Source: Poseidonibacter antarcticus (GTDB taxonomy: Bacteria; Campylobacterota; Campylobacteria; Campylobacterales; Arcobacteraceae). From it: a stretch of 33,582 nucleotides of DNA. The stretch is taken from the NCBI RefSeq assembly GCF_003667345.1, contig NZ_RCWF01000017.1:1-33582 (forward strand), read 5' to 3'. The notes below the pieces were generated by a model. That model saw only the letters and a list, made by a program, of their open reading frames with translations, was not told the DNA's origin and ran no database searches. Each line of letters begins with the position of its first letter. Position 1 is the first letter of the stretch. Position numbers and translations under genes: made by a program. Positions 1 to 33,582 of this stretch are shown one piece after another.

Positions 1-288
1 TAAAAATGGAGATTCTTTTAAAGAAACTTTTAATACTCTTTGCCCAATGTAATACCATCCAGCAAAAACACCACTTAGAGTAAAACCAAAAGTAACAGCA
101 TTTGTGTGAATAGGTCTTAATCTACTAAATGTACCATACTCCCCAGCTAAGTTACTTAACTGTGGAAACGCCAATTGAAACGCAAGTATAACACCAAATG
201 TCATACCTATAATACCAAACAGAATTGTTGCAAATGTAAAGGCTTTTGCAACTGAGTAATCGTACTCAATTTGTGCACCGTTTTGCAT
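1..288 (-). CDS. ccoN: cbb3-type cytochrome c oxidase subunit I (CcoN), N-terminal part
   Basis: Partial gene; the window cuts it after 96 codons. CcoN is the haem-copper catalytic subunit of the cbb3 oxidase in the inner membrane and reduces O2 with electrons from c-type cytochromes. The visible N-terminus starts MQNGAQIEYDYSVAKAF, followed by a first membrane helix (about residues 17-38) and a second (about 62-82). The stretch GEYGTFSRLRPIHTNAVTFGF carries the H-T-N motif typical of the first CcoN histidine region in Campylobacterota. The ATG at 288-286 has a strong ribosome site (AGGAGAAGG) 6 nt upstream. The remaining ccoNOQP genes should follow to the left, outside the window. Confidence 0.93.
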   Translation of the reverse strand, partial: MQNGAQIEYDYSVAKAFTFATILFGIIGMTFGVILAFQLAFPQLSNLAGEYGTFSRLRPIHTNAVTFGFTLSGVFAGWYYIGQRVLKVSLKESPFL

Positions 289-491
289 AAATATCCTTCT
301 CCTATCTTTATATATAAGATTATTTTAAAAATTATTAATTAAGATAATGTACAAATAATTTTATATTATTTTGCAGTTTATATTTTTTTGGTGTCCTTTT
401 GGTGGTATATAAAAGTAAATATTTTTAATAGTATTTTATGTAACATTTACTTGACAAATAAAATATAAATAAATGATTGGTTGGGTATCTT

Positions 492-677
492 ATGAAAAAA
501 ACATCGAAAGAATAAATTTTAAAAGAATCTATAACTTTCTTTAAACAAAGAGGTTATCACAATACTTCTATATCAAATATTGCAGAATCATGTGGTCTTT
601 TAAAGGGTAGTATTTATCATCATTTTAAAAGTAAAACTATCTGTGAAGTTAAACATTCAGTAACCTCTTACTTTTAG
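492..677 (+). pseudogene. TetR-family regulator remnant
   Basis: An N-terminal TetR DNA-binding region can be read in one frame: ATG at 492, an in-frame TAA at 513-515, then about 53 codons that include RGYHNTSISNIAESCG and KGSIYHHFKSK, the classic TetR helix-turn-helix and the YHHFKSK end of the domain. The frame stops at 675-677 before any ligand-binding domain. The internal stop and the absence of the C-terminal two thirds make it a degraded copy, not a working repressor. It sits beside a decayed resolvase on the other strand, which suggests leftover accessory DNA. Confidence 0.8.
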
Positions 678-779
678 AACAGCTTTCACTAATTAAAAGA
701 TTGTTCTAAAAAGAGTTGAGAAGTGGAGCATATCTTCAATGATACGATAAATATAGTTTTTCATGCCGTTATTTGGTAT

Positions 780-1167
780 GTATATAGTATTACGAGCTAC
801 CTGAAAGAACTTAGATAACCATTCAACAGATTTTCTTTTTTCTTTGTAGCTTCAAATTTTACAATGACATCTAACATTGTAAATAACTACCTGCTGGAGA
901 TATTGTATCAATATTTTGTGTAATACTTTAAAATTTACATCTTTTTTTGTAAGAACTTTGTAGTATTATGAAGGGATATCTCAGACCTTGCTAATCTAGC
1001 AAATTTTGTAATACAAAGTACATCATAATCTTAAACTGTTCACGATTTGATTCATTCTTTCCTGACCTTTTTTCAGAGAAAATCTTTTCGTATCCTGAAC
1101 TCTTGAATTGATCAATTTGATTCTCAAGATTTTGACTTAAAGTTGAAACTCTTCCATAACCTACATT
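780..1167 (-). pseudogene. Serine recombinase (resolvase/invertase) remnant, frameshifted
   Basis: Reading leftward from 1167, one frame gives VGYGRVSTLSQNLENQID (the resolvase N-terminus with the catalytic-serine motif GRVST), then EKIFSEKRSGKNESNREQF. A second frame continues with TKFARLARSEISLHNTTKFL and QKKDVNFKVLH, the TKxxRLARS core. A third gives MLDVIVKFE, the start of the long E helix. Near 780-800, QVARNTIY resembles the C-terminal HTH of resolvases. At least two frameshifts and several stops break it, and the start codon is lost (the codon before VGYG is AAT). It was probably the recombinase of a transposon or integrated element. Confidence 0.8.
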
Positions 1168-1208
1168 TTAATCGTTAATATATTTTAAAACATTTATTTA
1201 ATTAAAAA

Positions 1209-1565
1209 TTATTCTATAATAAAATCTTGAAGATTATTTTTACCATAAGTAATATTTTCATTTGATTTTTTTATAGTATCTACAATTATTCCAATTAGAG
1301 TTTTTACCCCTTTTGTTTTTTCTGGATCGGTAAGAGGAAAAAGGCGTACCGTTACTGCATTTTCTTTTGATGATAGTTGCACAAAAAAGTTTTGAGGTTT
1401 TCCATTTTCAACTACTACGCATTCTATTAAAGCAGAAGTTCCTCTTCCACTGATATATTTATCCGTAATTTTGAGTATTCCATCTTCTATTTTATGTGCA
1501 TCCAATTCAATAGTATCAAAACACTCTTGTACATTGTTTGCTTTTTCTAAAACTATATGTGGCAT
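1209..1565 (-). CDS. Conserved-looking hypothetical protein, 118 aa
   Basis: I do not recognise a family. The protein is soluble, with no signal peptide or membrane segment. It contains alternating strands in the middle (ALIECVVVENGKPQNFFVQL, then AVTVRLFPL) and a C-terminal helix, so a small alpha/beta fold is likely. The start is well supported: ATG at 1565-1563 preceded by AAAAGG at suitable distance and a TATAAT box about 30 nt upstream (CTATAATAAATAAAAAGG). It stands alone between a decayed resolvase upstream in the window and an integrase stub, so it is the only intact gene in this scarred patch. It could be a passenger of the former mobile element or a core gene next to which the element inserted. 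Confidence 0.75.
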   Translation of the reverse strand: MPHIVLEKANNVQECFDTIELDAHKIEDGILKITDKYISGRGTSALIECVVVENGKPQNFFVQLSSKENAVTVRLFPLTDPEKTKGVKTLIGIIVDTIKKSNENITYGKNNLQDFIIE

Positions 1566-1713
1566 ATTTATATCCTTTTTATTTATTATAGAATAAAAAG
1601 AAAGTTATTTGTATGCATAAAATGTCATTTGATATTTTCTTGATATTAATTATTTACCATCATTTAAATCAACTGGTTCCTTTATTAGAATAAGAGCATT
1701 TTTTGCAATATAA

Positions 1714-1824
1714 TTCTTTTCAAGAATAAGAATTGGAGCAATTACTAGTTTAAAATGGGAAGATGTAGATTTAGATAAAAAACTTATATCAATTAAAAGA
1801 ACAAGAGAAACACCCTATTTTTAG
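1714..1824 (+). pseudogene. Tyrosine recombinase (phage integrase) fragment
   Basis: A short open frame between an in-frame TAA (1711-1713) and TAG (1822-1824) reads SRIRIGAITSLKWEDVDLD, then KKLISIKRTRE. This matches the start of the integrase catalytic domain (usual form TGxRIGExxxLKWxDID followed by a KTK/KTR strand), including the first catalytic arginine in RIG. Nothing else of the protein is visible: no start, no HxxR, no tyrosine. The fragment is cut off exactly at the 3' end of the neighbouring kinase gene, where a 7-bp inverted repeat (AAACACC/GGTGTTT, 1809-1830) lies. It is a fossil of an integrase that may once have used this place. Confidence 0.7.
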
Positions 1825-3386
1825 GTGTTTACATCTTTGGGAACATGTATTCCAAATTTTGCTCCATTTCTAGTATTTCTAACTCTTAATTTTCCTTTCA
1901 TGTTTTTATCTACAATAATTTTTGACATATATAAACCTATTCCTGTACCATTACTACCATCTTTTGTAGTGAAATATGGTTCAAATATTTTTCCTTTTGG
2001 TTCAACTGTAATCCCACCTGCATTATCTTCAATAAATAAAACAACATATTCAGGTTCTTCATATGCTGTAATCTTTATTTGTGGATCTTTAATTTTTTTC
2101 TCGATTAAAGCATCTTTTGCATTTTTAAATATATTTAAAATCACTTGCTCATATTCATTTAAATAAGTATTAAGTTTTGTATTTTTATTAATATTAATCA
2201 CTACATTAATTTTATCGTTTTTAAGAGAACTTGATATAATTGTCATTACTGAATCAATTGCTTTATATACATAAAATTCTTCTTTCTCTTTTTTTGGCAT
2301 AAAGAAATTTCTAAAATCATCAATAGTATGTGACATATATTCTAAAACTTTATCTGCTTCTTCTGATTTTTTTTGCATTATCTTATCATCAAGAGCATTA
2401 ATGCTATGTTTAAATTTAAGATACATTAAAATTGATGATAACTCAGATAAAGGTTGTCTCCATTGATGCGCAATATTTGATATCATTTCACCTAAAGCTA
2501 TAAATTTTGACTTTTGGACTAGAAGTTGTTCCTTCTCTCTATTTTTTTCTACTTCGTCTTTAATCTTTTTTTCTAAACTTATATTTAAATTTTCTAACTC
2601 TTCAGTTTTAATTTTTACTTTATTTTCATATCTTTTTAGAACTTCATCAATTTTTTGTGAAACTGCAATTGATATTAATATACCAAGAGATAAGAACATA
2701 ATAAATAAAACTACGTTTTGCCCTACTTGTTTTTTAATACGAGATTTTAAATGTTTTCTTTTTACAGCAATTTCTTTTTCTACATCATCTGTATATACAC
2801 CAACTGCTAAAACCCAATTCCAATTTTTATAATATTTAAAATATGATAATTTTTGTTTTACTTCTTTACTACCTGGTTTTTTATATGTATATTGAGTATA
2901 TGATTCATCTTTTTTTCTAATATCTTTTAAAAAATTTTCTCTAAACTTTACACCATTTGTATCTTTATAATTTGTAGATATTAATTTACCTATAAGTTCG
3001 GGTCTATTAGGATTTACAAGAAGTGTTGCAAAATCATCTCCTCCGTTTAACTTTTTGATTTCATATACAAAAAAATAGTTACTTTTATTCTTTTCAAATC
3101 TAATGTTATTAAGTAAGCGTATTGCATCTGCTTTTTGTTCTTTTTCACTTGCATTTGTTATTGCAATATTATAATTTAAAATATCAAGAACAGTATCAAC
3201 TTCTTTTTTAAGTGTTTTTTTCTTTATTTCATAATACTCTTTTTTAAAAATTTTCATCTCCGATTCAAAATTCTCATAAGTATTTTTAACATAAAAATAT
3301 GTAATCATAAAAATCATTGAAGACATTATTATTATAAATATATATATAGTAATTTTTGATAAATTTTTTTCCGTTATTAATTTCAA
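1821..3386 (-). CDS. Membrane sensor histidine kinase with a periplasmic Cache domain
   Basis: Sensor kinase of 521 aa. Order: membrane helix about 12-33; extracytoplasmic single-Cache-like domain about 35-215, with YFFVYEI, NPNRPELIGK and the typical closing strand NWNWVLAVGVYTDD; second helix about 224-243; a charged coiled coil about 248-295; then the kinase core. The H-box is IAHQWRQPL with the phospho-acceptor at His307, the N-box is LNIFKNAKDALIE, and the ATP lid motifs are EDNAGGI, FEPYFTTK and GTGIGLYMSK. No HAMP domain is evident. The start codon is TTG (3386-3384) with AAGGAAAAAA directly before it. Cache domains usually bind small carboxylates, amino acids or similar ligands. The divergent response regulator at 3452 is the probable partner; only 65 bp separate them. 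The ligand is unknown. Confidence 0.9.
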   Translation of the reverse strand: MKLITEKNLSKITIYIFIIIMSSMIFMITYFYVKNTYENFESEMKIFKKEYYEIKKKTLKKEVDTVLDILNYNIAITNASEKEQKADAIRLLNNIRFEKNKSNYFFVYEIKKLNGGDDFATLLVNPNRPELIGKLISTNYKDTNGVKFRENFLKDIRKKDESYTQYTYKKPGSKEVKQKLSYFKYYKNWNWVLAVGVYTDDVEKEIAVKRKHLKSRIKKQVGQNVVLFIMFLSLGILISIAVSQKIDEVLKRYENKVKIKTEELENLNISLEKKIKDEVEKNREKEQLLVQKSKFIALGEMISNIAHQWRQPLSELSSILMYLKFKHSINALDDKIMQKKSEEADKVLEYMSHTIDDFRNFFMPKKEKEEFYVYKAIDSVMTIISSSLKNDKINVVININKNTKLNTYLNEYEQVILNIFKNAKDALIEKKIKDPQIKITAYEEPEYVVLFIEDNAGGITVEPKGKIFEPYFTTKDGSNGTGIGLYMSKIIVDKNMKGKLRVRNTRNGAKFGIHVPKDVNT

Positions 3387-3451
3387 TTTTTTCCTTGTTA
3401 ACCTTAATTATGCTATGATAACATAAATTTTCTGACAAGGATTTTTATTAT

Positions 3452-4138
3452 ATGCAAGATACATTGATTAATAAACTTAGTGCATTTAAAGTATTATATG
3501 CAGAAGATGAAGCTGGAATAAGAGAAAATATTAAAGAAATATTAGAGCATTATTTCAAAGAAACTTACACTGCTGAAAATGCAAATGAAGCTTATTTAAA
3601 ATATCTACAAAACAAACCTGATTTAATTATTACAGATATACAAATGACCGGAGAATCTGGACTTGATTTAATAAAAAAAATTAGAGAGTCTGATTCAAAA
3701 ACAAGAATTATAATTACCTCTGCTTACACAGACTTAGAATATATGCTTCAAGCTACAGAAGTACATCTAATCAAGTACATTATAAAGCCAATAACTCACG
3801 ATAAATTAATAAATGCATTAGAATCATTTGTTAAAAGTTATGATGAAAATAAAATATATAATCTTACTGAAAAATGGATTTTTGATTTTAGTAAATCTAT
3901 AATATCAAATAGTGAAGAAGAGTTTAATCTAACAAAAAAAGAATCTTTATTTTTAAAACAATTAATTACAAAAAATAGAATTATTACATATGAAGAAATG
4001 GAAAATTTAATTTGGGATGAAGACTCAGTTATGACTCCAAATGCAATGAGATTATTTATAAAAAACTTCCGAAAAAAACTTCCACTTAAATCTTTAAAAA
4101 ATGTTCAAGGGACAGGATATATATTAAATAGAGAATAA
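3452..4138 (+). CDS. Response regulator with OmpR-like C-terminal DNA-binding domain
   Basis: Two-domain response regulator, 228 aa. The receiver domain spans about residues 10-125 with acidic residues E18/D19, phospho-acceptor Asp62 in LIITDIQM, the T/S switch in IIITSAYTD (about 89-90) and Lys112 in YIIKPI. The C-terminal part (about 150-228) has the winged-helix pattern ITYEEMENLIWDED ... MRLFIKNFRKKLP ... VQGTGYILN, as in the Trans_reg_C family. The gene is divergent from the Cache kinase, which is the likely cognate sensor, and both promoters must fit in the 65-bp gap, so mutual or self regulation is likely (inference). AAGGA lies 10 nt before the ATG. Confidence 0.9.
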   Translation: MQDTLINKLSAFKVLYAEDEAGIRENIKEILEHYFKETYTAENANEAYLKYLQNKPDLIITDIQMTGESGLDLIKKIRESDSKTRIIITSAYTDLEYMLQATEVHLIKYIIKPITHDKLINALESFVKSYDENKIYNLTEKWIFDFSKSIISNSEEEFNLTKKESLFLKQLITKNRIITYEEMENLIWDEDSVMTPNAMRLFIKNFRKKLPLKSLKNVQGTGYILNRE

Positions 4139-4145
4139 TATTTAT

Positions 4146-4179
4146 AACAAATAAGTTAACTATGAGTTACTTATTTGTT
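4146..4179. terminator. Probable bidirectional terminator hairpin
   Basis: Inverted repeat with arms AACAAATAAG and CTTATTTGTT, extended inward by TAACT/AGTTA with one bulged T. It lies between the convergent response regulator and EI24 genes and covers the last codons of the latter. A short T-rich run follows on the plus strand. Confidence 0.6.
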
Positions 4180-5035
4180 TTCTAATATTTGAATTTTCTA
4201 GCTCTTTAATATTTTTTATATCATTGTTATGATTTTTATCATTCATTTTTGAATCTGGGATATCTAATTTATACATTTCATCAAGTTTAATAAAATATCC
4301 ATGACCTAAATATATAATATAAAATACTGCTGTAAATAAAGTGATAAATGGAATCATCGAAATAAAATATAAAACTAATGTTCTAAATCTTACAGTATTT
4401 GCCTCTTTTTCGTAAATTATCTTATACTCTTTTTGACTTAATATTGTAGATGAAACATCATAATTTAACAGTTTGTGAAAGAAATAATATAAAGGTAATG
4501 AAAATGCAATTAAATTTATTAAAGGTACAAAATATAAGGGAATAAAAAGTATAAATAATAAAATCATCATTAATAAACTTTTAAATAAAACCCATAGAGG
4601 TGAAAATAATGTCCCATATCCATGAAGAGTTAGATGAGAATAATGTTTTTGATGTATTTTTTCTAAAATAGTTGGTGTTAAAAAACCTATTACAACAATA
4701 GAAAAAATTACTGATATATTTAACACAATAATCGTTCCAATTGTATATAATAAAAAACCTGCAATATAAGAAGTAAATGAGTATTTAAACAAAAATACAA
4801 TCAAATAAGTAGCCCACACGAAATAAAATGGAGCACTTTCATCAATAACTATTTCTTCTCCATTTTGTGAAGCTTGAGCTATTTCTTGCAAGGTACTTAT
4901 TCCAAAGTCTGCTGCTGTAAAAAATAATATATACATAAATATCATTGTAACAATTAATGGTATCAATGCAATTTTTAACATCTTAGAAGTTAAAAAATCT
5001 TTTACACTTCTTGAAAAAATATCTATTTCACTCAA
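4160..5035 (-). CDS. EI24/CysZ-like integral membrane protein
   Basis: Protein of 291 aa with about five hydrophobic segments (about 20-42, 72-92, 95-125, 148-180, 220-245) and a hydrophilic tail. The pattern of an N-terminal FSRSVKDFLTSKMLKIALIPL helix, long paired central helices and VPLINLIAFSLPLYYFFHKL matches the EI24 (CysZ) superfamily as found in Campylobacterota. CysZ proper helps sulfate uptake; for this subgroup no function is established, so sulfate should not be assumed. The start is TTG at 5035-5033 with AAGGAAATAG before it, and it overlaps the stop codon of the radical SAM gene (TTGA), indicating translational coupling in one transcript. The hydrophilic C-terminus (about 250-291) is rich in Asn, Lys and Asp and probably unstructured. 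Confidence 0.8.
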   Translation of the reverse strand: MSEIDIFSRSVKDFLTSKMLKIALIPLIVTMIFMYILFFTAADFGISTLQEIAQASQNGEEIVIDESAPFYFVWATYLIVFLFKYSFTSYIAGFLLYTIGTIIVLNISVIFSIVVIGFLTPTILEKIHQKHYSHLTLHGYGTLFSPLWVLFKSLLMMILLFILFIPLYFVPLINLIAFSLPLYYFFHKLLNYDVSSTILSQKEYKIIYEKEANTVRFRTLVLYFISMIPFITLFTAVFYIIYLGHGYFIKLDEMYKLDIPDSKMNDKNHNNDIKNIKELENSNIRKQISNS

Positions 5036-5925
5036 ACTATTTCCTTCTCTTTTTTATCAAATCTAGTTCTATATTCACATTTCTGACAAAGTTCTTCTAC
5101 AACCTCACCTTTTCTAAAACCATTTTGTATTTTTTTTACTCTAGGTGAAGTTAAAATATCTTTTAATTGAGAATCATTTGTATTTCCTAAATTGATACAC
5201 CCATTTTGGTCTAAACAACAAGGGACAACATCACCTGATGTTAAAATACCAAAATGAGAATCTAAACCATAACAAAAACCTTTATCAGAAACAAAATCAT
5301 TTTCTAAACTAGGCCAATTAAAATATTCATCAAAATTAAAAAATATTTTTCTTGCAATTCTAATATTTTTAGGTCTATTTTTATATACCTCTTCAATATC
5401 AATATTTGTATCAAAACTTTCATTTATTCTCTTAAAAACTAATGAATTAAATTCTTTTGCACTTTTTGATTCATCTAAATTCCATATTCTAAAGTTTATA
5501 AAATATTCATGCTTATTTTCTTGTGCATATTTTACAAAATCTAGTATTGGATTTAAGTATTCATCTAGTGATTTTTTATGAGAATTTGCATTATATGAAT
5601 TTATTGAAAAGTTTATTTGTTTAATAGTTTTATTCATTAAAGCATCATAATCTTTGGGACCAATTTTATTTGCTGTTGTTGTAATATTGACTTTTAAATC
5701 ATTTTTTAAACTAATATTTAAATATTCATTTAAATTTGACAAAACTAAAGGATCACCAACTATATGATAAGCTAATTCTTTTGTATAAGGTTTTAACTGC
5801 TTATTTATATCTTCAAATTTTTCTAAAGACATAATTCCATTTGGCAGAATTTTTGGAGGACAAAATGTGCATTTTAAGTTACATATATTTGTAATTTCTA
5901 TATGAACTTTTCTAAATTTTTTAAT
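5032..5925 (-). CDS. Radical SAM/SPASM-type protein, probably starting at an ATT codon
   Basis: The first ATG (5832) would remove the radical SAM cluster motif. Reading upstream in the same frame gives IIKKFRKVHIEITNICNLKC followed by TFCPPK, so the CxxxCxxC motif (CNLKCTFC) that binds the [4Fe-4S]/SAM cluster lies just before it. The frame is closed by a TAA at 5949-5947, and no ATG, GTG or TTG lies between that stop and the cysteines. An AAGG at 5937-5934 sits 5 or 8 nt ahead of two ATT codons (5928, 5925), so ATT initiation is the best reading; a mutated start is the alternative. The C-terminal part has cysteines in CYG, VPCCLDQNGC and ELCQKCEYR, which fit a SPASM-like auxiliary cluster domain. 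The substrate is unknown. It is coupled to the downstream EI24-like membrane protein. Confidence 0.8.
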   Translation of the reverse strand: MKKFRKVHIEITNICNLKCTFCPPKILPNGIMSLEKFEDINKQLKPYTKELAYHIVGDPLVLSNLNEYLNISLKNDLKVNITTTANKIGPKDYDALMNKTIKQINFSINSYNANSHKKSLDEYLNPILDFVKYAQENKHEYFINFRIWNLDESKSAKEFNSLVFKRINESFDTNIDIEEVYKNRPKNIRIARKIFFNFDEYFNWPSLENDFVSDKGFCYGLDSHFGILTSGDVVPCCLDQNGCINLGNTNDSQLKDILTSPRVKKIQNGFRKGEVVEELCQKCEYRTRFDKKEKEIV

Positions 5926-6048
5926 AATATTAACCTTAATTGTTTTTTACTGTGATTGTATCAAATCCTTAATAAAGACCTAATCAAGAAGTAACCAAGC
6001 TTTTATTATAATGCACATAATTAAAAAGTTTTAACAAGGGTATAAAGA

Positions 6049-6372
6049 ATGGAAATGATTTTAAATGAGAATGATTTAGTTGTCGGTGCACAATTTGAAA
6101 ATGGAACAATACAAGATTATATAGATGAAAGTAAAACTTATGGATTAATTAGAATTGAAGATGCAACAGCAAATTGGTTTTTATTTAATAAACAAGAAAG
6201 TGATGATGAATTACAAGAATTATATAAAAAGGTTTTAAAAGAAAATCATTTTATTCAAGATGATTTTGGTGAAGAAATTGTAATCTTCAATAAACAAGGT
6301 AATAAATCTTTTGATGATTTTAGTAAAAAGATAGATGGATACTTAAATGATGAAATGGGAAATATTTTTTAA
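6049..6372 (+). CDS. Hypothetical protein, 107 aa
   Basis: Small acidic soluble protein; I do not recognise a family. It has a predicted strand-rich first half (DLVVGAQFENGTIQDYID, YGLIRIEDATANWFLF) and a helical second half ending in an acidic tail. No cysteines, signal peptide or membrane helix. A good promoter lies in front: ATTATAATG at about 6006-6014 serves as the -10 box, and AAGGG 8-12 nt before the ATG as ribosome site. The gene is monocistronic and ends at a perfect 26-bp palindrome that it shares with the convergent gene. A second ATG two codons downstream is also possible as the start. Confidence 0.75.
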   Translation: MEMILNENDLVVGAQFENGTIQDYIDESKTYGLIRIEDATANWFLFNKQESDDELQELYKKVLKENHFIQDDFGEEIVIFNKQGNKSFDDFSKKIDGYLNDEMGNIF

Positions 6373-6386
6373 TCCCATTTCTAAAA

Positions 6387-7124
6387 CTAGTTTATAAAAA
6401 GCTTTTTATAAACTGTATCAAAATTCTGAATATGCTTTAAATTAAACTCATTTTCTTTTTGTTCTGTCCAATACAAAAATCGATTTCTTAATTTATTTGT
6501 ATTAATTAAGAACTCTACATTATATGCCGTCGCTAATATATTATTATTACTTGTGTCAATGAATTTATATTCTATCTCATTATAAAAATTTGGAAATAAA
6601 CTCTTCTTTATACTTTTATTAATCGTATATCTTGCTTTTTGATTTTTGTTACTTAATAATAAATTATCATATTTATAAACATTTAAAAATACTCTTTTAT
6701 TACTATAAATATATTTATTATATTTGTTTTTAACCGTTGAAATATCAATGAATTTATTTATATATGTTTCATGAAAACTAGCTATTTTATTTTCTTCATT
6801 TTTTGTTAAAAATGATTTGCTTAATGGATAATTATAGATTCCAATCGTGGATAAACTATCAATTTTACCACTATAATCTCTTTTTGGATAAAAATATATC
6901 GTTCTATTTGATTTTATAATTTCATAATAATTTTTAATTACATACTTAAATATTATATCTACATACATAACACTTAATAAAGATATTAGAACAATAATAA
7001 AAATAATACGGTATTTAAACAATCTATAAATTAAAAAACTAATAAAAAAACAAAAAGAAATATATGATAAATTAGCTGGTATAAATAAAAAACTTTCAGG
7101 AATTATTAATTCTAAAGATGGCAC
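6387..7124 (-). CDS. Hypothetical membrane protein, 245 aa
   Basis: No family recognised. Two or three hydrophobic helices occupy the first 70 residues (about 12-33, 36-53, 54-66), followed by a long hydrophilic region of about 180 residues rich in Asn, Lys and Tyr that ends in a short helix. The topology looks like an N-terminal membrane anchor with a soluble domain. The gene follows the 7128 gene by 3 nt, so the two are probably cotranscribed. The very high Asn/Lys/Tyr/Ile content exceeds that of the surrounding metabolic genes and suggests a fast-evolving accessory protein. Confidence 0.7.
   Translation of the reverse strand: MPSLELIIPESFLFIPANLSYISFCFFISFLIYRLFKYRIIFIIVLISLLSVMYVDIIFKYVIKNYYEIIKSNRTIYFYPKRDYSGKIDSLSTIGIYNYPLSKSFLTKNEENKIASFHETYINKFIDISTVKNKYNKYIYSNKRVFLNVYKYDNLLLSNKNQKARYTINKSIKKSLFPNFYNEIEYKFIDTSNNNILATAYNVEFLINTNKLRNRFLYWTEQKENEFNLKHIQNFDTVYKKLFIN
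6389..6414. terminator. Perfect 26-bp palindrome between convergent genes
   Basis: Each 13-nt half is AGTTTATAAAAAG or its complement, with no loop bases. It lies at the junction of two convergent genes and includes the last codons of the leftward one. It probably forms a cruciform or hairpin that ends transcription in both directions, although the T-run is part of the stem. Confidence 0.5.
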
Positions 7125-7127
7125 TAA

Positions 7128-7664
7128 TTAGCCTAATAAATAAGGTAAATCTCTTTTTAAACTCTCTAATAAATTTTTATTTAAAAAGAATTTAGAATAA
7201 CTTTTATCCTCATTTTGATAGCAAAAAGCACAAACATATCTATTTCTTTTTATTAATTCAATTGATTCTTCTAAATTAACTTGTAAATCTTCATTGTTTA
7301 TATAATAATTGTACATTTCATTTAAATTTTCATCTAAATCATTATCTTTTAGAAATACAATAGAATCACTCATAAACTCAATAACATTTTCACCACTTTG
7401 CTTAATATTTAAAAATGCACTTTTAACATCAGAAAATCTCATATCAAATTTTGCACCAACTAAAAGTAACTCTTTTAAATTTTTCAAATCGTTTTCTTGA
7501 AAATAATATTGTAATAAAAGGTCTAAATAATGCTCTCTAATATCTGATGGTAAATCTTCAATATATTCAAATACTTCATTTGCATCTTTTATTTTATTAT
7601 TATCAATTAGTTCTTTATGTAATACACCAATTTCTGCAATTATTTCATGTAATCTATCACTCAT
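7128..7664 (-). CDS. Hypothetical protein, 178 aa
   Basis: Acidic, mainly helical soluble protein, no recognised family. It starts MSDRLHEIIAEIG and ends LKRDLPYLLG; segments such as DLPSDIREHYLDLLLQYYFQE and NDLKNLKELLLVGAKFD look like helical-repeat helices. I place the start at ATG 7664 because GAGG lies 6 nt upstream of it; an upstream ATG (7676) would have the ribosome site inside its own second codon. It is the first gene of a two-gene unit with the membrane protein at 6387. A YVCAFCY motif near the C-terminus holds two cysteines but no clear metal site. Confidence 0.7.
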   Translation of the reverse strand: MSDRLHEIIAEIGVLHKELIDNNKIKDANEVFEYIEDLPSDIREHYLDLLLQYYFQENDLKNLKELLLVGAKFDMRFSDVKSAFLNIKQSGENVIEFMSDSIVFLKDNDLDENLNEMYNYYINNEDLQVNLEESIELIKRNRYVCAFCYQNEDKSYSKFFLNKNLLESLKRDLPYLLG

Positions 7665-7770
7665 ATAATACCTCATTATAATTTGTCTTATTATATCAAA
7701 AAATTATTTTATTTTGATTCTTTATTATTAGATTTTTTATTAATATAAATATTACAAAAGAATATAAAAT

Positions 7771-7796
7771 AAGTTTTTATTATATAATAAAAACTT
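7771..7796. repeat. Perfect 26-bp palindrome in a divergent promoter region
   Basis: The half-site AAGTTTTTATTAT is followed by its exact complement without a loop. It lies in the 232-bp gap between the leftward 7664 start and the rightward HxlR gene. It is too far from both stop codons to be a terminator for them, so an operator or a structural element is more likely. It is composed mostly of A/T, so chance is not excluded. Confidence 0.45.
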
Positions 7797-7826
7797 AAAC
7801 ACATTTGCTAATTACTAATATTTCTT

Positions 7827-7849
7827 TTACTGTAATTTTTGTAAGTAAT
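7827..7849 (+). promoter_or_regulatory. Putative HxlR/YodB-type operator upstream of the HxlR gene
   Basis: TTACT and AGTAA half-sites separated by 12 nt, with GTA on both inner flanks. Nearly the same sequence (19 of 23 positions) occurs at 24344-24366 in front of the nitroreductase gene. TTACT/AGTAA-like operators are known for DUF24/HxlR-class sensors such as YodB. The position, 48 nt before the start codon, fits autoregulation. Confidence 0.55.
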
Positions 7850-7896
7850 GGAAATTGATAATATTTTAGATATAATAAAAATTATAAAGGATAACA

Positions 7897-8307
7897 ATGT
7901 ATAAAATTAATAATAAAGAATTTGAGTGTTCAGTTGCAGTAACACTTGATATATTTAATGATAAATGGAAATTATTTATTATATGGAATTTATTAGCTCA
8001 AGCAAAGAGATTCAAAGATTTACATGAAATAATTTCAGAAATATCACAAAAAACTTTAACAGTAAAATTAAAAGAATTAGAAGAAAAAAATATTATAAAT
8101 AGAGAAGTTTTTGCACAAGTTCCTCCTAAAGTTGTTTATTCATTAACACCTGCTGGTGAAAGATTAAGACCTTTATTTAAAGATATGTTCTATTGGGGAA
8201 TATCTTATGTAAAAGAACATGGAGAAATTACAAAAGAGACTAAATGTTGTGAAACTGAAGTTTCTAAAAAAATTGGATGTGAAATAGATAAAGATTTTTT
8301 AAACTAA
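7897..8307 (+). CDS. HxlR-family (DUF24) winged-helix regulator
   Basis: Protein of 136 aa with the HxlR layout: a conserved cysteine near the N-terminus (FECSVAVTLDIF, Cys11), then NDKWKLFIIWNLL, the recognition region FKDLHEIISEISQKTLTVKLKELEEKNII, the wing VPPKVVYSLTPAGERLRPLF, and a C-terminal helix. The family senses electrophiles, quinones, diamide or aldehydes, often by that N-terminal cysteine, and usually represses nitroreductases, quinone reductases or similar. An unusual C-terminal extension carries three more cysteines (KCCETEVSKKIGC), which could add redox or metal responsiveness (inference). The gene converges on and slightly overlaps the MocA-like gene. The operator at 7827 and its twin at 24344 suggest it controls itself and the nitroreductase. 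Confidence 0.9.
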   Translation: MYKINNKEFECSVAVTLDIFNDKWKLFIIWNLLAQAKRFKDLHEIISEISQKTLTVKLKELEEKNIINREVFAQVPPKVVYSLTPAGERLRPLFKDMFYWGISYVKEHGEITKETKCCETEVSKKIGCEIDKDFLN

Positions 8308-8891
8308 ACCATATTATTTAAAAGATTTAAATAATCCTTTTTTGTATCAATATCTATTGAGTATTTATCATCCAAAGGTATAAAATCCAAAGGATTTTCT
8401 TCTAAGATATTTCTTGCACCCTTATCACCTTTTAACTGTTTTAACATAGAATAATATTTATTTGGAAATATCGAAGGGACAGCAAATTTATTTTGGTATT
8501 TAGAACATATTATTATATCTTCATTCTCTTCTGATTTTTTAATTAATTTTAAATAATGACTTAAAGGAATCAAAGGTTGATCACTTAGCATAATCAAAAC
8601 TTTATTTGATTTTTCTAGCTTAGATATTCCATAGGATAATGAAGACCCCATTCCTTCTTTATAATTTGGATTTATTTCTATTTTTATTGGAAAGTCTTTT
8701 ATTTTATCTTTTATTTTATCACTATTATAACCTAGCACAACAATTACATTCGAGCTAATTTTCAAAGCATTTCCAAGTGCAATTTCAATTAAAGTTTCAT
8801 TTCTAATCTTTAGTAATTGTTTACTTTCACCTAAACGAGATGAACTTCCAGCTGCTAAGATTAATACTGCTAAATTATTAGATTTTTCCAT
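8304..8891 (-). CDS. MocA/MobA-like molybdenum cofactor nucleotidyltransferase
   Basis: Protein of 195 aa with the MobA-like NTP-transferase fold: LAVLILAAGSSSRLGESKQLL (about residues 7-27) is the nucleotide-binding loop, MGSSLSYGI and LIMLSDQPL are the internal signature with the Mg-binding Asp, and GDKGARNIL follows. In the molybdenum hydroxylase family, MocA makes the cytosine dinucleotide form of Moco (MCD), and MobA the guanine form. The position as the last gene of the iorAB-xdhC operon supports a MocA role for the enzyme encoded upstream; the exact nucleotide is inference. Its start overlaps the xdhC stop by 14 nt, and its end overlaps the convergent HxlR gene by 4 nt. Confidence 0.85.
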   Translation of the reverse strand: MEKSNNLAVLILAAGSSSRLGESKQLLKIRNETLIEIALGNALKISSNVIVVLGYNSDKIKDKIKDFPIKIEINPNYKEGMGSSLSYGISKLEKSNKVLIMLSDQPLIPLSHYLKLIKKSEENEDIIICSKYQNKFAVPSIFPNKYYSMLKQLKGDKGARNILEENPLDFIPLDDKYSIDIDTKKDYLNLLNNMV

Positions 8892-9768
8892 TTTTCCTAG
8901 CTTCTATTTGTGCGCATATTGAAAGAGCTATTGATTCGTGAGTTATTCCACCAATATCAAAACCAACAGGAGCAAAAAATCTTTTATCATTTTGAAGATT
9001 AAACTTTTCTATTTTCTTTTGCATATTCTTTTTATTTCCTAAAATTCCAATATATTCTACACTTGAACTAAGTAAAGCTTTCAAATATGTATCATCTGTT
9101 ATTGGAGAATGACTTAAAATAACACAAGCATCAAAACAGTTTAAATCTTTTTCTAAAATATCTTCAAGTTTTTCTAATTTTATTAAATTATTCGCATCTT
9201 TTACATATTCATTTTTCATATTAATATCAATAACTGTAGTTTCCCAAGCCATTAAATTAGCCATTTGAACTAAAGATGTTACATGAGAACCTGAACCAAA
9301 AATCAATAAAGAATAAGGCTTTTGAATTTTTTGATAAAATATATTATTTTCAAGTTTTGTTTCACAATCTATATCAGATATTTCAAAACTATCATCTAAA
9401 ATATTACGACATAAAGTCTTTCCAAAATTTTTTAGACATAATCCTAAAGCCAAATAATCTTCATCATAAAAAAAAGGCTGAATAAAATACTTACTAATAC
9501 CATGACCTGAGTTTTTATCTTTTGGTATGTTTTCAAAATAAACAGATTTTTGTGATTCTAATGTAGTTTTTGCTAACGCTAGAATTTCATTATGTAAAGA
9601 AGGACTTCCTAAAACACCTATAAACTCACCCTTTGAGTTTATAAGTATCATATTTCCTTTCTTTGCATAAGTAGAACCTATTGTTTCAATAACACTAGCT
9701 CCTACAATATCTAAACCTTCACTTCTAGAATTTTCTATAAATTCTAAATACTTTTTATTACTAAACAA
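8878..9768 (-). CDS. XdhC/CoxI-family molybdenum enzyme maturation factor
   Basis: Protein of 296 aa. The N-terminal XdhC/CoxI domain (about 1-120) holds VETIGSTYAKKGNMILINSKGEF-type strands, although its usual SGGC motif is replaced by GSPSLHNEI. The Rossmann-like C-terminal domain begins at about 152 with LLIFGSGSHVTSLVQMA and includes VILSHSPITDD, EYIGILGNKKNMQKKIEKF and the closing PVGFDIGGITHESIALSICAQIEA. XdhC proteins insert sulfurated Moco into xanthine dehydrogenase-family enzymes. It lies 6 nt after the large catalytic subunit gene and overlaps the MocA-like gene, so all act on the same enzyme. The degenerate first motif is worth noting, because the conserved cysteine of XdhC is absent there. 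Confidence 0.87.
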   Translation of the reverse strand: MFSNKKYLEFIENSRSEGLDIVGASVIETIGSTYAKKGNMILINSKGEFIGVLGSPSLHNEILALAKTTLESQKSVYFENIPKDKNSGHGISKYFIQPFFYDEDYLALGLCLKNFGKTLCRNILDDSFEISDIDCETKLENNIFYQKIQKPYSLLIFGSGSHVTSLVQMANLMAWETTVIDINMKNEYVKDANNLIKLEKLEDILEKDLNCFDACVILSHSPITDDTYLKALLSSSVEYIGILGNKKNMQKKIEKFNLQNDKRFFAPVGFDIGGITHESIALSICAQIEARKNGKI

Positions 9769-9774
9769 ATTATA

Positions 9775-11907
9775 TTAAACCATTTTTATTGGCATTGATG
9801 TATATAGTTTTCCACTTGCATCAAAAATTGCATTTGCAACAGCGGCTAAGATAGGAGGAGTTCCAGGCTCACCAATCCCACCAATTTTTGCACCTGAATT
9901 TATAATACTTACTTCAATATCAGGAGCATCTGAAATTCTAGTAACTGTATAATCATAGAAATTACTTTGAACAGTTGCACCATCTTTAATAGTAATTTCA
10001 CTGCTTAGTAGTGTCGCAAGTCCAAAGTTAATAGAACTAATCATTTGATTTTCAACATTTTGAGGATTAAAAGCAAATCCACAATCAATAGAACACCAAA
10101 CTTTTTCAACTTTGAAGTCATTTTTTGTAACTCGTACTTTTGCAATTTGAGCACAAATACTTCCAAATGATTCAACGATAGCAACACCGTATCCTACATT
10201 TTCTTCTTTTTTTCTATTTTTCCAATCTGCTTTTAAAGCCACATCATCAAGTAAATTTATAAATCTTTTATTTGTTAACATAGATTTTCTATACTCAATT
10301 GGATCTTTTTTTGCAATAAATGCTGCTTGGTCTATACTACATTCAACTGTTTGAGCAGTTTGTGTATGACCAACTGATCTCCACCAAAGTACAGAAATTG
10401 GAGATTCCATAGTATAAGCTTGCATATTATGACTATTTATATCATAAGGATGTGTAGCTAGTCCTTCTTGTTGTGCACCATCAACTCCATCTTTGTACAA
10501 CATTGCAAAAGGTGAACCTTTGAAAATAGCTTGACTTGCAACTTTTGCATCAAAAGCAGTAATATCACCATGTTCATCTAAAGCTAATTTAACTTTATTT
10601 TTATATTTTGGTCTATAGTTTCCAAGTTTAATATCATCTTCTCTAGTCCAAAGTGTAAGAATTGGATAACCTTCATCTTTTGCTACAAAAAGCCCTTCTA
10701 CTGCAAAATCCATATTTATAGCACCACGTCTACCAAAACCTCCACCTAAATATGGAGTATTATAAGTAATATCTTCTGCTTTTACACCTAAAATTTTTAA
10801 TGCTGCACCAAAAGCTAAAGTTTGAGATTGAGATGTTGACCATAAAATTGCTTTTCCATCTTTATGATGTGCTGCAAAACTTAAAGGTTCCATTGGTGCA
10901 TGAGCTAAAAATGGAAAATCATAATCAAGTTCTATTACATTTGAAGCTTCTTTAAATGCTTTTACACTATCTCCATCTTTTCTCATAGATGCACCCTCTT
11001 TTTTCATTGCATCTTCATACTGCTTATCCATATCTTCAGTACTTATTTTTGCAAATTCACCTAAATCCCAATCAACTTTGATTTCATCTAAAGCAGTTTT
11101 TGCGATATACCAAGTATCTGCAATTACAGCTATTCCTGATGGAATTTGTTTTACTTTTATAACACCAACTTTTTTCTGTGCTTTACTTGCATCAAAGCTT
11201 TTAATCTTTGCGCCAAATACTGTAGGATGTAAAACTGCTGCATATTTTAAACCATCAACTCTTACATCTATTCCAAAATCTGCTTTTCCTGTAACTTTTG
11301 CTAATGCTTCTTTGGGATGTCTTGAATGTGGTTTTCCTATTATTTTACAATCTTTTAAATCTTTTATTTTAGGATCACTAGGAACTTTTATTGAAGCTAA
11401 ATCAACTACAAATTCTCCAAAAGGAAGTTCTTCTTTTGTTCTTTTATTTATAAGCTTTGAATCTTTTGTTTCAACATCATAGGCTCTTACTTTCCATTTT
11501 TTTGAAGCTGCTTGTTTTAACATTGTATTCAATACAGCACCAATTTTTCTCATTTCTAACTGTTTCGCAATAATTGAACTTGAACCACCTGTAATCATCA
11601 AAGGACCATAAAAATGATTATAAACAGGTGCAACTTGAGCACCTTTGAAGTTAATTTCTTCCCAATTAACATTTAATTCTTCTGCAATACACATAGCCAA
11701 AGTTGTATAAGTACCCTGACCCATTTCAACTTGTCCAAAAATAAAGTTAATTGTATTATCAGATTTGATTTCTACAAAAGCATTTGGTTGTAAACTTGAC
11801 TCTTTTTGTGTTATGTCTTGGGCTCTTGATTTACTTGGAATATAAAAACCAATAACAAAAGCAGAAGTAGCAAGCGAACTTGTTTTTAAAAAATCTCTTC
11901 TTTTCAT
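9775..11907 (-). CDS. Tat-exported molybdopterin-binding large subunit, IorB-like molybdenum hydroxylase
   Basis: Protein of 710 aa, in the range of isoquinoline 1-oxidoreductase beta-like subunits. It opens with a twin-arginine signal (MKRRDFLKTSSLATSAFVIGF), so it should be folded with cofactor in the cytoplasm and moved to the periplasm. Moco motifs are visible: GQVEMGQGTYTTLAMCIAEE near the N-terminus, GGGFGRRG in the middle, and GGIGEPGTPP near the C-terminus with the likely catalytic Glu680. The small 2Fe-2S subunit starts the operon and has no signal of its own, so it would travel with this subunit. The members of this group oxidise aldehydes or N-heterocycles; the substrate cannot be read from sequence. 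No cytochrome c subunit, which often completes such enzymes, is encoded nearby. Confidence 0.92.
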   Translation of the reverse strand: MKRRDFLKTSSLATSAFVIGFYIPSKSRAQDITQKESSLQPNAFVEIKSDNTINFIFGQVEMGQGTYTTLAMCIAEELNVNWEEINFKGAQVAPVYNHFYGPLMITGGSSSIIAKQLEMRKIGAVLNTMLKQAASKKWKVRAYDVETKDSKLINKRTKEELPFGEFVVDLASIKVPSDPKIKDLKDCKIIGKPHSRHPKEALAKVTGKADFGIDVRVDGLKYAAVLHPTVFGAKIKSFDASKAQKKVGVIKVKQIPSGIAVIADTWYIAKTALDEIKVDWDLGEFAKISTEDMDKQYEDAMKKEGASMRKDGDSVKAFKEASNVIELDYDFPFLAHAPMEPLSFAAHHKDGKAILWSTSQSQTLAFGAALKILGVKAEDITYNTPYLGGGFGRRGAINMDFAVEGLFVAKDEGYPILTLWTREDDIKLGNYRPKYKNKVKLALDEHGDITAFDAKVASQAIFKGSPFAMLYKDGVDGAQQEGLATHPYDINSHNMQAYTMESPISVLWWRSVGHTQTAQTVECSIDQAAFIAKKDPIEYRKSMLTNKRFINLLDDVALKADWKNRKKEENVGYGVAIVESFGSICAQIAKVRVTKNDFKVEKVWCSIDCGFAFNPQNVENQMISSINFGLATLLSSEITIKDGATVQSNFYDYTVTRISDAPDIEVSIINSGAKIGGIGEPGTPPILAAVANAIFDASGKLYTSMPIKMV

Positions 11908-11908
11908 A

Positions 11909-12361
11909 TTACACCTCAGCTCTTGCAGCTTTTATAGCTGTTTTTATTTTATTGTATGTTCCACATCTACAAATATTTCCATTCATAGAAGAAAGAATCT
12001 CACTATCACTTGGTTTTGGATTTGCTTTTAGCAATCCTGCTGCATTCATAATTTGTCCAGATTGGCAATATCCACATTGAACAACATCTTCTTGAATCCA
12101 AAATTTTTGAAGTTTTTGAACAGTTTTATCCTCTGTTGTTTCAATAGTTGTGATTTTTTTATTTTCAAGTGAAGAAATAGCAGTTGAACAAGCTCTTATA
12201 GCCTCGCCATCTACTAATACAGTACATGCTCCACATTGTCCAACTCCACAGCCAAACTTTGTACCTGTTAGATTTAAGTTATCTCTTAATACCCATAGAA
12301 GTGGAGTATTTGTATCTTCTATATCTATATCATAAATTTTTTCATCAATAGTTATTTTCAT
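11909..12361 (-). CDS. 2Fe-2S small subunit of the molybdenum hydroxylase (IorA-like)
   Basis: Protein of 150 aa with both clusters of this family. The plant-type ferredoxin cluster is CGVGQCGACTVLVDG with a fourth cysteine at about 58. The second cluster, in the helical domain, is CGYCQSGQIM and NICRCGTY. It transfers electrons from the Mo centre of the 9775 product. The ATG at 12361 follows AAAAGGAATAAAAAACTT. It is separated from the large subunit gene by only 1 nt and leads the four-gene operon iorA-iorB-xdhC-mocA. The 127-bp upstream gap is AT-rich and probably holds the operon promoter; readthrough from the rraA gene is also possible. Confidence 0.93.
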   Translation of the reverse strand: MKITIDEKIYDIDIEDTNTPLLWVLRDNLNLTGTKFGCGVGQCGACTVLVDGEAIRACSTAISSLENKKITTIETTEDKTVQKLQKFWIQEDVVQCGYCQSGQIMNAAGLLKANPKPSDSEILSSMNGNICRCGTYNKIKTAIKAARAEV

Positions 12362-12488
12362 AAGTTTTTTATTCCTTTTAAAATAAGTTGTTATATATGT
12401 ATTTTATCAATAAATTTACATAAATTGAATATATAAAAGTACAAATTATATGTTAATTCCTACAAATTACTAATTAAAAATACTATTT

Positions 12489-12971
12489 TTAAAGAAGTTC
12501 TTCTGTACTTACTATAATTCCATCTTCATCTAAATATACATAATCCCCATCATTAAAAGTAACTCCTCCAAAGCTAAGTTGAACAGCTCTAGATGAACTT
12601 GTTTTTTCAAAATTTCTTAAAGGACAAGTTCCAAATGCATAAAGCGCTACATCAATATTTCGTGTATATGCAGTATCTCTTACATAACCATTTAATATTA
12701 TTCCTGCCCAATTGTTCTTTTCAGCAAATGCCATTAGTTTATCTCCTACAACACCATAAAAGAACTTAGCATTTTCAACAACAACTATTCTTCCTTCCCC
12801 ATCTTCATCTCGTAAAAGTTCTAATAATCTCCAATTACTTTTATCAAGTTTTATTGTTACTATTTTTCCAAAAGATTTTTTTCTACCACCATAATTTTTA
12901 TAATCAGATGATAATACTTGTATTTTCTTATCTGTATTATCATCACATAAATCTGCTACATCAAAATTCAT
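12489..12971 (-). CDS. RraA-family protein, possibly an HMG/CHA-type aldolase
   Basis: Protein of 160 aa with the RraA fold: N-terminal VADLCD, central GVVGDKLMAFAEKNNWAGIILNGYVRD, and C-terminal FGGVTFNDGDYVYLDEDGIIVS. The family contains both E. coli RraA (an RNase E inhibitor) and 4-hydroxy-4-methyl-2-oxoglutarate/4-carboxy-4-hydroxy-2-oxoadipate aldolases. The aldolases carry the GxxGD and R-D motifs that bind metal and substrate, and both are present here (Gly73-Asp77, Arg98-Asp99); as I recall, E. coli RraA has R-Q at the latter place. With a GalD/PrpF-type isomerase and tricarboxylate transporter genes next door, an aldolase or oxaloacetate decarboxylase role is more attractive than RNA-decay control. 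It is 33 nt after the porin gene and probably on the same transcript, so under the regulatory element at 14306. Confidence 0.83.
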   Translation of the reverse strand: MNFDVADLCDDNTDKKIQVLSSDYKNYGGRKKSFGKIVTIKLDKSNWRLLELLRDEDGEGRIVVVENAKFFYGVVGDKLMAFAEKNNWAGIILNGYVRDTAYTRNIDVALYAFGTCPLRNFEKTSSSRAVQLSFGGVTFNDGDYVYLDEDGIIVSTEELL

Positions 12972-13004
12972 ACTATTCCTTTTTTATTTCTTTAATATAA
13001 ATTA

Positions 13005-14222
13005 TTAAAATTTATAAATTAGTTTTGTTCTTAATTCATTTTTTTCTTTTGATTCATTACCATTCCCATAATCATATATTGTATATTCAGCAGATAATGC
13101 TAAATCTTTTAAAGCCCCAGAGAATTTATATTTTAAAGCAAAATAAGTTTGTTCTAAATCATTCTTTTCTGCAATAGCATCACTTTGTGTATATTTAATT
13201 TTTGTAGTTAAATTACCAAATTTTTTAGAAGCTCCAAGTTGCCAAGTATCTGTTCCTGCTGTATAATTCGCAGTTGTCGTTGTTGCTGAAGTAAATGAAG
13301 CAGTTGCTTTTTCTCCAATACCTCTATTTACATTTCCATCATCATTCGTTGATGTATATGAAGCATGCAAGTTAATACCAACTAGAGTAATTCCCACTTT
13401 ATATCCAAAAAATGAGCTGTCATCTATTGTATTATCATCATAATTTGAGTTATAATATTGAGCAGCTACAAAAGATTTATACTCTCCACTAAATTTATAT
13501 TTTGCATCAATATATAAATCCGCTACCTCATCAATAAAATCTACATAATGAGCTTGTATACTTAAATTTTTAATAGAATTATTCTTAATATATAAAGAAA
13601 TAGCACCATCTGTACCAATTTTATTAAATTCACCAACATCTCCAATATTTGTATCTATATTAGTAAAAGATGCTGAATTTGTTGTTTTTGTAAGCCCATC
13701 AGTTCTAGTTTGATATTTAGTAACTTTCCCTAATGATATTAATGTATTTGGGATATCAGTATTAGATAAGAAATAGCCTTCAAAAGATTCTTTTATAAGT
13801 CTTGAACTTGAGCCATAAATTAACGGTAAAGAAATAAACTGTCTTCCACCTTTAAAAGTTGTATTCTTATACTTATAATTTACATAAGCTTCTGATAAAA
13901 CTGATCCTGAAGCATTCATTGTTTTATTTTGTTTTCCAGCATCATCATCAATTGAAGTAGTTGATGATGATTGAAATGTTACTCCTAAACTTAGCCCTTT
14001 ATAACTATTTGTTACATAGCCTAACTTTATACCATTTGCCCAGACACTATTATCTGATATACTCGCAGAATCATATGATTCATCAAAATAATAAGATTTT
14101 AGTTCGCCTTTTACTTTCCCATTAGTAAAAGCTTCACTTAAACTTTCAGCTGCAAAACTTTGTGAGCTTAGACCTGCTAATAAAAATGCTGCTACTAAAC
14201 TTCTTTTTGTTAATTTTTTCAT
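13005..14222 (-). CDS. Outer-membrane porin, Opr/OprD-like family of Campylobacterota
   Basis: Protein of 405 aa with a clear signal peptide (KKLTKRSLVAAFLLAGLSSQSFA, cleavage about residue 24) and a beta-barrel composition: alternating strands rich in Tyr, Ser and Asn, and a C-terminal strand ending in Phe (LRTKLIYKF), the usual signal for outer membrane insertion. The region KGELKSYYFDESYD ... WANGIKLGYVTNSYKGLSLGVTF is typical of Opr family porins. OprD-like porins take up organic acids and amino acids, and in some bacteria they are specific for tricarboxylates or aromatic acids. It is divergent from the TctC gene, and each has its own copy of the 19-nt element, so it is probably the outer-membrane gate of this uptake system. 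Confidence 0.88.
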   Translation of the reverse strand: MKKLTKRSLVAAFLLAGLSSQSFAAESLSEAFTNGKVKGELKSYYFDESYDSASISDNSVWANGIKLGYVTNSYKGLSLGVTFQSSSTTSIDDDAGKQNKTMNASGSVLSEAYVNYKYKNTTFKGGRQFISLPLIYGSSSRLIKESFEGYFLSNTDIPNTLISLGKVTKYQTRTDGLTKTTNSASFTNIDTNIGDVGEFNKIGTDGAISLYIKNNSIKNLSIQAHYVDFIDEVADLYIDAKYKFSGEYKSFVAAQYYNSNYDDNTIDDSSFFGYKVGITLVGINLHASYTSTNDDGNVNRGIGEKATASFTSATTTTANYTAGTDTWQLGASKKFGNLTTKIKYTQSDAIAEKNDLEQTYFALKYKFSGALKDLALSAEYTIYDYGNGNESKEKNELRTKLIYKF

Positions 14223-14305
14223 TTTTCATCCTATATATTTTTTTTCTAATCAACTATTCTTACATATAATTGTTAGCTTGACTGAAAGAATATTATCATT
14301 GAATT

Positions 14306-14324
14306 CTGTCATCAAACTTGCAAA
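14306..14324 (-). promoter_or_regulatory. Regulon element copy 1 (porin, rraA)
   Basis: TTTGCAAGTTTGATGACAG on the minus strand, 83 nt before the porin start. It contains the direct repeat TGCAAG-N5-TGACAG, i.e. two half-sites 11 bp apart, as usual for OmpR/PhoB-type regulators. GATAAT follows 8 nt later and could be the -10 box. Confidence 0.8.
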
Positions 14325-14381
14325 AAAATCTTAAAAATAGCAATAAAGTAGCATTCTTTTATCTTCTATAAATTCTTTTTT

Positions 14382-14400
14382 ACTGCAAGGTTCATGACAG
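14382..14400 (+). promoter_or_regulatory. Regulon element copy 2 (first TctC)
   Basis: ACTGCAAGGTTCATGACAG, 46 nt before the TctC start codon, followed after 8 nt by GATAAT. Same repeat architecture as the other four copies. Confidence 0.8.
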
Positions 14401-14446
14401 AATTCAATGATAATCTTTCATCATAAACTTAATAAAAGGATTTAAG

Positions 14447-15526
14447 ATGAAAATAGCAAAGAGACTTTTAATATCAACATTAGCAATAGGAATGTTAACA
14501 AGTATTGTAAGTGCAAAAGAAGTTAGTTTCAAGGGAAAAACTATTGAATGGATTATGCCATATAAAGCAGGTGGTGGTACAGATAAATGGGGAAGATTTT
14601 ATGCTCCATTATTATCACAGAACTTACCAGGTAATCCTGTTGTTGTAATTAAGAATATGCCAGGTGGCGGTTCTACAAAAGGTGCAAACTTTTTTGCAAA
14701 ACGTGCATCAAAAGATGGGTTAACAATTTTTGCATCATCAGCATCAACTCAAATTCCATTTTTATTAGGTGATAAAAGAGTTAGATACCAATATAAAGAT
14801 TGGAATGCAGTATTAAGTTCTCCAACAAATGGAATTATTTATGTTTCTTCTAAATTAGGTGTTAATAGTATTGATGATTTAGATAAATTAAAATCAGAAA
14901 AACTTAAATTTGGTTCACAAGGTGCTACATCAATGGATTTAGTTCCTTTATTAGCTTTCCATTTATTAAATATTAAGACACAACCTGTATTTGGAATGAA
15001 AGGTAAAAAATCTACTAGACTAGCTTTCTTAAGAGGTGAAACAAATATTGACTTCCAATCATCATCTTCTTATCTTAAAAATGTATTACCTGCACAAAAA
15101 GAAGGAAGAGCAGTTCCTTTATTTGCCTTTGGTACTTTAGATGAAAATGGTGATTTACAAAGAGATCCAACTTTCCCAAATTTACCTCATTTTGGTGAAG
15201 TATATGAAAAAGTTCATGGTAAGAAACCATCAGGCGAAGCATACAAAGCTTGGAAAACTTTATTTACAGCAAGTTTCCCTTCTCAAAAAATGATTATGTT
15301 ACCAAAAGGTGTTTCCCAAGATGTAATTGAAACATATCAAAATGCGATGAAAAAAATTGTTGCAACTGAAGGTTTTAAAGAAATGAGTAGAATACAGTTA
15401 GGTGATTATAAGCAAACAGTTGGAGCAAAAGCAGATAAATTAAAAGATATTGCAACAAGTGTTAATGATGAAGATAGACAATGGATAAGACACTGGCTTA
15501 CTAAAAACTATAGAGTTAGATTTTAA
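14447..15526 (+). CDS. tctC: TctC/Bug-family periplasmic substrate-binding protein
   Basis: Binding protein of 359 aa for a tripartite tricarboxylate transporter. Signal peptide about 1-23 (RLLISTLAIGMLTSIVSA). The first beta strand and loop IEWIMPYKAGGGTDKWGRFYAPLL is the TctC hallmark that contacts the ligand carboxylate; a second marker is VVIKNMPGGGSTKGANFFAKRASKDG, with SSASTQIPFLLGD near position 100. The protein is some 30 residues longer than most Bug proteins, with the extra length between the lobes (GEVYEKVHGKKPSGEAYKAW). It would bind citrate, aconitate, tricarballylate or another di/tricarboxylate and deliver it to the TctAB permease encoded 200 nt downstream. A hairpin terminator follows, so much of the strong expression may stop here, giving an excess of binding protein. 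Confidence 0.92.
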   Translation: MKIAKRLLISTLAIGMLTSIVSAKEVSFKGKTIEWIMPYKAGGGTDKWGRFYAPLLSQNLPGNPVVVIKNMPGGGSTKGANFFAKRASKDGLTIFASSASTQIPFLLGDKRVRYQYKDWNAVLSSPTNGIIYVSSKLGVNSIDDLDKLKSEKLKFGSQGATSMDLVPLLAFHLLNIKTQPVFGMKGKKSTRLAFLRGETNIDFQSSSSYLKNVLPAQKEGRAVPLFAFGTLDENGDLQRDPTFPNLPHFGEVYEKVHGKKPSGEAYKAWKTLFTASFPSQKMIMLPKGVSQDVIETYQNAMKKIVATEGFKEMSRIQLGDYKQTVGAKADKLKDIATSVNDEDRQWIRHWLTKNYRVRF

Positions 15527-15551
15527 ACCAATTAAATTTCATTTTTTCTTT

Positions 15552-15584
15552 AACCACTTTATCTTTTAAGATAAGGTGGTTTTT
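15552..15584 (+). terminator. Rho-independent terminator after TctC
   Basis: Stem AACCACTTTATCTT / AAGATAAGGTGGTT with one G-T pair and a tight loop, followed by TTTTT. It separates tctC from the permease gene, which has its own regulatory element. Confidence 0.88.
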
Positions 15585-15644
15585 ACTATATATCCCTTTT
15601 TCTCGATACTCTTCAAGTTAAATTATTTATAAATTTTCTTCTTT

Positions 15645-15663
15645 TTTGCAAGTTTCATGACAG
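15645..15663 (+). promoter_or_regulatory. Regulon element copy 3 (TctAB permease operon)
   Basis: TTTGCAAGTTTCATGACAG, 65 nt before the chosen start of the permease gene. The following 17 nt resemble those after copy 2 (TTxAATGxTAATCTT), so similarity extends beyond the 19-nt core. Confidence 0.8.
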
Positions 15664-15695
15664 CCTTGAATGTTAATCTTCTTATATAAAATATA

Positions 15696-15713
15696 GAAGT
15701 GTTTAATCACTTC
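15696..15713 (+). promoter_or_regulatory. Leader hairpin before the permease ribosome site
   Basis: GAAGTG-TTTAAT-CACTTC forms a 6-bp stem with a 6-nt loop that ends 2 nt before AAAAGGA, the ribosome site of the permease gene. It could affect translation or mRNA stability; this is inference. Confidence 0.4.
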
Positions 15714-15728
15714 ACAAAAGGATTAATT

Positions 15729-17729
15729 ATGGCATTAGAAGCTCTTATGAGTGCATTTAATGAACTTATGCAAGTTCAGCACATGCTTTATTTATTAGGT
15801 GGGGTATTTTTAGGAATTTTAGTTGGAATTCTTCCTGGACTTGGAGGAATTGTTGGGTTCTCAATTATGTTACCTTTTCTTTATGGAATGGATCAAACTT
15901 CAGCATTAGCAATGTTAATTGGTATGGTTGCGGTTATTCCAACATCTGACACATTTACATCAGTTCTAATGGGGATACCTGGTTCTTCTGCTTCTCAAGC
16001 AACAGTTTTAGATGGTTACCCTATGTCTAAAAAAGGTGAAGCTGCACGTGCTTTAGGAGCAGCTTTTTCTGCTTCTTTAGTTGGTGGACTTCTAGGAGCA
16101 ATTATTCTTTCAGCATTTATTGTATTTGCAAGAGATTTAATTTTAAAATTAGGTTCTGCTGAACTATTTATTTTAGGAATCTTTGGTCTTAGTATGGTTG
16201 GTGTTTTAAGTGGCAAATCACTTTTCAAAGGATTCTTAGCAGCTGGAGTTGGATTATTATTAGGTTCAATTGGATCTGCACCTGCTACGGGTGAATTTAG
16301 AATGACAATGGATAGTTACTATTTATATGATGGAATTAAACTTGTTATTTTAGGTCTTGGAGTTTATGCGGTACCTGAAATTATTGGATTACTTGTTGAG
16401 AATAAAAAGATTTCAAAAGCTGAAAAACTTGGTGGTTCTTGGATTCAAGGGATTAAAGATACATGGGCATCAAGATGGATAGTTGCGCGTTGTGCTCCTC
16501 TTGGAGCAATGATTGGGGCAATTCCAGGTCTTGGTGGAAGTGTTGTTGATTGGATTGCTTATGGTCATGTTGTTCAAACTTCAAAAGATAAATCACAATT
16601 TGGTAAGGGTGATGTAAGAGGTGTTATTGCTCCTGAGTCTGCTAATAATGCTAAAGAAGGTGGAGGTTTAGTACCAACACTTTTATTTGGTATTCCAGGA
16701 AGTGGTTCAATGGCAGTATTCTTAGGTGGATTAGTAATATTAGGTATTGAACCTGGACCTGGTATGGTTGATGAAAATTTAGAAATTTCATATATCATTA
16801 TTTGGTCACTTGCTTTAGCAAATGTAGTTGGGACTGGAACTTGTCTTTTATTATCAAATAAGATTTCAAAAATTACAACTATTCCTTATGGGTATGTTGC
16901 TCCATTTATGTTGATGATTATTTTCTTTGCTGCATTACAAGCTACTAGAAGTTTAGAAGATTTAATGCTTTTAATTGCAATTGGTGCGTTAGGAACTTTA
17001 TTTAAATACTTTGATTGGCCAAGACCTGCTTTATTAATTGGTTTTGTATTAGCTGGAACTATTGAAACATATTATTATCAAGCAGTTCAGTTTTACTCAT
17101 GGGATATGCTACAAAGACCTGGAGTTATCATTTTAATTGTATTAATGGTTTTATCTATTGGATTAAGTGTATTTTTCCAAAAAAGAAGTGATAAAAAAGA
17201 AAAATTAGAAAAAGAAGCTAGAGGTGAAGTTGAAGTAAAGAGTGATCATAACTATACATTTATAACTGGTGAACTTTTATTTACTTGGGGAATAATAGCT
17301 TTTGCAATATTTGCAATCATTGATTCAGTTCCACATGATTTTCTTGGTGGTATTTTTCCAATTGTAATTTCATCTTTAATGATACTTTTTGGAATATTCT
17401 TAACAATGCAATTAACATCAAGAGAAAAACAGCAAGATGTGTTAAATGTTGCATTAACTGAGAATGGACAATTAACTGCATCTTGGATGGAAACATGGAA
17501 AAACTTCTTAATCTTACCAGTATTTTTATTAGGAACATGGATTCTTGGTTTTATCCCATCATTAGCAATTTTATTTGTAATGATAATTAGAACAAAAATG
17601 AAATCATCTTGGTTGAAAATAGCAATTATTACAAGTATTGCACTTGGGTTCTTACTATTTGTTAGTAATGCAATGACATTACATTTACCTGCAGGATTAA
17701 TTGCAGATACATTTTTTGGAGTAGAATAA
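15729..17729 (+). CDS. tctA: TctA-TctB fusion permease of a tripartite tricarboxylate transporter
   Basis: I start the protein at ATG 15729 (666 aa), because AAAAGGATTAATT precedes it exactly as AAAAGGA precedes the tctC start; a GTG 30 nt upstream lies inside a hairpin. Residues about 1-495 are TctA: GILVGILPGLGGIVGFSIML, GMVAVIPTSDTFTSVLMGIPGSSASQATVLDGYP, the second repeat APLGAMIGAIPGLGGSVVDWIAYG, and VPTLLFGIPGSGSMAVFLGGL. After a charged linker (about 485-505) comes a four-helix TctB (DUF1468) domain, FITGELLFTWGIIAFAIFAIID to the C-terminus. TctA and TctB are usually separate genes, so the fusion fixes them at 1:1. The complex uses an ion gradient to import the solute held by TctC. The stop overlaps the next start (TAATG). 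Confidence 0.92.
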   Translation: MALEALMSAFNELMQVQHMLYLLGGVFLGILVGILPGLGGIVGFSIMLPFLYGMDQTSALAMLIGMVAVIPTSDTFTSVLMGIPGSSASQATVLDGYPMSKKGEAARALGAAFSASLVGGLLGAIILSAFIVFARDLILKLGSAELFILGIFGLSMVGVLSGKSLFKGFLAAGVGLLLGSIGSAPATGEFRMTMDSYYLYDGIKLVILGLGVYAVPEIIGLLVENKKISKAEKLGGSWIQGIKDTWASRWIVARCAPLGAMIGAIPGLGGSVVDWIAYGHVVQTSKDKSQFGKGDVRGVIAPESANNAKEGGGLVPTLLFGIPGSGSMAVFLGGLVILGIEPGPGMVDENLEISYIIIWSLALANVVGTGTCLLLSNKISKITTIPYGYVAPFMLMIIFFAALQATRSLEDLMLLIAIGALGTLFKYFDWPRPALLIGFVLAGTIETYYYQAVQFYSWDMLQRPGVIILIVLMVLSIGLSVFFQKRSDKKEKLEKEARGEVEVKSDHNYTFITGELLFTWGIIAFAIFAIIDSVPHDFLGGIFPIVISSLMILFGIFLTMQLTSREKQQDVLNVALTENGQLTASWMETWKNFLILPVFLLGTWILGFIPSLAILFVMIIRTKMKSSWLKIAIITSIALGFLLFVSNAMTLHLPAGLIADTFFGVE

Positions 17730-18796
17730 TGAATGATTTAAAAAGAATAAAATGTATGATATATAGATCAGGTACTTCAAAAGGTGCATATTTTTTAGAT
17801 AATGATTTACCAAAAGATACACAAGAAAGACACGAACTAATTGCAAAGATTATGGGAAGTGAAGATATTAGACAAATTGATGGAATTGGAGGGGCAACTT
17901 CTGTAACAACAAAAGTTGCTATTGTCTCTGCATCAAAAAGAGAAGGAATAGATTTAGATTATAAATTTATACAACCAAATATTGGTGTGGCTTCAGTAGA
18001 TGATAAACCAACTTGTGGAAATATTTTAACTGCAATTGGAGCCTTTGGTTTAGAAAAAGGTCTTGTTTCAATTGATGATGGAATAACAAATGTAAATGTG
18101 TATGATGTTAATACAGGTGCCACTATTACACAAACTATTAAAACACCAAATAGAACTGTTCAATATCATGGAGATATGAAAATTGCTGGAGTTCCTGGAA
18201 GTGCAGCACCTATTGAAATGTTTTTTAAAAATATCACTGGTGGAAAGACCGGTAGTTATTTACCTACAGGGAATAACTATGATTTATTTAATGGTATTAA
18301 AGCTACATGCTTAGATATATCTATGCCAGTTGTTTTTATTAATGCGTCAGATATGAATATTACAGGGTATGAAACTCCAAGTGAACTTGATTCAAACAAA
18401 AAACTATTTGAAGAATTAGAAAATATAAGAGAACAAGCTTCACATAAAATGGGTCTAGGAAGTGCAAGAGGAAATGTTATTCCAAAAATTGCAGTAATCT
18501 CAAAAGCAATTAATGATGGTGATATTAATATTAGATATTTTACACCCTCAACTGCACATCCTGCACTTGCTGTTTCTGCTGGTTTTTGTGTAGCTACTGG
18601 TTCTTTTATTGAAGGAACTTTACTAAATGAATTAAACCCTAAAAAATTAGAAATAGGAGATTATATTGTTAAAATTGAGACTCCTTCTGGAACAATTGAT
18701 GTTGGAGTTAATTTTCCAACTTTAGATATTAATGATGTTGAAGGTAAAACAACAAGAACTGCAAGATTACTTTTAGATGGTGAGGTATATATTTAA
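17729..18796 (+). CDS. PrpF-family isomerase, closest in form to 4-oxalomesaconate tautomerase (GalD)
   Basis: Protein of 355 aa with the PrpF double-domain layout of diaminopimelate-epimerase fold. Visible marks: MIYRSGTSKGAYF at the N-terminus, QIDGIGGATSVTTKVAI (about 49-65), PTCGNILTAIG with Cys96 as probable catalytic base, LPTGN, ITGYETPSEL, and the end TARLLLDGEVYI. The spacing and ends match GalD-type tautomerases closely as I remember them. Other family members isomerise 2-methylaconitate (PrpF) or aconitate (trans to cis). All act on unsaturated tricarboxylates, which fits its translational coupling to a tricarboxylate permease. The precise substrate is open: oxalomesaconate, trans-aconitate and methylaconitate are the candidates. 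Confidence 0.87.
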   Translation: MNDLKRIKCMIYRSGTSKGAYFLDNDLPKDTQERHELIAKIMGSEDIRQIDGIGGATSVTTKVAIVSASKREGIDLDYKFIQPNIGVASVDDKPTCGNILTAIGAFGLEKGLVSIDDGITNVNVYDVNTGATITQTIKTPNRTVQYHGDMKIAGVPGSAAPIEMFFKNITGGKTGSYLPTGNNYDLFNGIKATCLDISMPVVFINASDMNITGYETPSELDSNKKLFEELENIREQASHKMGLGSARGNVIPKIAVISKAINDGDINIRYFTPSTAHPALAVSAGFCVATGSFIEGTLLNELNPKKLEIGDYIVKIETPSGTIDVGVNFPTLDINDVEGKTTRTARLLLDGEVYI

Positions 18797-18798
18797 AA

Positions 18799-19548
18799 AT
18801 GGACTTTTTACCTATATCCCTTGATATATATGAACTTCTCATTTTAATGGGAAGTTGTTTTTTAGGTGCAATAATTTCAACTACAGTTGGAACAGGTGGT
18901 GGTCTGTTAGTAATTGGAGGAATGAGTTTAATTCTTCCTATTACTGCATTACTATCTATTCATGCAAGTGTTCAAGCTGGTTCAGGAATGATTAGAGCTT
19001 TTTTGTTTAGAAATACTTTTTTAAAGAAATTCTTTTTGATATTCTTTTTTGGTTCACTTATTGGTTTTTTCTTTTCTACTTTAACTTTAATCTCTCTAGA
19101 CGAAAATATTTTAAAATTACTCTTAGGTTTGGGAATAGTAATTTTAACACTACTTCCAAATCTAAAAATTGATAATATCTCAAATCTAACTATTTTATTT
19201 TTTGGAATTGTGACAGGTTTTTTAACTATGTTTATTGGTGTAGTTGGACCTATTTTAGGAATTCTTCTAGCATCAATGTTAAAAGATAGACTTTTAGTTG
19301 TAGGAACTTTAGCTTGGTGTATATCTTTTCAAAATTTTAGTAAAGCAGTGATTTTTTCTCAAGTTGGGTTTGACTATTTGCCATGGCTTAGCTTAATTAT
19401 AATATTAGTTATTATCTCATATTTAGGAACAATAGTAGGCAGAAAAATATTATATAAAACAAATAATAAAGTTTTTGAAAAAGTTTTAAAAATTGTTATA
19501 CTATTATTAGGTAGTAAATTAATTATAGAATCTTTACTTCATCTATAA
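18799..19548 (+). CDS. TauE/SafE-family (TSUP) membrane permease
   Basis: Protein of 249 aa with about seven or eight membrane helices and the two TSUP repeats: the first begins LLILMGSCFLGAIISTTVGTGGGLLVIGG, the second LTILFFGIVTGFLTMFIGVVGPILGILL. TauE/SafE proteins move anions such as sulfite, sulfonates or small organic acids, often as exporters. It follows the PrpF-family gene by 2 nt and so belongs to the TctAB-isomerase transcript. A possible role is export of a product or counter-anion, or a second import route; neither can be decided from sequence. The next gene has its own regulatory element, which begins right at its stop codon. Confidence 0.87.
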   Translation: MDFLPISLDIYELLILMGSCFLGAIISTTVGTGGGLLVIGGMSLILPITALLSIHASVQAGSGMIRAFLFRNTFLKKFFLIFFFGSLIGFFFSTLTLISLDENILKLLLGLGIVILTLLPNLKIDNISNLTILFFGIVTGFLTMFIGVVGPILGILLASMLKDRLLVVGTLAWCISFQNFSKAVIFSQVGFDYLPWLSLIIILVIISYLGTIVGRKILYKTNNKVFEKVLKIVILLLGSKLIIESLLHL

Positions 19549-19549
19549 T

Positions 19550-19568
19550 TTTGCAAGGTTGGTGACAG
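19550..19568 (+). promoter_or_regulatory. Regulon element copy 4 (second TctC)
   Basis: TTTGCAAGGTTGGTGACAG begins 2 nt after the TauE/SafE stop and lies 43 nt before the second TctC start. ATTAAG follows 8 nt later. Confidence 0.78.
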
Positions 19569-19611
19569 TATTAAATATTAAGCTTATTTATATTTAATAA
19601 AAAGGTGTATC

Positions 19612-20574
19612 ATGAAAAATTTTATCATACTTTTCTTCTTTTTTAACAGTTTAATATTAGCTGATACTTATCCAAATAAACAAATAGAATTTGTTGTTGG
19701 ATTAGGGCAAGGTGGTAGTGCTGATAGAATGACTAGAAATATGGCTATATTCTTAGAAAAAGAGCTTAAAACTTCAATAAAAATTACAAATAAAAAGAAC
19801 AAAGCTTCTTTAGAAGCAGCAAATTATGTATTAAAACAACCAAGTGATGGATATACAGTTTTCTCTTCTACTTTCTTACCTTATCTTCCTAATTCAATTT
19901 TAAGTGGTCAAGCTAAATATAGTTTAGATGATTTTGAAATCATTAACTTGCAATGGTTTGATTATGATTTTATTGCTGTAAATAAGACTTCAGAGTTTAA
20001 TTCAGTTCTTGAAATAATAAATCATATAAAAAACAATCCTAATACTTTAAGTGCTGGGGTGATAAATAAATCAAGTGGGCATTTATTATTAAAATTACTT
20101 CTGAAAAAATTTGATATTCCTTTTGAAAATATTGATATAAAAGTTTTTAATGGTGGTAAGGCAGTAAGAACTGCTTTATTAAACTCTGAAATAGACATTC
20201 TTATTACAGCAGCGCAAGGAAGTGAAGCATATAGAGATAAGATTAAAGCTCTTGCTATATCCTCTGCCAAAAGATCAAGAAGATGGGATGCTCCAACATT
20301 AAACGATGCAATTAATGATAGTAAAATTGTAATGCCTATAATTAATGGTCCAACAAGAGGATTTGCTGTTTCAAAAGAATTTAAAATTAAATATCCAAAG
20401 AGATTTAAAATTTTAAAAAATGCGATTAAATAAACTCTATCAAAAAGAAGAACTCAACGTTATCTAAGATCTAAAAAAATAGGTTATTCTTGGCTTGGTT
20501 CAAAACAATCTACAAAAATTTTAAATAAATCATATGAAACATTTAAAAAATATAACTATCTTTTAACTAATTAA
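19612..20574 (+). pseudogene. Second TctC-like binding protein, interrupted by an in-frame stop
   Basis: The open part (19612-20433, 273 aa) has a signal peptide (MKNFIILFFFFNSLILA) and the TctC start IEFVVGLGQGGSADRMTRNMA, followed by SLEAANYVLKQPSDGYTVFS and a second lobe with INGPTRGFAVSKEF. A TAA at 20431-20433 stops it, but the same frame continues for 46 codons to a second TAA at 20572-20574: TLSKRRTQRYLRSKKIGYSW and LGSKQSTKILNKSYETFKKY. That is the normal helix-rich C-terminus of TctC proteins, and the full length (320 codons) is the family norm. So one nonsense change separates it from an intact gene. Whether the truncated 273-aa form folds, or the stop is read through, is unknown. 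The promoter element is intact, which suggests a recent event. Confidence 0.85.
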
Positions 20575-21958
20575 TTTCTTCTTCTTTATGATTAAAGACT
20601 ATAGATATTTTTAAACCATTTTCATTTGAAGCCAAAACCTTAGCTTGATGTAAAACAGCAATTTGTTTTACAATGCTAAGACCTAATCCTGAACCTTGTT
20701 TTGAGGAATCAACTCTATAGTATCTTTCAAAAATAGATTTTAAGTTCTGTTTTGGAACTCCTTTTCCTTCATCTTTGATATTTAACCAAACTGTATTATT
20801 ATGTCTTTCTAAGCTTAAAGTAATAGTTCCAATTGGATTCCCATTCTCATCAATAGCATAGTGTATAGTATTGTTGATAATATTATCCATCATACTTTCT
20901 AAAAGTATTGAATCTGTTTGAATAAAAACTTCTTCATCTATATTCTCAAAAGCAAATTCAAATCCTTTTGCGTAAACTCTTGGTGCAGTTCTTAAACAAT
21001 ATTCTTTGCATAGTTGATTTAAACTTCGTTTTTCAAAACGCTTTAAATTAATTGTATTTGGATTTGTTTTTGCATATAAAAGTAGTTGCTCTGTTATATG
21101 TGTCATATTATTTAACAAAGAATTTAATGCAATGAAATCTTCACTGTTTTTTTCATAATGTAATTGGATTTTCACTTTCATTTCAGCTAATGGAGTTCTT
21201 AATTGATGTGAAATATCTGAGTTAAACTGTTCAATATAATCAATAGTATCTCTACTTCTACTTAGTAAAATATTAATACTGTTTACAATATCTTCTAATT
21301 CTTTTGGGGCATTAAAAACTAAAGGTTCTAAATCTCTATCATCTCTCTTTTTTATTATCTTTTTTAAATTGTTTAAGGGTTTTAACCCTTTATTAACAGC
21401 AATAATAGTGATTGTAATGGTAAAAAATATTACTATTGCCATTATTATAAACATAAGAGTTAAAACATAATTTATATTTTCTTCTCTTTCTTCTGTCGTT
21501 TCCCCAATTGTAATATATGCTGTGTGTATTTTTCCTGCACTATTTAATGTAGTTTTATATGATACTGCTCTTAATTTTACTCCATCATATGTAAGATTGT
21601 AAAATCTTTTTTTTCGATTAATTAGTATTCTTTTATTAAAAAGTAAGCCATGTCCTATTAATAATTCACCTTCTTCATTTACTACGGAATAATATACTAG
21701 TCCTTGTTCATGATTTGAAAGTAAATCAATAGAAAAGTTTGGGAGATCAATAAAAAGTTTTGAATTTTCAATTCCTATATTTTCTTTTATACTTTGTGCT
21801 GTTGCAAAAAGTCTATTATCAAAAAAACTATTTACTTTTTCTTGTAGATTTAAATATATATAAATGAAAAGAATAACTGATAATAAGGCAAAAGGGAAAA
21901 TTAACCATTTTATTAAACGAGATTTTATTGAGATTGTATTTTTATAAGTACTTTCCAT
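20567..21958 (-). CDS. tctE: TctE-like sensor histidine kinase
   Basis: Protein of 463 aa. Membrane helices at about 15-37 and 163-188 enclose a periplasmic 2CSK-type sensor domain (about 38-162), as in TctE and its relatives for tricarboxylates. A HAMP-like linker (NKGLKPLNNLKKII) leads to the H-box FNSDISHQLRTPLAEMK with His251. ATP-binding motifs are DNIINNTIHYA, IKDEGKGVP, IFERYYR and GSGLGLSIVKQIA. It starts 1 nt after the TctD-like gene and ends convergently on the second TctC gene, overlapping its restored reading frame by 8 nt. With the 21960 product it probably senses the transported carboxylate in the periplasm and drives the five-site regulon. Confidence 0.9.
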   Translation of the reverse strand: MESTYKNTISIKSRLIKWLIFPFALLSVILFIYIYLNLQEKVNSFFDNRLFATAQSIKENIGIENSKLFIDLPNFSIDLLSNHEQGLVYYSVVNEEGELLIGHGLLFNKRILINRKKRFYNLTYDGVKLRAVSYKTTLNSAGKIHTAYITIGETTEEREENINYVLTLMFIIMAIVIFFTITITIIAVNKGLKPLNNLKKIIKKRDDRDLEPLVFNAPKELEDIVNSINILLSRSRDTIDYIEQFNSDISHQLRTPLAEMKVKIQLHYEKNSEDFIALNSLLNNMTHITEQLLLYAKTNPNTINLKRFEKRSLNQLCKEYCLRTAPRVYAKGFEFAFENIDEEVFIQTDSILLESMMDNIINNTIHYAIDENGNPIGTITLSLERHNNTVWLNIKDEGKGVPKQNLKSIFERYYRVDSSKQGSGLGLSIVKQIAVLHQAKVLASNENGLKISIVFNHKEEEIN

Positions 21959-21959
21959 C

Positions 21960-22616
21960 TTAACTCATCATATAACCTAATCCTCGAACTGTTTTAAGAT
22001 TTATAGAAGACCCAAGTTTCTTTCTTAGTCTTGAGATATATGTCTCAACAGCTGTTGGATTAAACTCATCATCAACTGTAGTGATATGTTCAACTATGTT
22101 TTCTTTACTTACAATTGCATTTAAGTTTTGAACTAAATATTCAAAAATTGTTAATTCTCTTTTACTTAAATCAATATTTTCATTATTTTTCATCAAAATA
22201 CGAGTTTGGGAATCAAACTTTAAATCATTATATTTTATAATATTACTAATTTGATTATTACTTCTTCGTAAAAGAGCTTGGACTCTTGCAATAACTTCAT
22301 CAAGTTCAAAAGGTTTACATAAATAATCATCCGCACCTGTATCAAGTCCAAGAATTCGTTGATCTAATTTATCTCTTGCAGATATAACTAGAATTGGCAG
22401 ATTTTGTTGAGATTTTCTTAACTTCTTTATAATCTCAATACCATCAATTCCAGGTAGTCCTAAATCTAATATAAGTAAATCATATGTTGATGTTTCTAAA
22501 GTATAAAGACCTTCTTCTCCGTCATAAAAAACATCAGCAATAAATCCTGAATTTTTTAGTTTTTTATGTATACCATCTGCTAAAGTTTCATTATCTTCTA
22601 AAATCAATATTTTCAT
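21960..22616 (-). CDS. tctD: TctD-like OmpR-family response regulator
   Basis: Protein of 218 aa. The receiver has acidic E7/D8, phospho-acceptor Asp51 (LLILDLGLPG), Ser79 in VISAR and Lys101 in YLCKPF. The winged helix covers about 125-218 with DLSKRELTIFEYLVQN, the recognition helix in PTAVETYISRLRKKLG, and the wing LKTVRGLGYMMS. OmpR-family regulators bind tandem direct repeats spaced about 10-11 bp, which is the architecture of the shared 19-nt element found at five promoters of this cluster, including that of its own operon. The gene is 18 nt downstream of the Usp gene and directly precedes the kinase gene. Confidence 0.92.
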   Translation of the reverse strand: MKILILEDNETLADGIHKKLKNSGFIADVFYDGEEGLYTLETSTYDLLILDLGLPGIDGIEIIKKLRKSQQNLPILVISARDKLDQRILGLDTGADDYLCKPFELDEVIARVQALLRRSNNQISNIIKYNDLKFDSQTRILMKNNENIDLSKRELTIFEYLVQNLNAIVSKENIVEHITTVDDEFNPTAVETYISRLRKKLGSSINLKTVRGLGYMMS

Positions 22617-22634
22617 AATATAATTCTATCATAA

Positions 22635-23483
22635 TTAATAAGACATAAAAATTGGTAAAGTTGATTTTTCAAGTAAATATCTAGTAGCTCCACCAAACAT
22701 AAGTTCTTTAAGTCCCTTATGTCCATAAGCCCCAGCTACTATTAAATCAAAGTTTCCATCTAAAGCTGTATCTAATAAAGCCTGACCTGGAATCCTTGTA
22801 GTTTTAACAATATCATAACTTGCATCAATACCATGCAATTTTAAATAATTAATTAGACTTGTCATAATTTCATGATCTTCTACATATTCAGGAGAAGATA
22901 CAATATGAACTCTTTGTGCTTTCTTTAAAAGTTCAATAGATGAAGTAATAGCACGTGAAGCCTCAGTTGAATTATTCCAACCAATAATAATTGAGTCCAG
23001 CGAAAATTTTCTCATTATTCTTGGAAACATCAATACTGATTTTCCACTTTTAAGTACGGCATTTTCAAATGTGGCTGTTGTAACACCAGCAGGAGGAGCT
23101 GCTGCTATAACTAAATCACAAAACTTTGATTCCTGCTCAATAAGAGTACTTCGTAGACCTTCTCTTATTTTAAGATATGCAAATGCTTTTTCTTTTAAAG
23201 CTCCGCTTGATATATTAATATCAACTTCCAAAGCAACTTTTTCGAAAAGTGCCTGAAGTTCATTATTATCTTCTTCATACTTACTATCTACTACTTCATC
23301 AATTTTGTTTAAAATATCTCTAGGGATAGACATTGTCTTATACATACTAATATTTGATTTTAAACCACACTGTAATATTTCTAAGTTTGTTTCAAAAGTT
23401 TTTGCTATTAATAGTGCCGCATATAATCTTTCTTCTAATTCATCTCCCCCACCAATAGGGAAAAATATTTTCTTATAATTCAT
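22635..23483 (-). CDS. Tandem-domain universal stress protein
   Basis: Protein of 282 aa with two Usp domains, about 1-140 and 158-282. The first keeps the strand KKIFFPIGGGDE and ends SVLMFPR; the second contains the ATP-binding pattern GAYGHKGLKELMFGGATRYLL (G-x2-G-x9-G-T). Ribosome site AGAAGG lies 8 nt before the ATG. It is the first gene of a transcript with tctD and tctE and carries regulon element copy 5 in its promoter. An Usp heading a two-component operon for carboxylate uptake is unusual; it might adjust the response to energy state through ATP binding (inference). Confidence 0.87.
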   Translation of the reverse strand: MNYKKIFFPIGGGDELEERLYAALLIAKTFETNLEILQCGLKSNISMYKTMSIPRDILNKIDEVVDSKYEEDNNELQALFEKVALEVDINISSGALKEKAFAYLKIREGLRSTLIEQESKFCDLVIAAAPPAGVTTATFENAVLKSGKSVLMFPRIMRKFSLDSIIIGWNNSTEASRAITSSIELLKKAQRVHIVSSPEYVEDHEIMTSLINYLKLHGIDASYDIVKTTRIPGQALLDTALDGNFDLIVAGAYGHKGLKELMFGGATRYLLEKSTLPIFMSY

Positions 23484-23525
23484 TGTTTATCCTTCTAAAG
23501 ATTTTATAAATTATAGAGAATAAGT

Positions 23526-23544
23526 CTGTCACGAAACTTGCAAA
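23526..23544 (-). promoter_or_regulatory. Regulon element copy 5 (usp-tctD-tctE)
   Basis: TTTGCAAGTTTCGTGACAG on the minus strand, 42 nt before the Usp start. TATAAT follows 10 nt downstream. Its presence predicts autoregulation of the two-component operon. Confidence 0.8.
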
Positions 23545-23609
23545 AATGAAAAAATTGTATTGATGTTATAATTTTGTTAAAGAATATTTAATACATGTTT
23601 ATTTTTTAA

Positions 23610-24272
23610 TTAATTAAACCAAGAAGTAACTGTTTCAACACTTTGTCTAATCTTTTCATGTTTAGGAGCATTTTTTCTATACCCAAAAGAAACCATAACA
23701 GAAGCACCATATTCTTCAGTATCAATACCTAATTCTTCTTCTAAAAACTTTTCAGTCAAGCTTAAATCAAATCCTTCCATTGGACAAGAATCAATTCCCA
23801 TATAAGCAGCACCTGTCATCATATTTGCTAAAGCAATATACGTTTGTTTACTAGACCAATCAAAAACAGCTCTATTGTTTCCTAAAAGATTAAAATCTTC
23901 TTTTTGAAATTTTTCATAAAAACCTCTATAAACTTCTTGCACATCATTTGGAAGTTTTTTTACATCATTCATCATATGTTTAATATATTCACTATCATAT
24001 TTCATTCCCTTAACTTTTCTAGCTAAGATAATTACAAAATGACTTGCGGTAGGAAGTGTTCCTTGAGCGCCCCATGAGAATACTTTTAATTTTTCTCTTA
24101 ATTCTTCATTTTGAACAACAACAAATTTCCAAGGTTCAAATCCAAAAGAGCTTGGACTTAGTATTCCATAATTTAAAATTTCGTTAAAGTCATCATCACT
24201 TATTTTTTTATTTGAATCATACTCTTTTGTTGCATGTCTAAATTTCATTGCCTCTAAAAATTTATTTTCCAT
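23610..24272 (-). CDS. Nitroreductase-family NAD(P)H-dependent flavoenzyme
   Basis: Protein of 220 aa with the NfsB-like layout: FRHATKEYDSNKKISDDDF (FMN-binding arginine region), LSPSSFGFEPWKFVVVQN, DWSSKQTYIALANMMTGAAYMGIDSCPMEGF, and the C-terminal ASVMVSFGYRKNAP. Such dimeric FMN enzymes reduce nitroaromatics, quinones and similar electrophiles in the cytoplasm. The ribosome site AAAAAGGAATAATAAA precedes the ATG. In the 132-nt gap before it lies an HxlR-type operator (24344-24366) that is nearly the same as the one in front of the HxlR gene at 7897, so this enzyme is a likely target of that sensor. It is downstream of, and in the same direction as, the AraC/GyrI gene, but has its own promoter region. 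Confidence 0.92.
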   Translation of the reverse strand: MENKFLEAMKFRHATKEYDSNKKISDDDFNEILNYGILSPSSFGFEPWKFVVVQNEELREKLKVFSWGAQGTLPTASHFVIILARKVKGMKYDSEYIKHMMNDVKKLPNDVQEVYRGFYEKFQKEDFNLLGNNRAVFDWSSKQTYIALANMMTGAAYMGIDSCPMEGFDLSLTEKFLEEELGIDTEEYGASVMVSFGYRKNAPKHEKIRQSVETVTSWFN

Positions 24273-24343
24273 TTTATTATTCCTTTTTTATCTCTAAATA
24301 GTTTTTATGGTAAAATAATATATGTTTCATACTTAATTTATGC

Positions 24344-24366
24344 TTACAGTAGTTTATGTAAGTAAT
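24344..24366 (+). promoter_or_regulatory. Putative HxlR operator in front of the nitroreductase
   Basis: TTAC-AGTAGTTTATGT-AAGTAAT. It matches 19 of 23 positions of the sequence at 7827-7849 upstream of the HxlR gene. It lies about 72 nt before the nitroreductase start codon. Confidence 0.55.
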
Positions 24367-24404
24367 AGATTTAATATTCTCTTGCAGAATAATTTTTCAT
24401 ATTT

Positions 24405-25274
24405 TCAAACTACCCGTATAGGTACATAGAAATCTAGATTAAAAGTATCATTCTCTTCTAAATAATGATTTTGATGGTATATTGCAAAGGCAGGAAGTGT
24501 TTTAGCTTCATATCCACTATTTGGCATCCAATAATGGTATATGTAAGCCATAAGTTTAGCAATATCTCCATAAACACCTTCATAATGAAAAATTGCACAT
24601 AATGATTCTTCAATTTCTAATTTACTTATTAAATTTGTAGGTTTAAAATCATCATCTACTTCTATTGCTGCTATATAGTTGCAGTCTTTATATTCTGTAA
24701 TAATAGGATTATCATGATACATCCCTATTTGAGTATTTTCCAGTATATTATTTTCATAAGCAAAGGCAAGTAGTCTTTCCCATGTTTGAGAAAGTTCTAA
24801 CATTCCATAGCCTTTTAATCTAATATATACGCATGTCCTAGAAGGAACAACTTTAATACTTGGAATAATATCTTTAAAAGTTAAATAAAAGTCTTCTTTC
24901 AAATTTAAAGTATCTTGTGAAAAGTTTTTATAAGCACCTTTTCTCCATTTAGAAGGTGTATAAATAAATCTTTTTTTAAATGCTTTTATAAAAGAAGTAT
25001 GTGAAGAATAACCACAAGATTGACTTATTTCACTAATAGTTGAATGACTATTTGTAATTAATAAATTCGCTGCTTTTTGTAAACGGATAGCTGTTATTCT
25101 CTGAAATAAGTTTTCACCTACTTCTTCTTTAAATATTCTCAAAAAATGATATTTACTAACACTATTTAACTTAGCTAATTCATCTAAGGTAATATTTGTA
25201 TCAATATATTTATAAATATAACTAAGTGATTTATTTACTATATTTGCTCTTATATGTTTTGTATCTTTCTTCAT
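24405..25274 (-). CDS. AraC-family regulator with C-terminal GyrI-like ligand domain
   Basis: Protein of 289 aa, Rob/SoxS-type architecture. An AraC HTH pair occupies about 12-112: LDELAKLNSVSKYHFLRIFKEEVGE, then ISEISQSCGYSSHTSFIKAFKKRFIYTPSKWR. Residues about 130-289 form a GyrI-like effector domain (VVPSRTCVYIRLKGYG at its start, LDFYVPIRVV at its end). Such regulators respond to hydrophobic or cationic small molecules and often control detoxification. The start has no ribosome site; instead TATAAT lies 6 nt before the ATG, so the mRNA is probably leaderless. The nitroreductase gene downstream is a plausible target. Confidence 0.88.
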   Translation of the reverse strand: MKKDTKHIRANIVNKSLSYIYKYIDTNITLDELAKLNSVSKYHFLRIFKEEVGENLFQRITAIRLQKAANLLITNSHSTISEISQSCGYSSHTSFIKAFKKRFIYTPSKWRKGAYKNFSQDTLNLKEDFYLTFKDIIPSIKVVPSRTCVYIRLKGYGMLELSQTWERLLAFAYENNILENTQIGMYHDNPIITEYKDCNYIAAIEVDDDFKPTNLISKLEIEESLCAIFHYEGVYGDIAKLMAYIYHYWMPNSGYEAKTLPAFAIYHQNHYLEENDTFNLDFYVPIRVV

Positions 25275-25302
25275 AATACAATTATAACATAGACATCAAG
25301 AG

Positions 25303-25328
25303 ATTTCTTTATAAAAAAATAAAGAAAT
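25303..25328. repeat. 10-bp inverted repeat in the AraC/oxygenase divergent promoter region
   Basis: Arms ATTTCTTTAT and ATAAAGAAAT separated by 6 A residues. It lies 28 nt upstream of the AraC start and 54 nt before the oxygenase start, a place where a shared operator would be expected. Confidence 0.45.
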
Positions 25329-25382
25329 TATTTCTGCTAAATTAAGATATAATTCTAGGCATTTTAATATTAAAGGTAATTA

Positions 25383-26096
25383 ATGGTTCAAATAAGTAAT
25401 AATGTTTTTTGTGAAGAATTTCTAAGTAAATTAGATATACCAACTGGTATTTTACCAAATCCATATTATGATTATCCCTTTATGATTATTAAAAACTTTT
25501 TATCTAAAAAAACATGCAAACAAATAACAGCAAATATAAAAATAGATCAAGATATTTTTGAAGCAGAAATTAGAAAAAAAGATGCAATTAGAATTAAATC
25601 AACAACTAATACAAAAATAAGAAAAACTAAAATTCATAAACTAAATACTATTCATAAAAATATTTATACTAATAATTTTTTAAAACATCAAAATGATATA
25701 GAAAAGTTTTTTAACTTAGCTATTACTACTTCTACACAAATTCAAGCTTTAGAATATACAAAAGGCTCATTTTATAAGCAACATAGTGATGATTCAAGTG
25801 TTTTAGTAAAAGATGGGGAAATTATGGGATTTCTTCCCGTTGCACCTCAAAGAAAAATATCAACAGTATTATTTACAACAAGTAATGATGAAATAGTTTC
25901 TGAAGATACATTTACAGGTGGAGAACTTATCTTTAATTATCTACATAATGAAAAAGGTGAAACAATTCAAATAAAACCAAAAGCTGGTGATATGCTTGTC
26001 TTTTTAAGTAATCCATATTTTACTCATGAAGTTTTAGAAGTAAAAGAAGGATTTCGTGTATCTTTAGTTCAATGGCATGATGCGCTTATTAACTAA
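25383..26096 (+). CDS. 2-oxoglutarate/Fe(II)-dependent oxygenase
   Basis: Protein of 237 aa with the double-stranded beta-helix signature of prolyl-4-hydroxylase-like enzymes: iron ligands His134 and Asp136 in YKQHSDDS, the distal His215 in YFTHEVLEV, and Arg225 in GFRVSLVQW to hold 2-oxoglutarate. FTGGELIF and KAGDMLVFLSNP are the usual strands between them. The first 110 residues hold no known motif and are rich in Lys, Asn and Ile. No signal peptide. The substrate is unknown; family members hydroxylate protein side chains or free amino acids. AAAGG lies 8 nt before the ATG. The gene is divergent from the AraC regulator and followed by a 194-nt gap. Confidence 0.87.
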   Translation: MVQISNNVFCEEFLSKLDIPTGILPNPYYDYPFMIIKNFLSKKTCKQITANIKIDQDIFEAEIRKKDAIRIKSTTNTKIRKTKIHKLNTIHKNIYTNNFLKHQNDIEKFFNLAITTSTQIQALEYTKGSFYKQHSDDSSVLVKDGEIMGFLPVAPQRKISTVLFTTSNDEIVSEDTFTGGELIFNYLHNEKGETIQIKPKAGDMLVFLSNPYFTHEVLEVKEGFRVSLVQWHDALIN

Positions 26097-26168
26097 ATAC
26101 TCTTTAAAGGTTATGTTGGATAGAGTATATGCATAAACGTTTTTACGTATACACTTATTTGTCCTTCA

Positions 26169-26194
26169 AGGTGATCATTAGATTTGTGTCACCT
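26169..26194. repeat. Inverted repeat AGGTGA/TCACCT in the oxygenase-CEOS gap
   Basis: Two 6-bp arms separated by 14 nt in the 194-bp gap. A TTGACA at 26230-26235 follows and may be the -35 box of the downstream gene, so the repeat could be an operator there. There is no T-run, so a terminator is less likely. Confidence 0.35.
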
Positions 26195-26290
26195 ACCAAT
26201 TTTCAAATTTTAACTTCCAAACTCTACTATTGACAAACACTAATTTGCCAATTAAACAAAATAGATTAATTATTTTATAAAGGCATACAT

Positions 26291-27454
26291 ATGAATAACT
26301 TAAAAATTGGAGTCATCGGGACTTCAAAAAAAGAAGATGAACAACGATATCCTATCCATCCTGCTCATTTATCAAGAATTCCAGAAGAATTACGAAAACA
26401 ACTTATATTTGAAGAAGGTTATGGTATACCATTTGGAATTACAGATGATCAAATTGCATCACAAACAGGTGGAATTGCTTCTAGACATGAATTATTAAGT
26501 CAAATTGGTACAGTTATTATTAATAAACCTATATTAGCTGATTTAGAAGAACTACGTATTGGTGGAACACTTTGGGGTTATGTACATTGTATACAACAAC
26601 GAGATATTACGCAAGCTGCAATTGATAGAAAACAAACACTTATTGCTTTTGAAGATATGTTTGTTTGGTCTAACAATATACAAGGTCGACATACTTTTTA
26701 TAAAAATAATGAAATGGCTGGATATTGTGCTGTTATACATGCATTACAACTTAAGGGTATTGATGGACATTATGGAAATCAAAGAAAAGTTATAATTTTT
26801 GGTTTTGGTGCAGTAAGTCGTGGTGCAATACATGCTTTAAAAGCCCATGGATTTAGAAATATAACAATATGTGTTCAACGTAGAGACTGTGAAGTACGAG
26901 AAGAAGTACTTGATTGTCATTATGTTAGAATTCATGCTGGTATTAATAATGAAGCACGGATGATGGTTATAGAGCATGATGGTTCTAAAAGAGCATTAAC
27001 TGATTTAATTAGCCAATCTGATATTATTATAAATGGAATCTTTCAAGATACGAAAAATCCAACAGATTTTATAATAGAAGAAGAAAGTTCTTATCTAAAA
27101 CCTAAAAGTCTTATTATTGATGTAAGTTGTGACGAAGGTATGGGATTCTTTTTTGCAAAACCAACAACATTTAAAAAACCTTTAATAAAATATAAAACTA
27201 TTGACTATTATGCAGTTGATCATACGCCTAGTTACCTTTGGGAAAGTGCAACACGTTCAATATCAGGTGCATTAATCGTTTATTTATCAACTGTATTAGC
27301 AGGAAGAAATTATTGGCAAAAAAATGAAACAATTAGAAAAGCAATTAATATTGAAAATGGAATAATACAAAACGATGCAATTTTATCATTTCAAAATCGT
27401 ATGTTAAACTATCCTCATAATACTATTGAAAAAGAAGAAAGTAATATTGCTTAA
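26291..27454 (+). CDS. Alanine dehydrogenase/transhydrogenase-superfamily protein, N5-(carboxyethyl)ornithine synthase-like
   Basis: Protein of 387 aa. The N-terminal domain has IGVIGTSKKEDEQRYPIHPAHL and IFEEGYG, the AlaDH/PNT pattern of substrate-binding Arg and the following strand. The Rossmann fold begins RKVIIFGFGAVSRGAIHALKAHG (about residue 166), and DIIINGIF and LIIDVSCDEGMG follow. The ending YAVDHTPSYLWESATRSIS resembles carboxyethylornithine synthase (pyruvate plus ornithine or lysine, NADPH) more than alanine dehydrogenase. About half of the arginines are CGN codons (for example CGA, CGT in QQRD, RELR, VREE), whereas flanking genes use AGA almost only; this suggests acquisition by transfer. 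It is monocistronic with a strong terminator. Confidence 0.75.
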   Translation: MNNLKIGVIGTSKKEDEQRYPIHPAHLSRIPEELRKQLIFEEGYGIPFGITDDQIASQTGGIASRHELLSQIGTVIINKPILADLEELRIGGTLWGYVHCIQQRDITQAAIDRKQTLIAFEDMFVWSNNIQGRHTFYKNNEMAGYCAVIHALQLKGIDGHYGNQRKVIIFGFGAVSRGAIHALKAHGFRNITICVQRRDCEVREEVLDCHYVRIHAGINNEARMMVIEHDGSKRALTDLISQSDIIINGIFQDTKNPTDFIIEEESSYLKPKSLIIDVSCDEGMGFFFAKPTTFKKPLIKYKTIDYYAVDHTPSYLWESATRSISGALIVYLSTVLAGRNYWQKNETIRKAINIENGIIQNDAILSFQNRMLNYPHNTIEKEESNIA

Positions 27455-27461
27455 TACTTTG

Positions 27462-27498
27462 GAGCTATCAAAGATATTCTTTGATAGCTCTATTTTTT
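27462..27498. terminator. Strong terminator between convergent genes
   Basis: Perfect 12-bp stem GAGCTATCAAAG/CTTTGATAGCTC with a 5-nt loop and a T-run (TATTTTTT) on the plus strand. It terminates the CEOS-like gene and may also serve the leftward flavoprotein operon. Confidence 0.92.
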
Positions 27499-29257
27499 AA
27501 GCTTTTGCCCATGTTCCAAAAGGCTGTTTATCCAACTTCATTTTACCTTTTTTACTTTTATATATATTTATCCACGCTTGCCAATTTTTAGTATCCATTT
27601 TTGGATAATCTAATCTATAATGACTACATCTACTCTCTTTTCTCATTAAAGATGCTTTTAATTTCATTTTAGCACTTATAATCATATTTTCAGTTTCATG
27701 TGCAAGTCTTAACTCATGAAAATCTGATGCTTTTAAATATGGCACGTGAGAATCATTTAATTCTTCAACATAAGCTAATGCACCTTTTAACATACTTTCT
27801 TTTTTGATATATAAAACAAAATTAGGAATCATAATTCCTTGTAGTGTTTGCGTTACCCAAGCTGGTGAATATCCTGCTTTTAAATTTAACGGTGCTAAAA
27901 TCTCTTTTTTTATTTTTGCTATTTTTTTATCAGATATTTGTGGCGTTTCAATAGTTTTTGAATACTTAGCACTAGCTTCTCCTGCAATTGAACCTTGAAC
28001 AGCAGAACCTGCTAGGGATGAACCTATTTGTGTATAAATTCCTCCTGACATATGAGAACCTAGAGCATCACCTGCTGCATACAATCCTTTTATAGTTGAT
28101 TCACAAAATTCATTTATTGGAGTTAAACCCTCTGATTTATGTATTGATAATCCTGCACTTGAACCACCAACTGCTGAATCACTCATTCCAGGAGGTGGTC
28201 CTTTTTTATCTCCATCCATTGGGGGTCTTCTATGTTCATTTTTTGCCCCACTCTCTTCATTTTTCTGGTCTGGTGGTCTTTGTCCTGATCTTTTAAATTC
28301 TTCTGGAGTATATGGACCACCTTTTATATCTGATGAACCCTCCATCATACCAGGAGGACCCATTTTCACTTCATTTCCACTTGCGTAAGTCATATAATTT
28401 AAATCAACACCTAAATCATGGTGAACCTCCACTTTAACAGTTGAAGGTTTTTGCTCAAACATTCCATGCCAATTACCAAAAGAGTCTGCTGAATTTTCTG
28501 CATTTCCTGGATGTCCGTCATTCCATTCTTTTCCTGTAATTTTTGCTCCGATTTTATATGCCATAATTGAACCATCATGAGTTAAATCTTGCATTGGAAA
28601 ACCATTAGGTTTAAAGCCCCCTGCTCCTGTACATAAAATTACACTTTTAGCTTTAAATATATAAACCTCTTCATCATCCAAACTAAAACCAGCTGCTCCT
28701 GCTATTTTTCCATCTTCTTTTATAAGATGAGTAATCATAATTCGCTCTAATAATGCAATATTTCGCTCTTCAATTGGTTTTAAAAATGACTTATTATATA
28801 AAGGAGACTCAAAAAAGCCCCAATCTTTTAGTTCTTCTACTCTTGCTTTTGAGTGTTCGGCTAATTGTCTTGTAAAAGTTTTATTATTTGTATCTAATGC
28901 TGATCTTGAAACTTTATCAACGAACTCATCAATACTTAGTTTTTCTTTTTTTTCATCATAAGAAAATATACCTTTTGCAAAGGGTGTTTGTCCTGAACTT
29001 CCTAGACCTCCTTTTGAAACCATCATTACTTTTGCACCTGCATCATGAGCTTTTACACTAGCAAAAAGTCCTGCCATTCCACTACCTATAACTAAAACAT
29101 CGACTTCTTTATCTGTTTGTTTTATATTTTTTAAATCAACTTTAACAATATTTTCAGCCCAACCCAAACTAGTACTTAAAGCTGATAAAGAAAGTGCGCC
29201 AATTGTAGTGCCTGTAAGTCCTAAGAACTCTCTTCTTGTTACCTTTTCTTTATTCAT
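27497..29257 (-). CDS. Tat-exported FAD-dependent oxidoreductase (fumarate reductase/succinate dehydrogenase flavoprotein-like)
   Basis: Protein of 586 aa with a twin-arginine signal (VTRREFLGLTGTTIGALSLSAL) and an FAD Rossmann motif at about 53-70 (VDVLVIGSGMAGLFASVKAH). GLGSSGQTPFAKGIFSYD, SVILCTGAGGF and GLYAAGDALGSHMSGGIYTQ are typical of the flavoprotein subunits of the FrdA/AprA family, and a helical C-terminal domain (about 500-560) with a MRKESRCSHYRLDYP motif is as in AprA/FrdA. Residues about 295-365 are a hydrophilic Gly/Pro/Met-rich segment (MGPPGMMEG, RRPPMDGDKKGPPPG) at the place of the capping domain, which looks shortened. It should act in the periplasm. The substrate is unknown. 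The operon supplies a membrane cytochrome b-like protein and a ferredoxin. Confidence 0.88.
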   Translation of the reverse strand: MNKEKVTRREFLGLTGTTIGALSLSALSTSLGWAENIVKVDLKNIKQTDKEVDVLVIGSGMAGLFASVKAHDAGAKVMMVSKGGLGSSGQTPFAKGIFSYDEKKEKLSIDEFVDKVSRSALDTNNKTFTRQLAEHSKARVEELKDWGFFESPLYNKSFLKPIEERNIALLERIMITHLIKEDGKIAGAAGFSLDDEEVYIFKAKSVILCTGAGGFKPNGFPMQDLTHDGSIMAYKIGAKITGKEWNDGHPGNAENSADSFGNWHGMFEQKPSTVKVEVHHDLGVDLNYMTYASGNEVKMGPPGMMEGSSDIKGGPYTPEEFKRSGQRPPDQKNEESGAKNEHRRPPMDGDKKGPPPGMSDSAVGGSSAGLSIHKSEGLTPINEFCESTIKGLYAAGDALGSHMSGGIYTQIGSSLAGSAVQGSIAGEASAKYSKTIETPQISDKKIAKIKKEILAPLNLKAGYSPAWVTQTLQGIMIPNFVLYIKKESMLKGALAYVEELNDSHVPYLKASDFHELRLAHETENMIISAKMKLKASLMRKESRCSHYRLDYPKMDTKNWQAWINIYKSKKGKMKLDKQPFGTWAKA

Positions 29258-29900
29258 AATTTTTTACCTTTTCATTTTTTATAATCTTTTTATTTGTGTA
29301 AAATAAAAATTCAATAGAAGCTATTGATGTAATTAAAATCAATAATATACTCATAGATATATTCATATGTCTACCTGTTTCAATAGCATGCCAAGATGCA
29401 AAAATAATAAAAAACACAGATAAAAATCCATGAAGTACTTTCCATGATTTATAGGTCATATTTAACTTATTTCTAAATATCGAAGTAAGACCTAATACCA
29501 TCATTAAAACCCAAGCTATGATTCCTAATATAATTGATAAGCTATCAAGTGTCGTTATCATTTTAATAAATGAATCAAAAGGATTAGGACCAGCTTCAAA
29601 AAATCTTGGAACAACTATTAAAAAAGGATGAATTATAAGAATTGGTAAAACTATATATCCTAAAATTTTATGGATTTTTATCATTTCTACAACTTTAAAA
29701 GTATCTTTTAATTTTTCATTCATTCTTGATAAATAAAATTGTCCAAGAACAATAAAAAAAGCTAATACTGTAATAATTGATAGAAAATCTTTTAATATAG
29801 TTCTTTTAGGTATTTGCACCAAAATGAAAAATATACTAGGTAAAATAATAAAAATTGCTAAGTACAATATAGTATGTAAAAATTTAGTATTTGTATTCAT
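29250..29900 (-). CDS. Membrane cytochrome b-like protein with ferric-reductase-like transmembrane domain
   Basis: Protein of about 216 aa starting MNTNTKFLHTILYLAIFI; I choose ATG 29900 because GGGG lies just upstream (a TTG at 29912 is also open). Six membrane helices; histidines in KIHKILGYIVLPILIIHPFLIV, WKVLHGFLSVFFIIFASWHAIETG are placed in pairs as in b-type haem-binding ferric reductase-like domains. It probably passes electrons between the quinone pool or a cytoplasmic donor and the periplasmic flavoprotein. Its end overlaps the flavoprotein start by 8 nt, and its start lies 2 nt after the ferredoxin stop. Confidence 0.83.
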   Translation of the reverse strand: MNTNTKFLHTILYLAIFIILPSIFFILVQIPKRTILKDFLSIITVLAFFIVLGQFYLSRMNEKLKDTFKVVEMIKIHKILGYIVLPILIIHPFLIVVPRFFEAGPNPFDSFIKMITTLDSLSIILGIIAWVLMMVLGLTSIFRNKLNMTYKSWKVLHGFLSVFFIIFASWHAIETGRHMNISMSILLILITSIASIEFLFYTNKKIIKNEKVKNYE

Positions 29901-29902
29901 AA

Positions 29903-30118
29903 TCAACCCCAAGACACTATTACAGGAATAGATTTTTCACTTGTGATTGTAATCGCATCAACAGGACAATAAAGCCTACATAAATGACAGATTTGACAAT
30001 CTTCTACATATTTTATCTCTGCTTTATTTGATTTTTTATTCATTCTAATTACATCTGTAGGACAGGCTTTTACACAAGACTCACAACCAATACATCCACT
30101 TATATCTGATATTGCCAT
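29903..30118 (-). CDS. Two-[4Fe-4S] ferredoxin-type protein, 71 aa
   Basis: Two complete cluster motifs: CIGCESCVKACP (about 9-20) and CQICHLCRLYCP (about 41-52), with a short extension ending VIVSWG. The ribosome site GAGGAG precedes ATG 30118. It leads the three-gene redox operon and has no signal peptide of its own. It may work in the cytoplasm as electron donor to the membrane protein, or be carried out with the Tat-exported flavoprotein as its Fe-S partner, as in AprB-like pairs. Which one applies cannot be read from the sequence. Confidence 0.92.
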   Translation of the reverse strand: MAISDISGCIGCESCVKACPTDVIRMNKKSNKAEIKYVEDCQICHLCRLYCPVDAITITSEKSIPVIVSWG

Positions 30119-30280
30119 AATATTTACTCCTCATTTTTATGACCTAATTATATTCACACACTTTAAACTTGAATTAAATATAAAGTAAATAAAAGTAAAT
30201 GAATGCAATATTTAACTATCTTGATATTTAATATTATTTCAAATATACTATACCCCACTATATTATAAAAGGTAAAATAT

Positions 30281-31249
30281 ATGTCAAAAGATAAAAAGAT
30301 ACTCATTATTATTATTGTAAATCTAGTTATTATTATTTCTGAAGTTTCATTTGGTTTAATATCAAACTCATTTGCTCTAATTGCTGATGCACTACATAAT
30401 ACAGGAGATGTATTAGCAGTAATAGTTACATATATTGCACTAAGACTTGGAAGTAAAAGTACGACATTTAAACAAACATTTGGTTATGTAAGAGCTGAAA
30501 TGATGGCAGCATTTGTTAATACTATATTTTTATATGGAACAATGCTATATATGATATATGAAGCAATAAATAGATTTTTTAATCCTGAGATAATTAGTCC
30601 TATTTATATGATAATCGTTGGTATTATTGCTGTAATTGCAAATGGAATTAGTGCATATATTCTAAATAGCTTAGGAGTAGAAGCATGTGGACATAATCAT
30701 TCTCACGAGCATTCAACTCATCATGCACACGAACACAGTCATAATCATACACATTCAGATCAAAGTAATAATGAAGATGCAAATATCAAATCTGCTTATT
30801 TACATATGCTAAGTGATGCACTTATATCTGTGGCTGTTGTAATTGCTGGAATATTTATCTATTTTTTCAAGATATATTATATAGATTCTATTTTAACAGT
30901 AGTTTTTTCTGTTTATATTTTGTATCATTCTTATCCATTATTAAAAAAATCATTCTTATCATTAATGGATATAAATATAATAGAAGTTTCACAAGAGCAA
31001 TTAGAAAGTGTTATAAAAGAAGATGAAAATATTATTTCTTATAGTGATTTACATATTTATAAGCCAAGTTCAAAACATAACTTTATTTCATTAGAAATTG
31101 TTTTAAAAGATGATTTATTAAACTTAGTAGAAATTGAAAATATAACTTCAATACTAGAAAAAAAACTAAATAAATTAAATTTTGATCATGTTCAAATTCA
31201 AGTAGCTTCAAAGAAAAATGAAAAATCATATACAAACTGTTTGATGTAA
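30281..31249 (+). CDS. Cation diffusion facilitator (CzcD/ZitB-type) metal exporter
   Basis: Protein of 322 aa with six membrane helices and two metal sites of the CDF type: D36-x2-H39-x3-D43 (FALIADALHNTGD) in helix 2 and H175-x3-D179 (YLHMLSDAL) in helix 5. A histidine-rich cytoplasmic loop (about 138-158, CGHNHSHEHSTHHAHEHSHN) lies between helices 4 and 5 and probably collects Zn2+ or a similar ion. The C-terminal cytoplasmic domain is about 225-310. It exports Zn, Co or Cd against protons; the ion cannot be chosen from sequence. The CsoR/RcnR-family gene 9 nt downstream is its probable metal sensor. Confidence 0.94.
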   Translation: MSKDKKILIIIIVNLVIIISEVSFGLISNSFALIADALHNTGDVLAVIVTYIALRLGSKSTTFKQTFGYVRAEMMAAFVNTIFLYGTMLYMIYEAINRFFNPEIISPIYMIIVGIIAVIANGISAYILNSLGVEACGHNHSHEHSTHHAHEHSHNHTHSDQSNNEDANIKSAYLHMLSDALISVAVVIAGIFIYFFKIYYIDSILTVVFSVYILYHSYPLLKKSFLSLMDINIIEVSQEQLESVIKEDENIISYSDLHIYKPSSKHNFISLEIVLKDDLLNLVEIENITSILEKKLNKLNFDHVQIQVASKKNEKSYTNCLM

Positions 31250-31258
31250 GGGAAAGAA

Positions 31259-31564
31259 ATGTATCAATGTGAGATAGAAAATAAAAAATTAATCAATAGA
31301 ATTAATAGAATACAAGGGCAAGTAAACTCTGTAAAAACAAAACTAGAAAAAGATATGGATTGTAATGATAATCATAGCGACCCATACGAGGTAATTAGAC
31401 AATTAACAGCAATAAAAGGTGCTGTTAATGGAATGATAACATCATATATTGAACATTTTGCAAAAGGTCATCTAGTCAAAGAAATAAGAGAATCAAAAGA
31501 TGAATTATCAGCAATGGATTCAATGGATGAATTAGTAAATATTATGAAAAGCTATAGTAAATAA
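31259..31564 (+). CDS. CsoR/RcnR/FrmR-family metal or formaldehyde-sensing repressor
   Basis: Protein of 101 aa, all-helical DUF156 fold: LINRINRIQGQVNSVKTKLE (helix 1), AIKGAVNGMITSYIEHFAKGHLVKEI (helix 2). The sensor cysteine (Cys35, KDMDC) is kept, with His66 and His71 in helix 2, but about seven extra residues (NDNHSDP) follow the cysteine and about four more lie before the histidines compared with RcnR as I remember it. So the metal site may be unusual. SD AAGGGAAAGAA overlaps the CDF intergenic gap; the two genes form one transcript in which the regulator would control its exporter. Confidence 0.87.
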   Translation: MYQCEIENKKLINRINRIQGQVNSVKTKLEKDMDCNDNHSDPYEVIRQLTAIKGAVNGMITSYIEHFAKGHLVKEIRESKDELSAMDSMDELVNIMKSYSK

Positions 31565-31568
31565 AAGA

Positions 31569-32138
31569 TTATTTCTTTCCATTTACTATTGTAGAAATAA
31601 TACCTTTTTCGTCTCTATTTTCAGCAATTACTACACCTAATATATGTAAAGGCACAAAATATAAAATAACATAATATGCTAATTCATGAATTTCTTTAAT
31701 ATCGTGAGCTGTATCTTTTAATAGTCCTAATTCTTGGTAAAAATGAATTATTAATCCTGTTGTAGCAATAACTATTAAAGTTGCATTTAGAATATAATAT
31801 GAACTATGAACTACTTTTTTATGTAAAGATAAAGAAGAAAAACTCTCTCTTTCTGATGTGTCTTTAAAATATAAATAGATTCTAAAAAGAACTAAAAAAG
31901 CTAAAGCATAACCTAATAAAATATGCCATTCCCACATTCCAGCTCGAATAGCTTTTGCCAAAACTTTAGCCTGAATTGCAGTAATTTCTATATTTATCTC
32001 TTGTAATTTACTAATTAATATTTCAGAGTTTGTTCTCCAACTTAAAAATGTTTGACGTAAAAATACAGTACCTAATAATCCTAGTATTACAAAAGCATTT
32101 AACCAATGCCAAATACGAAATGATAATGAAAACTTCAT
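31569..32138 (-). CDS. Cytochrome b561-like membrane protein
   Basis: Protein of 189 aa with four membrane helices and paired histidines: RIWHWLNAFVILGLLG (helix 1), MWEWHILLGYALAFLVLF (helix 2), HKKVVHSSYYILNATLIV (helix 3) and IHELAYYVILYFVPLHILGVVIAE (helix 4), the pattern of di-haem b561/hydrogenase-type cytochromes. It would carry electrons between quinone and a soluble partner. Ribosome site AAAAAGGA lies 6 nt before the ATG. The gene is monocistronic in the window and convergent with the CsoR-type gene, with only 4 nt between; an inverted repeat (ATTATTTCT/AGAAATAAT, 31568-31601) in its last codons may help end transcription. Confidence 0.87.
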   Translation of the reverse strand: MKFSLSFRIWHWLNAFVILGLLGTVFLRQTFLSWRTNSEILISKLQEINIEITAIQAKVLAKAIRAGMWEWHILLGYALAFLVLFRIYLYFKDTSERESFSSLSLHKKVVHSSYYILNATLIVIATTGLIIHFYQELGLLKDTAHDIKEIHELAYYVILYFVPLHILGVVIAENRDEKGIISTIVNGKK

Positions 32139-32353
32139 AAAAAATCCTTTTTGCGAATTATATCACTTATTGAATATAATAATAATAAAATTTATAATAA
32201 AAAAAAGATATAAGAAGTGAGTTTATAAAAGAAACTTGTTAATATTTAATACTACTATATATTTGAATAATTATATTACAAGTTAATATGAATTTACAAA
32301 ATTAAAAGTAGTAGAGATATAGGAAATCAATGGATTTAAGTTAAGTAGATAAA

Positions 32354-32437
32354 TGGTACCTCCAACCGGAATCGAACCGGTACTCCAAAGGAATGCGATT
32401 TTGAATCGCACGCGTCTACCAATTCCGCCATGGAGGC
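32354..32437 (-). tRNA. tRNA-Leu(CAA)
   Basis: Class II tRNA of 84 nt including an encoded CCA. Acceptor GCCTCCA pairs with TGGAGGT (one G-T), the anticodon stem-loop is TGCGA-TTCAAAA-TCGCA giving CAA, and the T arm is CCGGTTCGATTCCGG. A short extra arm is present. Confidence 0.95.
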
Positions 32438-32607
32438 ACTTTAAAAATTAGGATGTATTATATCTAAAAATAAATAAAAAAAGAAGCCGGGAATTAACTT
32501 TCTTCTTTTATATTAGTTTTAAATAGAAGATTATTATTCAATTAATTATAAAAGAAATATCCTACTTGATTAAAAAACTATATTTAAACTAGTTCTTTTT
32601 ATGATAA
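32438..32607. other. Gap between tRNA-Leu and the small ORF
   Basis: No gene or convincing structure seen. A weak repeat AAAAGAAG/CTTCTTTT with a 15-nt loop lies at about 32478-32508 and might be part of a terminator. Confidence 0.4.
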
Positions 32608-32754
32608 TTAGTTTCTATTTTGATTCATAATCAATTTTGTTTTTTCTATATTTAAACCAGCTTTAGAACTAGCATCCTGTAAATTTTCGTTTTCACTTAG
32701 AAGTCTTAATAAAACTTCAATCTTTTTGTTTGTGTGTATATGTGTAATTGACAT
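32608..32754 (-). CDS. Small 48-aa protein, possibly helix-turn-helix
   Basis: Short gene read from the sequence: MSITHIHTNKKIEVLLRLLS followed by ENENLQDASSKAGLNIEKTK and a short end LIMNQNRN. ATG at 32754 has AAAGGAATA at good distance, and 12 nt further up lies CTCTATAATAGAG, a palindrome that contains a TATAAT -10 box. The LLRLLSENENLQDASSKAGLNIEKTKLI part looks like a helix-turn-helix, with the second helix beginning at SSKAG. The gene stands alone between a tRNA and a small transcript. No family recognised. Confidence 0.6.
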   Translation of the reverse strand: MSITHIHTNKKIEVLLRLLSENENLQDASSKAGLNIEKTKLIMNQNRN

Positions 32755-33006
32755 ATTATTCCTTTAATTCTCTATTATAGAGTAATCAAAAGATAAAAAT
32801 GAGCTTTTTTGTATAAATAATGTGTAATATCAATGAGAGTAATTAATAAAAGTCATAAAATAACAGATGAAACTCTTATTCATCTTAAGTAAGCACAGTA
32901 TAACTGAAAATAAGTTTAATAGCAAGAGATATTAAGCTAAATATAATTATTTTAACAAAAAGTCACTTTTTATTAGATTTATTAAATAAATACAAGAATT
33001 TCAGAC

Positions 33007-33042
33007 GAAAAAAAAGGGAAAAGATTTAAAACCTTTCCCCTT
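33007..33042 (-). terminator. Terminator of a short leftward transcript
   Basis: On the minus strand AAGGGGAAAG, a 9-nt loop, CTTTTCCCTT and a run of eight T residues. It follows the 8-codon ORF at 33125 and not a normal gene. Confidence 0.8.
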
Positions 33043-33180
33043 TAATTCAATATCTTATAAACAAAACGTCTATTTATAATATTTACTTTATAGTAAATTA
33101 TTTTTAATTAGTTTTTTAACAATACTAAAAATGTAAAACCTTCGTCATTTGCACCTCCATATTGTGTATGTTATTGAAAT
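33007..33180 (-). ncRNA. Candidate small RNA or leader with a 7-residue ORF
   Basis: Leftward from about 33180: a -10-like GATACAAT (about 33184), then GGAGGTGCAA directly before ATG (33148-33146) that opens a tiny frame MTKVLHF with stop at 33127-33125. An upstream in-frame ATG (33160) would give 11 residues. Further on is a hairpin ATTTACT-N4-AGTAAAT (about 33080-33097) and the terminator at 33007-33042. The almost perfect ribosome site for such a short frame suggests a real leader peptide or dual-function RNA. No regulated gene follows closely; the next is the 48-aa ORF 250 nt downstream of the terminator. Confidence 0.45.
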
Positions 33181-33351
33181 TGTATCACTTTTTACATATA
33201 AATGCAAGTTTTTATAATATTTTTGTAAAAAAGCTTCAATTGATTTGTTAAGATTTATAAATTTATCTCTTAACTAGGAAGTTAAATATAAAGTTTTATT
33301 CCAGTAATTTATATGTTTCTTTTGAAAATTGAATAGATATTTTTTAATTAA

Positions 33352-33404
33352 ACAAAAAAAAAGCTTCTAGCTAAAAGAACTAATGTTCAAATAGCTAAAA
33401 GCTT
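33352..33404 (-). terminator. Terminator of the tRNA-Thr/tRNA-fMet transcript
   Basis: On the minus strand AAGCTTTTAGCT and AGCTAGAAGCTT form a 12-bp stem with one mismatch, with an inner GAAC/GTTC pair, followed by nine T residues. Confidence 0.9.
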
Positions 33405-33410
33405 ATATAT

Positions 33411-33487
33411 TGGTTGCGGAAGCTGGATTTGAACCAGCGACCTACGGGTTATGAGCCCGTCGAGCTACCGTGCTGCTCTATTCCGCG
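33411..33487 (-). tRNA. Initiator tRNA-fMet(CAT)
   Basis: 77 nt with encoded CCA. Anticodon loop CTCATAA in a stem with three G-C pairs (GGG/CCC), the mark of initiator tRNA. The first base C is unpaired with A72 (CGCGGAA versus TTCCGCA), as in bacterial tRNA-fMet. Confidence 0.95.
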
Positions 33488-33505
33488 ATATTAAAATAGT
33501 AAAAA

Positions 33506-33582
33506 TGGAGCTGGTGAAGGGACTTGAACCCCCGACCTGCTGATTACAAATCAGCTGCTCTAGCCAAGCTGAGCTACACCAG
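33506..33582 (-). tRNA. tRNA-Thr(TGT), lacking its first base at the window edge
   Basis: Anticodon stem-loop CTGAT-TTGTAAT-CAG gives TGT. The acceptor reads CTGGTG at the window end and CACCAGCTCCA at the other side, so only base G1 lies outside. It is 18 nt upstream of tRNA-fMet on the same transcript. Confidence 0.93.

Follow-up and report, generated by a model that had tools for sequence, protein, structure and literature searches.

In Poseidonibacter antarcticus, a locus that is conserved among relatives probably encodes, though we are well short of certain, a dedicated module that takes up a C6 tricarboxylate (aconitate/tricarballylate type) and feeds it into metabolism. It lies in the window, by which we mean the whole analyzed stretch of DNA (33,582 nucleotides; assembly GCF_003667345.1, contig NZ_RCWF01000017.1, positions 1 to 33,582). 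The case is built on the genes present and their conservation, on their families and catalytic residues, and on linkage to tcuAB in relatives, and from these we infer the ligand, the enzyme reaction, the sensing by TctC2 and the step taken by RraA.

All five proteins originally reported between 12489 and 18796 (RraA, porin, TctC, TctAB and PrpF) were confirmed at their coordinates. The initial annotation had described them as one catabolic module; a catabolic module importing a tricarboxylate is indeed supported, but its genes run in two divergent directions, porin–RraA on the minus strand and TctC–TctAB–PrpF on the plus strand, and do not form a single operon. The module is also larger than was noted, extending past PrpF to TauE, another TctC and a kinase and regulator that are TctDE-like. 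Its features are the following:

12489..12971, minus strand: RraA-family protein, 160 aa (family profile matches)
13005..14222, minus strand: OprD/Opr-family outer-membrane porin, 405 aa (profile matches and synteny)
14447..15526, plus strand: TctC1, TTT periplasmic binding protein, 359 aa (phmmer, identity and fold)
15552..15581, plus strand: terminator-like hairpin between tctC1 and tctAB, a possible attenuator (consensus scan only)
15699..17729, plus strand: TctA-TctB fused permease, 676 aa from GTG (profile matches)
17729..18796, plus strand: PrpF-family isomerase, 355 aa, K62 and C96 conserved (profiles, tree and alignment)
18799..19548, plus strand: TauE/SafE-family permease, 249 aa (profile; kept in eight of nine orthologous loci)
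19612..20433, plus strand: TctC2, TctC-like protein, 273 aa, adjoining the sensor kinase (profile and orthologues)
20434..20574, plus strand: in-frame remainder of tctC2 past the stop (orthologue match)
20567..21958, minus strand: sensor histidine kinase with 2CSK_N domain, TctE-type (kept in nine of nine orthologous loci)
21960..22616, minus strand: response regulator, best NCBIfam model TctD (profile)
22635..23483, minus strand: universal-stress-family protein (same place in nine of nine orthologous loci)

The order porin<>TctC1-TctAB-PrpF-TauE-TctC2<HK<RR<Usp is kept, with losses and insertions, across the 10 of 104 Arcobacteraceae genomes that carry the module, that is, in the window and nine orthologous loci; a search of genome contigs for related loci recovered only five orthologous loci. 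The porin (68-84% identity) is syntenic in seven of the nine (L036, L037, L038, L040, L041, L042 and L043) and was not seen in L039 and L044. The core order TctC–TctAB–PrpF recurs in nine Alphaproteobacterial plasmid loci, with identities to the window proteins of 44-55% for TctC, 45-56% for TctAB and about 41-44% for PrpF where measured, and a divergent HK/RR pair usually accompanies the block. Since the arrangement is conserved in ten Arcobacteraceae genomes and its core is found in Alphaproteobacteria as well, it is not due to chance.

The TctA part of the fused permease, the only TctA in the genome, scores 399.5 bits against PF01970 (cut-off 28.9), and the C-terminal TctB part scores 29.0 bits against PF07331, whose cut-off is 29.1; translation more likely begins at an in-frame ATG (15729) than at the GTG. 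TctC1 has no Pfam hit and weak phmmer matches, and it shares 44-55% identity with annotated TTT binding proteins. Its AF2 model (pLDDT 77.9) retrieves TctC/Bug proteins at each of PDB ranks 1-17, so that predicted fold and identity together place it among the TctC-type binding proteins. Which acid it binds is not readable from the fold, because the PDB neighbours bind terephthalate, malate and oxoadipate, which are very different from one another. For TTT transporters, transport of citrate, isocitrate and cis-aconitate has been reported (PMC13390454).

PrpF belongs to the PF04303 family (315 bits), and its K62 and C96 are invariant in an alignment of 32 family members that includes the genome's own methylcitrate PrpF; in Shewanella PrpF, the catalytic Lys and Cys are K73 and C107 (PMC5690661). 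Aconitate is isomerized by several PrpF-family enzymes, namely Shewanella PrpF (PMC5690661) and both TarA and TbrA (PMC11495376), and we propose that the window PrpF is a trans-/cis-aconitate isomerase too. No Bacillus record appeared among the matches listed in a plasmid search aimed at TbrA-like proteins.

The link to tricarballylate is drawn from relatives, since the window genome has no close tcuA (no TcuA at E<=1e-60; absences in this genome come from searches of single named families). TcuA occurs in just four of the 104 Arcobacteraceae genomes, and in three of these (G042, G063 and G080, hence three of the ten loci) tcuAB lies within the module itself, an overlap that would arise by chance with p=0.0025. 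The module-linked TcuA scores 659 bits (cut-off 369) and TcuB 378 bits (cut-off 246.6). Similarly, tcuAB sits inside or beside six of the nine Alphaproteobacterial plasmid loci, those of Paracoccus (two species), Thalassospira, Gemmobacter, Pseudosulfitobacter and Pacificitalea.

In the scheme that we favor, the porin would pass the acid across the outer membrane, TctC1 would bind it in the periplasm and the fused TctAB would then import it. PrpF would turn trans-aconitate into cis-aconitate by an allylic shift via K62 and C96, and AcnB, which the window genome encodes, would feed the product into the TCA cycle; in relatives with TcuAB, tricarballylate would first be oxidized to aconitate. The TctDE-like pair may switch the system on, perhaps with TctC2 as a periplasmic ligand sensor. 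RraA probably works at the exit by cleaving or decarboxylating a 2-oxo acid, the simplest case being the conversion of oxaloacetate to pyruvate, which would let growth on a TCA intermediate feed biosynthesis. Against this scheme it must be said that the ligand is not readable from sequence, that aconitate entry does not require RraA and that the window RraA falls outside the clade formed by those of the other module loci.

Whether RraA belongs to the pathway at all is a separate question that fits any substrate. The protein could be a mere passenger or a regulator of RNA metabolism, a possibility that we regard as appreciable but clearly the lesser one: RraA genes are common in Arcobacteraceae, with several per genome in many unrelated contexts (the window genome has three, all of the short type), their orientation next to the module varies among loci, and in two loci RraA lies near mfd. 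On the other hand, RraA adjoins the porin or TctC in nine of ten module loci even though at least two sequence lineages are involved, and a Shinella module carries RraA as well. A regulatory role is further opposed by the finding that RNase E/G is absent from all 21 genomes searched (its own and 20 relatives), with positive controls. As had been claimed, GxxGD (residues 73-77) and R-D (R98-D99) are both there, in the arrangement D77-X20-R98-D99; Arg-123/Asp-124 have been assigned to enolate stabilization and metal binding (PMC5065237), and E. coli RraA has R-Q where the window protein has R-D. D-X20-R-D was considered as a hallmark of the module RraA and rejected, being present in every family RraA compared. 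Family sequence models do not tell enzyme from regulator, and against NF006875 the window protein falls narrowly under the cut-off (133.1 versus 136 bits). Because the aldolase motif is kept and RNase E/G is missing, RraA is probably an enzyme, by its sequence a probable class II pyruvate aldolase/oxaloacetate decarboxylase. The earlier assignment as an aldolase thus holds insofar as the protein looks like an enzyme, but it is of the short type and not of the LigK type (TIGR02798, 23.5 bits against a cut-off of 304.5), leaving a role in cleaving CHA unsupported.

As to the substrate, a different C6 tricarboxylate might be imported instead (citrate, isocitrate, hydroxycitrate or a hydroxy-acid related to these, for instance), with PrpF shifting the double bond of an unsaturated derivative and RraA cleaving the resulting 4-hydroxy-2-oxo acid. 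Among known TTT ligands, citrate is the most common (PMC5812351), and the neighbours of the Alphaproteobacterial modules include dehydrogenases of the isocitrate/isopropylmalate, Ldh and D-2-hydroxyacid types, a hint that hydroxylated tricarboxylates are used in some lineages; those beside the modules of Shinella, Paracoccus, Thalassospira and Pacificitalea would fit a longer pathway, as would the Shinella RraA. We nevertheless consider this unlikely, as PrpF would be superfluous for citrate and isocitrate, no such dehydrogenases turned up among the identified neighbours of the Arcobacteraceae module, and tcuAB indicates an unsubstituted propane tricarboxylate skeleton.

The initial annotation had proposed that ring-opened 4-oxalomesaconate or CHA may be taken up from other bacteria, in which case PrpF would be a tautomerase (GalD/LigU) and RraA would split CHA as an aldolase. 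PrpF does score highly on the OMA tautomerase model NF033377 (399.6 bits, under the cut-off of 440), it is close to LigU structures, its nearest solved structure being YbhH (6otv), and RraA has D-X20-R-D. The model, however, also passes YbhH and TTT-linked proteins without lig neighbours. In the tree, PrpF proteins from ten real ring-cleavage clusters group in a clade of their own (100/99), to which the window protein does not belong, and at each of the four positions with a fixed difference between the two groups the window protein departs from them; LigK of these clusters is of a different, longer RraA-family type, and the companions of the module are tcuAB and not lig or gal genes. Taking tree, diagnostic columns, RraA type and gene neighbours together, we reject salvage from ring cleavage as very improbable. 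That ring-cleavage genes are missing had been stated correctly: none occur in any of the ten Arcobacteraceae and nine Alphaproteobacterial plasmid module loci, and a genome search with PF02900 found only two proteins, both best matched by, and under the cut-off of, the 4,5-DOPA-extradiol-dioxygenase model. Of the alternatives then offered, aconitate is retained as a candidate, but methylaconitate is not, for although Shewanella PrpF of the same family acts on it (PMC5690661), 2-methylaconitate/methylcitrate salvage is hardly credible when TIGR02334 gives the window PrpF no more than 170.6 bits (cut-off 440.55) and the genome has a dedicated locus elsewhere, in which a second, stronger prpF (507 bits) adjoins ORFs matching AcnD, PrpC and PrpB in size and order.

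Our best reading is a variation on the known trans-aconitate/tricarballylate systems, in which the transporters are of other kinds. Compared by description, tarRAB/TbrA of Bacillus likewise combines a PrpF-superfamily aconitate isomerase with a dedicated importer (TarA-TarB; PMC11495376), but TarB is an MFS transporter and TarR a LysR-type regulator, whereas the window combines a TTT transporter of the binding-protein kind with a porin and with two-component control. The tcuRABC system of Salmonella and Campylobacter fetus (PMC4943207) would serve the same substrate class and shares TcuAB with three of the ten Arcobacteraceae modules and several Alphaproteobacterial ones; it differs in its transporter, TcuC, its named set includes no PrpF protein or TTT, and the window genome has no TcuA hit. 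TctDE-type control of a TTT is familiar from bctCBA-bctDE of Bordetella (PMC5812351) and from the porin-TctABC tricarboxylate system opdH-tctABC/TctED of Pseudomonas aeruginosa, which also has an OprD-family porin (PMC10865840), yet both are citrate systems with no isomerase, and the window differs further in that TctA is fused to TctB and the kinase is adjoined by another TctC. The GalD/LigU tautomerase and LigK/GalC aldolase share superfamilies with the window enzymes, which belong to another PrpF clade and RraA type and have no adjacent ring-cleavage genes. Finally, the E. coli set ybhH-ybhI-ybhJ combines a PrpF-family isomerase with an adjacent putative hydratase and putative tricarboxylate transporter, but it has no TctC- or TctA-type genes, and the function of YbhH is not established.

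If this reading is right, the module represents a binding-protein transport route for trans-aconitate and tricarballylate that is undescribed in the literature we found; a survey of trans-aconitate systems from 2024 was aware of a single importer, an MFS transporter, and called for others to be sought (PMC11495376). With somewhat less than even confidence, we would extend this to a TTT-type trans-aconitate/tricarballylate assimilation common to Campylobacterota and Alphaproteobacteria. It would have a TctAB fusion, a periplasmic sensor protein of its own for the two-component system and, in Arcobacteraceae, an RraA protein serving at the exit, either as oxaloacetate decarboxylase or as an aldolase that acts on a tricarboxylate intermediate, all masked by the label "4-oxalomesaconate tautomerase". 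That automatic label, we suggest, covers enzymes encoded beside tricarballylate genes and not beside genes for aromatic-ring cleavage, and it would misguide pathway reconstructions for Arcobacteraceae and marine Alphaproteobacteria. The module is also a test case for the function of short RraA proteins in bacteria without RNase E.

At the borders of the locus, molybdenum-hydroxylase genes adjoining RraA (8304-12361) were considered as part of the module and rejected, because none matched beside the module in the nine orthologous loci and the large and Fe-S subunits are duplicated (83%/80%) on another contig. A scan for sigma-70 promoters returned sites no more numerous than in shuffles. TctC2 as read here is shortened by an in-frame TAA (20431-20433) to 273 aa, compared with 319-320 in orthologues, and the sequence past the stop still resembles them; Poseidonibacter lekithochrous, a relative, has TctC2 intact. 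The 2CSK_N domain of the kinase scores 81.7 bits (cut-off 23.2), and TctD is the best model for the response regulator despite a score of 198.4 bits against a cut-off of 337. Usp genes are found 3' of PrpF in two Alphaproteobacterial modules too.

The window spans an entire contig (33,582 bases) of a 2.9-Mb Arcobacteraceae genome. The five genes that the initial annotation had grouped together (porin, TctC, TctAB, PrpF and RraA) all exist at the positions assigned to them, and they belong, RraA less surely than the rest, to a conserved unit that we read from gene context and family knowledge as one for tricarboxylate uptake and isomerisation, most likely acting on trans-aconitate. What is new about this module is the combination of known parts, which are arranged as follows:

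Minus strand: porin and RraA, directed away from the module centre.
Plus strand: TctC1, fused TctA-TctB and a PrpF-family isomerase, running opposite to porin and RraA.
Plus strand: TauE-type permease, then a second TctC-like protein (TctC2), continuing the TctC1-TctAB-PrpF unit.
Minus strand: sensor kinase with a 2CSK_N domain, after TctC2.
Minus strand: response regulator, top NCBIfam model TctD.
Minus strand: universal-stress-family (Usp) protein, adjoining the kinase/regulator pair.

The fused TctAB is the sole TctA-family protein of this genome. TctC1 has no Pfam match; its predicted fold is that of the TctC/Bug proteins, to which the first 17 PDB matches all belong. Reported substrates of tripartite tricarboxylate transporters (TTT) include citrate, isocitrate and cis-aconitate (PMC13390454). 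P. aeruginosa has a known porin-TctABC set controlled by a two-component pair, TctED (PMC10865840), although OpdH (OccK5) proved a poor citrate transporter in vitro (PMC3260308). In Bordetella the binding protein BctC has a second role in signalling to the kinase BctE (PMC5812351), and by analogy TctC2, encoded adjacent to the module's sensor kinase, may act as the sensor protein for that kinase. The window copy of tctC2 carries an in-frame TAA at 20431-20433, which leaves a protein of 273 aa versus about 320; because the 46 codons beyond it are intact and still similar to those of orthologues, we regard this stop as either of recent origin or an error in the sequence. Between tctC1 and tctAB lies a hairpin resembling a terminator (15552-15581; 13-bp stem, T-rich tail), which might raise the dose of binding protein.

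PrpF and RraA had initially been read as the end of gallate/protocatechuate 4,5-cleavage, a reading contradicted by three properties of PrpF. True 4,5-cleavage clusters occur in sibling genomes (loci L045-L049, also L121 and L122) and contain LigA/B, LigJ, LigI, LigK and a GalD-type PrpF that is only ~40% identical to the window protein. First, a phylogeny of 32 PrpF sequences, in which some branches are long and a single clade for all TTT-linked PrpF is not proven, unites all 10 proteins of ring-cleavage clusters in one clade (100/99) that leaves out the window PrpF and its orthologues. Second, four alignment columns (T174, G242, A281 and C287 in the window) are fixed differently in the two groups. 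Third, the 4-oxalomesaconate tautomerase model (cut-off 440) gives 493.7 for the ring-cleavage PrpF of L045 versus 399.6 for the window PrpF. The label “4-oxalomesaconate tautomerase” itself looks over-applied, since YbhH of E. coli K-12 (L137) and TTT/TcuAB-linked proteins (L115, L128, L129) exceed the cut-off, yet lie outside the ring-cleavage clade.

The solved structures closest to the window PrpF are YbhH (6otv), LigU, 3-methylitaconate isomerase and PrpF, and its catalytic residues, K62 and C96, are invariant in the aligned family. Interconversion of cis- and trans-aconitate is known from Shewanella PrpF (PMC5690661) and from the Bacillus enzymes TarA and TbrA (PMC11495376); AcnB, also encoded in the window genome, would then take cis-aconitate onward. 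A methylaconitate role would be redundant, because the genome has a separate methylcitrate-type prpF (507 bits; neighbours known from ORF sizes).

Among 104 family genomes examined, 9 others encode a PrpF orthologous to that of the window, at 67-93% identity. The order TctC1-TctAB-PrpF-(TauE)-TctC2, followed by kinase, regulator and Usp, is conserved in all nine orthologous loci, with losses and insertions, and the porin is retained in seven. At three loci (genomes G063, G080 and G042) the module includes tcuA and tcuB, the tricarballylate dehydrogenase pair (TcuA, 659 bits for the G080 copy versus a cut-off of 369; TcuB, 378 versus 246.6). TcuA is rare in Arcobacteraceae (4/104 genomes), and its sharing of three genomes with the 10 that carry the module has a chance probability of p=0.0025 in a calculation that ignores genome relatedness; chance is made even less likely by the physical insertion of tcuAB in the module. 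TcuA converts tricarballylate to cis-aconitate, according to the title of Lewis and Escalante-Semerena (2006), cited in PMC10468695, and where TcuAB is present the substrates most likely also include tricarballylate. Further insertions are a PrpD-like protein in G042; a 784-aa chemoreceptor between porin and TctC1 in two loci (L042:4291-6645 and L043:12391-14745; genomes G019 and G021), which suggests chemotaxis toward the module's substrate; and, between TctC1 and TctAB in two others (L040:6253-7365 and L037:11924-13039; genomes G063 and G064), a secreted alpha/beta hydrolase that might free the acid from esters. Separately, one genome (G418, L123:5739-13112) encodes TctC, TctB and TctA in that order without fusion, together with a PrpF less closely related to the window protein, adjoining close relatives of the window response regulator (75%), kinase (59%) and TctC2 (50%).

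The same block recurs in another phylum, among Alphaproteobacteria, where tblastn of a plasmid collection with PrpF, TctC1 and TctAB retrieved consecutive TctC (44-55% identical), fused TctAB (45-56%) and PrpF genes; in most cases a sensor kinase/regulator pair runs divergently from them. Six of the nine loci with PrpF are flanked by tcuAB or the beginning of tcuA (Paracoccus marcusii, Thalassospira marina, Gemmobacter fulvus, Pseudosulfitobacter, Paracoccus alcaliphilus and Pacificitalea), and none of the nine has ring-cleavage genes within the stretches read. Usp-family and TauE genes also occur in these loci, and once RraA (Shinella).

The window RraA is of a short type (160 aa), unlike LigK. 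The R-D pair pointed out initially is indeed present, as part of D-X20-R-D, which as a whole is among the catalytic motifs of the family. The R-D pair matches Arg-123 and Asp-124 of HMG/CHA aldolase, an essential residue and a metal ligand, respectively (PMC5065237); E. coli RraA has R-Q at this place. A role as RNase E regulator is unlikely, because searches of the window genome and 20 relatives turned up no member of the RNase E/G family, with positive controls detected. RraA adjoins porin/TctC in 9 of 10 module loci, but the window protein and the other RraA proteins at these loci are of separate lineages (98/94); conservation of the position despite the change of occupant points to a function linked to the module, although RraA genes are common in Arcobacteraceae in many contexts. 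Our guess is that decarboxylation of oxaloacetate to pyruvate is the simplest fit, because LigK-type relatives also perform it (PMC5065237). The nearest RraA (83%; L047:11378-11860) lies beside a true GalD/LigK ring-cleavage cluster in a genome, G060, without the module. Beside the window rraA (8304-12361) are molybdenum-hydroxylase genes for MobA, XdhC, a TAT-signal large subunit and a 2Fe-2S subunit; none were seen adjoining the module in relatives, and a second copy of the large and 2Fe-2S subunits (83% and 80%) lies on another contig of the same genome (G000:C12; L125:884-3473).
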